Shown here: positions 1 to 44,545 of the stretch, piece by piece | Layout of the letters: each line of letters opens with the position of its first letter | Position numbering within the stretch: the first letter of the stretch is position 1 | Assembly: GCA_022800665.1 (NCBI GenBank) | Contig: JAAWQS010000017.1 | Location: 1 to 44,545, forward strand | From: Oscillospiraceae bacterium | GTDB taxonomy: Bacteria; Bacillota; Clostridia; Oscillospirales; Oscillospiraceae | Direction of reading: 5' to 3' | Length of the DNA stretch: 44,545 bases | Notes under the pieces: model-generated | Databases searched by the model: none | What the model was told of the DNA's origin: nothing | Seen by the model: the letters and a program-made list of their open reading frames with translations, nothing else | Made by a program: the position numbers and the translations under genes

Positions 1-17
1 ATTGAATATTCATTCAA
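1..17. promoter_or_regulatory. partial TetR/FadR-like operator at left edge
   Basis: The first bases, ATTGAATATTCATTCAA, match most of the palindrome type TTGAATGAATATTCATTCAA that TetR-family regulators, including FadR-like ones, use in Firmicutes. The left half is cut by the window edge and the visible part has one mismatch to the ideal palindrome. The gene it would control lies outside the window, so this is only a resemblance. Confidence 0.3.
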
Positions 18-95
18 CTCGACATGGGTAATTTATGAACAGTCATAGTTTAGACATGGTTTGTTCACAGAATATTAACTCGTTCAAATACCGTG

Positions 96-130
96 ATCTG
101 GGACCTCTCCGGCCCCAGATTTTCTTATTT
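96..130 (+). terminator. intrinsic terminator, plus strand
   Basis: A hairpin with arms ATCTGGGaCC and GGcCCCAGAT and the loop TCTCC is followed by TTTCTTATTT. The T-run lies only on the plus side, so it should stop a transcript entering from the left edge, converging on the thioesterase gene. Confidence 0.6.
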
Positions 131-132
131 GT

Positions 133-876
133 TCAATAAAACCAGACAAAAGCGTGGCGGACCACCTGCCCCGCCTCCCCGCTCTGAATCTCCACCTGAT
201 GTTTTCCATCTTCCGTCAAGGAATACAGGCAGCGGATGTGGGTACCCAAAAGAATCTGTCTCCGGAAGGTGATATCCACCGTAGGGGGCAGATTCCGGAA
301 CACCTCCTCCGGCAGGGCCTCCAGAGCGAACTCCAGATAATGGATATTGTTGACGTGACCGTTGGTGTCGATCTCCCGCCGTCCGATGGTGGCGGCAAAG
401 GTCACGGGGGTACCGTCAGGGGATTTGCCGTTGGAGGGGACGGGGGTGTCGAACAGGACCCGGTCATCCAGATCATAGACGCTTCGGATGGCCTCCGTCA
501 CCCGGCCCACCCGTCCGGTGGCCGCATTTACCAGCAGCCACCGGGAGCTGGCCCGTGCAATCAAGGTATCGCCGTGGTACACCAGGAAATCCCGCTCGGA
601 CTGGAAGCCGCTCATAGCCCGCGGCCAGGTCTGTACGGCCAGCCGGGACCGCCAGGGGGGACGCTCCAGCAGCTCCAGCCGCCACGCCGCCAGCACCCAG
701 AATACCCCAGTCCGGGGTATGTCCTTCATGCCGAAGCCCCGCTCGTCGGAGGCCACCGACGCCGCCTCCTGCAAAATTTTTGCCAGACCCCGGCGGCTCA
801 GCAGCCGGTCGGGTCCCAATTCATCGTAGGTGACATCTGTTTCGTAAGTATAGTAAGACGTAAGATCACTCCTCAT
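133..876 (-). CDS. acyl-ACP thioesterase
   Basis: A 247-residue protein of the acyl-ACP thioesterase family (FatA/FatB-like, tandem hot-dog folds). It should hydrolyse fatty acyl-ACP to free fatty acid in the cytoplasm. The N-terminal half carries the family pattern YTYETDVTYDELGPDRL, and the second hot-dog domain has the DTNGHVNNIHYLEF motif, which holds the Asn and His of the active site. The frame stays open upstream, but those residues (MFFYFLHNFF...) read like translated intergenic DNA, so the ATG at 876 was chosen; its ribosome site is weak. It diverges from the YhfC gene, and a MerR-type box lies 53 bp upstream at 929-942, which suggests shared control. Family call is firm; substrate chain length is unknown. 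Confidence 0.88.
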   Translation of the reverse strand: MRSDLTSYYTYETDVTYDELGPDRLLSRRGLAKILQEAASVASDERGFGMKDIPRTGVFWVLAAWRLELLERPPWRSRLAVQTWPRAMSGFQSERDFLVYHGDTLIARASSRWLLVNAATGRVGRVTEAIRSVYDLDDRVLFDTPVPSNGKSPDGTPVTFAATIGRREIDTNGHVNNIHYLEFALEALPEEVFRNLPPTVDITFRRQILLGTHIRCLYSLTEDGKHQVEIQSGEAGQVVRHAFVWFY

Positions 877-928
877 GCTGTTGTTTTCTGGTGAAAAGCA
901 TACCACAAAAAGGGGGAAAATAAAACCC

Positions 929-942
929 TCCACCAGCGGGAG
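929..942 (+). promoter_or_regulatory. MerR-type box 1
   Basis: TCCACCAGCGGGAG closely matches the dyads inside the promoters at 976-1006 and 1811-1841 (consensus TCCASCAGSGGGAR). It lies between the divergent thioesterase and yhfC genes. No good -35/-10 pair flanks it, so it may be a second operator rather than a MerR-type promoter core. Confidence 0.5.
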
Positions 943-975
943 AATAAAAAAATTGTGCAAAAAGTAAAAAAACAC

Positions 976-1006
976 TTGACATTCCCCCTGCTGGATGGGT
1001 TATCCT
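976..1006 (+). promoter_or_regulatory. promoter of the yhfC-like gene with 19-bp spacer and MerR box 2
   Basis: TTGACA at 976-981 and TATCCT at 1001-1006 are 19 bp apart, the long spacing typical of MerR-activated promoters. The spacer contains TTCCCCCTGCTGGA (982-995), the reverse complement of TCCAGCAGGGGGAA, which differs at one base from the box in the merR promoter. A GAGGAGGGA ribosome site follows at 1048-1056. Confidence 0.65.
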
Positions 1007-1064
1007 GACGCCATCACAGGAGCCGCCAAGGGGGCAGCTCCACCATAGAGGAGGGATTTTTTCT

Positions 1065-1814
1065 ATGTCAACATCTCATATAGCGGCTATGGTTTTCACC
1101 ATGCTGGTGACGCTGGTCCTGCCCATCGTCCTGATGCTCTGGTTCCGGCGGCGGGGCGGGAAGTGGAGGGCCTTTGCCATTGGGGCCGTCACCTTTTTCC
1201 TGTTTGCAATGGTGTTGGAGCAGGCGGTCCATGCCATTGTGGGCAGCAGCCCTGTGGGACCCGTACTGCGGGGAAACATCTGGCTCACCGGCCTGTACGG
1301 CGGCCTGATGGCGGGTCTGTTCGAGGAGACAGGACGGCTGATCGCCTTCCGGTTCCTGCTGCGCCGTCAGCCCCAGCCCGCCGCCGCCCTGGCCTACGGC
1401 GCGGGTCACGGCGGCTGTGAGGCGGTTCTGATTACCGGATTGACCATGTTCACCAACCTGTTCCTGTCCCGTATGCCCCCGGACCGTCTCCCGGCTGAGG
1501 TGGCGGAGGCCGTGCAGGGGCTGGCGGATATTCCAGCCACCATGTTCCTCTGGGCGGGTTTTGAGCGGGTCGTGGCGGTTGCTATCCATGTGAGTCTTTC
1601 CGTGCTGGTGTTTGCCGCCGTGCGCTCCGGGAAACTCCGGCTGTTCCTGCTGGCGGTACTGCTCCACGCGGCGGTGGACTTCATCGCTGTAACGGCCAAC
1701 GCCATGCTGCCCGTAATGGCGACGGAGCTGCTGATCGCGGCGGTCACGGCGGGTATTGCGGTCCTGGCGGCGGGCGTCTACAAAAAAATGCAGGTTTCTG
1801 CTGAAAATACTTGA
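1065..1814 (+). CDS. yhfC: YhfC-family intramembrane protease-like protein
   Basis: A 249-residue polytopic membrane protein of the YhfC family, grouped with the PrsW/CPBP-type glutamic intramembrane proteases. Several hydrophobic helices are visible. The candidate catalytic motifs are FEETGRL around residue 86, GAGHGGCEA around residue 110 and HAAVDF near residue 206, giving paired acidic and His residues inside the membrane. The start has a strong GAGGAGGGA site. The gene is transcribed from a MerR-type 19-bp promoter that shares its box with the regulator gene just downstream, so it is probably induced by that regulator. Known PrsW relatives cleave anti-sigma factors; whether this one cleaves the membrane-tailed MerR next door or another protein is speculation. 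Confidence 0.82.
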   Translation: MSTSHIAAMVFTMLVTLVLPIVLMLWFRRRGGKWRAFAIGAVTFFLFAMVLEQAVHAIVGSSPVGPVLRGNIWLTGLYGGLMAGLFEETGRLIAFRFLLRRQPQPAAALAYGAGHGGCEAVLITGLTMFTNLFLSRMPPDRLPAEVAEAVQGLADIPATMFLWAGFERVVAVAIHVSLSVLVFAAVRSGKLRLFLLAVLLHAAVDFIAVTANAMLPVMATELLIAAVTAGIAVLAAGVYKKMQVSAENT

Positions 1815-1841
1815 CTTTCCACCAGGGGGAAGGTATACAAT
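1811..1841 (+). promoter_or_regulatory. autoregulated merR promoter with 19-bp spacer and MerR box 3
   Basis: TTGACT at 1811-1816 and TACAAT at 1836-1841 are 19 bp apart, and the spacer holds the dyad TCCACCAGGGGGAA (1818-1831). This is the standard layout of a promoter remodelled by a MerR-family dimer, and it sits just before the merR-type gene. Confidence 0.8.
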
Positions 1842-1867
1842 AAGGGGGTGACAGAGAGGTGGTTCGC

Positions 1868-2515
1868 ATGAAAATCAACGAAGTGGAGACCCTGGTTGGC
1901 ATCACCAAAAAGAATATACGCTTCTATGAGGAAAAGGGACTGCTGTCCCCCCGGCGCAACAGCGAAAACGGATACCGGGACTACGGCGGGGCGGAGGTAG
2001 AGGCCCTCAAGCGCATTAAGCTCATGCGCAAGCTGGGCGTCCCCATTGAGGACATCCGCCGGATGCAGGAAGGAGAGCAGACGGTGGGCGACGGTATGCG
2101 CCGCCACCTGGTGACGCTGGAGCGGGAGCGAAAGAATATCGACGAGGCGGTGCGGCTCTGCACCCTGCTCCAGCAGCGGCAGGAGCGGCTGAGCGAGCTG
2201 GACGCGGACCAGGCCCTGGCGGAAATGGAGCAGCTGGAGCACGCCGGCGCCACGTTCCAGAACAAACAGCGGCAGGATATCCGGGTGCGGTATGTGGCCC
2301 CGGTGGTCATATCGGTTTTACTGGTCGTGCTGATGGCGGCGGTCATCGGGCTCCTGCTCTGGGCGGTCTCCCTGGATGCGTCGGGCGCGCCGCCGCCCCT
2401 GCTGCTGGTGATGGCGGCGGTACCATTCCTTATTATCATAGGCGTTCTGCTGGCGTTGTTCCAACGGATCAAAGAAATTGGGAGAGGAGAGGCTGACGAT
2501 GCGAAACAATACTAA
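1868..2515 (+). CDS. MerR-family regulator with C-terminal membrane hairpin
   Basis: A 215-residue protein with an N-terminal MerR winged helix (residues 1-70: KINEVETLVGITKKNIRFYE, then the ENGYRDY wing), a dimerising coiled coil at about 75-130, and two hydrophobic segments at about 143-167 and 178-198 that should anchor it in the membrane. It ends with RIKEIGRGEADDAKQY, a tail repeated in the next two proteins. The ATG at 1868 was preferred over the GTG at 1859 because of AGGTGG at 1858-1862. No metal-binding Cys pair is seen in place of the tail, so the signal may be membrane state or a partner protein. The next gene starts inside its 3' end (17-nt overlap). Confidence 0.87.
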   Translation: MKINEVETLVGITKKNIRFYEEKGLLSPRRNSENGYRDYGGAEVEALKRIKLMRKLGVPIEDIRRMQEGEQTVGDGMRRHLVTLERERKNIDEAVRLCTLLQQRQERLSELDADQALAEMEQLEHAGATFQNKQRQDIRVRYVAPVVISVLLVVLMAAVIGLLLWAVSLDASGAPPPLLLVMAAVPFLIIIGVLLALFQRIKEIGRGEADDAKQY

Positions 2516-2756
2516 CAAAAAGAAGATTGCCCCGGTTGTGATAGCAATCCTGGCGCTCCTGTACGTGGGGCCCATGGTGGGCATGGTTCTGGCGGCCATA
2601 ATCGGCCTGAGCGAAACGTTAGAGTGGGGAATCCTCCCGTTCCTGCTGATGTACGCCGTCATCGGCGGCGCAGTGGTGGCGGGAGTTCTGATGGCGCTGG
2701 CACAGAGACTGAGAGAGATAGACGGAGGGGAGGAAGAAGATGCAAAAAAATATTGA
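2499..2756 (+). CDS. small two-helix membrane protein with shared C-terminal tail
   Basis: An 85-residue protein with two membrane helices (about 12-38 and 46-66) and the tail RLREIDGGEEEDAKKY, matching the MerR protein upstream and the next small protein. The ATG at 2499 lies inside the end of merR, with GGAGAGGAG as its ribosome site, so translation is probably coupled. I do not recognise a named family. The size, the hairpin fold and the shared tail suggest it derives from, or interacts with, the membrane part of the MerR protein. Confidence 0.75.
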   Translation: MRNNTNKKKIAPVVIAILALLYVGPMVGMVLAAIIGLSETLEWGILPFLLMYAVIGGAVVAGVLMALAQRLREIDGGEEEDAKKY

Positions 2757-3003
2757 GGACCTGCATAAGAAGCAAAGGACAGACGCGGTACGGGGCGTGC
2801 TGCTGTTCGGCGTGTTCCAGCTGGTGTGCGTCGCCGGATTCATTATGCTGTGCCTGATCCCGGACCTGCCCCGGTGGGCGGTCATCCTGTTCGCGGCCTG
2901 CGCCGCAGCCACCGCGGCCCCCATGGCGGCGGCGCTGGCGGTATTGAAAAAACGATTTGACGAAATTCAAGGAGGAGAGTTAGATGCTGCTCGTCAATAT
3001 TGA
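2740..3003 (+). CDS. small two-helix membrane protein, paralogue
   Basis: An 87-residue protein with helices at about 19-38 and 46-64 and the tail RFDEIQGGELDAARQY. It begins inside the last codons of the previous gene (17-nt overlap) after GGAGGGGAGG, and the following gene begins inside its own end (20-nt overlap). It is a paralogue of the preceding small protein by layout and tail. Function unknown. Confidence 0.72.
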   Translation: MQKNIEDLHKKQRTDAVRGVLLFGVFQLVCVAGFIMLCLIPDLPRWAVILFAACAAATAAPMAAALAVLKKRFDEIQGGELDAARQY

Positions 3004-3295
3004 TCACATTCCCGGACGGGAACTGGAGGCCCTGGGCATTGTCAAGGGTACGGTGGTACAGTCGAAGAACTTCGGCAAGGACTTCATGGCCGGGATGAAA
3101 ACCCTGGTGGGCGGCGAGATTTCCGGATATACGGAGATGCTCGTCGAGGCCCGGCAGATCGCCACCAAGCGCATGGTGGACGAGGCGGAGGCCCTGGGCG
3201 CGGACGCCGTTGTGAACATGCGCTACGGCTCGTCGTCCGTCATGCAGGGCGCGGCGGAGGTCATCGCCTATGGTACGGCGGTAAAATACCGGTAA
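2984..3295 (+). CDS. YbjQ/UPF0145 family protein
   Basis: A 103-residue cytoplasmic protein of the YbjQ (UPF0145, 'heavy-metal-binding') family. It shows the family opening, where a promoted hydrophobic strand is followed by LGIVKGTVVQSKN, then a helix rich in charged residues (EARQIATKRMVDEAEALGA) and the closing GADAVVNMRYGSSSV strand. Members form ring-shaped oligomers and their role is not established. Length is normal for the family. It is the last gene of the merR operon, starts within the previous gene after GGAGGAGAG, and is followed by a strong terminator. Confidence 0.85.
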   Translation: MLLVNIDHIPGRELEALGIVKGTVVQSKNFGKDFMAGMKTLVGGEISGYTEMLVEARQIATKRMVDEAEALGADAVVNMRYGSSSVMQGAAEVIAYGTAVKYR

Positions 3296-3306
3296 CAACA
3301 GAAAAG

Positions 3307-3345
3307 AGCCTCCCGCTTGTCCCTGAACCGGGGCAGCGGGAGGCT
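3307..3345. terminator. bidirectional terminator
   Basis: A perfect 11-bp stem, AGCCTCCCGCT with AGCGGGAGGCT, lies between convergent ybjQ-like and degV genes. It is followed by TTTC on the plus side and CTTTTCTG on the minus side, so it can serve both. Confidence 0.85.
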
Positions 3346-3354
3346 TTCTGCCGT

Positions 3355-4221
3355 CTATTTATGCTTTCCCTGGAAGAACAGGGCCAAGGTGCCGGGGCCG
3401 GAGTGGTTGCCGATTACCGGCCCCACGTAGTTCAGCACAAAGGTCTTGACCGGGTATTTCTCCCGGATCATCTTCTCCAGGGACCGGGCGTCCGCCTCAC
3501 AGTCGCCGTGGCTGATAAACACCACCGATGCGTCCTCCGCCAGCTCGTCCATCTTCTCTAGCAGCGAGGCAATGGACGCCTTGCGTCCCCGCACCTTCTG
3601 CATGGGAATCAGGCGGCCCTCCTCGTCCACGCGCAGCACCGGCTTCATCTGCAGCATGGTACCCACCAACGCCGCCGCCGCGGAGACCCGTCCGCCCCGC
3701 TTGAGGTGGTTGAGATCGTCCACTGTGAACCAGTGGCAGATGTGGTCTCTGGTCCGCTCCACGAACGCCGCCGTCTCCGCCATAGACCGGCCCTTCCGCT
3801 TCTCCTGAACCGCCAGGTACACCAGCAGGCCCTGGCCCAGGGAGGCGGCCAGGCTGTCCACCACCGTGACTGTGCAGCCCTGGAACTCCTCCATCACCGT
3901 CTTTGCGGCAATGCACGCGGACTGGTAGGTGGTGGAGAGGCCGGAGGAAAAGCTGATGCACAGGATATCCCGGCCCTCCGACGCGATCCGGGCCATCTCG
4001 GTCTGGAACACGCCCACATTGATAGCGGACGTCGTACCCTCTGCCCCGTTACGCAGTTTCTCATAAAACACCTTGGGGTCCATCTCCCGGTTGTCCGGGA
4101 AATTGTACAGCTCCCGGCCTTCAATACAAAAGGACAGGGGCAGAACCGTCAGCTCCAGTTCCGACACCAGCTCAGCGGGCAGGTCGCAGCAGCTGTCCGT
4201 CATAATGATGTAATCGCGCAT
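3355..4221 (-). CDS. DegV family fatty-acid-binding protein
   Basis: A 288-residue DegV protein. The family binds a fatty acid between two domains and, as FakB, delivers it to a fatty acid kinase in Firmicutes. Visible marks are the opening IIMTDSCCDLP, the SAINVGVFQ strand, the FSSGLSTTYQSA motif that meets the lipid carboxylate, and GxGTLALFF at the end. Length is typical. The ATG at 4221 has AAAGGAT upstream and a promoter at 4259-4286. No FakA kinase gene is present in the window, so the FakB role is known only by family. Confidence 0.9.
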   Translation of the reverse strand: MRDYIIMTDSCCDLPAELVSELELTVLPLSFCIEGRELYNFPDNREMDPKVFYEKLRNGAEGTTSAINVGVFQTEMARIASEGRDILCISFSSGLSTTYQSACIAAKTVMEEFQGCTVTVVDSLAASLGQGLLVYLAVQEKRKGRSMAETAAFVERTRDHICHWFTVDDLNHLKRGGRVSAAAALVGTMLQMKPVLRVDEEGRLIPMQKVRGRKASIASLLEKMDELAEDASVVFISHGDCEADARSLEKMIREKYPVKTFVLNYVGPVIGNHSGPGTLALFFQGKHK

Positions 4222-4258
4222 AATAACACAATCCTTTCAAAGTGAAATTATTTTTGTC

Positions 4259-4286
4259 ATTATACCACAAATTTTTCTGTCTGCAA
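4259..4286 (-). promoter_or_regulatory. degV promoter
   Basis: On the minus strand, TTGCAG (4281-4286) and a perfect TATAAT (4259-4264) are 16 bp apart. The transcript would start about 30 nt before the degV start codon. Confidence 0.75.
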
Positions 4287-4318
4287 GGAGCGTTCCGGTA
4301 AAATTTTCAGGCGGATCG

Positions 4319-5926
4319 TCACATTTTTTCCGCCTGCCGCCTGGCGGCGGCAATAAATTCCCGGAACAGCGGGTGGGCGCGGTTGGGCCGGCTCTTCAGT
4401 TCCGGGTGGAACTGCACCCCCACAAACCAAGGATGCTCCCGCAGCTCCACGATTTCCACCAGCCGTCTGTCCGGGGACAGCCCCGCCAGCTCCAGACCCG
4501 CCGCCGCCAGCCGCTCCCGGTAATCGTTGTTGAACTCGTAGCGGTGGCGGTGGCGCTCCTGAATCTCCCGTGCCCCGTAGGCCGCGGCGGACAGGGAATC
4601 CCCTTGCAGCACGCAGGGCCAGCTCCCCAGACGCATGGTGCCGCCCTTCTCCGTCACCCCCGCCTGCTCCGGCAGCAGGCAGATCACCGGGTCACTGGCG
4701 CAGGGGTCCAGCTCGCTGGAGTCTGCTCCGTCCAATCCGGCCCCGTGCCGGGCCAGCTCCACCACCGCCAGCTGCATCCCCAGACAGATGCCCAGGAAGG
4801 GGACCTTTTTCTCCCGCGCATACCGGATGGCGCTGATTTTGCCCGCAATGCCCCGGCTGCCGAAGCCGCCGGGTACCAGAATCCCCGCGCAGCCGTCCAG
4901 CAGGGACGGGGCGTTGGCGTCCGTCACCGTCTCGCTGTCGATCCACCGGATGTCCACCCTTACGTCGTTTTCTATGCCGCCGTGGGTCAACGCCTCCGCC
5001 ACGGAGAGATAGGCGTCGTGCAGGGCCACGTACTTCCCCACCAGCGCAACCGTCAGCGTGCCGCAGGGATTCTTTGCCCGGCGGACCATAGCGGTCCACT
5101 CCGTCAGGTCCGGCACGCGGCAGGACAGGCCCAGCCGCCGTACCACAGCGTCCGCCAGGCCCTCCCGCTCCAGCAGGAGGGGGACCTCATAGAGCAGTTC
5201 CGCCGTCCGGTTGGGGATGGCGTACTCCCTGGGAATGTTGCAGAACAGAGCTATTTTTTCCAGAACCTCCGCCGGGATGGCCCCGTCGCACCGGCACAGA
5301 ATCACGTCCGGCTGAATCCCCTGGCTCAGCAGCTCCTTGACGGAGTGTTGGGTGGGCTTGCTCTTCAGCTCCCCCGTGCCGGGGATGGAGACAATCAGGG
5401 AGACGTGGATGAACATGACGTTGGCGCGGCCCCGCTCCTGGGCCACCTGCCGGATGGCCTCCAGAAAGGGCTGGGACTCGATGTCCCCCACTGTGCCGCC
5501 AATCTCCACAATGGCTATGTCTGCATCCGGCGTATCCAGGGCGTAGATATGCCGCTTGATCTCCCCTGTGACGTGGGGGATAATTTGAACCGTACCCCCT
5601 AGAAAGTCCCCCCGGCGTTCCCGGTTGAGGGTCTCCCAGTAAATCCGGCCTGCGGACACGGAGGAATGCACGTCCAGACTCTCGTCAATGAACCGCTCAT
5701 AGTGGCCCAGGTCCAGGTCCGTCTCCGCGCCGTCGTCCGTTACGAACACCTCGCCGTGCTGATAGGGACTCATGGTTCCTGGGTCCACGTTCAGATAGGG
5801 GTCCAGCTTCTGCACCCTGACCTGCAGGCCCCGCTGCTTCAGCAGCCGTCCCAGCGAAGCGGCGGCGATCCCCTTGCCTAAGCCGGAGACAACGCCGCCT
5901 GTCACAAAGATATATTTTACTGCCAT
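4319..5926 (-). CDS. pyrG: CTP synthase
   Basis: A 535-residue CTP synthase, which makes CTP from UTP, ATP and glutamine in the cytoplasm. The N-terminal synthetase domain (1-265) opens with [16 protein letters not shown], its nucleotide loop, and contains [11 protein letters not shown] and [11 protein letters not shown]. The C-terminal glutamine amidotransferase has the nucleophile elbow FLGICLGMQ and the [12 protein letters not shown] segment with the His and Glu of the triad. Full length and intact. The ribosome site GAGGAGGG is strong. It is expressed from its own promoter at 5973-6001, and no leader attenuator of the B. subtilis pyrG kind is obvious. Confidence 0.98.
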
Positions 5927-5972
5927 GAAAATCCCTCCTCAAAAAATGCTCCCGTATTAAAAAACGTCCTTT

Positions 5973-6001
5973 ATTGTAGTACGCGCAGGCGGAGAAGTCA
6001 A
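5973..6001 (-). promoter_or_regulatory. pyrG promoter
   Basis: On the minus strand TTGACT (5996-6001) and TACAAT (5973-5978) are exactly 17 bp apart, 47 nt before the pyrG start codon. Confidence 0.8.
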
Positions 6002-6118
6002 GGCGGCAGCAGAGAATTTTACAACATCACAAAAAAATTCCTCTGAAATATTACAAAATTGTAAATCTTTTTTTCGTACACTGTGGTACACTAGGCTTGA
6101 CATTTTATATTATCAACG

Positions 6119-6148
6119 CTTCCCCCCGCAGCCGGGGGAAGAAGGAGG
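6119..6148 (+). promoter_or_regulatory. leader hairpin abutting the vanW ribosome site
   Basis: CTTCCCCC (6119-6126) pairs with GGGGGAAG (6134-6141) around a 7-nt loop, and the Shine-Dalgarno AAGGAGG (6142-6148) follows at once. The hairpin has no T-run, so it is not a terminator. It could influence ribosome access or mRNA stability. Confidence 0.45.
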
Positions 6149-6153
6149 TTGTC

Positions 6154-7938
6154 ATGGAAGGAAAACGGGTCCGTCAGACCGATGTGGCGGAGCGCAGGCC
6201 CAGGGGCGGCAAAGCGCCCTGGATAGCCGCCGCGGCAGCGGCGCTGGCAGTCATCGGCGGCATTGCGGGTTTCGGCCTCTACGCCAATAACTACGACAAA
6301 GTGTTCCCAGGCGTGAGCGCAGCTGGAGAGGACCTCTCCGGCCTCTCCTATGAGCAGCTGGAGGAACAGCTCCCTGTGGATAAGCTGCTGGAGGGAACCG
6401 TGACTGTCACCGCCGGAGGCGAGAAGCTGGGGTCCTATACCCAGGCCCAGCTGGGTGCGGCGGTGGATGTGGAGTCGCTGAAGGAGCAGGTGTGGAACAC
6501 AGGCCGCGAGGAGGGTGCGGCGGGCTGGGTGCGCAACGGACTGGCGATGCTTCGGGGCCGCACCGGCAGCAAGACCGAGGTGGAGCCGGAAATCAGCGGC
6601 TACGACAACGGGAAGCTGCGGAGCATTGCCCAGGACCTGGCGGCGCAGTTCGACCAGGAACCAGTGGACGGCAGTTACGAGCTGAGCCGGGAGGGGCTGT
6701 TTGCCACCAAGCCCGCCGATGGAAAGGCTCTGGATCAGGACGGCCTGGTGCAGTCGCTGTCCAGTCTGGAGGAGGGCGCGGAGACGGTGGAGGCTCCGGT
6801 GAAGGACCTGCCCGCCCAGCAGCTGGACCTGAACCAGATGGCAGCGGATCTCCAGGCGGAGGCCAGCCCGGCCCGGTATGACACAGCTGCCGGGAAGGTG
6901 GTGGACGGAGACGTGGGCGTCTCCCTGGACCCCCAGGCGGCGGCCTTTGTGCTGGATGCGGCCCAGCCCGGCGAGCGGGTGCAGCTGCCTGCGGAGACCA
7001 TCTATCCCACCCTGACCGCCGAGGAGCTGGAGGCGGTGCTGTTCCGGGACGTGCTGTCCACCACTACCACCAACGTCAGCGGCAGCAGCGCGCGCAAGGG
7101 CAACGTGAAGCTGGCCGGACAGGCGGTGAACGGCACGGTTCTCAACGATGGGGACATATTCGACTATAACAAAGTGGTGGGCAAGCGGACCAGGGAGCGG
7201 GGCTTCGGGGAGGCGGCCACCTATGTCAACGGCGAGACGGTGAACACGGTGGGCGGCGGCATCTGCCAGGTGTCCAGCACCATCTATCTGGCCACACTCC
7301 TGGCCAATCTGGAAATTGTAGAGCGGTACAACCACCGCTTCTATCCCGGTTACATCACCCTGGGCATGGACGCCACCGTCAGCTGGGGCGGGCCGGAGTT
7401 CCGGTTCAAGAACAACACCGGCTATCCCATCCGCATTGACGTGAGCTACGCCAACAGCAAGCTGACCGTATCCGTCGTGGGCACCAAGACCGACGACACC
7501 TACGTGAAGATGACCCACGAGGTCCTCAGCACCAAGGGCTACGAGACGGAGTATGTGGAGTCCGCGGACCTGGCCCCCGGCGCGCAGAAGCAGAAACAGA
7601 ACGGCTATACCGGTTACGAGGTGGTTACTTACCGCAACGTCTACGACGGGAGCGGCAATCTGGTCTCCAGCAAGCAGGAGGCCAAGAGCAGCTATAAGAG
7701 CCGCAACCGGATTATGCTGGTTGGTCCTGCCGCCGCAGGCGGGGGACAGCCGGTCAGCGGCAGCTCTGCGCCGGGCAATGACTCCGGGCTGAACATTGCG
7801 CCTCAGCCGGGCGGGGACAACACTCCGGAACCGGCTCTCCCGCCGGCAGTGACCCCGGAGCCTGCCCCAACTCCAGCCCCGGAGCCGGAACCGGAGCCGC
7901 CGCTGGATACAGAAATCCCTGGATGGCTTTTGACGTAG
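6154..7938 (+). CDS. VanW family cell-wall protein
   Basis: A 594-residue membrane-anchored wall protein. After a basic N-terminus it has one membrane helix (about 22-43), then a YoaR-like putative peptidoglycan-binding region (about 55-320), then a VanW domain (about 330-480) with FDYNKVVGKRTRERGF and GGGICQVSSTIYLATL. The C-terminal ~60 residues are a Pro/Glu linker of the type that spans the wall. VanW proteins are linked to glycopeptide-resistance clusters in enterococci, but stand-alone copies like this are common in Clostridia and have no proven resistance role. The ATG at 6154 was chosen because AAGGAGG stands 6 nt before it. Confidence 0.9.
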   Translation: MEGKRVRQTDVAERRPRGGKAPWIAAAAAALAVIGGIAGFGLYANNYDKVFPGVSAAGEDLSGLSYEQLEEQLPVDKLLEGTVTVTAGGEKLGSYTQAQLGAAVDVESLKEQVWNTGREEGAAGWVRNGLAMLRGRTGSKTEVEPEISGYDNGKLRSIAQDLAAQFDQEPVDGSYELSREGLFATKPADGKALDQDGLVQSLSSLEEGAETVEAPVKDLPAQQLDLNQMAADLQAEASPARYDTAAGKVVDGDVGVSLDPQAAAFVLDAAQPGERVQLPAETIYPTLTAEELEAVLFRDVLSTTTTNVSGSSARKGNVKLAGQAVNGTVLNDGDIFDYNKVVGKRTRERGFGEAATYVNGETVNTVGGGICQVSSTIYLATLLANLEIVERYNHRFYPGYITLGMDATVSWGGPEFRFKNNTGYPIRIDVSYANSKLTVSVVGTKTDDTYVKMTHEVLSTKGYETEYVESADLAPGAQKQKQNGYTGYEVVTYRNVYDGSGNLVSSKQEAKSSYKSRNRIMLVGPAAAGGGQPVSGSSAPGNDSGLNIAPQPGGDNTPEPALPPAVTPEPAPTPAPEPEPEPPLDTEIPGWLLT

Positions 7939-7972
7939 GCGCTGACATACTAAGGGGCGCGGCTTTATGGAT

Positions 7973-8040
7973 AAGCCCTCTCAGTCAGCCTACGGCGGTG
8001 ACTGAGAGGGGGCAGCCCCCCCTCCCCAGGGCGCGGCCGC
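7973..8040. repeat. intergenic palindromic repeat relic (CCTCTCAGTCA type)
   Basis: CCCTCTCAGTCA (7976-7987) and TGACTGAGAGGG (7999-8010) form a perfect 12-bp stem around GCCTACGGCGG, followed by a C-rich stretch. This resembles the 'CCTCTCAGTCAGCCT...CAGCTCCCC' element scattered through Oscillospiraceae genomes, as far as I recall. A second relic lies at 12538-12577. Confidence 0.55.
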
Positions 8041-8063
8041 AGCTCTGGCCAGCCCCCATACCG

Positions 8064-8098
8064 CAGGCGGGAGGCCCCTTCACCGGGCCTCCCGCCTG
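8064..8098. terminator. terminator between vanW and hemW
   Basis: A 14-bp perfect stem, CAGGCGGGAGGCCC (8064-8077) with GGGCCTCCCGCCTG (8085-8098), lies between convergent genes. The T-run is short (TTCTCGCTGTT on the plus side). Confidence 0.7.
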
Positions 8099-8114
8099 TT
8101 CTCGCTGTTGGCAG

Positions 8115-9323
8115 CTATTTCAGAATGCGAAAATCCCCGCTGGCCACAGCCTGCATACGGCGCAGTTTCTCATTTGCCAAAGCGTCCAGCGCCTGACCGA
8201 TGATCTGGTTGGAAACCAGAAAGCCCACCGGCGTCAGCCGCCACCGCTCCCCCGCCTGGACAGCGTGGCCGGACCCGCAGAAGGTCTCCATAACCGCCTG
8301 AATGGGGTCAAAGGACAGACGGAAGCGGTTTTCAAACTCCCGGCGTTCAATCCCGGCGGCCGTGCGCAGGCCCAGCATCAGATATTCCACATCCCGCTCC
8401 CGCGGCGGGATGCTCTCGCTCTCAGACAGAATATTGCCGCCGCTCCTGACACCCCGGCAGTAGGCGTCCAGATCCCGGACAAAGGCGTAGCGCACATCCC
8501 CCAGGTCCGAGTGTGCGCCGGGGCCGAACCCCGCGTACTCATGCAGCATCCAGTATTTCATGTTGTGCCGCGAGGCGAAGCCGGGCCGGGCAAAGTTGGA
8601 AATTTCATACTGCTCATAGCCCAGCTGGGCCAGCCGCTCCACGGTCCACAGGTACATGTCCGCCTGGGCGTCGTCATCGGGCAGGTCCAGCGTCGCCTGC
8701 CGCTTCCACAGAGGGGTTCCCTCCTCAATTTTCAGGCCGTAACAGCTTATGTGCTCCGGCTCCAGGGCGGCGGCGTGGTTCAGCGTCCGCTGCCAGAGGG
8801 CCAGGGTCTGGTTTGGCAGGCCGTAGATCAGGTCCAGGGACAGGTTCCCGATGCCTGCCCGCCGCACCGCGCCCACGGCGTCCACCGCCTGGGCAAAGGT
8901 GTGGGGCCGGCCCAGCTCCCGCAACTCCTGGTCGTTGGCCGACTGCACCCCCAGAGAGATACGGTTGAAACCCGCTTTCCGCAGGGCGCGGACCTTGCGC
9001 CAGTCCCCCAGACTTTCGGGATTGGCCTCCAGGGTGATCTCGGCGCCGGGAGACAGGCGGTAGCGTTTACGGACGGTTTTCAGCAGCTTTTTCAGGCGGC
9101 GGACGCCCAGATAGGAGGGAGTACCGCCGCCGAAGTACACGGTGTCCGCCAGGTAGGCGGCGGCGCAGGGGGCTGTCTCCGCCAGGTGCGCCCGGAGCGC
9201 GGCTGTATAGCGGTTCATCTGCTTTTCCGCGTTGGGCAGGGAGTAGAAGTCGCAGTAGGCGCACTTGCTTTTGCAGAAGGGAATGTGGATGTACAGGCCC
9301 AGGGGCTTGTCTTCTTTTTTCAT
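8115..9323 (-). CDS. hemW: radical SAM heme chaperone HemW
   Basis: A 402-residue radical SAM protein of the HemW/HemN family. The cluster motif CxxxCxxC is at C17, C21 and C24 (FCKSKCAYC) with the next aromatic residues normal, followed by YFGGGTPSYL (SAM contact) and the C-terminal HemN-like domain with AGFGPGAHS. HemW binds heme and helps load it into respiratory proteins; genuine coproporphyrinogen dehydrogenases have extra N-terminal residues that are absent here. Start at 9323 was chosen over the GTG at 9332 because GAGGTGAG lies at the right distance. It has its own promoter at 9377-9405. Confidence 0.9.
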   Translation of the reverse strand: MKKEDKPLGLYIHIPFCKSKCAYCDFYSLPNAEKQMNRYTAALRAHLAETAPCAAAYLADTVYFGGGTPSYLGVRRLKKLLKTVRKRYRLSPGAEITLEANPESLGDWRKVRALRKAGFNRISLGVQSANDQELRELGRPHTFAQAVDAVGAVRRAGIGNLSLDLIYGLPNQTLALWQRTLNHAAALEPEHISCYGLKIEEGTPLWKRQATLDLPDDDAQADMYLWTVERLAQLGYEQYEISNFARPGFASRHNMKYWMLHEYAGFGPGAHSDLGDVRYAFVRDLDAYCRGVRSGGNILSESESIPPRERDVEYLMLGLRTAAGIERREFENRFRLSFDPIQAVMETFCGSGHAVQAGERWRLTPVGFLVSNQIIGQALDALANEKLRRMQAVASGDFRILK

Positions 9324-9376
9324 CAATCTCACCTCGCATGCCCTTCAAAGAAGGCACAATATCGTCAACTGCCCCT

Positions 9377-9405
9377 ATTGTACCCAAAAAAACCGGCGGC
9401 TGCAA
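9377..9405 (-). promoter_or_regulatory. hemW promoter
   Basis: On the minus strand TTGCAG (9400-9405) and TACAAT (9377-9382) are 17 bp apart. Confidence 0.65.
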
Positions 9406-9449
9406 GGGAATTTTGACCTTTTCCTGAAAATCCGCCGTCCGGTATGGCA

Positions 9450-9478
9450 TTGCCTTTTCCTGGGAATCCTGCTATAAT
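9450..9478 (+). promoter_or_regulatory. promoter of the patatin-cls-tetR operon
   Basis: TTGCCT (9450-9455), a 17-bp spacer, and TATAAT (9473-9478) preceded by TGC, an extended -10. It drives the patatin gene 43 nt downstream. Confidence 0.75.
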
Positions 9479-9520
9479 CATTCTGGCAATCAAACCGGCC
9501 TGAAACGTGGAGGTATAATC

Positions 9521-10357
9521 ATGAAAACTGGCATTGTGGACGTAGGCGGCGGAATGCGGGGCATCTTTGCCGCCGGCGTCTTTGACTACTGTATGGACCA
9601 GGGCATCTGCTTTGACCTGGTCATCGGCGTCTCGGCGGGCAGCGCAAACGCCGCCTCCTTCCTCGCCGGACAGCGGGGAAGAAATTATGAATTTTATACG
9701 GAATATTCCTTTGAAAAGGAGTATATGAGCCTGAAAAATGTACTCACCAAGCAGTCCTATCTGGACCTGGACTATGTCTACGGCACCCTCAGCAACTCCA
9801 CGGGCAGTCATCCCCTGGACTTCCAGGCCCTGATGGACAATCCCACACCCCTGCTGGTCCCGGCCACCAACGCCCTGACCGGCAGCGCCAAGTATTTCAG
9901 CAAGGCCGACCTGCGGCAGGACAGCTACGACATCTTCAAGGCGTCCTCCTCTCTGCCCTTCCTGTGCAGCCCCTATATGGTCAACTGGATTCCCTACTAT
10001 GACGGCGCGCTGGCCGACCCGGTCCCCATTGAGAAAGCCTTTCAGTGGGGCTGCGACCGGGTGGCGCTGATCCTGTCCAGACCCGCCCACACCCCCCGCG
10101 CCCCTGGCAAGGACGCCTTTTTCGCCAGCCGCATCCAGCGAAAGTACCCCTTTGCCGCCAACAAGCTCCGCACACGGGTGGAGCGGTACAACCGGTGCGT
10201 CGCTCTGGCAAAGGAGTGCGAGGCCCAGGGCCGCGCCCTGATTATTGCGCCGGACGATCTCTGCGGGATGGATACGCTGACACGGGATAAGAAGGCGATG
10301 GCGCTGTTTTATCAAAAGGGGTACGAGGAGGCGAAGAAAATTTCGTCGTTTATGTGA
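9521..10357 (+). CDS. patatin-like phospholipase
   Basis: A 278-residue patatin-fold lipase. The oxyanion loop DVGGGMRG (residues 7-14), the nucleophile elbow GVSAG with Ser38, and the dyad Asp161 in YYDGALADP are all present, so it should be an active lipid acyl hydrolase. It has no signal peptide and should act from the cytoplasm on the membrane. It is close to the bacterial YjjU-type patatins. Cardiolipin synthase follows 16 nt later in the same operon, which suggests phospholipid turnover. The exact substrate cannot be read from sequence. Confidence 0.9.
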   Translation: MKTGIVDVGGGMRGIFAAGVFDYCMDQGICFDLVIGVSAGSANAASFLAGQRGRNYEFYTEYSFEKEYMSLKNVLTKQSYLDLDYVYGTLSNSTGSHPLDFQALMDNPTPLLVPATNALTGSAKYFSKADLRQDSYDIFKASSSLPFLCSPYMVNWIPYYDGALADPVPIEKAFQWGCDRVALILSRPAHTPRAPGKDAFFASRIQRKYPFAANKLRTRVERYNRCVALAKECEAQGRALIIAPDDLCGMDTLTRDKKAMALFYQKGYEEAKKISSFM

Positions 10358-10373
10358 GAGAAGGAGATTTTTG

Positions 10374-11933
10374 ATGGATACGGGTATTTCTCTGCTGAAA
10401 AAGGGGCAGAAGGGTTTTTTTCACGCCGTATTCAGCCGGTTGGGGCTGATTGTGCTGCTGCTGGCCGCGCAGGCGCTGTTTCTGTTCAGCATTTTTCAGT
10501 GGTTCGAGGAATTTCTCCCCCATATTTTCGGCAGTACCACGGTTTTTACGGTCTTTATGGTTCTGTACCTGCTCAACTACCGCCATCTGGACCCCACGGC
10601 AAAAAACACCTGGCTGGTGGTCATCATGCTGCTGCCGGTGTTTGGCTCCCTGCTGTTCTGGTACACCCGGAGCGATTTGGGACACCTCGCCGTCAAGGAG
10701 CGGCTCAACCAGCTGGCCAAGCAGACTGCGGACTGCATCCCCCAGCCAGAGCAGGCGGCGGCGTCCCTGTCTGCGGAGGACGGCGGAGCCGCTGCTCTGG
10801 CCCGCTACATCCGCCGGAGCGGATGCTATCCCGTCTTTCAGAACACAGCCGTGACCTATTTCCCCCTGGGCGAGGCGAAGTGGGCGGAGATGCTGCGGCA
10901 GCTGGAGGGCGCGGAGCAGTTCATCTTCCTGGAATATTTTATCATAGACGAGGGCCTGATGTGGGGAAAGGTGTTGGAGATTCTGGCAAAGAAGGCGGCG
11001 GCGGGAGTGGACGTGCGGGTGATGTACGACGGCACCTGCGAATTCTCCACCCTGCCCCACGACTACCCCAAACGGCTGCGGCAGCTGGGCATCCGGTGCA
11101 AGATGTTCGCCCCGGTGTCGCCCTTTGTCTCCACCCACTACAACTACCGGGACCACCGGAAAATCCTGGTCATCGACGGCCATACCGCCTTCAACGGCGG
11201 CGTGAATCTTGCGGACGAGTACATCAACCACATCGACAAGCACGGCCACTGGAAGGACACCGCCGTCATGCTCAAGGGCGAGGCGGTGAAGAGCTTCACC
11301 CTCATGTTCCTCCAGATGTGGGGGATCAGCGAGCGGGAACAGGAGTTTGACCGCTTTCTGTCCGATACGGCGGCTGTCCAGGCGGAGGGGTACGTCCTGC
11401 CCTACGGCGACTGCCCTCTGGACAGCGACCGGGTGGGGGAGCGGGTCTATATGGACATCCTCAACCGCGCCCGGCGGTACGTCCACATCATGTCGCCCTA
11501 TTTGATTTTAGACGGGGAGATGGAGGCGGCGTTGAAATTCGCAGCGGAGCGCGGGGTGGAGGTGCGGCTGATTCTGCCCGGCGTGCCGGACAAGGCCGCG
11601 CCCTACGCCCTGGCAAAGACCCACTACGCCTCGCTGCTGGAGTCCGGGGTGAAGATTCACGAGTACACCCCCGGCTTTGTCCACGCGAAGGTCTTCGTCA
11701 GCGACAGCCGGGAGGCGGTTGTGGGGACCATCAACCTGGATTACCGCAGCCTCTACCACCACTTTGAATGCGCCACCTATCTCTACCGGACGCCGTGTAT
11801 TGCAGAAATTGAAGCGGACTTCCAGGACACGCTCCAAAAGTGCAGGCATGTCACGCCGGAGACAGTGCGGCAGGAAAAGCTCGGCCTGAAGCTCCTGGGC
11901 TTTGTCCTGAAAACCATTGCGCCGCTGATGTAG
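10374..11933 (+). CDS. cls: cardiolipin synthase
   Basis: A 519-residue cardiolipin synthase of the phospholipase D superfamily, which joins two phosphatidylglycerols to make cardiolipin and glycerol at the membrane. Two N-terminal helices (about 20-40 and 50-75) anchor it, followed by two HKD motifs: NYRDHRKILVIDG near residue 260 and FVHAKVFVSD near residue 437, each followed by the GxxN pattern (FNGGVNLADEY, GTINLDYRS). Full length. The start at ATG 10374 has AAGGAG; the in-frame TTG one codon earlier is less likely. It lies between the patatin and the TetR genes. Confidence 0.95.
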   Translation: MDTGISLLKKGQKGFFHAVFSRLGLIVLLLAAQALFLFSIFQWFEEFLPHIFGSTTVFTVFMVLYLLNYRHLDPTAKNTWLVVIMLLPVFGSLLFWYTRSDLGHLAVKERLNQLAKQTADCIPQPEQAAASLSAEDGGAAALARYIRRSGCYPVFQNTAVTYFPLGEAKWAEMLRQLEGAEQFIFLEYFIIDEGLMWGKVLEILAKKAAAGVDVRVMYDGTCEFSTLPHDYPKRLRQLGIRCKMFAPVSPFVSTHYNYRDHRKILVIDGHTAFNGGVNLADEYINHIDKHGHWKDTAVMLKGEAVKSFTLMFLQMWGISEREQEFDRFLSDTAAVQAEGYVLPYGDCPLDSDRVGERVYMDILNRARRYVHIMSPYLILDGEMEAALKFAAERGVEVRLILPGVPDKAAPYALAKTHYASLLESGVKIHEYTPGFVHAKVFVSDSREAVVGTINLDYRSLYHHFECATYLYRTPCIAEIEADFQDTLQKCRHVTPETVRQEKLGLKLLGFVLKTIAPLM

Positions 11934-11953
11934 GCGGAAAGGAGGAAGACGCC

Positions 11954-12520
11954 ATGTCCCAGACCACCAAGCGGGCGTTGGCGGCGGCGTTGAAAAAGCT
12001 GCTGCTGGAAAAGCCCTTCCATAAAATCACCATCGGCGACATCACCGAGGACTGCGGCATCAGCCGCATGACCTTCTACTACCATTTCAAGGATATCTAT
12101 GATCTGGTGGAGTGGGTCTGCGCGGAGGACGCGGCCCATGCGCTGGAGGGGAAGAAAACCTATGAGACCTGGCAGGAGGGGTTTCTCAACATCTTCCAGG
12201 CGGTGCAGGAGAACAAGCCGTTTGTGATGAACGTCTACCGCTCCGTCAGCCGGGAGCGCATCGAGCAGTATCTGGCCCCCCTGATTCGCAGCCTTATTCT
12301 GGGCGTGGTGGAGGAGAAATCGGAGGGCATGTCCATCCGCGGGGCGGACAAGCAGTTTATCGCCAGCTTCTATGAGCACGCCTTTACCGGCGTGATGCTG
12401 GAATGGATTGATAACAGCATGAAGGAGGACCCCGCCGCCATTGTGGAGCGGACCAGCCGGGTGGTACACGGCAATGTCGTACGGGCGTTGAACGTCTTCC
12501 GTACGGACCGGGTGCGGTAA
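11954..12520 (+). CDS. TetR-family regulator
   Basis: A 188-residue TetR/AcrR-type repressor. The N-terminal helix-turn-helix reads ITIGDITEDCGISRMTFYYH (about 25-50), followed by the FKDIYDLVEW helix; the rest is an all-helical ligand or dimer domain of the kind seen in DhaS-like regulators. The real start is the ATG at 11954 after GGAGGAAG; the longer frame overlaps cls. It is 20 nt after cls, so cotranscribed, and 222 bp before oleate hydratase, whose upstream region carries a perfect 31-bp palindrome that could be its operator. Ligand unknown; fatty acid is a guess from context. Confidence 0.88.
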   Translation: MSQTTKRALAAALKKLLLEKPFHKITIGDITEDCGISRMTFYYHFKDIYDLVEWVCAEDAAHALEGKKTYETWQEGFLNIFQAVQENKPFVMNVYRSVSRERIEQYLAPLIRSLILGVVEEKSEGMSIRGADKQFIASFYEHAFTGVMLEWIDNSMKEDPAAIVERTSRVVHGNVVRALNVFRTDRVR

Positions 12521-12537
12521 ACGCTTGCCAATGAATA

Positions 12538-12577
12538 ACCCCTCAGTCACGCTTCGCGTGCCAGCTCCCCTAGTGTA
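12538..12577. repeat. second intergenic repeat relic (CCTCAGTC type)
   Basis: CCCCTCAGTCACGCTTCGCG followed by TGCCAGCTCCCCTAGT has the order of parts of the Oscillospiraceae intergenic element: CCTCAGTC, a small CG hairpin, then CAGCTCCCC. It shares CTCAGTCA with the copy at 7976. Only one end is present, so it looks decayed. Confidence 0.5.
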
Positions 12578-12621
12578 CCGCAGCGCCCGGAGAAATGCAA
12601 GGAACAAATTTATTCATTTTG

Positions 12622-12652
12622 CCCCTGATGATAAAAATTTTATCATCAGGGG
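12622..12652. promoter_or_regulatory. perfect 31-bp palindrome, probable operator of oleate hydratase
   Basis: CCCCTGATGATAAAA and TTTTATCATCAGGGG are perfect 15-bp arms around one central A. It ends 8 bp before TATATT (12660-12665), the likely -10 of the oleate hydratase gene, so a bound protein would overlap the -35 region. There is no T-run for termination. The TetR gene just upstream is the natural candidate ligand; this link is inferred. Confidence 0.65.
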
Positions 12653-12742
12653 TCTGGTGTATATTGTAAAAAAGGGAAAAGCGCCCTATGATAGACCCAT
12701 CAAGCGAAAGCGCAAAAATCATAACGGGAAAGGATGCTTTTT

Positions 12743-14518
12743 ATGTACTACTCCAGCGGAAATTATGAGGCGTTTGCCCATCCCAAAAAGCCGGAGGGCG
12801 TGGACCGCAAATCCGCCTATATCCTCGGCGCTGGCCTGGCGGCTCTGACCGCCGCCTGCTACCTGGTCCGGGACGGACAGATGCAGGGCAGCCACATCCA
12901 CATCTTTGAGAAGGACCCCGTTCCCGGCGGCGCCTGCGACGGATGGAAATTTGAGAACGCGGGCTACGTCATGCGGGGTGGACGGGAGATGGACAACCAC
13001 TTTGAGGTCATGTGGGACCTGTTCCACTCCATCCCCTCCATCGAGACCGAGGGCGTCAGCGTTCTGGACGAATACTACTGGCTGAACAAGGCGGACCCCA
13101 ACTACTCCCTCTGCCGCGCCACCGTCAACCGGGGCCAGGACGCCCATACGGACGGACAGTTCGGCGTATCCGACAAGGCGGCAATGGAGATTATGCGGCT
13201 GTTCTTCACCCCGGACGAGGACCTGTACGACAAGCGCATTACCGACTACTTTGACGATGAGGTACTCAACTCCAATTTCTGGCTCTACTGGCGCACCATG
13301 TTCGCCTTTGAGAACTGGCACAGCGCGTTGGAGATGAAACGGTATATCAAGCGGTTCATCCACCACATCGGCGGCCTGCCGGACTTCAAGGCCCTGCGCT
13401 TCACCCGCTACAACCAGTATGAGTCCATGATTCTGCCCATGATTAAGTATCTGGAGGACCACGGCGTCCAGTTCCACTACAATACGAAAGTGGTCAATGT
13501 GGAATTTGACATCCAGCCAAACCGGAAGCAGGCCCGGCGGGTAGAGCTGCTGCGGGATGGGAAGCAGGAGTTTGTGGATCTGACAGAAAACGACCTGGTG
13601 TTCATCACCAACGGCGGCTGTGTGGAGAACTCCGGCATGGGTTCCCAGCACGAACCGGCCCCCTATACCCCGGAGATCAAGCCCGGCGGCGGCTGGGACA
13701 TGTGGCGTAAGATCGCCGCCCAGGACCCCGCCTTTGGAAATCCGGACAAGTTCTGCTGTGACCCGGAGCAGACCAACTGGATGAGCGCGACGGTGGAGAC
13801 GCTGGACCAGCGGATTATTCCATATATCAAGAACATCTGCAAGCGGGACCCCTTTACCGGCAGCGTCGTCACCGGCGGCATTGTGACGGCGAAGGACTCC
13901 TCCTGGCTTCTGAGCTGGACCATCAACCGCCAGCCCCAGTTCCGGGAGCAGCCGAAGGACCACTGCCTGGTGTGGGTGTACGCTCTGTTCAGCGACAGGG
14001 CCGGCGACTATGTCAAAAAGGCCATGCGGTACTGCACGGGAAAAGAGATCTGCATGGAGTGGCTGTATCACCTGGGGGTGCCTGAGGAGGAGATTGAGGA
14101 GCTGGCGGAGACCGCCGCCAACACAGTCCCTGTGATGATGCCCTATATCGACGCATTCTTCATGCCCCGCAACGACACGGACCGGCCCAAGGTGGTGCCG
14201 GAGGGCGCGGTCAACTTCGCCTTCCTGGGCCAGTTCGCCGAGACCCCCCGCGACACCATCTTCACCACCGAATACTCCATGCGCACCGGCATGGAGGCGG
14301 TCTATACCCTGCTGGACGTGGACCGGGGCGTACCGGAGGTATGGGGCAGCACCTACGACGTGCGGGACCTGCTGGACGCCACCGTGAAGCTGCGGGACGG
14401 CAAGACTATCCAAGATATGGACCTGGGGCTGAAGGAAAGGCTGGTTCTCCACGAGGCGTTGAAGAAACTGGCGGGAACGGACGCGGAGAAGCTGTTAAAG
14501 GAATATCATGTAATCTGA
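12743..14518 (+). CDS. ohyA: oleate hydratase
   Basis: A 591-residue FAD-dependent fatty acid double-bond hydratase, formerly 'myosin-cross-reactive antigen'. It adds water to oleate to give 10-hydroxystearate. The family opening MYYSSGNYEAF, the FAD-binding YILGAGLAALTAA, the RGGREMDNHFE active-site loop with its catalytic Glu, and the FTRYNQYESMI region are all present and the length is normal. The ATG at 12743 was chosen over 12734 because AAAGG sits 10 nt upstream and family members begin there. In gut bacteria it detoxifies unsaturated fatty acids. Palindrome and TetR gene upstream suggest fatty-acid-responsive control. Confidence 0.96.
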   Translation: MYYSSGNYEAFAHPKKPEGVDRKSAYILGAGLAALTAACYLVRDGQMQGSHIHIFEKDPVPGGACDGWKFENAGYVMRGGREMDNHFEVMWDLFHSIPSIETEGVSVLDEYYWLNKADPNYSLCRATVNRGQDAHTDGQFGVSDKAAMEIMRLFFTPDEDLYDKRITDYFDDEVLNSNFWLYWRTMFAFENWHSALEMKRYIKRFIHHIGGLPDFKALRFTRYNQYESMILPMIKYLEDHGVQFHYNTKVVNVEFDIQPNRKQARRVELLRDGKQEFVDLTENDLVFITNGGCVENSGMGSQHEPAPYTPEIKPGGGWDMWRKIAAQDPAFGNPDKFCCDPEQTNWMSATVETLDQRIIPYIKNICKRDPFTGSVVTGGIVTAKDSSWLLSWTINRQPQFREQPKDHCLVWVYALFSDRAGDYVKKAMRYCTGKEICMEWLYHLGVPEEEIEELAETAANTVPVMMPYIDAFFMPRNDTDRPKVVPEGAVNFAFLGQFAETPRDTIFTTEYSMRTGMEAVYTLLDVDRGVPEVWGSTYDVRDLLDATVKLRDGKTIQDMDLGLKERLVLHEALKKLAGTDAEKLLKEYHVI

Positions 14519-14571
14519 CGCGAGAGCGGGCGGGGCAGGGATAAACCAACGGATGGAAACGAGGGATTCTT

Positions 14572-15249
14572 ATGGCAAAAAGGAATGGGGGCGGTTCGGG
14601 GAAATATAAAGCTGGACTTGTACTGGCGTGGTGTGTCGTGCTGCTGTTGTGCCTGCTGTACAGGGACCGCTTTACGGTGGACGGCATTCTGTCGTCCGCA
14701 CCCCAAAACGCTGTCCCCGCCGCTGTCTTTATGCTGCTCCTCTTTGCGCTGAAGAGCATAAGCGTATTCGTTTTCAGCGGCATCCTCTTTGCCGCCAACG
14801 GCATTCTCTTTCCCCTCCCGGCGGCCATTCTGCTCAACATCCTGGGCGCGGGGATTATGGTCTCCCTGCCCTACTGGCTGGGCCGGAGGGCAGGGGGAGG
14901 CATGATTGACCGCATTACAGAAAAATATCCCAAGGTCTCGGCCCTGCGGCGGCTCCAGACGGACCACGAGTTCCTGCTCTGCCTGATTGCCCGCATGGTC
15001 AACGTCCTGCCCAGCGATATTCTGAGCCTCTATCTGGGGGCCGTGGGGATTGACTACCGGAAATATCTGGCCGGGAGCATCCTGGGTATGCTGCTCTCGC
15101 TGATTACCTTCCCCATTCTGGGCATGAACCTTACAGACCCCCGTTCCCCCGCGTTTCTGATCTCCATCGGCATCCAGGCGGCGGCCACCGCTGCCTCCAT
15201 CGGCGGCTATTGGCTCTACCGCAGGAAAAAGCGGGCGGACGGTCCATAA
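14572..15249 (+). CDS. TVP38/TMEM64 (VTT/DedA-like) membrane protein
   Basis: A 225-residue polytopic membrane protein of the VTT/SNARE-associated family (TVP38/TMEM64, PF09335). A first helix at about 14-30 is followed by the VTT region, seen in VFVFSGILFAANGILFP, then GRRAGG, and LIARMVNVLPSDILSLYLGA, a family signature with the Arg and Pro. Relatives move lipids or lipid carriers between membrane leaflets, known for DedA/DUF368 and TMEM41B kin. It follows ohyA by 53 nt with GAGGGA before the ATG and may be cotranscribed. A strong terminator follows. Confidence 0.85.
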   Translation: MAKRNGGGSGKYKAGLVLAWCVVLLLCLLYRDRFTVDGILSSAPQNAVPAAVFMLLLFALKSISVFVFSGILFAANGILFPLPAAILLNILGAGIMVSLPYWLGRRAGGGMIDRITEKYPKVSALRRLQTDHEFLLCLIARMVNVLPSDILSLYLGAVGIDYRKYLAGSILGMLLSLITFPILGMNLTDPRSPAFLISIGIQAAATAASIGGYWLYRRKKRADGP

Positions 15250-15270
15250 AGATTCCCTGTAAAATCCGGC

Positions 15271-15300
15271 AAGCCGCCTGGCGGAAACGCCAGGCGGCTT
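15271..15300. terminator. bidirectional terminator with GAAA loop
   Basis: AAGCCGCCTGGCG and CGCCAGGCGGCTT form a perfect 13-bp stem closed by GAAA, between convergent genes. T residues flank it on both strands through the stem ends. Confidence 0.88.
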
Positions 15301-15303
15301 ACT

Positions 15304-15642
15304 TCAGTTTGGCTCCGTATTCAGCTGATTTTTCTGCACCCAGGCCAGAAAAGCCTGCAAATGCCGGTAGAACAGCGTATTGCGGTTGATCGCCGCGGCA
15401 ATCAGGCGGCACTGCTCCTCGCTTTTCTCCACCCTCGGCACATACTCCGTGTACACAAAGCCTTTAATCATGGTGTTTTCGATTCTCGCCCACACATTCG
15501 CCACCACGGTCTTTGTCTCCGGATCCACTCCGTAATCCACCGTGATTTCAATATCATCCCGTCCGATCTCCTCCTCCGGCAGCATAAACCGGAAAAAGGC
15601 ATACCGCTGAATATCGACGCCCGCTCTCTGCTTTTCGCCCAT
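15304..15642 (-). CDS. hypothetical protein downstream of parB
   Basis: A 112-residue soluble protein that I do not recognise. It starts at 15642 after GGAGGGGAG and has a mixed alpha/beta look, with EITVDYGVDPETKTVVANVW forming two strands and a C-terminal helix (HLQAFLAWVQKNQ). It is acidic in the first half and has no signal or membrane helix. It lies 174 bp after the ParB/Noc gene on the same strand, with a TATAAT at 15674-15679 that may give it its own promoter. The frame is open further upstream, but that extension has no ribosome site. Confidence 0.7.
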   Translation of the reverse strand: MGEKQRAGVDIQRYAFFRFMLPEEEIGRDDIEITVDYGVDPETKTVVANVWARIENTMIKGFVYTEYVPRVEKSEEQCRLIAAAINRNTLFYRHLQAFLAWVQKNQLNTEPN

Positions 15643-15816
15643 CGCACTCCCCTCCCCACAGTTTGAAATTATTATACACGAACCGCTGGCAAAAGGGAAG
15701 TGGAATTCCAAGATTTTTTGGCGGTATTTCAAGAGTCCGTATCCGGTGCGGATTGTAGACGGGAAAATAGGGCGGAAATTTTTTGATTCCAGCAAGCGAT
15801 ACCCCATAGCCATGCC

Positions 15817-16656
15817 TTACCGGTTTTCTGCCGCGGCATCAGGACTGCGAAATCCCTTACGCTTCGGAATCTGAATCGTAATCGTAATGGTATCCTCACT
15901 CTCCTGCTTATCGCACCTGGCGTCCACCCCGGCCCGGCGGATATTTTCCATACTGCGGTCCACGCTGTTCAAAAACAGCCGCACATCCTTAATCACATAT
16001 ACGGACCGCTTCACAGCATTTTCCCGCTGCTTTTTCTGGAGCAGGCCCTCTATGTACTCCTCGGACGCCGCCACATTCAGCTGCTTTTCCCCCATGTAGC
16101 ACGCGGCGGCGATTCTCTGTTCGTTTCCCTCCAGGCGCAGCAGGGCGCGGGCATGGCGTTCCGTCAGATGATACTGCCGCAGCTTGTCCACACACTCCGG
16201 ACTCAGCTTCAGCAGCCGCAGCTTGTTGGCCACTGCGGACTGGGACCGGCCCAGCCGCCGGGCGGCCTCCTCCTGGCTCATGTCATAGGAGGAGATCAGG
16301 CGGGCGATTGCAGCGGCCTCCTCGGTGTAGTGCAGGTCGCACCGCTGGAGATTTTCAATCAGCGCCAGCAGTGCGCTGTCCCGGTCGGACCCCCGCACCA
16401 GCAGGCAGGGAACACGGGTCAGTCCCGCCATGGCGGCGGCCCGCAGACGCCGTTCCCCGGCTACCAGGACAAAGCCCTCCCCTGTTTTCTGCACGCTGAT
16501 GGGCTGGAGCATTCCATGCTGGCGGATGGACTCCGACAGCTCCTTCATCGCTTGGCTGTCAAAATGGCGGCGGGGCTGACGGGGATTGGGGACGATCCGG
16601 TCAATCGGGATCTGATAGATGCGGTTGGATTGGAAGAGAGTCTTCTTTTTCTCCAT
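15817..16656 (-). CDS. noc: ParB/Noc family protein
   Basis: A 279-residue ParB-family CTPase and DNA clamp. The N-terminal domain has IVPNPRQPRRHF, the VAGERRLRAA CTP-binding motif (GERR) and ALIENLQRCDL. The central helix-turn-helix reads DMSQEEAARRLGRSQSAVAN, and the C-terminus (about 235-275) carries the dimer region with the RRAGVDA pattern of Firmicutes ParB/Noc. The ATG at 16656 follows AAGGGGGAA. No parA/soj partner is adjacent and no parS-like site was found, which favours a Noc-type or secondary copy; family is sure, subgroup is not. In Noc, the first residues bind membrane; here that part (MEKKKTLFQSN) is short and lacks an obvious amphipathic helix. Confidence 0.85.
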   Translation of the reverse strand: MEKKKTLFQSNRIYQIPIDRIVPNPRQPRRHFDSQAMKELSESIRQHGMLQPISVQKTGEGFVLVAGERRLRAAAMAGLTRVPCLLVRGSDRDSALLALIENLQRCDLHYTEEAAAIARLISSYDMSQEEAARRLGRSQSAVANKLRLLKLSPECVDKLRQYHLTERHARALLRLEGNEQRIAAACYMGEKQLNVAASEEYIEGLLQKKQRENAVKRSVYVIKDVRLFLNSVDRSMENIRRAGVDARCDKQESEDTITITIQIPKRKGFRSPDAAAENR

Positions 16657-16791
16657 AGCCGTTCCCCCTTTTCGGAGCGCCCCGTACATTGCGGCGAAGC
16701 GCGTGTTCTTAATGGAAAACAGTATAAGGCTTGTCCCACGCAAATGATAGCAAAACCTGTCGTCCGGCAGGAAAAGGTTTCTTCTCTGCAC

Positions 16792-16834
16792 AAAAAACCG
16801 CCGGAGTCCGGGACATTTCCCGGAACTCCGGCGG
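16792..16834 (-). terminator. terminator after the stalk-protein gene
   Basis: On the minus strand CCGCCGGAGTTCCGGG pairs with CCCGGACTCCGGCGG, one bulged base, and is followed by TTTTTT (16792-16797). It ends the long minus-strand operon. Confidence 0.85.
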
Positions 16835-16849
16835 CTGATGAGCCGTCTG

Positions 16850-17833
16850 TTACGCGGCGTAGTAGTATACCTGCAGCAGCTGGGCCAAGTCTGCGGCGGG
16901 CAGGTAGGTCGTACCCTTGTCCACCACGCAGCCGCCCAGCAGTCCCCGCTCGCCGTCGGGAGTCTGTGCGGTATCGCTGTCGGACTGAACGGAGAACAGC
17001 TCCGTCCCGGCCTCGGACACCACCGCGCCCTTGCCGGATACCCAGTTCACCTCATATCCGGCGGCTTCCGCCACGGCCCGGAGGGGCAGGTACATCTGCT
17101 CCAGATTCTCTTCGCCCTTGACCGGGAAAATCTGGCCCTTGACCTTCACATCCTCGCCGTTCAGCAGGACCGCGCCGTCCTGATTGGCGGTCAGATAGCC
17201 CCTGTAGGCGCAGGGGAACACCAGTACCCGGTCCGCCTTTCCGGCGGCATTGGTCCAAGCCAGAATCTGTGCGCCGGGAACCAGGTCGTCCAGCGTGACA
17301 AGGTTCCTGGTGCGGAAGGGGGCAACGCCGGCATCCTCCAGAACTGTCAACTCGCCGCCTGCGATGGTAAGGACGCGCTCTTTCTCATCCTCAGAACGCA
17401 CGGCGGGCGCGGTGACTTCCGCGTACTGGGGAATCTTGCCGTCCGCCGGGACATTCCCCACGATGACCGCAGCGGTGGTCTGGGGGGGCAGGCTCATGGT
17501 CATGGCGGGACCGGCCCAGACATAGAGGGTGTCGCCGTCCTTGACCTTCTCCATGTCCAGAGGCGCGCCGGTCGCGGCGTCCACACAGTAGGTCTCCTCG
17601 GATACATGGACAACGACTTCCGGATTCGCGCTGTCCGGGTCGCCGCTGGTCACAAGCAGGGAACCGTCCTCCTGCTTGGACGCCTTGCCCCAGACTTTAA
17701 CAGCAGCCAGGGCCTGGGGCAGAAGGATTTCCGTCTTGTCCGCCGTTGGAGCGGCCTCCGCAGCCAGGGCTGTCACGGACAGAAGACACGCGGCGCACAG
17801 CGCCAGGGATAAAATTTTGATAAAATGTTTCAT
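16850..17833 (-). CDS. secreted copper-amine-oxidase-N domain (stalk) protein
   Basis: A 327-residue secreted protein with a signal peptide (residues 1-25: MKHFIKILSLALCAACLLSV, cut near ALA-AEA). The first two thirds are beta-rich and unrecognised; the last ~90 residues match the 'copper amine oxidase N-terminal' (PF07833) stalk domain, with IFPVKGEENLEQMYLPLRAV and AAGYEVNW. Despite the name, this domain serves in Clostridia as a surface or wall-associated module. The ATG at 17833 follows AAAGGATA. It lies 89 bp after the ABC ATPase gene and before a terminator, so it is likely the last gene of that operon. Function not proven. Confidence 0.78.
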   Translation of the reverse strand: MKHFIKILSLALCAACLLSVTALAAEAAPTADKTEILLPQALAAVKVWGKASKQEDGSLLVTSGDPDSANPEVVVHVSEETYCVDAATGAPLDMEKVKDGDTLYVWAGPAMTMSLPPQTTAAVIVGNVPADGKIPQYAEVTAPAVRSEDEKERVLTIAGGELTVLEDAGVAPFRTRNLVTLDDLVPGAQILAWTNAAGKADRVLVFPCAYRGYLTANQDGAVLLNGEDVKVKGQIFPVKGEENLEQMYLPLRAVAEAAGYEVNWVSGKGAVVSEAGTELFSVQSDSDTAQTPDGERGLLGGCVVDKGTTYLPAADLAQLLQVYYYAA

Positions 17834-17922
17834 GGTGCGATATCCTTTCTTTGTTGTTCTGGATATGTAGACGGAGGGCGGAGCAATAAAGTTCCGCATT
17901 TTTGAAAAAATAATTTCCGCCC

Positions 17923-19176
17923 TTAATTTTCCGTAAACGGGTCGCTCTGCCCCTGCTCCGGCGGAACGGATACCAACACCGGGTCCTTCTTTTCCAGCGA
18001 AACCTTTTCCGGCGGCGCATCCGCCGGCGGCTCCGGATTCTCTGCCGGTTCCGGGGGCTGTCTGTGCTCCAGATTCCGGCCCGTCTCCGGATCGAACACA
18101 TGGACCGTACTGCCCCGGAAGGTAAAATGCAGAGGCATCCCATGGGCGTACCACCCGCCGGACTCCGCCTCTTCCTCCGACACCGGCACAACAATCACCG
18201 CATCCCGGCCTCCCACGTTCACATGGATATGTACCGCGCTGCCCATCATCTCCGACACATCCACCGACGCGGCCACGCCGCTGCGGTCCTCCGTCAGCAG
18301 GATGTGCTCCGGACGCACCCCCAGCGTCACGTCCTGGGACTGCACATCCCCTTCCAGCAGGCGGCGGCGCTTCTCCGGGGACAGGGCCACCTGCGCGCCC
18401 TCAAAGAACACCGCGTAGGCGTCCCCGGACCGCTCCAGCCGTGCGTTGAAAAAGTTCATCTGGGGGGTGCCGATGAACCCCGCCACAAAGAGGTTGGCCG
18501 GGTGGTGGAAGACCTCGTTGGGCGTTCCCACCTGCTGGACAAAGCCCTCTTTCATAATCACAATCCGGTCCCCCAGGGTCATGGCCTCCGTCTGGTCGTG
18601 GGTGACGTATATAAAGGTGGTGTTCACCTTCTGCCGCAGTTTGATGATCTCCGAGCGCATCTGATTGCGCAGCTTGGCGTCCAGGTTGGACAGCGGCTCG
18701 TCCATCAGAAACACCTGCGGCTCCCGGACGATGGCCCGCCCGATGGCCACACGCTGCCGCTGTCCGCCGGAGAGAGCCTTGGGCTTGCGCTTGAGCAGCT
18801 CCGTGATGTCCAGAATCTCCGCCGCCTCCCGCACCTTCTGGTCGATCACCCGCTTGGGGAATTTCCGCAGCCGCAGGCCGTAGGCAATATTGTCGTAGAC
18901 CGTCATGTGGGGGTAGAGGGCGTAGTTCTGGAAAACCATGGCGATGTCCCGGTCCTTGGGGGGGACTGTGTTCACCTTTTTGCCGCCGATGTACAGCTCT
19001 CCCTCGGTGATGGCCTCCAGACCCGCCACCATCCGCAGGGTGGTGGACTTGCCGCAGCCGGAGGGGCCGACCAGCACAATGAACTCCTTGTCCGCAATCT
19101 CCAGATCGAAAGCCTGCACCGCCACGACGGTGTTGTCATATACCTTTTTGATTTTTCGTAAGCTCAGACTCGCCAT
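17923..19176 (-). CDS. MalK/UgpC-type ABC transporter ATPase with Pro-rich tail
   Basis: A 417-residue ATPase of the sugar-importer (MalK/MsmX/UgpC) type. Walker A GPSGCGKST (about 37-45), signature LSGGQRQR, Walker B VFLMDEPLSNLD and the switch His in THDQ are intact, followed by the OB-fold domain (about 235-360) with GVRPEHI. The last ~50 residues are Pro/Glu-rich, unlike ordinary MsmX, and are unexplained. It is 2 nt after a MacB-like gene and downstream of two importer permeases, so in this operon one ATPase could serve both. The start has only a weak AGGT site, suggesting translational coupling. Confidence 0.9.
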   Translation of the reverse strand: MASLSLRKIKKVYDNTVVAVQAFDLEIADKEFIVLVGPSGCGKSTTLRMVAGLEAITEGELYIGGKKVNTVPPKDRDIAMVFQNYALYPHMTVYDNIAYGLRLRKFPKRVIDQKVREAAEILDITELLKRKPKALSGGQRQRVAIGRAIVREPQVFLMDEPLSNLDAKLRNQMRSEIIKLRQKVNTTFIYVTHDQTEAMTLGDRIVIMKEGFVQQVGTPNEVFHHPANLFVAGFIGTPQMNFFNARLERSGDAYAVFFEGAQVALSPEKRRRLLEGDVQSQDVTLGVRPEHILLTEDRSGVAASVDVSEMMGSAVHIHVNVGGRDAVIVVPVSEEEAESGGWYAHGMPLHFTFRGSTVHVFDPETGRNLEHRQPPEPAENPEPPADAPPEKVSLEKKDPVLVSVPPEQGQSDPFTEN

Positions 19177-19178
19177 AC

Positions 19179-20282
19179 CTAGTCACCTTTGTTTTGAAAT
19201 TCATGTTCCAGCCGCTCTTCCCTGCGCTTCTCCACAGCCATCTCCACCTTCTCCGGGATTTTGGCCTTGGCAAACCGATAGGTCTTCACCGTGTACCGGA
19301 TGAGGTTCACCAGGGCAAAGCACGCCGGATAGAACGCAAACAACGCCGCCAGCGCTGTCAGCAGCGCAGCGTAGTCCTCGGTCAGCCGGACGGCGTTCTC
19401 CCAGTAGGGATAGATCACGCCGTTGGTCCGCATGGAGCGGTTCCCGAAATCCCGGATGACCTGCCACAGATGGCCCAGCGCATAGCGGCTGCTGTTCTCC
19501 ACGATGTCGCCGCTGCCCACGGAAAAGTTCTCCTTCACCAGATTCTGTGCAAATCCGGAGATGGGGTCCGGCATGACCAGCTCGTAGCAGCTGATATCCG
19601 TGTCCTCCAGCAGCCGGGAGAGGGCGGAGTAGGACATAAAAATGCCGCTGTCGCCGCCGTAGGCTTTTTTCGTGGCAAAGTCGTCCTCCCTGGCCGCCAC
19701 GCCGGACACCACGAAGTCCTTGCCGTTGATGGTCATGGGCATTCCCGCCAGGTCCACTGCGCCGAAGAGCTTCCAGGCGGTCTCCTCGTCCAGCACCACC
19801 AGATCGTCCATCAGGTCCCCGCCCTGGATATAGGAGCCGCTCCGCAGGACCAGGGGGTGGAAGAAGAAGAAATCTCCCCCCACGCCTATGGCCCCCACAG
19901 AGGCGGAGACGCCGTTGTTGCCCACGGCGGTGACGGTCCCCATACCGCAGTATGCGTCCAGGTACAGACTGCCGTTTTCCGGCGCCTCCAGGGACTGCTC
20001 CACCAGCTTGCTGTCCAGGGTCTGGCGGAACTTGAAGATATCCTCCTCCGTCTTCCCCTGGCCCACCGGGAGAAAGCACCCGATCTGTGCAAAGCGGACG
20101 TCCGTCCCGCCCCGGAACCGCTCCGCGGCGGTCACGGACACCAGTGCGCGGCGCACGACCCCCAGTCCAATCAGCGACGCGGCGGAGGCCAGCAGCAGCG
20201 CTGCAATCAACGCCGTCATAAACCACTGCTTGAAGCCGAAGCCTCTGACAGCGGCCCCCATCCGGCTCAGAATCTTCCTCAT
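19179..20282 (-). CDS. MacB/FtsX-like protein with only two membrane helices
   Basis: A 367-residue membrane protein. Helix 1 is at about 19-42, then a ~250-residue extracellular domain in the style of the MacB periplasmic core domain (two-lobed, with the VLDEETAWKLFGAVDLAGMP strand-helix typical of that domain), and helix 2 at about 300-325. Ordinary MacB/FtsX permeases have four helices; two are missing here. It overlaps the adaptor gene by ATGA, so the pair is likely translated together. Role inferred: partner of the coiled-coil adaptor. It has no nucleotide-binding domain of its own. Confidence 0.75.
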   Translation of the reverse strand: MRKILSRMGAAVRGFGFKQWFMTALIAALLLASAASLIGLGVVRRALVSVTAAERFRGGTDVRFAQIGCFLPVGQGKTEEDIFKFRQTLDSKLVEQSLEAPENGSLYLDAYCGMGTVTAVGNNGVSASVGAIGVGGDFFFFHPLVLRSGSYIQGGDLMDDLVVLDEETAWKLFGAVDLAGMPMTINGKDFVVSGVAAREDDFATKKAYGGDSGIFMSYSALSRLLEDTDISCYELVMPDPISGFAQNLVKENFSVGSGDIVENSSRYALGHLWQVIRDFGNRSMRTNGVIYPYWENAVRLTEDYAALLTALAALFAFYPACFALVNLIRYTVKTYRFAKAKIPEKVEMAVEKRREERLEHEFQNKGD

Positions 20283-22372
20283 GACGGATTCTCCACCATT
20301 CTCACCTGGGTACCGGCATCCAGAGGTTTGCTGGACGTGGTAATCACGTAGTCGTTTGCCGCCAGGCCGGAGACGGCAGCGTTGTTGTCGTCCTGGGCCA
20401 GCACCTGCACATCCGCGCGGGTGGCTGTGTACCGGTTGCCCAGGGGCGTGCTCTTGCTGGTCACGACCAGCACAAAGTTTCCGTTGGTGTCCTCCCGCAG
20501 CGCGCTCTTGGGGATGATGGTGTCATAGTTGGCGCTGCGCTGGCCGATGGACAGGCTGATATTTGTCCCCGCCTCGATGTCGCCAGTGATGCGGAAAACC
20601 AGCAGCCGTTTCTGTCCGCCGCCCTCCGGGTCGGCGGTGATGGCCTCCAGGGTGGCCTGGATGTCGTTGCCCCAGTAATAATTGCTCACATCGGCGGCAT
20701 CGCCGATCTTTACCTGCTTGGCTTGCTCGTTGGTCACGGAGACCTTGATGGTAAAGCCACGGTCCACCACGTCGATGACCGCCATGGCCTCGCCGGGCTT
20801 GGTGTCCTTGCCGGCGGTGACGTTGATGGACTTGACCACGCCCGCCACCTTGGATTTGATCTCTGTCTCGGTGGTGTCGGCCTGATACTTGGCCACCAGC
20901 TCCCGCTGCTGCTCGATTTTCAGCCGCTGGGATTCCAGGTCCAGGTTGTCCATCTGCTGGGAGATATCCTTTCCGGAGAGAGCCTCCTCCAGCTCCCGCT
21001 GCTTGCTGTCCACAGTCTCCACAGCGGCTTTATAGACCTCCTGCTTCTTCTCCAGCTCCTTCAGCTTCTCGTCCAGCTCCGTCACGGCGGCGTCCTGCTC
21101 CCGCTTGGAGGACTCATAGACTTTAATCTGCTCCTTCAGCTGGCTGTTTGCGCTGGATGCGGCGTCCAATCTGGCCTGGGCGTCCCGGAGCTGGGACTGG
21201 GCGGCGGACAGGTCCGCCTGGGCCTTGTCCAGCTTGTTCTGGATATTCTGACGCTTGCTGTCCGCCGTGCCGTCCGCATTGCTGGCATCCGCCCTGGCTT
21301 CCTGGAGGGCTGTCTGCTTTGCCCGCACATCCGCCTGCTTCTCGCTGACCGCTGCCTGCTTTGTGGCAATCGTTTCCTCGTCTTTTTTCAACACATTATA
21401 GGCGTTCTGCCAGTCTGTCAGCCCCGGCGTATCCTCCGGCGTCTGGGCCAGAAACGCCTCAATATAGCTCTTCAGCTGGGTCCGGTCGCTCTCGCTGGCG
21501 TCGGGGTAGACCCCGCGCACCGCTGCAATCAGACTGTTGTAGGTGTCCCGGTAGGCTATGTAATCGGTGTTCAGGGTGGTCTGGGCGGCGTTCAGTTCCG
21601 CCTGAGCCGCACTCAGCGCGGACTGGGCTGTGTCCAGTGCGGTCTGGGCTGTGGAAATCGCCTTGTCGTGGTTGACCTCGCCGGTGGTATTCAGCTCGCC
21701 AAGCTGCTCCCGGTATCCGTCCGCCGCCGTCTCCAGCTCCTTGATCTTGTTATTCAGCTCATCCACCTTGCTTTTGGCCTCGGTATACTCCTCGCTGCTC
21801 TCCTGCGCCGCTTTCAGCTCCCCCAGCAGCAGCTCCAGCTGGCTCTGCTGAGTCTTTGCGCTGGCAAGATTGCCCTTGGCATAGGAAATCTCCGTATCAG
21901 AGACTTTGTTGGTGTCCCGGTCGTGGATTGCTTTCTCCAGGTCCAGACGAAGATTTTTGACCTTGAGGTCGTTTTCCGCATAGGTCTTGGAAAACGTAAG
22001 GATCTGTTTCTGATAGGCCAGCTCCGCCTCCTGGAGCGCGTTCTGGGCATCCTTCATCTCCTGGCTCTCCATGTCGCCCATGACGAACAGCAGCGTCCCC
22101 TCCTCCACCGTGTCCCCGGCCTTCACGCACACGGAGCGGACCTCCCTGGTCTGCTCCATGACGACCTCGTAGCTCTCGTTGGCGGCCACAGTGCCGCTGC
22201 CCCGAATCTTCGCGTTGATCGTGCCGGACTGCACCACCTGGGTCGCCACTTCCGGCAGGGAGTGGTTCATGATAGTCTGGGAGAAAAAGGTCAGCAGCAG
22301 CATAATCACCAGGAAAATGATGGCTATGGTTTTAATTAGTTCCCGTTTTTTTGATTTTTCCTGTACATCCAC
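20279..22372 (-). CDS. HlyD/MacA-type adaptor with very long coiled coil
   Basis: A 697-residue membrane-fusion type adaptor. It has one membrane helix (about 14-33), a short lipoyl/barrel half (about 40-100: GTINAKIRGSGTVAANESY, VKAGDTVEEGTLL), a coiled coil from about 105 to 490 broken near the middle, and the second lipoyl half plus beta-barrel and MP domains (about 500-697: KVAGVVKSINVTAGKDTKPG). The hairpin is several times longer than in MacA. The start is GTG with AAGGAGG 9 nt upstream. It ends in an ATGA overlap with the MacB-like gene and lies 18 nt after importer permease B. Extracellular reach in a Gram-positive is unexplained. Confidence 0.88.
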   Translation of the reverse strand: MDVQEKSKKRELIKTIAIIFLVIMLLLTFFSQTIMNHSLPEVATQVVQSGTINAKIRGSGTVAANESYEVVMEQTREVRSVCVKAGDTVEEGTLLFVMGDMESQEMKDAQNALQEAELAYQKQILTFSKTYAENDLKVKNLRLDLEKAIHDRDTNKVSDTEISYAKGNLASAKTQQSQLELLLGELKAAQESSEEYTEAKSKVDELNNKIKELETAADGYREQLGELNTTGEVNHDKAISTAQTALDTAQSALSAAQAELNAAQTTLNTDYIAYRDTYNSLIAAVRGVYPDASESDRTQLKSYIEAFLAQTPEDTPGLTDWQNAYNVLKKDEETIATKQAAVSEKQADVRAKQTALQEARADASNADGTADSKRQNIQNKLDKAQADLSAAQSQLRDAQARLDAASSANSQLKEQIKVYESSKREQDAAVTELDEKLKELEKKQEVYKAAVETVDSKQRELEEALSGKDISQQMDNLDLESQRLKIEQQRELVAKYQADTTETEIKSKVAGVVKSINVTAGKDTKPGEAMAVIDVVDRGFTIKVSVTNEQAKQVKIGDAADVSNYYWGNDIQATLEAITADPEGGGQKRLLVFRITGDIEAGTNISLSIGQRSANYDTIIPKSALREDTNGNFVLVVTSKSTPLGNRYTATRADVQVLAQDDNNAAVSGLAANDYVITTSSKPLDAGTQVRMVENPS

Positions 22373-22390
22373 AGTTTTCGTCCTCCTTCT

Positions 22391-23278
22391 TTATCCCTTG
22401 ACAGAGCCCTGATGGGCAATGCCCTCCACCAGATAGTCCTCCCCGTGGAGGAACAGCAGCAGGCAGGGGACCATATAGATTGTGGCAATGGCAAAGGCCA
22501 GCCCCACCTCGTTGGCATTGATGGTGGAGAGATAGACGCTCAGCGGCTGCTGGGCCGCGTCTTTGAGCAGGATAATGGGCTGCTCCACCATGTTCCAGTA
22601 ATCAATGAACACCAGAATCGCCACCGAGTACAGCGCGCTGCGGCACTGGGGCAGGCAGATGTCCGTGAAGACCTGCCACTCGCTGGAGCCGTCCAGCTTG
22701 GCGGCCTCGATCAAAGACGACGGAATCCGCCGCATGGACTTGGTCAGCAAAAACACCGAAAAGGGTGCGAACATGCCGGGGAAGATAATGGCCCACCGGG
22801 TATCCAGCAAGCCCAGCCAGTCGCTGACCAGATAGTTGGGCACCAGCGTCACCTGGTAGGGCATCAGCATCAATATGACGTAGAAGAAGAACAAAAAGCT
22901 GCGCACCTTCCCCCGCCAGCGGGTGAAGCCGTAGGCCGTCAGCGACGCCACCGCCAATTGCAGCAGCACGATGGGCGCCACCAGTATCACTGAATTCCAG
23001 AATTTCAGCAGGTAATCCGGACTTTTAATCAGCGTGGTGATGTACTGGCTGAATGTCACCTTGTCCGGGATGAACTTCAGGTTCACCGTCTCGGCAATGT
23101 AGGTTTTCCCCTCGCTGCCAGAGGCGTTCTTGAATACCTGCCCATAGTTGGCGCTGATCTCGCTCTGGGTCATGAAGGAGTTGGTGATGGTCAGCGCCGT
23201 GGGCATCAGGAACGCCAGGGCGAAGCAGGCCGCTATGATTGTCAGAATCGTGCGGGCCAGATAGCGGTTCTTTACCAT
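22391..23278 (-). CDS. ABC sugar-type permease, MalG-like
   Basis: A 295-residue permease of the CUT1 class, MalG type. Six membrane helices are visible and the EAA loop, IEAAKLDGSSEWQVFTDICL, has the conserved Gly that contacts the ATPase. Like other MalG types it has a long first external loop. The start at 23278 comes 1 nt after the stop of the preceding permease, with GAGGG before it, so translation is coupled. The substrate is unknown. Confidence 0.92.
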   Translation of the reverse strand: MVKNRYLARTILTIIAACFALAFLMPTALTITNSFMTQSEISANYGQVFKNASGSEGKTYIAETVNLKFIPDKVTFSQYITTLIKSPDYLLKFWNSVILVAPIVLLQLAVASLTAYGFTRWRGKVRSFLFFFYVILMLMPYQVTLVPNYLVSDWLGLLDTRWAIIFPGMFAPFSVFLLTKSMRRIPSSLIEAAKLDGSSEWQVFTDICLPQCRSALYSVAILVFIDYWNMVEQPIILLKDAAQQPLSVYLSTINANEVGLAFAIATIYMVPCLLLFLHGEDYLVEGIAHQGSVKG

Positions 23279-23279
23279 A

Positions 23280-24245
23280 TTATCCCTCAACGTCCTTTCC
23301 GAAAATATCCTCCGCCTTGAACAGCAGGGCAATCAACGCCACCATCACCGCCGCCAGCAACACCGCCGCAGAGGCCATTTTCTGGTAGTCCGGCTGTTCA
23401 AAGACATTGTTCATAAAGTGCTGCATCATATACAGTCCGGTGTAGGGATAGTTCCCCGTGAGGAGGAAAATCTCCCGGAACACCTTAAAGGAGTTGATGA
23501 TGGACAGAATCGCCACAAACAGCACCGTGGGGGAGAGATAGCGCAGTTTGATGTTAAAAAACTTGTGGGCCGCGGACGCCCCCTCCACGTCGGCCACCTC
23601 CAGCAGCTCTTTGGGGATGTTGTTCAGCGCCGCCATAAAGAGGATCATGTTATAGCCCAGGTTCTTCCACAGAAACAACGCCACAATTACCAGCAGGCAA
23701 TAGGGGGAGTTGAGCCAGTCCACCGGGTCCACACCGAAATGGGCCAGCGTCACGTTCAGCGTCCCCCGGTAGTGGAAGACCACCTGCCAGATCAGCACCA
23801 CCGACGCCACGGGCACCATCATGGGGCTGAGAAAGAAGGTGCGGAACAGGCTCTTGCAGGGGATCCGGCACTCCAGCAGCAAGGCCAACGCCAGGCTCAG
23901 GACCACCGCCAGAGGTACGGCGATGACGGAAAACATGGCGGTATTTTTGGCCGCCGTCTGGAAGGAGGAGTTTTTCAGCACGGCGATGAAGTTGTCCAGC
24001 CCCACAAACTCCGGGTTGAGGGGGCTGCGGATGACGGAGTAGTACACCACCACCAGAAAGGGCGCGATGAAAAACAACGCCACCCCGGTCACGCTGGGGC
24101 CGAGAAAACCGATGCTGCACAGCAGGTCCTTCACCTGGGCGTTTCCGCCGGCCCACAGTCTCCCAACATCCCGGACGCCCCGGACCGTCCGACGGGACGG
24201 TCCGGGGTCCTGTTTTTTCTTCTGTAAGCGATTAACGGTTTTCAT
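23280..24245 (-). CDS. ABC sugar-type permease, MalF-like
   Basis: A 321-residue CUT1-class permease, MalF type. Basic N-terminus of about 40 residues, then six helices and the EAA loop EVADVEGASAAHKFFNIKLR. It overlaps the binding-protein gene by 14 nt, and the MalG-type gene follows after 1 nt. Together the two permeases form the channel of an importer whose ATPase is the MalK-type protein at the end of the operon. Confidence 0.92.
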   Translation of the reverse strand: MKTVNRLQKKKQDPGPSRRTVRGVRDVGRLWAGGNAQVKDLLCSIGFLGPSVTGVALFFIAPFLVVVYYSVIRSPLNPEFVGLDNFIAVLKNSSFQTAAKNTAMFSVIAVPLAVVLSLALALLLECRIPCKSLFRTFFLSPMMVPVASVVLIWQVVFHYRGTLNVTLAHFGVDPVDWLNSPYCLLVIVALFLWKNLGYNMILFMAALNNIPKELLEVADVEGASAAHKFFNIKLRYLSPTVLFVAILSIINSFKVFREIFLLTGNYPYTGLYMMQHFMNNVFEQPDYQKMASAAVLLAAVMVALIALLFKAEDIFGKDVEG

Positions 24246-26766
24246 TGATGTATAGATTCACACGGTCCTGAATGAGCTTGACCGTCTCGTCCAGGCTCTT
24301 GTCCCCGGAGAAGTATGCGCCCGCCTGATCGGTGATGATCTCAAACATGCTGGTATCGTAGTTGACGACGGAGTCGATGGCATTGTACAGCTCCATGACC
24401 TGGTCGTACTCCTGCTGGGTGGTGGCGACGATGTCGATATTCAGGCCGCCCCAGCCCCAGCCGCTCTTGGTCTGTTCAATGGGATTGCCCTCGGCGTCCA
24501 GGATGTTTTTGCCGTCCGCATCGGTGATGTACTCCTTCTCCATGGCATCCGCAGCCATCTTGTCAAAGGACGCCTTGTTGCTGGGGAAGTACCAGTAGCC
24601 GCCGTACCGGCTGTCGTCCTCCTTGGGCAGAAGCAGCTGCCGGACAAAGGACCACGCGCCCTCCTTGTCTTTACAGGTACTGGAAATTGCCAGGCCCTGG
24701 GAGATGTTGAACGCGCTGCCCACGCCGCCGTCCTCTCTGGGGTAGCCCACAAAGGAGATGTACTCTCCCGGCTTGACCCGTTGTGCGGGGGATTCGTCTA
24801 TCATCCCTCCCATGGAAACGCCGGTGGCAATATAAACGCCGCCGCTGCCGCCGCCAGCTCCGTATTCCGAGTCAAGCGTATAGAGAGCCTCGCTGCCGCC
24901 GAAGATGGCCTCGTACATCTGGATGTCGTTGAAGCCGGACAGATACATGGTCTGAAGCATCTGCCGTCCGTTGGCAATGCGGGTGGGTTCGTCCTCCGCT
25001 TCCTCCCAGTTGTAATTCTCATAGTCGAAATCATCCGGGAAGCTGCTGCAGAACTCCAGCGCCGCTTTGAAGGCATCGCTGTCGAAGTGGCTCTCGCCGG
25101 TCTCCCAGTCCACATAGCTGTCCAGATTCATGGACATGATGGAGGAGAGCATACCGGACTTGGTATCCGTTTCGCCGAAGATGGCGCAGCCCTCCGGCAT
25201 GGTGGCCAGGGTGTCCTGGAGCTCCTGGAGGGTCCAGCTCATCCGGTCCCCCACAACCTTGCGTGCGCCGATGGCGGTGACAATGGCAAAGGAGTCAAAC
25301 ACCTGGTAGAGCTTGCCGTTGTCCTCCGCGGCCTTGAAGACGTTTTCCATCAGGCTTTCCCGCGTGATCTCCGGGTCCCCGTCGATCATGGGCCACAGGT
25401 CCTCCAGGTACCCCTTGGCGGCGTAGCGGCTGATGGGGATATCGCTGGTACAGAGGATGTCGGGGATGTTCCCGGCGACAATCTCCGTGTTCAGCTTGGT
25501 CATGCCCGCCTGCCGGTCGTCGGCGGTGTTGTACTCGGAGTAATCCCGGATTTCAATCCGGTACTTGTCGCTCTTCTTGTTGAAATTGATGATGCTGGCG
25601 CGGATCTGCTGGTCGATGTACATACCGGCGCAGGTGAGGATGGTCTTGTCCGCCAGGGCGGAGGCGTCGGCGGCGGTGAGCAGGGCGATCTCCGTCTTGC
25701 TGCCCTCGCTGCCCCAGGTGCGGGTCATCGCCATAACCCGTCCATCCTCCAGGAAGGAGAAGAACTCCAGGTCGTCCTTGTTGATATCGGCTCCGCTCCA
25801 GCTCAGCAGCCGTTCGCCGCTGCTGGCCCCGTCCTTAAAGCCGTAGAGGGAGTCGCCGCTGTCGTAGTAGAAGAGGTAGTCCCCTGTGCCGTCATAGAAG
25901 GTGTTGGCATTGATGGGGAGGGGGTACTCGTCTCCCCACTGCTTGCCCTCCAGGTCAATGGCCCGCAGGGTGGTGGCGGGCTCCTCCAGGTCCCGGTTAT
26001 AGTACCGGCTGGCGACTCTGCCGTCGCTGAGCCGGACCAGGTCCCAGCCATCGCCCTCCAGCGTAAAAAGGACGCTGCCGTCTTTGATCACGGCCACGCC
26101 GGATTTGCCGTCTTCCCCATTATAGCAGGTATAGAGGTTGCCGCTGTCATCCATGAGGGTACTGCTGGTATAGGCTGCGCTGAGCAGGGACTGCACATCG
26201 CCAATCTCTAACCGCTGCAGCTCCGTACCGGTGGAATCCAGCTGCCGCTGGACCTGCTTCTCCTCGTTGGTCTGGTACTGCCACTTGTCGTCCTTGGACT
26301 CGTCAAAGCCCTCCGGAAGATCAAAGGAATAGACCACCGCGCGCTCCGTCACCCAGAGGGTGCCGTCGGCCCCGGCGCGGATGCCGTCGATGCTGTACCA
26401 GCCGTCGCCGTCCGCCATCTCGTAGGCGGGCTGGAAGTTCTCCAGCTCTGCGGCCTCACCGCCGTCCAGAGGGACGCGGTAGATGGCGGTTTTGGAGTCA
26501 TATTGGGTGTATGTCTCGCCGGTATCGGGGTCCGTGGCCTCGGTTTCGGCGCTGGTGTCGGCCACGATATAGGCGTTCTTGCCGTCGCAGCAGCCGTCGC
26601 TGATGTAGTCCACTTCCAGGCCCAGGTCCATGAACTCCGGCACGTAGACGATGCCGCTGAGCTGGTCGGCTTCGCCGCTGTCCTTGCCGCCGCCGCAGGC
26701 GGCCAGGCCCAAAACGATGCACAGAGCCAGCAGCAGAGCCGTCAGCCTGTTGGTATGTTTTCTCAT
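24232..26766 (-). CDS. large solute-binding lipoprotein with N-terminal propeller-like domain
   Basis: An 844-residue lipoprotein, lipobox LGLAAC with the acylated Cys24. The first ~350 mature residues show repeated strand motifs (IDGIRAGADGTLWVTERAVV, then DDSGNLYTCYNGEDGK, then the LSDGRVASRY and LEDGRVMAMT blocks) like a beta-propeller; the second half is an extracellular sugar-type binding protein, e.g. DNGKLYQVFDSFAIVTAIGA and NISQGLAISSTCKDKEGAWSF. Usual binding proteins are ~420 residues, so this is a two-domain form. A close paralogue sits alone at 29761-32214. RBS GAGGAGG before the ATG. First gene of the chimeric operon. Confidence 0.9.
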   Translation of the reverse strand: MRKHTNRLTALLLALCIVLGLAACGGGKDSGEADQLSGIVYVPEFMDLGLEVDYISDGCCDGKNAYIVADTSAETEATDPDTGETYTQYDSKTAIYRVPLDGGEAAELENFQPAYEMADGDGWYSIDGIRAGADGTLWVTERAVVYSFDLPEGFDESKDDKWQYQTNEEKQVQRQLDSTGTELQRLEIGDVQSLLSAAYTSSTLMDDSGNLYTCYNGEDGKSGVAVIKDGSVLFTLEGDGWDLVRLSDGRVASRYYNRDLEEPATTLRAIDLEGKQWGDEYPLPINANTFYDGTGDYLFYYDSGDSLYGFKDGASSGERLLSWSGADINKDDLEFFSFLEDGRVMAMTRTWGSEGSKTEIALLTAADASALADKTILTCAGMYIDQQIRASIINFNKKSDKYRIEIRDYSEYNTADDRQAGMTKLNTEIVAGNIPDILCTSDIPISRYAAKGYLEDLWPMIDGDPEITRESLMENVFKAAEDNGKLYQVFDSFAIVTAIGARKVVGDRMSWTLQELQDTLATMPEGCAIFGETDTKSGMLSSIMSMNLDSYVDWETGESHFDSDAFKAALEFCSSFPDDFDYENYNWEEAEDEPTRIANGRQMLQTMYLSGFNDIQMYEAIFGGSEALYTLDSEYGAGGGSGGVYIATGVSMGGMIDESPAQRVKPGEYISFVGYPREDGGVGSAFNISQGLAISSTCKDKEGAWSFVRQLLLPKEDDSRYGGYWYFPSNKASFDKMAADAMEKEYITDADGKNILDAEGNPIEQTKSGWGWGGLNIDIVATTQQEYDQVMELYNAIDSVVNYDTSMFEIITDQAGAYFSGDKSLDETVKLIQDRVNLYINENR

Positions 26767-26862
26767 GATAGTCCTCCTCGTTGCGGATTAGATATGCTTC
26801 TATTGTACTGAGCCGTGCATCAAACTTGCATCATTCTTTTATCCGGCCAGTAACATTTTCCA

Positions 26863-26881
26863 TTAAGAACACTTTAAGAAC
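26863..26881. repeat. TTAAGAAC direct repeat, 11-bp period
   Basis: TTAAGAAC occurs at 26863-26870 and 26874-26881, 11 bp apart, about 100 bp before the binding-lipoprotein gene. Direct repeats one helical turn apart are the usual form of response-regulator sites. Part of it belongs to a 17-bp match with the region upstream of the ParB gene. Confidence 0.4.
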
Positions 26882-26903
26882 TGGTATGCACAGGGATCAC
26901 CGG

Positions 26904-27596
26904 CTATGTCTGCTGATCGGAATTTTTGATACAGAGGGGATCGGCGCTGTTGTTCGGCGGTTTTGCTACGCAGGAATGCAGTCCGTCGATGTGTTCGTTC
27001 AGGCTTGGGGATATGCTGTGCCACATGGGATCAAGGATGAAGTCAATCCCCTCCCGCCGCGCGTGCTTTGCCGCCGGGACAAAATCGCTGTCTCCCGCAA
27101 TTAAAACAATCTGGGAAACCTGCCTTTTATATGCCAGGGAGGCAATATCCAGGCCCAAACGCATATCAACGCCCTTCTGTTTGATGTCAAGATAAAAATC
27201 TGTCTCCTTCAGGTCATCCACTGTAATTGTGCGCCTGCACAATTTTTTGACTGCATCGGGCCGTAACATGTACGAACCAGAGCTTTCCAGCGGCTCGCCT
27301 CTCCGAACGGCAACCTTTCTCTTGGAAGCCAATTCCGATATAAATTCCATCTGCCATTTGTACTGAGGCGATTTAAGCAGAGATACTGTCTTTTGCGTGA
27401 GGGGATGAAATACCGTTTTATCAGACGGCGGACAGTCATAGTAGAAGATCCGGTACAGCTCGCCGCCCTCCTTTGCAACATGCCTCCTGCAATACTTTAT
27501 CAGCTCAATCGCTCGGTCCTTTGGCGATTTTTCCCCGAAAAGAAGATATGCCTGACGCTGATAGAATGCGCCGTCAACCAATATCGCAGTAATCAT
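26904..27596 (-). CDS. NYN/PIN-like domain nuclease, LabA/DUF88 type
   Basis: A 230-residue protein with a NYN domain, a PIN-like RNase fold. The acidic metal-site residues are in ILVDGAFYQRQ near the start, VDMRLGLDIASLAY in the middle and AGDSDFVPAAKHA, with the SGDSDF-type motif. Known members cut RNA or act in small-RNA decay; the target here is unknown. The ATG at 27596 follows GGAGGGAATT, whereas the longer frame runs into a leader hairpin. The gene is clearly more AT-rich than its neighbours, which suggests recent transfer. It diverges from the FapA gene. Confidence 0.85.
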   Translation of the reverse strand: MITAILVDGAFYQRQAYLLFGEKSPKDRAIELIKYCRRHVAKEGGELYRIFYYDCPPSDKTVFHPLTQKTVSLLKSPQYKWQMEFISELASKRKVAVRRGEPLESSGSYMLRPDAVKKLCRRTITVDDLKETDFYLDIKQKGVDMRLGLDIASLAYKRQVSQIVLIAGDSDFVPAAKHARREGIDFILDPMWHSISPSLNEHIDGLHSCVAKPPNNSADPLCIKNSDQQT

Positions 27597-27613
27597 AATT
27601 CCCTCCAAAATAA

Positions 27614-27668
27614 AAGCCCTTGGCCTCGAACTTTCCCATATACCGGGAAAATCTACTGCCAAGGGCTT
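27614..27668 (-). ncRNA. structured leader in the 5' UTR of the NYN gene
   Basis: On the minus strand AAGCCCTTGGC pairs with GCCAAGGGCTT (11 bp), then a 7+7 internal loop, then TTTCCC with GGGAAA closing a 7-nt loop. It is followed by TTTTATTTT and then the ribosome site GGAGGG of the NYN gene. A second small hairpin, ATACAG(TTTGC)CTGTAT, lies just upstream at 27675-27691. The layout fits an attenuator or an RNA target of the encoded nuclease. Confidence 0.6.
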
Positions 27669-27706
27669 AATTTACATACAGGCAAACTGTATTGCTGTAC
27701 ATTCAT

Positions 27707-27735
27707 ATTTTATTTGCCAGACTCAGTTTTGTCAA
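27707..27735 (-). promoter_or_regulatory. strong promoter of the NYN gene
   Basis: On the minus strand a perfect TTGACA (27730-27735) and TAAAAT (27707-27712) are 17 bp apart. The transcript would begin about 100 nt before the start codon and carry both leader hairpins. Confidence 0.85.
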
Positions 27736-27793
27736 TGCCTCATATGCCGAGGCATACGTCCCGCGGCATTTCTGTGCTTGCGGCATCCGAGGA

Positions 27794-27822
27794 TTGACAT
27801 ACAGCCGCGGCCCATGTACAAT
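27794..27822 (+). promoter_or_regulatory. promoter of the fapA-like gene
   Basis: TTGACA (27794-27799) and TACAAT (27817-27822) are 17 bp apart, 27 bp before the start codon. Confidence 0.8.
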
Positions 27823-27849
27823 AGAAGATAATTCAAGAAGGAAGCGACG

Positions 27850-29661
27850 GTGCTCATCATGTCAATCAAGAATAAATTCACGAACCTTCTGTTCGGTGAG
27901 AAACCCGAAGAGCCGGAACCGGCCCGCAAAGAGCCGGAACCCGTTGACGAGGTTCCGCCGGAGCTTGCCAGCCCCAGCGCGTTCAGCATGTCCCTTTTGG
28001 AGCTGTCCGAGGACCACCCCATTTTCCGCCTCCACGCCCAGCGGCGGCACGAGGCCGGCTATCTGCCCGCGCCCCGCATCTGTCTGGACGAGGAGGGCGT
28101 ACTGTCGCCGGAGATGGTGCACAGGGAGCTGAACCGGCTGCGGACGGTTCTGATTGCGGCGTGCAGCGCACGGCTGAAGGCCGCCCAGGGGACCAAAAAG
28201 AAGGAAGAGAAGAAAAAGAAGGACGACAAGAAAAAGGACCCGAAGGACGAGAAAAAGAAGCACGAGAAGAAGAACGAGAAAAAGAATGGGGCCGCGCAGG
28301 ACGAGGGACCTGCGGTTCTGGACGCCCAGCCGTTTCTCTACCTATCCGCCGACAAGCTCTATGCGTGGATGCTGGTATTCCCGCCGGTGGGGAAGGGCGC
28401 GGAGCTGAGCCGCGAAATGCTGTATGAGGCCCTGGTGTCGCAGGAGATCACCTACGGCGTGGACACCCGTCTGATCGACCAGCTGTCCCACAATGACAAA
28501 CGGTACTTCAACTTGTATCTGGTCGCCAAGGGGAAACCGGCCTTTGACGGCAAGAACGGCAACATTGTGGACAATTTCCCCCGGAAGATACAGCGGGTGC
28601 TGGAGGTGGACGAATTTGACCAGGTGGATTACACGTCCCTCAACCTCATCCACAACGCGGACAAAGGGGAAGAAATCTGCCACTTAATCAAGCCCACGGA
28701 GGGCGAGCCGGGCCGGTCGGTGCAGGGGGAGGAAATCCCGGCCAAGAGCGGGAAGCCGGTGCCGCTGCCCCGCGGGAAGAACACGGAGATCAGCGAGGAC
28801 GGCACCCAGCTGCTGGCGTCCATCGCGGGGTCGGTGGAGTTCACCGGGAATGTGTTTCAGGTCAAACCGGTTCTGGAAATTGCAGGGGACGTGGACTTTT
28901 CCACCGGAAGCATCAACTTCCTGGGGGATATCAACATCCACGGCAACGTCCTCAGCGGCTTTACGGTGCAGGCCGGGGGCAACATCAACATTGACGGCGT
29001 GGTGGAGGCGGGCAGCTCTGTGGAGGCCGGCGGCGATCTGGCTGTGGTCAAGGGGATTTTAGGCGACGGCACCACCACGGTCCAGGCCCGCGGGAGTATT
29101 TTCTCCAAATATGTGGAAAACGCGGTCATCTGCGTCCGGGAGAACTTGCAGACGGACTGCATCATCAGCAGCAGCGTATACTGCGGCGGGGAGGTGCTGG
29201 TACAGTCTGGCCGCGGCAAGATTATGGGCGGCTGGGTCTGGGCGGCCCGGAGAATCTGCGCCAACGCGGTGGGGTCCCAGTCGGAGTGCAAGACCACCGT
29301 CGCCCTGGGCGGACGGCCCTGCGCCAGCTTTGAACGGGAGATAGTCCAGCGGGAGGTGAACGCCCTGGAGATGGAGATGGAGAAGCTGGAGTGCCAGCCG
29401 GACAGTCCGGTCAAGACGTCCCTGCTGAGCAAGACCAGGCTGAAGCTGACGGCGGCGGAGATGAAGATGCGGCAGCTGGAGGAGCGGATGCAGCGCATGG
29501 CCCCGGAGGAGAAGCGGGAGGGGCAGGGCAACGAGCGGCTGGAGTGCAGCGTGGCCTATCCTGGGACTAAAATCCGCTTCGGGGACGACGCCATCCGCCT
29601 GCACCAGATATACCGGCGCTGCGTCGCCACAAAGGTCCACGGCGAGATTCTTTTGATGTAG
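27850..29661 (+). CDS. FapA/DUF342 family protein with Lys-rich linker
   Basis: A 603-residue protein of the FapA (DUF342) family. The C-terminal two thirds, from about residue 190, have the family right-handed beta-helix (e.g. GNVFQVKPVLEIAGDVDF, then NINIDGVVEAGSSVEAGGDL) and a C-terminal coiled coil (about 500-555). An unusual segment at about 115-150 is nearly all Lys, Glu and Asp. Members are called flagellar assembly proteins but are widespread without flagella and may be polar or envelope scaffold proteins. Start is probably the GTG at 27850, 7 nt after AAGGA, though the ATG at 27859 is possible. Confidence 0.85.
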   Translation: MLIMSIKNKFTNLLFGEKPEEPEPARKEPEPVDEVPPELASPSAFSMSLLELSEDHPIFRLHAQRRHEAGYLPAPRICLDEEGVLSPEMVHRELNRLRTVLIAACSARLKAAQGTKKKEEKKKKDDKKKDPKDEKKKHEKKNEKKNGAAQDEGPAVLDAQPFLYLSADKLYAWMLVFPPVGKGAELSREMLYEALVSQEITYGVDTRLIDQLSHNDKRYFNLYLVAKGKPAFDGKNGNIVDNFPRKIQRVLEVDEFDQVDYTSLNLIHNADKGEEICHLIKPTEGEPGRSVQGEEIPAKSGKPVPLPRGKNTEISEDGTQLLASIAGSVEFTGNVFQVKPVLEIAGDVDFSTGSINFLGDINIHGNVLSGFTVQAGGNINIDGVVEAGSSVEAGGDLAVVKGILGDGTTTVQARGSIFSKYVENAVICVRENLQTDCIISSSVYCGGEVLVQSGRGKIMGGWVWAARRICANAVGSQSECKTTVALGGRPCASFEREIVQREVNALEMEMEKLECQPDSPVKTSLLSKTRLKLTAAEMKMRQLEERMQRMAPEEKREGQGNERLECSVAYPGTKIRFGDDAIRLHQIYRRCVATKVHGEILLM

Positions 29662-29676
29662 CGTTTGGAAACAGAG

Positions 29677-29712
29677 CAGAGCCGCCGTCCGGCGAACCGG
29701 GCGGCGGCTCTG
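29677..29712 (+). terminator. terminator after the fapA-like gene
   Basis: CAGAGCCGCCG and CGGCGGCTCTG form the outer stem, with CCGG pairing inside around CGAA, then GTTTGTTT. Confidence 0.8.
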
Positions 29713-29760
29713 GTTTGTTTGGATGCGGGCGCGGCGCTCCCTGCCGCACAGTTCCCGCCG

Positions 29761-32214
29761 TCACATATTCTCGCCCATGTACAGCTGTACGCGGTTTTGG
29801 ATCTCTTTCGCAGTGGTATCCAAATCCTTGTCCCCGGCGAAGAACGCGCCGATCTGCTCCTCAATGATGGCGTAAATGCTCTGGTCGTATCCGTACAGGG
29901 AATCAATGCTCTCGTAGAGGGCCATGATCCGGTCCACGTCCTCCTGGGTGGCGGCGTACACCACCAGTTCCGGGTTCTCCTGGTCCTCGCCCAAATACCA
30001 GGAGGCCTTCGCCGCAAGTACGGGCTGACCGGCGTCGTCCAGAACCGGCTGGCCGTTTTCATCGGTCATGGCAACCTCCTTCATCGCGCCCTCCTTCATC
30101 TTCTCAAAGTCGGACTTGTTCACCGGGAAGCCGCCGAAATAGTACTGCTGGGCGCTTTCGTCATAATTGTCCTCCGAGGCCTGGGGCAGGAACATCTGGC
30201 GGATAAAGCTCCAGGCGGCGTCCTTGTCCTTGCAGGAGCTGGACATGGCGAGGCCGCTGTGGAGGCTGAAGCAGCTGCCCACGCTGCCGTCCTCCTTGGG
30301 GTAGCCGATGAATGCGCAGCGGCCCCTATACGCCGCGTCATAAGCCTGCGGCGTGGTAAAGTCGGAGATATAGAGCCGGGCCAGCATCTGCTCTCCCTTC
30401 ATAATGCGCTCGATTTCGCCGTAGTATTCCATATCTTCCTCCCAGACAAACTCCTCCGGGAAGCCGTTGCAGAAGGTCAGATGCGCCTTGAACGCATCGC
30501 TGTCAAAGGAGCACTTGCCTGTCTCCCAGTCCACAAAATGGCTCATGTTGATACTCAGCACTTGGTCGAGCATACTGGTCCGGGTGTCGTCCACGCCGAA
30601 GATGGTGCAGCCCGCAGGCATCTGGGCCAACGCCGCCTGGAGCTCCGCCAGCGTCCAGCTCATCCGGTCGCCCGTCAGGGCGGCGGGACCGGCCAGGGTG
30701 CGGATAGTGAAGCCGGAAAATGCCTGATAGAGCTTGCCGTCCACGCTGGCTACATCCAGCACGTGTTCCATGAGGCCCGCCCGTCCGCCGATCTCCGTGT
30801 CCGCCTCAATGAAGGGCCACAGGTCCTCCAGGACGCCTTTGGCGGCGTAGCGGTCCATAGGCAGATTGCTGGTGTAGAGCAGGTCCGGCATGGTCCCGGC
30901 TACAATCTCCGTGTTCAGCTTGGTCAGGCCCGCCTGCTGGTCGGCAGAGGTGTTGTACTCGCTGTAGTCCACCACCTCTATGCGGCAGGTGTCGCTCTTC
31001 TGGTTGAAATCCATCACCTTTTTGCGCAGGTCATAGCTCAGCCAGTTGGCGGCCAGGGTCAGGGTGGTTTTCTCCGGCAAGGTACTGGCGTCGGTGGGGG
31101 TAAGCAGCGCCAGTTTGACTTCCAGGTTTTCATCCTTCCAGTTCGTTGAAACCGCCGCCACTCTGCCGTCGGCCAGGAAGGTAAAGAAGGAGATATCGTT
31201 CCGGTCCACGCCCGCGCTCAGCCAGCTGAAGAGCTTTTCGCCCTCGGCGGCTCCGGCCTTCAGGCCGTAGATGGAGTCGTTGTTCTGGTAGTAGCAGATA
31301 TAGTCCCCGCCGCCGGGGATGAGGTTGTAGACGTTGGGACTGAGCTCGTATGTCGTGCCCCACGCCTTGTTTGCCATGTCCACAAGCATCAGCTTGCTGC
31401 CATAGGTCTCGTTTTCCCGGTCCTCGTAGGAGCCGAGCAGGGCCATGGAGCCATCCGCCAGCTGGATCATGCTGCCCCACATATTCTCCATAGTCTCCAG
31501 CTCAAAGAGCTTGTTCAGGTCCTTGTCCAGCACGGCGATTTTATTATCCATGGTGACAAAGAGGTTTCCGGCGGCGTCAAAGGCGATGTTATTGACGTAC
31601 TCCACGTCCAGCTTCTCCTGGAGGACGGTACTGGAGATTTCCGTCCGGGACAGCTCCTTACCGGAGCTGTCCAGCTGCCGCCGGATCATAGTCTCCTCAT
31701 AGCCGGTCTGGTACTCCCACTTATCGCCGCTCTCCCCGTCGAAGTCCTCCGGCAGGTCGTACTGATAGACCGTCATCTCCTCCGTGACCCAGAGGGCGCC
31801 GTCCTCCCCGGCCTGGATGCCGCTGAGGTAGGCGCTGCCGTCATCTCCGCTGCCAGGCTGCGGCGGCTGGTAATTTTCCAGCTGGGCCGCGTTGCCGTTG
31901 GAGAGGTCCACCCGGAAGAGGGTGGTGGCGGAGTCGTAGTATGTAAAGACCTCCGTCTCGCCGGTCTCCGGGTCGGTCCAGGTCTCCTCCTTCTCCTCGC
32001 CCCGGACGTCGGCGGAGAAATAGATATACTGGCCGTCTGAGCAGCCCTGGTTGACATACTGGATGTCCTCCAGGGTGCAGTCCATGAACTGGGGAACATA
32101 GACCGTGCCGCTGCGCTGCTGGGACTCGCCGCCCTTTTTGCCGCAGGCGGCCAGGGTCAGGACCATACATGCCGCCAGCAGCAGGGCGGCCCACTTTGCG
32201 CTCTTCTTTTTCAT
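29761..32214 (-). CDS. orphan large solute-binding lipoprotein, paralogue
   Basis: An 817-residue lipoprotein, lipobox TLAAC with Cys24. It has the same order as the protein at 24232-26766: a propeller-like half (e.g. SGIQAGEDGALWVTEEMTVY, AFDAAGNLFVTMDN) followed by a binding-protein half (DGKLYQAFSGFTIRTLAG, SMSWTLAELQ-type region). Shared blocks such as YAAKGVLEDLWP and NTEIVAGTMPDLL leave no doubt of paralogy. No permeases or ATPase accompany it, so it may feed the same importer or act as a sensor or decoy. RBS GAGGAGG. Convergent with the fapA-like gene. Confidence 0.88.
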   Translation of the reverse strand: MKKKSAKWAALLLAACMVLTLAACGKKGGESQQRSGTVYVPQFMDCTLEDIQYVNQGCSDGQYIYFSADVRGEEKEETWTDPETGETEVFTYYDSATTLFRVDLSNGNAAQLENYQPPQPGSGDDGSAYLSGIQAGEDGALWVTEEMTVYQYDLPEDFDGESGDKWEYQTGYEETMIRRQLDSSGKELSRTEISSTVLQEKLDVEYVNNIAFDAAGNLFVTMDNKIAVLDKDLNKLFELETMENMWGSMIQLADGSMALLGSYEDRENETYGSKLMLVDMANKAWGTTYELSPNVYNLIPGGGDYICYYQNNDSIYGLKAGAAEGEKLFSWLSAGVDRNDISFFTFLADGRVAAVSTNWKDENLEVKLALLTPTDASTLPEKTTLTLAANWLSYDLRKKVMDFNQKSDTCRIEVVDYSEYNTSADQQAGLTKLNTEIVAGTMPDLLYTSNLPMDRYAAKGVLEDLWPFIEADTEIGGRAGLMEHVLDVASVDGKLYQAFSGFTIRTLAGPAALTGDRMSWTLAELQAALAQMPAGCTIFGVDDTRTSMLDQVLSINMSHFVDWETGKCSFDSDAFKAHLTFCNGFPEEFVWEEDMEYYGEIERIMKGEQMLARLYISDFTTPQAYDAAYRGRCAFIGYPKEDGSVGSCFSLHSGLAMSSSCKDKDAAWSFIRQMFLPQASEDNYDESAQQYYFGGFPVNKSDFEKMKEGAMKEVAMTDENGQPVLDDAGQPVLAAKASWYLGEDQENPELVVYAATQEDVDRIMALYESIDSLYGYDQSIYAIIEEQIGAFFAGDKDLDTTAKEIQNRVQLYMGENM

Positions 32215-32429
32215 GACTCATCCTCCTCATATATGCAGGTATCTTAGAATGCCCTTCTGTTCTATAGACGCGGAACAAAAGGGAAAAGTTTCCCGCCTTG
32301 GTAAGATATTTTTACACGGGGCGGCATCATTTTTGCATCCTTTATGGGGGGAGGTCCACAGCAATTTATGAAATTTCTGTGAATACGCCGTTTCCCTTTT
32401 GTAGAAGCCTACAAAAATACTGCCGCCCC

Positions 32430-32458
32430 TTGACCTTTTCCGGCGGGGAGTATATAAT
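32430..32458 (+). promoter_or_regulatory. promoter of the surface operon
   Basis: TTGACC (32430-32435) and TATAAT (32453-32458) are 17 bp apart. A small TTTTGTAG/CTACAAAA hairpin lies just upstream at 32397-32416. The rest of 32215-32500 holds only minor repeats. Confidence 0.8.
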
Positions 32459-32500
32459 TTTAGACGTTCATATTAAATTAAAGTATAGGAGAACAGTACA

Positions 32501-33919
32501 TTGGCGCTGCACGCCTCGATTTTTTTATTTTTCTTCTTTCCGCCGGTCTTTCTGCTCCATGTCCTCCTGCCCCAGCGCAGGGTGAAAAACGGACTGCTGC
32601 TGGCGGCGAGCCTCATTTTCTGCGCCTTTGGACAGTGGCAGGGCATACCGGTCCTGCTGCTGTCTGCCGCCGCCGCGTACGGCGCAGGGACGCTGCTGGG
32701 ACGGGTACGGGGCAAAAAAGCCGTGTTGTCCGCCGCGCTGGTCCTGCAGCTGGGACTGCTGGGCAGCTTGAAGTACCTGGATTTCCTGACGGAAATTCTC
32801 AACGGCGCACTGGGCCTGGAGCTGGCCGGCCCCGCCTGGCCGATGCCGGTGGGCCTCTCTTTTTTCACCTTTAAGGCAATTGCATACACTGTGGACGCCT
32901 ATCGGTCCGGCGGCGCGGAGGGGCGGCGGTTTGGGGACGTGCTGCTGTACCTCTCCTTCTTCCCTCAGATCACCTCCGGGCCTATCGCCCGTTTCGATCA
33001 GTTCGCTCCCCAGCTGGAACAGCGCAGTCCCAACGCGGAACAGGCCGCAAAAGGATTGCGCCGGTTTGTGGTGGGCTTCGCCAAAAAGCTGCTGCTGGCG
33101 GGACTGACCGCCCCCATCGTCAACAGCGCGTTTTCCATGGGGGACGGCCTGGACGTCCGGCTGGCGTGGCTGGGGGCCGTCGCGTACATGGTCCAGTTAT
33201 ATGTCGATTTCTCCGGTTACAGCGACATGGCTATTGGTATGGCGGCAATGTTCGGCTTTGAGACGCCGGAGAACTTCCAGTACCCCTATCTTGCCGCCTC
33301 CATCACCGATTTCTGGCGGCGGTGGCACATCTCCCTCTCCTCCTGGTTCCGGGACTATGTATACATCCCCTTGGGCGGCAGCCGGAAGGGGAAAGTCCGG
33401 GCGGCGGTCAACAAGGCGGCGGTGTTTGTGCTGTGCGGCATCTGGCACGGCGCGGGCTGGACATTCCTGCTGTGGGGCGCGTGGCACGGCCTGCTCTCCG
33501 CCCTGGAAACCTTGGGCGTTATCAACTGCAAAAATCTCCAGAAGACGGCCCTTGGACGGGCGGCCTCCCGGCTATATGCTCTGCTGGCGGTCTGTCTGGG
33601 ATTCGTGGTTTTCCGGGCCGGGAGCCTGGCGGAAGCCTTTTCTGTCCTGGGAGCCATGTTCACCGGCTTTGGCCTTACCCCCGCGTCCACACTGGTTCTG
33701 GAGCGGATCAGTCCGGCGGCGTGGTGCGCGCTGGCGGCGGGGATTGCGGCCTGCCTGCCGCTGGGACCAAAGGCGGTCCAGTGGGCGGACCGTCTGTCCC
33801 CGGAGGGACGGCGGCGGGTTACGGCGGCGTCCTATGGCGGGGCCGTCGCGCTGTTTGCGCTGTGCCTGCTGGCGGCGGCGGGCAGCGGGTTCCAGCCGTT
33901 TATTTATGGACAATTTTAA
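32501..33919 (+). CDS. MBOAT O-acyltransferase, AlgI/DltB type
   Basis: A 472-residue multi-helix membrane protein of the MBOAT family. It moves acyl groups, usually acetyl, across the membrane to a surface polymer. Family marks are QITSGPIARFDQF, DFSGYSDMAIGMA, the DFWRRWHISLSSWFRDYVY block and the catalytic His in GIWHGAGWTF. Start is TTG with GGAG upstream. It precedes an AlgJ/AlgX-like gene, matching AlgI-AlgJ pairs known for polysaccharide O-acetylation. Confidence 0.93.
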   Translation: MALHASIFLFFFFPPVFLLHVLLPQRRVKNGLLLAASLIFCAFGQWQGIPVLLLSAAAAYGAGTLLGRVRGKKAVLSAALVLQLGLLGSLKYLDFLTEILNGALGLELAGPAWPMPVGLSFFTFKAIAYTVDAYRSGGAEGRRFGDVLLYLSFFPQITSGPIARFDQFAPQLEQRSPNAEQAAKGLRRFVVGFAKKLLLAGLTAPIVNSAFSMGDGLDVRLAWLGAVAYMVQLYVDFSGYSDMAIGMAAMFGFETPENFQYPYLAASITDFWRRWHISLSSWFRDYVYIPLGGSRKGKVRAAVNKAAVFVLCGIWHGAGWTFLLWGAWHGLLSALETLGVINCKNLQKTALGRAASRLYALLAVCLGFVVFRAGSLAEAFSVLGAMFTGFGLTPASTLVLERISPAAWCALAAGIAACLPLGPKAVQWADRLSPEGRRRVTAASYGGAVALFALCLLAAAGSGFQPFIYGQF

Positions 33920-33937
33920 CGGGACAGGGAGGCCGGT

Positions 33938-35341
33938 ATGAAAGAAAAGCTGTTTATTGCGGTCATCCTGCTGCTGTGTCTGATCCCCTCTGCGGGGATG
34001 CTGCTCCCGGCGAGGGGGGAGGCCGGCGGAAATGAAGTCCTGGCCCCGCCGCCCCTCCTGCGGGACGCCGAAGGCGGTATCAATGGGGCGTATCTCTCCC
34101 AGCTGTCCGGCTATGTGGAGGACAATTATTTTCTTCGCCAGCAGATGGTGTCCGCCTGGTCCGCTCTGAACCAGAACCTGCTGCACACCTCCATTGCGGA
34201 CAACGTGGTACTGGGGAAGGACGGGTGGCTCTATTTCGGCGGCACACTGGACGATTATACCGGCGCGGACCTGATGACGGACCGGGAAATCTTTTGCGCG
34301 GCCCGGAATCTGACGCTGATGGACCGGTATGTCCATGACCGGGGCGGATTTCTGGTGTTTACCATCGCGCCCAACAAGAATTCTCTGTACCCGGAGCATA
34401 TGCCCGGCCTCACCGTTCCTCCCCACCGGAGCAACGCTGAAGCGTTGGCGGAGCGGCTGGCTATAGGCGTGGGAACAGACTACTATGAAGCCGCCCCGGA
34501 CCCGGCAGCGGTATACGTTGACTATGCGGACCTGTTCTCCCTGTTCCGCGGACAGGAGGAGACGCTGTACTTTACCCAGGATTCCCACTGGAACGCCAAA
34601 GGCGCGGCCCTGGCGGCGGATGCCATCCTGCAGCGCATTATCCCGCCGTACTCCGCCTATCACCAGCCCAGCTATTTCCAAGAGACCTTTATCCCCCAGG
34701 ACAACCACCGCAGCGATCTGTACGCCATGCTCTATCCCACCGGCAAATGGCGGGAGACAGATCAGACCTACGGCGGGGAGCTGCATTTTACCTACGACAA
34801 ACCCTTCCGCTCTGCAAACGATATGACCATTCAGACCTCCGGCGGCGCTTACGGCGAGTCGCTGGTGATGTTCCGGGATTCCTTCGGGGAGCTGCTGTAT
34901 CCCTACTTTGCGGATACGTTTTCCCACGCGGTATTTTCCCGCAGTATGCCCTATAAGCTGGAGGAGCTGGCGTCGGAACCCGCCGTGGTGGTGATTGAGC
35001 TGGTGGAACGGAACCTGGATTACCTGATTCAGCATCCACCCATCATGCCCGCCCCGGAACGGACGGTCCCGGAGGCAAAAATCGTGGACGCTCCCCTGGC
35101 CCTGACAGCGGCCCCCGCCTCGTCCCCGGAGGGGTATGTGCTGGTTCAGGGTACGCTGCCAGTGGAACCGGCGGAGGAATCTGCCGTCTATCTCTGCTCC
35201 GGCGGCAGGCGCTGGGAGGCGTTTCTCCTGGAGGACAACGGCTTTGCCCTCTATGTGCCGGAGGCCGGGCTGGAGGATTTGCGCGTTGTGTTTACCGCGC
35301 CGGAGGAAACTGTGTCCCTGCCGGCGTTTGTGCAGAAGTAA
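33938..35341 (+). CDS. AlgJ/AlgX-like (DHHW) O-acetyltransfer protein
   Basis: A 467-residue exported protein with one N-terminal membrane anchor (about 5-25) and an SGNH-hydrolase-like domain of the AlgX/AlgJ ('DHHW') type. The catalytic pieces are the Asp-x-His in YFTQDSHWNAKG near residue 215 and the nucleophile region VMFRDSFGEL near residue 313. It follows the MBOAT gene by 18 nt, and the two together would acetylate a cell-surface glycan. The last ~100 residues form a beta-rich domain not typical of AlgX and may bind the polymer. The ribosome site for the next gene overlaps its stop codon. Confidence 0.87.
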   Translation: MKEKLFIAVILLLCLIPSAGMLLPARGEAGGNEVLAPPPLLRDAEGGINGAYLSQLSGYVEDNYFLRQQMVSAWSALNQNLLHTSIADNVVLGKDGWLYFGGTLDDYTGADLMTDREIFCAARNLTLMDRYVHDRGGFLVFTIAPNKNSLYPEHMPGLTVPPHRSNAEALAERLAIGVGTDYYEAAPDPAAVYVDYADLFSLFRGQEETLYFTQDSHWNAKGAALAADAILQRIIPPYSAYHQPSYFQETFIPQDNHRSDLYAMLYPTGKWRETDQTYGGELHFTYDKPFRSANDMTIQTSGGAYGESLVMFRDSFGELLYPYFADTFSHAVFSRSMPYKLEELASEPAVVVIELVERNLDYLIQHPPIMPAPERTVPEAKIVDAPLALTAAPASSPEGYVLVQGTLPVEPAEESAVYLCSGGRRWEAFLLEDNGFALYVPEAGLEDLRVVFTAPEETVSLPAFVQK

Positions 35342-35351
35342 AGGAGGATTC

Positions 35352-36749
35352 ATGATGAAAAAACGTGTCGTGGCATTGGCCCTGATAGCGGCGTGGCTGC
35401 TCTCTTCCGCAGCGTTGGCTGCAGACGCGACACCGCCGGACTGGCTCAACACCCGCCCGGAGGACGAGGTGGAAACCGGCCAGGACGGCCCGGAGACCGA
35501 GGATACGGAAGAGACAGAAAAGCCGGAGGAAACTGGGGAAACACCCGGTTCAATCCTGATCTCCGACCAGCATACCGCCTACATCTCCGGCAGCGGCGGG
35601 CAGTTCCGTCCCGGCGGCAGCCTCTCCCGCGGAGAGGCCGCCCAGATGATCTACCGCCTCCTGCCCCAGAAGCCGGAGATGGTTACGGTGTCCTTTACCG
35701 ATGTGGCCGGGGACGAGTGGTATGCTCAGGCGGCGCTGGCATTGGGGTCTCTGGGGGTGGTCCGGCCCGGACAGACGGAGTTCCTGCCCAATGAGGAGCT
35801 CAAGCGCAGCGAGTTTATCCGCTATCTCGCCTACTTCTCCGCCCCCCGCACCGACGCCCAGCCCTTTACCGATGTGCCACCGGATCATCCGGACGCCCCC
35901 TACCTGCTCTCTGCCAGGGCTTGGGGCTGGCTGAGCGGCTTCGAGGACGGCACGGCCCGTCCGGACGCGCCTATCACCCGCGCCGAGGCGGTGGCTATGG
36001 TCAACCGGGCGGTGGGCCGCACACCGGACAAGAGCTATGTCGACAGCGTCCAGCCTGTATTCTATCTGGACGTGGCCCCCGGCAGCTGGTACTATTACGA
36101 CGTGGCAGAGGCATCCGTATCCCACGAGCACACCGGCAGCAACGGGACGGAGAAGTGGTCCGGCCACACCGCAGCGCCCTCCGAAATCCCCGACGGCTAT
36201 CACCTCGCCGACGGCTGGCTGTACTGCTTCGACAGCGGGCGGGGCGGCATGGTCCGCAATGACACGGCGGGGAACTGGACCTTCAACGCCGAGGGGCATT
36301 TCACCTCCGGCAGCGACGACCTGGATAACCGCCTGCGGTGGATTGTCATGAACGTTACCAACAGCGGCATGACCCAGGAGCAGAAGCTCCGTGCGCTCTA
36401 CCTCTATACGCGGGACAACTTCACTTACCGCCGCCGTCCCGCCTACGCCTTCGGCGTCCTGGACTTCATGCAGAAGGACGCCCTGGATATGCTCTCCACC
36501 GGCTACGGCAACTGCTACAGCTATGCGTCTGTGTTCTGGTACCTGTCCCGGTGGATCGGCTATGACGCCGCCATCTACAGCGGCACCGTAGGCAACAACC
36601 GCGCCCCCCACAGCTGGGTGGAGATTGAGTTTGACGGAAGGAACTACATCTTTGATACCGAGCTGGAAATGGCCTACCGCAAGAAGGGCCGGTATGACGT
36701 CAATCTCTATAAGTATATTGATGTGGACGGATGGCATTATATACGCTGA
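35352..36749 (+). CDS. SLH-domain surface transglutaminase-like protein
   Basis: A 465-residue secreted protein. It has a signal peptide (1-24), an acidic linker, three S-layer-homology-like repeats (about 65-240; e.g. LSRGEAAQMIYRLLPQ, FTDVAGDEWYAQAALA, FTDVPPDHPDAPYLLSA) that should hold it to secondary wall polymer, and a C-terminal transglutaminase-like domain with Cys in GNCYSYASVFWYLSRW (near 387), His in PHSWVEIEFDG (near 420) and Asp in IFDTELEM. The enzyme may be a wall peptidase or cross-linker. The ATG at 35352 follows AAGGAGG directly at the previous stop. Confidence 0.88.
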   Translation: MMKKRVVALALIAAWLLSSAALAADATPPDWLNTRPEDEVETGQDGPETEDTEETEKPEETGETPGSILISDQHTAYISGSGGQFRPGGSLSRGEAAQMIYRLLPQKPEMVTVSFTDVAGDEWYAQAALALGSLGVVRPGQTEFLPNEELKRSEFIRYLAYFSAPRTDAQPFTDVPPDHPDAPYLLSARAWGWLSGFEDGTARPDAPITRAEAVAMVNRAVGRTPDKSYVDSVQPVFYLDVAPGSWYYYDVAEASVSHEHTGSNGTEKWSGHTAAPSEIPDGYHLADGWLYCFDSGRGGMVRNDTAGNWTFNAEGHFTSGSDDLDNRLRWIVMNVTNSGMTQEQKLRALYLYTRDNFTYRRRPAYAFGVLDFMQKDALDMLSTGYGNCYSYASVFWYLSRWIGYDAAIYSGTVGNNRAPHSWVEIEFDGRNYIFDTELEMAYRKKGRYDVNLYKYIDVDGWHYIR

Positions 36750-36774
36750 ACAGCAAAAGAAATTGGAGGATTTT

Positions 36775-37425
36775 ATGATGAAAAAGTTTACCCTGTTCCT
36801 GTTGGCTCTCGCCCTGACGCTGAGCCTGTGCGCCTGCGGCGGCGGTCAAAACCAGGATGTCCCCCCTGAAAACAGCGCGGCGGCCCCGGCGTCAGACCAG
36901 GAGGCTGCCGGTGACAGCGGCGATGCCCAACCCCCGGCCCCTCCTGCCGTTCCGGAGGACGAAGAAGAGGATGCCGTTCCTCCGGAGGATGGAGAAACCC
37001 CGGCTGAGGAAACCGAGGAACCCGCCGCCCCCGCGGACACTGCCGCCGGAACCGCTCCTGCCCCCCAGCCGGAGCAGAAGCCGGAACAGAAACCGGTGCA
37101 AACGCCGGAACAAAAGCCTGCGGCGCAGTTAGCTCCCCAGCCCGCGCCGGAACCTGCCCCCCAGCCGGAACCGGAGCCGGAACCGGTTCCCGATCCTGCG
37201 CCGGAGCCTGCACCCCAGCCTGCCGCAGACCCGAAGACTACCGCCCAGGGGCTGGTAGGCCGTCCGGTCAGCGAGCTGTACGCCGCCATCGGCAAGCCCC
37301 TGTCCTCCGACTATGCGCCCAGCTGTCTGGACCTGGAGGGGGAGGACGGCGAGCTGGTATACGACGGCTTTGTAGTCTACACCCTCAAAAACGCCAGCGG
37401 AGAAACCATTGACTCCGTCGCCTGA
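36775..37425 (+). CDS. lipoprotein with Pro/Glu/Gln stalk and small C-terminal domain
   Basis: A 216-residue lipoprotein, lipobox LCAC with Cys21. The mature chain is an extended Pro/Glu/Gln-rich stalk (about 22-155), ending in a 60-residue globular domain (GLVGRPVSELYAAIGKP, then YDGFVVYTL) of a kind seen alone or repeated in related Clostridia, function unknown. The ATG at 36775 follows GGAGG. It lies between the SLH protein and the peptidase genes and is probably a wall-spanning accessory protein. Confidence 0.82.
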   Translation: MMKKFTLFLLALALTLSLCACGGGQNQDVPPENSAAAPASDQEAAGDSGDAQPPAPPAVPEDEEEDAVPPEDGETPAEETEEPAAPADTAAGTAPAPQPEQKPEQKPVQTPEQKPAAQLAPQPAPEPAPQPEPEPEPVPDPAPEPAPQPAADPKTTAQGLVGRPVSELYAAIGKPLSSDYAPSCLDLEGEDGELVYDGFVVYTLKNASGETIDSVA

Positions 37426-37433
37426 TGGGATGA

Positions 37434-39671
37434 ATGATGAACGAAAAGAAGAACCCTCTTGATTTGGATACAAAAGTTATCATTGCGCTTGCTGCGCTCC
37501 TGCTGGTTCTGGTGGGAGCGTTTGCGGCGGCGTTCCTGCTGCCGCCCGTTGTGGACAAGCCGGTGATGCCGGAGGGAGACGTGGCGGTCTACGCCCGCAA
37601 GGACGGAGGGCTGGAGCTGTTCTGGCCCGAATTGCCGGAGGGCGTTGCCTGCCTCGTGCGCGTCAAGGAGCAGGGCGGGGCCCGTTTCGTGGACGCGGAG
37701 GGGAGCAGCGAGGAGGATTGCTTCGTCCTGTCCACCCAACAGCTGTCCGCGCCGGTACAGGTGCGGTTCTACGCCGCCGCAGAAGGAAAAAACCTGCTGG
37801 GCGTGCGGCGCACGGCGGAGAGCGAAAACTACCTGGAAATCACCCTTAATTACCTGAAGCCCACCTCCCCGCAGGACCTGACGAGTCGGATTGGCGCGGA
37901 CGGGTCCCTGGAGCTGTCCTGGACCCGCGAGGAGGGCGTGCGCTATGAAATCTGCACCGTGGAGCGCAATCAGTGCAAGCCGGTGAAGTCCGTGGAGAGC
38001 GGCTCCGCCCGGCTCCGCTTCGGCGAGGACGGGGACCTGGCCATGCCGGGGCAAAACCGGACCGCCGCCATCGCCCTGCGCTGGGTGATGGACGGAAAGG
38101 GGTACACCCTCTACAGCCCCCTGAGCGAGACAGTGGAGCTGGGCCGGGACGACCTGCTCAGCGGCAAGCTGGCCCTGGAGTACCAGCAGACCGGCGAGCG
38201 GCTGTATACCCTGCGTTGGAAGGAAACCAAGGGCGATTACTACGAGATCCAGGCGTGGAACAGAGAGGAGAACCGCTGGGAGGGCGTGCAGCAGGTGGAC
38301 GCCGGAGGCGAGCTGGTCTATGAGACAGGCCGGGTCGGGTCCGGGGCCGATTGCCGGTATCAGGTGACGGCCTACCAGCAGGCGTCTGCCGGTCCCCAGA
38401 TCACCGCCGGACCGGAGGAGGTCTCCTTCCGGGCGGATATCTCCCCCCTCTACGCCACTGTGTGGCCCATCCTGGACCAGCCGCTCCGCAGCGCAGCCGG
38501 TGAGAATTCCGCCGTTCTGTCCACAGTCCCCGGCGGTACGGCGCTGTGCGTGCTGGAGGAGAAGGACGGGTTTTTCTCCGTCCGCTATCAGAACAAGCAC
38601 GGCTATGTGGACAGCCGCTTCTGTATGATTAACCTGCCGGAGTATGTGGGCAGTCTGTGCGCGTACAGCATCACCAACAGCTATGCGTCTGTGTTCAAGG
38701 TCCACAACTATCCCATTGACCAGATCACAGGCCAGGTCATCCAGGGCTTTGAGAACGTGCATCAGGCGGACGGCAGCTGTCTGGTCCCCCTGCTCTACCC
38801 CACCGCCCAAAAGCTGATTAAGGCGGCAGAGGCGGCGGAGAAGGACGGCTACCGGCTGAAAATCTACGAGGCGTTCCGTCCCAACGAGGCCACCCGTTTC
38901 CTCTACAACACTACCCTGGCCCAGCTGGACGCCCCCCTGCTGGACAGCAGCGGCGCTCCCCTGCCGGCGGACAGCGCAGGCGGGGACAGTACTGCCGTCC
39001 CCATCGCCCGTTCCATTGCCCGCTCCATGCCGGACCCGGAGACAGAGGAAGAGCCGGAGCCGGTCCTGCCGCCGGACGTCGTCATCGACGGCGAGGAGCC
39101 GGATACAACCCCGGAGCAGCCCGCGCCCGCCCCGGAGGAACCGTCAGAGCCTGCGCAGCAGCCCAGTCCTCCAAAGCAGGAAGAGCCTGAAAAGCCGAAA
39201 GAACCGGCCTATCTGACCCTGGGCAAAGTGATGACCGGCGGACGGTTCAACATCGGCGCGTTTCTGGCAAAGTCGGTATCCAACCACAACCGGGGCGTGG
39301 CCCTGGACCTGACCCTGGAGACCTGGGACAGCGCACAGGAGCTGGAGATGCAGTCCGCTATTCACGACCTGAGCTGGTACGCCGTTACCGACCGCAATAA
39401 CGACAACGCCAGGCTGCTGGAGAAATATATGAAGGATGCAGGCGGCCTGGCGGGGCTGACGTCGGAGTGGTGGCACTTCCAGGACGACCAGCTCCGGGAG
39501 GAGTTGGATCTGTCCGGCTATCTGGACAAGGGCGTCAGTGCGGCGGGCTGGAAGAAGGACGACAAGGGCTGGCAGTACCGGAAGCCCGACGGGACCCTCT
39601 ACCGCAGCGGTACCATTGAAATAGACGGCCAGCGGTACAAGATGGGCAGCGACGGCTACGTCGTGGAGTGA
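37434..39671 (+). CDS. VanX/VanY-like D-Ala-D-Ala peptidase with multi-domain front
   Basis: A 745-residue single-pass membrane protein (helix about 15-38). The extracellular part has fibronectin-like domains (about 45-330), an SH3-like domain (about 345-400: GENSAVLSTVPGGTALCVLE), and an M15 peptidase with the VanX/VanY marks YEAFRPNEATRF, SNHNRGVALDL (Zn His and Asp, near 616) and TSEWWHFQ (near 678). It ends with a wall-binding repeat of the GWQYRKPDGTLYRSG type. A ~100-residue Pro/Glu insert splits the peptidase domain between RPNEA and SNHNRG. It should trim D-Ala ends of wall peptides. Confidence 0.88.
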   Translation: MMNEKKNPLDLDTKVIIALAALLLVLVGAFAAAFLLPPVVDKPVMPEGDVAVYARKDGGLELFWPELPEGVACLVRVKEQGGARFVDAEGSSEEDCFVLSTQQLSAPVQVRFYAAAEGKNLLGVRRTAESENYLEITLNYLKPTSPQDLTSRIGADGSLELSWTREEGVRYEICTVERNQCKPVKSVESGSARLRFGEDGDLAMPGQNRTAAIALRWVMDGKGYTLYSPLSETVELGRDDLLSGKLALEYQQTGERLYTLRWKETKGDYYEIQAWNREENRWEGVQQVDAGGELVYETGRVGSGADCRYQVTAYQQASAGPQITAGPEEVSFRADISPLYATVWPILDQPLRSAAGENSAVLSTVPGGTALCVLEEKDGFFSVRYQNKHGYVDSRFCMINLPEYVGSLCAYSITNSYASVFKVHNYPIDQITGQVIQGFENVHQADGSCLVPLLYPTAQKLIKAAEAAEKDGYRLKIYEAFRPNEATRFLYNTTLAQLDAPLLDSSGAPLPADSAGGDSTAVPIARSIARSMPDPETEEEPEPVLPPDVVIDGEEPDTTPEQPAPAPEEPSEPAQQPSPPKQEEPEKPKEPAYLTLGKVMTGGRFNIGAFLAKSVSNHNRGVALDLTLETWDSAQELEMQSAIHDLSWYAVTDRNNDNARLLEKYMKDAGGLAGLTSEWWHFQDDQLREELDLSGYLDKGVSAAGWKKDDKGWQYRKPDGTLYRSGTIEIDGQRYKMGSDGYVVE

Positions 39672-39865
39672 CCATTTGCCCCGCCAGGAACCATTGCCCT
39701 GCCGCCGGCATACAATATTGCGGGGCAGGAAGGCGATCATTCGGCTGGAGCGGAAAGCGCGGACTGCGCTCTTTTCGCTGCGGGCTGGTATAAATTCCGC
39801 GCCAGCGTGGGAGAATGATAGTGGCCCGCTGAAACGGGCACTTCTTCCGGCGGAGTGTGAACTGA

Positions 39866-40231
39866 GTGGATACAAGCGTAAAACGCGGGGACATTTATTA
39901 TGCCGACCTCAGCCCGGTTGTGGGGAGCGAGCAGGGAGGCGTGCGTCCTGTGCTGATCGTTCAAAACGATACAGGGAACCGATACAGCCCCACCGTGATT
40001 GCGGCAGCAATCACGTCACAGACGGGAAAGGCGAAGCTGCCGACACATATCGAATTGGCGGCCCAAAACTACGGCTTGACCCGGGATTCCGTGGTGCTTC
40101 TGGAACAAATCCGGACGCTGGATAAACGGCGGCTGCGGGAAAAAATGGGGCGCGTAGACAAAGAGCTTATGGACCGGGTCGATGCGGCCATAGCGGTCAG
40201 CTTCGGCTTACACAACGACAGGCTCGTCTAG
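39866..40231 (+). CDS. mazF: MazF/PemK-family mRNA interferase, no visible antitoxin
   Basis: A 121-residue PemK/MazF toxin, an mRNA-cleaving endoribonuclease of the EndoA type. The first strand [20 protein letters not shown], the RPVLIVQND(T)GN core and the catalytic-region Thr/Ser in ITSQTGK are all present, and the C-terminal helix is normal. Start is GTG with GGAG upstream. No MazE/EndoAI-like small gene is seen in the 194 bp before it, so it is orphan, as is common in Clostridia; regulation might be by an antitoxin elsewhere. A terminator follows. Confidence 0.92.
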
Positions 40232-40269
40232 TGCGGGAATGATCCGCCGCCGCAGTGCGGCAAACAGAG

Positions 40270-40297
40270 AAAAGCGGGGGCGTTCGCCCCCGCTTTT
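40270..40297. terminator. bidirectional terminator
   Basis: A perfect 12-bp stem AAAAGCGGGGGC with GCCCCCGCTTTT around GTTC separates convergent mazF and the binding-lipoprotein gene. Confidence 0.9.
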
Positions 40298-40311
40298 GGC
40301 TTATCTGCGGT

Positions 40312-41613
40312 TTATTGGCGCAGGGATTCCTCCTGCAGCCGGTCAAAGGCGGCCATGCACTCGTCCACCGCAGCCCCAGCCAGCAGGTCCCGCACGATGA
40401 GGCAGACGCTGCCCCACTGCTCCACCTTCATATTGGCATTGGTCCCCAGTACATAGACGTTTTCCTGAATCCGGTCATTGAGCGGCTGCAGCGCAGGGAC
40501 GCACTCCACCTCCACGTTCCTGGAGGGGGAGATCACCCGGTTCGTCTCCGCAAAAACCTGAAGCGCCTCGTCGGACAGCATGACTTCCAGAGTCTTCACC
40601 GCGTCCTCCCTGTGCTCCGCCCCCTCCCCGATGGCAAGCCCGGTCATGGACACAACGGGCATCTGTCCCCGGCTGCTGGGAAGTCCGATGACCTGCATCT
40701 CAAAGTCCGTGGCGCCGTATGCGGTATCCGTATTGGCCGCGCCCCAATAGGCCATGACGATGGGGGTTTTCTGGGCCAGGAAATCCTCCCGCTCCCCCTC
40801 AATGGCCTCGCTGACCAGGGCGCGTCCGGCGTCCACATAGCCCCGGTCTATCAGCTCCTGGAGGAACTCGAAAGCAGGACGCATATAGTCGCTGTATTTG
40901 GCCTCGCCCCGGTTGAGGGCGTCAATCTCCGCTTCCGTATTCCCTCCGTTGTACAGGTCCGCGTAAGCCTGGGCAAAGACGAAGACCTCCAGCCACCAGC
41001 GGTTTGCGCCGATGGGTGTCTCGATCCCGTTTTCCTGGAACACGCGGCAGCACTCCAGCAGGTCCTCCGGCGTCTCCGGCAGGGCGAGGCTGTACTGGTC
41101 GAACATGTCCTTGTTGATGAACAGGCCGTAGGCCACCACCTCCTGGGGAATGGCTACCAGCTTCCCATTGACGGTGTTTGCCGTTCGGATCACATCCCGC
41201 AGGTTCTTCGCGCACTCCAGGCCGGACAGGTCCATCAGCCGGTTCTCCGTGCCCATCGTCTGGATGACGTCCGGATTGAGCAGGTAGATGTCGTCCATGT
41301 TGCTGCGAATCCGGTCGATGGCAACATCGTCATAGGTCTTATCCTGGTGGTCCTCCGCCGTATAGGTGCGGTAGGCTACGGATACGCCCAGCTCCTCCTC
41401 CGCCATTGCCACGGTCAGGTCCGCGGCGGTCCGGGCCACATTTTCTGCGTCCGGGCTGCTCTTCTCCATAGGGCTGTACAGATTGACAATCCGCCCCTCT
41501 CTTGGCCCGTCAAATACAATGGGATCGTCCTCCACAATAGAACAGGCCCCCAGCAGCAGCGTCAGCAGGGCTGCCGCCACTATTCTCAAACGCTTTTCAG
41601 CCGTTTTTCTCAT
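40312..41613 (-). CDS. solute-binding lipoprotein cotranscribed with a sensor kinase
   Basis: A 433-residue lipoprotein, lipobox LLGAC with Cys24, of the sugar-type extracellular binding family, which includes the strand-helix YDDVAIDRIRSNMDDIYLL and the QPLNDRIQENVYVLGTNANM end. It overlaps or abuts the kinase gene; the ATG at 41613, 8 nt after GGGAG, was chosen over the GTG at 41622. No permease accompanies it, so it probably serves as the ligand receptor for the kinase rather than a transporter subunit. The ligand is unknown. Confidence 0.85.
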   Translation of the reverse strand: MRKTAEKRLRIVAAALLTLLLGACSIVEDDPIVFDGPREGRIVNLYSPMEKSSPDAENVARTAADLTVAMAEEELGVSVAYRTYTAEDHQDKTYDDVAIDRIRSNMDDIYLLNPDVIQTMGTENRLMDLSGLECAKNLRDVIRTANTVNGKLVAIPQEVVAYGLFINKDMFDQYSLALPETPEDLLECCRVFQENGIETPIGANRWWLEVFVFAQAYADLYNGGNTEAEIDALNRGEAKYSDYMRPAFEFLQELIDRGYVDAGRALVSEAIEGEREDFLAQKTPIVMAYWGAANTDTAYGATDFEMQVIGLPSSRGQMPVVSMTGLAIGEGAEHREDAVKTLEVMLSDEALQVFAETNRVISPSRNVEVECVPALQPLNDRIQENVYVLGTNANMKVEQWGSVCLIVRDLLAGAAVDECMAAFDRLQEESLRQ

Positions 41614-41618
41614 GCTTG

Positions 41619-43808
41619 TCACTCCCGTTTCACAAGTTGTTGAATTACGCGCTTGAGCAGCTCAATGTCCAGCGGCTTGGGTACATGGGCGTCCATACCG
41701 GCGTCCAAAGCCGCTTTCTCGTCCTCCGCAAAAGCATTTGCGGTCATTGCGATAATGGGAATTGCCGCCGCGCCGCTCCGCGGCAAGGCGCGGATAGCCC
41801 TGGTCGCGTCGTATCCGTTCATGACCGGCATTTGTACGTCCATCAGAATAGCGTCAAACGTCCCTGCCTCCGCCTGGGAAAACCGCTCCAGCGCCAGCTG
41901 GCCGTTCCCGGCAACCTCGCAGGAGGCCCCCTCCAGGTCCAGCAGCTCCGTCAGGATTTCCGCGTTGATTTCATTGTCCTCTGCAGCCAGGAACCGCATT
42001 CCCTCCAGGCTGCAGCCCTCGGTTGGGGCGGCTGCGCTGCCAGTCTTATGCAGGTCCGCCGTGCCGTCCTCCGCTATCCGCAGGTCCAGTTCCACAACAA
42101 AGAGGCTGCCCCGGCCCACCTCGCTGGAGACCGCAATGGTTCCGCCCATCAGCTCCACAATGCTCTTGGTGATGGCCATGCCCAGTCCGGTCCCCTGCAC
42201 CTTGTTGGTCGTGCTGTTTTCCGCACGGGTAAAGGCGTCAAAAATCTTCTCCAGGTATTCCGGCGTCATGCCGTATCCGTTGTCCTCCACCTCAATCCGG
42301 ATGCGCTCATACTGGCTGGACCGCTGCTCCTGGCCGGTGATTCGCAGCCAGATGGAGCCGCCCTCCTGGGTATATTTCACCGCGTTGGAGAGCAGATTGA
42401 GCAGGACCTGGTTGATCCGCGTCTCATCGCCCACAAAGTATTGATGGCGGATTCCAGATATCTCCAGATGAAACTCCTGGTTCCTTGCCTTGGCCATGGG
42501 CTGGATAATGGCGTCCAGAGCGGCGGTAATGCCGTCCAGAGCAAACTGCTCGTAGTTGAGGACCACTTTGCCGCTCTCGATCTTGGACACGTCCAGCACG
42601 TCGTTGATCAGACTGAGCAGATGCTGTCCGGACGCCATAATCTTTGCGGAATATTCCCGCACCTTCGCCGGATTCTCCGCATCCTTTGCCAGCAGCGCCG
42701 TAAAGCCGAGGACCGCGTTCATAGGCGTGCGGATGTCGTGGGACATATTGGAGAGGAATGTGGTCTTGGAGCTGTTGGCAATCTGGGCGGCCCGGAGCGC
42801 CTCGGACAGCTGCTTGTTGTACAACTCCCGCTCCGCCTCCCGTTCCTGCCGGACCCTGCGCTGCTGTCTCTGGCTGAGATAATACAGGAGGCAGCACAGG
42901 AAAAACGCCACCAGCATGACGCCAACCACGACAAACATGTTGTGGTTGACTGTCCGGCCCTCCTGCTGGATGGCCTCCACAGGCACATAGCCCACCAAGT
43001 AGATGGTGCCGTCGTTGACCGACCACATATAATTAAGTGCGCTCTGGTCCCGGATGTTGTGGTAAAACAGGATATTCTTTCCATCCGTCAGGCACTGCCG
43101 GACCTCCCGCTGCAAATTCTCCTCCTTGATATTGTTCGCCCGGTAAAAGTCCGTCAGATTCAGGTGGCCCGCATCCCGTTTCCCCATCCCCTTGGGCTTG
43201 AGGACAAATCTCTGGCTCTCTGCGTCCATAATATACAGAGATGCCTGTTTATTGTAAAAACCGGCGGCGGGAAGGGAGCTGTCCAAAAAATCATACACGT
43301 ATTCAATATACAGCCACGCAATCTCCGTCCCGTCCCTGACTACGGGGCACTTCAGGGTATAAGCCCATGTCCCCATATAGTTGAGGTAGGACTGGGACAC
43401 GGGCAGACCGTCTACCGTACCGCCTGCGGAAAAATCCAGTCCCGCCTCGGAAAAGACGTCCCCGGTATTGGAAACGCCCTCCGATTCCCCGGAGAGGATC
43501 AGGGACATCTTTACCATTGTCTGGTTTTTCTCATAGGAGCGGATATATTCCTCCGGGCTTTCCGACTTTGCAATTTCGCGGGCAATCAGGGTTTGAAACT
43601 CTGCTTCATTTTTGAAGATGGCCTCAATGGTGCATTCGATCAGCTCCAGGCTCTCGCTTAAATTCTGAATGGCGGAGTCAGACATTTCCCGCGATATTTT
43701 TCCCGCCACAGAGAAGACGACGGCTCCCAGTATGCAAAATACCCCCAAAATGGGAAGCAGAAGCGGGAAGCCCTGCCGCTCCGTACCGTGTTTCGCCTTC
43801 CATCTCAT
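41619..43808 (-). CDS. hybrid sensor histidine kinase with receiver domain
   Basis: A 729-residue membrane kinase. Helix 1 (about 15-36), a Cache-like external sensor (about 40-285), helix 2 (about 288-310), HisKA with the phospho-His in MSHDIRTPMNAVLG (near 357), HATPase boxes (LLNLLSNAVKYT, DNGYGM, GTGLGM), and a C-terminal receiver with phospho-Asp in AILMDVQMPVMNGYD and Lys in VPKPLD. The receiver has no DNA-binding domain attached, so output must go to another protein. The binding-lipoprotein gene follows at once and may be its ligand receptor. Promoter at 43890-43919. Confidence 0.93.
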   Translation of the reverse strand: MRWKAKHGTERQGFPLLLPILGVFCILGAVVFSVAGKISREMSDSAIQNLSESLELIECTIEAIFKNEAEFQTLIAREIAKSESPEEYIRSYEKNQTMVKMSLILSGESEGVSNTGDVFSEAGLDFSAGGTVDGLPVSQSYLNYMGTWAYTLKCPVVRDGTEIAWLYIEYVYDFLDSSLPAAGFYNKQASLYIMDAESQRFVLKPKGMGKRDAGHLNLTDFYRANNIKEENLQREVRQCLTDGKNILFYHNIRDQSALNYMWSVNDGTIYLVGYVPVEAIQQEGRTVNHNMFVVVGVMLVAFFLCCLLYYLSQRQQRRVRQEREAERELYNKQLSEALRAAQIANSSKTTFLSNMSHDIRTPMNAVLGFTALLAKDAENPAKVREYSAKIMASGQHLLSLINDVLDVSKIESGKVVLNYEQFALDGITAALDAIIQPMAKARNQEFHLEISGIRHQYFVGDETRINQVLLNLLSNAVKYTQEGGSIWLRITGQEQRSSQYERIRIEVEDNGYGMTPEYLEKIFDAFTRAENSTTNKVQGTGLGMAITKSIVELMGGTIAVSSEVGRGSLFVVELDLRIAEDGTADLHKTGSAAAPTEGCSLEGMRFLAAEDNEINAEILTELLDLEGASCEVAGNGQLALERFSQAEAGTFDAILMDVQMPVMNGYDATRAIRALPRSGAAAIPIIAMTANAFAEDEKAALDAGMDAHVPKPLDIELLKRVIQQLVKRE

Positions 43809-43889
43809 AGCATATCTCCATCTCGCTTACAGCAGAGGCTCTGCCTCTGGAACATCCTGCGGTTGTTCCCAGGAAACTCTATTTGGATG

Positions 43890-43919
43890 ATTATACCATT
43901 TTCTTAGCATTTCTGTCAA
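43890..43919 (-). promoter_or_regulatory. promoter of the kinase-lipoprotein operon
   Basis: On the minus strand TTGACA (43914-43919) and a perfect TATAAT (43890-43895) are 18 bp apart. The leader also holds a 7-bp hairpin at 43833-43849 (CAGAGGC/GCCTCTG). Confidence 0.8.
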
Positions 43920-43944
43920 CAGACATGTTGCTGCAAAGCGCATG

Positions 43945-44325
43945 TCAGTCTTTCCGGCAGAGTACGCGAGTTTCGTAGGGACGAAGCTGTCCGGCAGGGT
44001 CCGGATAGTTGGACAGCAGGACCTCCGCGCCCCGGAACCGCTCCGGACGTATCTCCGGCAGTGTCTCCGCCGCAAAACTGCACACCACCAGCATATGCTC
44101 TGTCTCCGCGTCGCGGGTATAGGCAAAGCATTTTTATCCTCCGGGTCCAGGAGGGTGAACGAGCCGTCCCGAAACGCCGGGTACTGCTTGCGCAGGGCGA
44201 TCAGCCGCCGGTAGAAAAGATAGAATCCGGGTCCGCCATTGTGCCGAACTGCGGATGGACGGCCCGGTAATCCGAGATGTCGCAGCCGTTGTCCTTCTGG
44301 CAAATGCTCCTGGAGTATTGGTCCT
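43945..44325 (-). pseudogene. decayed GH13 alpha-glucosidase relic
   Basis: Three frames of the minus strand give pieces of one family-13 glucosidase (oligo-1,6-glucosidase or phosphotrehalase type). QKDNGCDISDYRAVHPQFGT, the N-terminal TIM-barrel start, joins by frameshift near 44230 to FYRRLIALRKQYPAFRDG and LLDPEDKN from the C-terminal part, and a second frameshift near 44130 leads to FAYTRDAETEHMLVVCSF and the end RPYETRVLCRKD with a stop at 43945. The whole catalytic core (~400 residues) is lost, so no function remains. Confidence 0.85.
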
Positions 44326-44397
44326 ATTATAGCCTACCAACCTGCGTTTGTCATTGGGCGGTTTGACGGTGTGACATGAAAAATTTTTGTCTGTTCC

Positions 44398-44426
44398 TTG
44401 CTATCCTACTGAAAACCTGCTATACT
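44398..44426 (+). promoter_or_regulatory. promoter of the gene at the right edge
   Basis: TTGCTA (44398-44403) and TATACT (44421-44426), with TGC before it, are 17 bp apart, followed by GGAGG before the GTG start. Confidence 0.65.
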
Positions 44427-44464
44427 GATTCTATAAAACAGTCCCAGCGAACGGAGGAAATGTT

Positions 44465-44545
44465 GTGAACGATCAGATTTCAAAAAAGGATATACCGCCT
44501 GTGAAACCTTTGAAAAGTCTGCCGCTGTCGGATAACTTCATGTTT
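44465..44545 (+). CDS. partial Rpn/PD-(D/E)XK nuclease-transposase family protein
   Basis: The first 27 codons from GTG 44465, after GGAGG, are open to the window edge. The segment ending LKSLPLSDNFMF is the usual beginning of Rpn-type proteins (recombination-promoting nuclease, PD-(D/E)XK), which often read LSDDFMFGKVM there. The catalytic part lies beyond the window, so the assignment rests on this short match alone. Confidence 0.55.
   Translation, partial: MNDQISKKDIPPVKPLKSLPLSDNFMF

Follow-up and report, generated by a model that had tools for sequence, protein, structure and literature searches.

Adaptor proteins and MacB ectodomains are usually treated as parts of exporters. The YknXYZ, Spr0693-0695 and MacAB exporters differ from the unit described here: each has a four-helix FtsX part and an ATPase of its own (PMC5985334, in part), and they have neither MalFG nor a binding protein. 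CUT1 importers that share MsmX/MsmK, such as AraNPQ and YtcQ-YtcP-YteP of B. subtilis, have in common with the unit a binding protein, two BPD_transp_1 permeases and a MalK-type ATPase that is often supplied in trans (PMC11466899, in part). They carry no adaptor or MacB-like subunit, and none of the five ordinary sets read in the genome under study has one. Transporter C of Clostridium thermocellum (CbpC; clo1313_2783-6) does resemble the unit, since binding protein, MalF, MalG, HlyD and a MacB_PCD protein lie together (locus L202). It differs in its MacB-like protein of 473 aa with six predicted membrane helices where the present one has two, in a binding protein that is 460 aa long in L202 and lacks the propeller-like part, and in its HlyD, which reads as two ORFs in L202. 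An 'acra' gene appears in a figure legend of PMC9601137, the operon is unnamed in the part of that text covered, and the same part reports a C. thermocellum mutant with normal growth on glucose, cellobiose and Avicel. Sugar binding by CbpC, the nearest studied binding protein, is disputed: one study found the pocket blocked and no sugar bound (PMC9601137, in part), while a review citing an earlier study gives affinities of 0.28-0.49 uM (PMC11212667, in part). Our search of the open-licence literature found no description of the unit as a class.

Here we describe a nutrient-importer gene set, found in many gut bacteria and relatives of theirs, in which two parts otherwise known from drug-export pumps are almost always present while the motor for export is missing. 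This suggests an importer of a kind not yet described, one that may extend into the cell wall. The window, that is, the whole stretch of 44,545 nucleotides analysed, comes from an Oscillospiraceae assembly of 194 contigs. Reading its ORFs places all six genes on the minus strand between 17923 and 26766, in the 5' to 3' order binding lipoprotein, MalF-type permease, MalG-type permease, HlyD adaptor, MacB-like protein and MalK-type ATPase (Table 1). Two junctions overlap, by 14 nt and 4 nt, and the other three leave gaps of 1, 18 and 2 nt, as the initial annotation had it; every junction agrees with the ORF coordinates. Pfam matches of both kinds across the six ORFs bear out its view that importer and exporter-type parts share one operon. 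The MalK-type protein is, as it had also proposed, the sole ATPase of the unit, the Pfam scan detecting no exporter-type ATPase and no dedicated MacB-type ATPase, fused or adjacent.

Table 1. Features of the window, with the matches that identify them
Feature	Position	Strand	Length	Matches and remarks
MalK/MsmK-type ATPase	17923..19176	-	417 aa	ABC_tran, OB_MalK, TOBE_2
MacB-like protein	19179..20282	-	367 aa	MacB_PCD 39.2 bits (cut-off 27)
HlyD/MacA-type adaptor	20279..22372	-	697 aa	GTG start; HlyD_3 29.8 bits, Biotin_lipoyl_2 30.4 bits
MalG-type permease	22391..23278	-	295 aa	BPD_transp_1 62.1 bits; length counted from ATG, the program-made ORF list starting earlier, at TTG
MalF/UgpA-type permease	23280..24245	-	321 aa	BPD_transp_1 49.0 bits
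Solute-binding lipoprotein	24232..26766	-	844 aa	SBP_bac_1, residues 419-715, 25.8 bits (0.2 bits below the cut-off of 26)
NYN-domain protein	26904..27662	-		Pfam; upstream of the operon, gap of 137 nt
Second binding lipoprotein	29761..32214	-	817 aa	SBP_bac_1 19.8 bits, under the cut-off

The importer parts place the unit among type I ABC importers of the MalFGK/CUT1-like kind: a pair of BPD_transp_1 permeases, both with EAA loops, a MalK-type ATPase and a lipoprotein binding protein. Judged by eye, the EAA loop of MalG reads EAAKLDG and the EAA-like loop of MalF reads EVADVEG; MalF scores 93.6 bits against UgpA, below the equivalog cut-off. The ATPase scores 486.7 bits for the UgpC subfamily (cut-off 432), with intact Walker A, LSGGQ and Walker B motifs and OB/TOBE regulatory domains. 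MalG is highly conserved, with 43-90% identity to 37 chosen relatives and 3.29 bits (38 rows) compared with 1.72 and 2.29 bits for the binding-protein domains (56 rows), the row sets being different. The 844-aa lipoprotein consists of an N-terminal signal with a lipobox cysteine (C24, invariant in the alignment), about 350 aa of propeller-like repeats and a cluster-1 type binding domain. When the binding-protein profile (56 rows) is compared with the PDB, CbpC (7x0o, E 7.4e-38) stands well ahead of every other match; the N-terminal part gives weaker matches to PQQ propellers, and its propeller-like character is a prediction from such profile matches. The 817-aa lipoprotein is a paralogue of the 844-aa one, and among relatives the two lie, for instance, 250 nt apart in L009 and 126 nt apart in L015.

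The name MacB-like, as first given to the fifth gene, suits the ectodomain, which matches MacB_PCD, and does not extend to the permease, there being no FtsX match. The MacB periplasmic core domain stands between two membrane helices and is followed by a long cytoplasmic C-terminal helix. An AF2 model likewise has two membrane helices flanking the ectodomain, and hydropathy gives two in 75 of 79 MacB-like rows. The TM2-TM3 coupling loop is absent from the window protein, as is the FtsX-like four-helix permease part of MacB and type VII ABC transporters. The protein is a twice-anchored MacB ectodomain rather than a MacB permease, and a self-powered exporter role is unlikely because the coupling loop is absent and no exporter ATPase is adjacent. 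Within the 134 linked units, the FtsX scan covered 105 linked proteins plus L061, L154 and L166; Pfam FtsX was found in none of the 105 (79 of the two-helix type, 26 with more helices) and in all 12 exporter copies. In the MacB-like tree the two-helix proteins fall on one side of a branch and the exporters likewise. Since the proteins with more helices are not confined to one side in this way, and the tree has several long branches and an arbitrary root, we do not claim a single origin of the pairing.

The adaptor has the N-terminal membrane helix, lipoyl/barrel domains and helical hairpin of HlyD/MacA proteins. Its hairpin arms span about 104-288 and 318-499, each split into several helices (pTM of the adaptor model 0.54); arms of about 180 residues would measure about 27 nm, assuming straight helices. 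The membrane helix (9-37) carries LTFFSQT...LPEV. Among linked adaptors this helix is the most conserved part, with 3.58 bits per column versus 2.57-3.05 in the folded ectodomain parts, and it is unlike that of exporter adaptors. Thirteen exporter adaptors show the opposite trend (2.01 versus 2.29 bits per column); this control set is small, and its members are less alike (mean identity 25% versus 37% in the linked set). A loose expression for the helix motif, set after the sequences were seen, matches 123 of 129 linked adaptors versus 1 of the 12 exporter adaptors, out of 13, that have a detectable helix. Of the 143 linked HlyD ORFs, some are fragments, one (L055) belongs to an exporter, and 14 are without a detectable N-terminal helix. 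Because the helix is the most conserved part and differs from that of exporter adaptors, it suggests packing against MalFG, although conservation as such suggests some partner and does not name MalFG. As precedents, SpMacA without its cytoplasmic region and membrane helix did not stimulate the SpMacB ATPase, and YknX binds peptidoglycan (PMC5985334, in part).

With the MacB-like protein as bait, 80 loci were collected. HlyD adjoins in all 79 with upstream sequence, MalG in 68 of 68 and MalF in 61 of 61 with room, while lipoprotein binding proteins adjoin 66 of the 80 units and MalK 25. The initial annotation had taken the six genes as one unit and proposed a search for their order in other genomes; the order comes back wherever a locus is long enough for it to be assessed, and is neither chance nor a quirk of one strain. 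The reverse search, with a MalG profile, found 63 places besides the window, with HlyD detected by profile in 59 and a MacB-like protein in 54; at 16 of the 63 the scan of the same strand, to a distance of 4.5 kb, detected no binding protein. Neither HlyD nor a MacB-like protein stands beside ordinary MalG, at eight in the stretches read and five in the window's own genome. The linked MalG proteins form one clade (36 versus 13 ordinary rows, support 100/99). At E <= 1e-60 this MalG marks 51 of 393 genomes of the class and 63 of 200 of the family; in the latter 200, 56 of 57 genomes with a MacB-like protein also have the linked-type MalG, as counted by eye. The unit is spread across Clostridia and other classes of the phylum, including transporter C of C. 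thermocellum. Its composition is kept despite an altered gene order in L182, L183 and L195, and MacB-like protein and binding lipoprotein are fused in one frame in L061, a single metagenome-assembled locus. In five units of the wider clade (L192, L193, L203, L205, L206) no MacB-like protein is detectable beside the adaptor or, in its place, a short protein resembling one; these units can therefore do without the platform.

Of 134 importer-linked units, 1 (L055, at a distance of 1.3 kb) has an exporter-type ATPase on its own strand within 2 kb; of the 12 ordinary exporters, 11 do. We reject on this count a hidden exporter ATPase next to the unit. The HlyD/MacB pair does not normally come with an ATPase of its own, so the refuting finding named at the outset, that the pair usually has one elsewhere and sits here in this strain only, does not hold. 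Across 393 genomes the MacB-like profile matched in 169 at E <= 0.001, and 26, the window's own included, reach 100 bits. Fifteen weaker matches were fetched: three are importer-linked (L167-L169), and the 12 without MalFG are the exporter control (L170-L181), in which absence of MalFG holds by definition and FtsX and ATPase are independent. The remaining weak matches enter the counts only where the MalG search reached them.

From gene order, domain content, predicted two-helix topology and conservation we infer, with somewhat more confidence than doubt, an ABC importer of type I (MalFGK-type) into which adaptor subunits are built that would act as a non-motor scaffold towards the wall. Lipoprotein binding proteins would deliver ligand to MalF-MalG, and the MalK/MsmK ATPase would power uptake. 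The HlyD-type adaptor would belong to the importer complex and pack its conserved membrane helix against MalFG. Its barrel and lipoyl domains would hold on to the MacB-like ectodomain, in the manner of MacA on MacB, and its long hairpin would extend through the zone beneath the wall. As the FtsX part for ATPase coupling is missing, the MacB-like protein would be a passive platform, probably for adaptor and binding proteins. The exporter-type parts would serve the importer as scaffold, guide or wall tether, not as a pump. Several findings count against this reading: the five units without a detectable MacB-like protein, the 16 MalG places without a detected binding protein, the presence of an adjoining MalK in only 25 of 80 loci, and the normal growth of the C. 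thermocellum mutant. A cellulose-derived simple sugar is not supported as the substrate. Among the three mechanisms initially offered, a tethered importer fits best, and coupled uptake and secretion is weakened by the lack of FtsX in all 105 linked MacB-like proteins and of the TM2-TM3 loop in that of the window. Adaptor and MacB ectodomain are here a fixed part of an importer-type machine common in Clostridia, and automatic labels such as 'efflux' or 'multidrug export', the published 'acra' among them, are probably wrong for the linked group. The unit allows a direct test of the role of adaptors where cells have no outer membrane, and of the idea that movement or cargo can pass across the wall by way of an ABC importer.

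The same parts could work with roles reversed, MalFGK being the motor and HlyD/MacB-like the output: ligand would be sensed, ATP spent and movement via the adaptor helix used for outside work, either export or remodelling of the wall, while import would be slight or nil. We know of no importer that works by such reversal, which counts against a reading to which we give a modest though real chance. Conservation of the adaptor membrane helix, the higher conservation of MalG than of the binding-protein domains (on differing row sets) and the blocked pocket reported for CbpC agree with it, as does the mechanical work of MacB-type machines outside the membrane (PMC5985334, in part); however, MalF and MalG, by eye, both retain importer-type EAA loops, binding lipoproteins adjoin most units, and the CbpC data are disputed by the earlier affinities. 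There is a small chance that the adaptor, together with the MacB-like ectodomain, sits on MalFG as a tube or cuff, leading a long polymer or bulky ligand from outside the peptidoglycan into the ATP-driven importer. If true, this would be a single-membrane counterpart of trans-envelope uptake, a MacAB-type machine with its motor swapped for MalFGK.

It is improbable that the importer is an ordinary one whose co-regulated neighbours, HlyD and the MacB-like protein, serve an FtsX exporter and ATPase encoded elsewhere. The window's own genome does have a canonical HlyD-ATPase-FtsX set, on contig C193, but with its own adaptor; linked adaptors bear their own membrane-helix motif, and the single exporter ATPase among 134 linked units also speaks against this. 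BceAB reports to a sensor kinase, and a signalling complex would likewise report ligand or wall state to such a kinase. By eye, genes for a histidine kinase and a response regulator are seen inside L198, a distant unit, and also near L193, there on the opposite strand, and a hybrid kinase lies in the window, 15 kb from the unit. The L198 arrangement was nevertheless met once, and in the scan of 69 out of 107 immediately flanking proteins no family recurs in more than three, which leaves signalling very improbable. A genomic accident, assembly artefact or strain-specific juxtaposition has next to no chance: the assembly is fragmented and most relatives are metagenome-assembled, but the unit also occurs in records not marked as such (six Butyrivibrio strains, Konateibacter massiliensis) and on the 3.84 Mb contig encoding CbpC (L202), and its recurrence with both the MacB-like bait and the reverse MalG search refutes this explanation.

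The NYN-domain gene upstream is possibly cotranscribed with the operon; a promoter-like site at 27735-27707 scores 11/12 by consensus match. None of the other flanking proteins in the scanned set of 69 carries NYN. Inferring the substrate from gene neighbourhood was rejected, as the flanks are without a recurrent family: among the best 25 of 78 families, Transglut_core counts 3 and pyruvate kinase, GH5, GGDEF and GDPD count 2 each. The 38 of 107 flanking proteins left out were short ORFs, near-repeats, the window's downstream gene and two unit members (L192, L198); among the near-repeats, one gene family lies upstream in 13 Lachnospiraceae-type loci.

By its parts the unit is a type I importer. 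When the sequence was re-read, the six genes of the initial annotation, their order and all five junctions proved correct. Its protein assignments agree with Pfam and NCBIfam, except that the 'MacB-like' protein matches MacB_PCD only, with no FtsX match in a Pfam scan. This protein lies outside the MacB family, two defining features being missing: the FtsX part and an ATPase of its own. The HlyD-type adaptor shows all the testable adaptor features, and the MalK of the operon has intact motifs. In the most likely mechanism, an envelope scaffold without motor function is built into an importer; the function of this scaffold and the substrate are what we infer. The window is part of contig C79, in an assembly of 194 contigs that totals 3.33 Mb (completeness 95.4%).

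The initial annotation had proposed seeking the six-gene order in other genomes. Querying a genome collection with the window's MacB-like protein gave 87 relatives; the best 80 loci were kept, searched for the window's other proteins and rescored with profiles. HlyD lies directly upstream of the MacB-like gene in 79 of 79 loci where 300 nt or more precede that gene (L070 has no upstream sequence and is hence outside this count), with a spacing of at most 50 nt in 75 and at most 158 nt in all 79. Where 3 kb or more is available upstream, MalG is found no more than 1.5 kb from HlyD (68/68 loci); where 4.2 kb or more is available, MalF is present (61/61). In 66 of the 80 loci the unit has a binding protein beside it, and in 25 it is followed by MalK; median gaps within the unit are 8, 32 and 0 nt across this set. 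Because only the MacB-like protein was set by the query, the neighbouring genes are an independent result. The observation is solid and general.

The reverse search used a MalG profile (A4, E <= 1e-60) and matched 51/393 class genomes and 10/398 phylum genomes. Not counting the window's own, profiles detected HlyD at 59 and the MacB-like protein at 54 of 63 MalG places. Among places without HlyD by profile, L188 and L200 stop at a contig edge, and L192 and L206 encode short adaptor-like proteins (122 and 252 aa) with, by eye, a similar membrane helix. The MacB-like protein was absent by profile from L188, L191 and L200 (contig edges) and from L192, L193, L203, L205 and L206; that of L198 was missed by the MacB-like profile used here and found by Pfam. 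Ordinary MalG genes had no HlyD or MacB-like neighbour, either in the stretches read (0/8) or in the window's own genome (0/5). Across 200 genomes of the window's family, the MalG type occurs in 63, the MacB-like type in 57 and both, compared by eye, in 56; the two share a contig in 49 of these 56 and are on different contigs in the other seven.

Full-length MalK (57-64% identity) is encoded elsewhere in all ten searched genomes whose unit lacks it, the pattern to be expected if ATPases of the MsmK type are shared. In the window's own genome, contig C104 carries another MalK ORF (L218), 398 aa in one frame, in a stretch that extends past this frame and has two stops flagged. The stretches read from this genome also contain five ordinary importer sets, none with a MalK, and a canonical HlyD-ATPase-FtsX exporter is on C193. 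Of 134 units linked to MalFG, one (L055) has a same-strand ATPase of exporter type no more than 2 kb away; the other candidate in that scan, L019, is a MalK truncated by the contig end.

The best solved relative of the binding-protein profile is CbpC of Clostridium thermocellum (E 7.4e-38; next 1.6e-17). L202 encodes CbpC (its match to the crystal sequence scores 862 bits) on a contig of 3,843,301 bases that we infer to be C. thermocellum; CbpC's neighbours there are MalF, MalG, HlyD read as two ORFs, and a MacB_PCD protein of 473 aa. One member of the group has thus already been studied at the bench, as transporter C. In the parts of Yan et al. 2022 (PMC9601137) drawn on here, a figure legend on the transporter names an 'acra' gene, the exporter-like parts are not discussed, the transporter C mutant grows normally on glucose, cellobiose and Avicel, and CbpC has a blocked pocket and binds no sugar. 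An earlier study, as cited in a passage of PMC11212667, reported sub-micromolar binding of glucose and cellodextrins by CbpC.

Zero to three binding proteins were detected beside the unit. Their side varies: Oscillospiraceae-type loci have them upstream, Butyrivibrio and Ruminococcus have them downstream, and some Lachnospiraceae have them on both sides. At L061 the MacB-like protein runs into a binding protein, both domains being confirmed by Pfam; this is the sole ORF joining two unit profiles this way in the stretches read, one case in one assembly. The other joined ORF listed, L179, is an exporter HlyD-ATPase. Twelve of the 79 MacB-like proteins aligned in A1 end exactly in KW[KE][YH]F, all in loci without adjoining MalK; this may be a docking tail.

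Coordinates of features in the window and at related loci (L)
Feature	Location	Remark
Adaptor-like membrane helix and short ectodomain, 122 aa	L192:5771-6136	In usual HlyD position; MalK next; no MacB-like protein by profile
Exporter-type ATPase and weak HlyD match	L055:12434-14777	1.3 kb downstream of unit; sole exception to absence of a nearby exporter ATPase
Adaptor beside CbpC	L202:7137-8487	Two overlapping ORFs
MacB-like, then lipoprotein signal and binding protein	L061:9947-13225	One open frame, 1,093 aa
MacB-like with about 200 extra residues	L052:9974-11644	Cytoplasmic side; HAD-type hydrolase-like (by eye)
KW[KE][YH]F-ending A1 rows	L048, L053, L057, L059, L067, L069, L072, L075-L077, L082, L083	
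NYN-domain gene and divergent FapA-domain gene	Window 26904-29661	
Promoter-like sites	Window 27707-27822	Point in both directions
Histidine kinase and response regulator	L198:6384-15049	Distant unit; between lipoprotein and MalF (by eye)
Hybrid histidine kinase with receiver domain	Window 41619-43808	15 kb from unit
Glycerophosphodiester phosphodiesterase (GDPD)-like genes	L203:3993-4832; L201:4996-5733	Near two distant units (by eye)

The NYN- and FapA-domain genes separate the window's two binding-protein genes, which adjoin each other in L009, L015, L017 and other relatives. GDPD was found in 2 of 69 flanking proteins scanned, and such neighbours hint weakly at the substrate.
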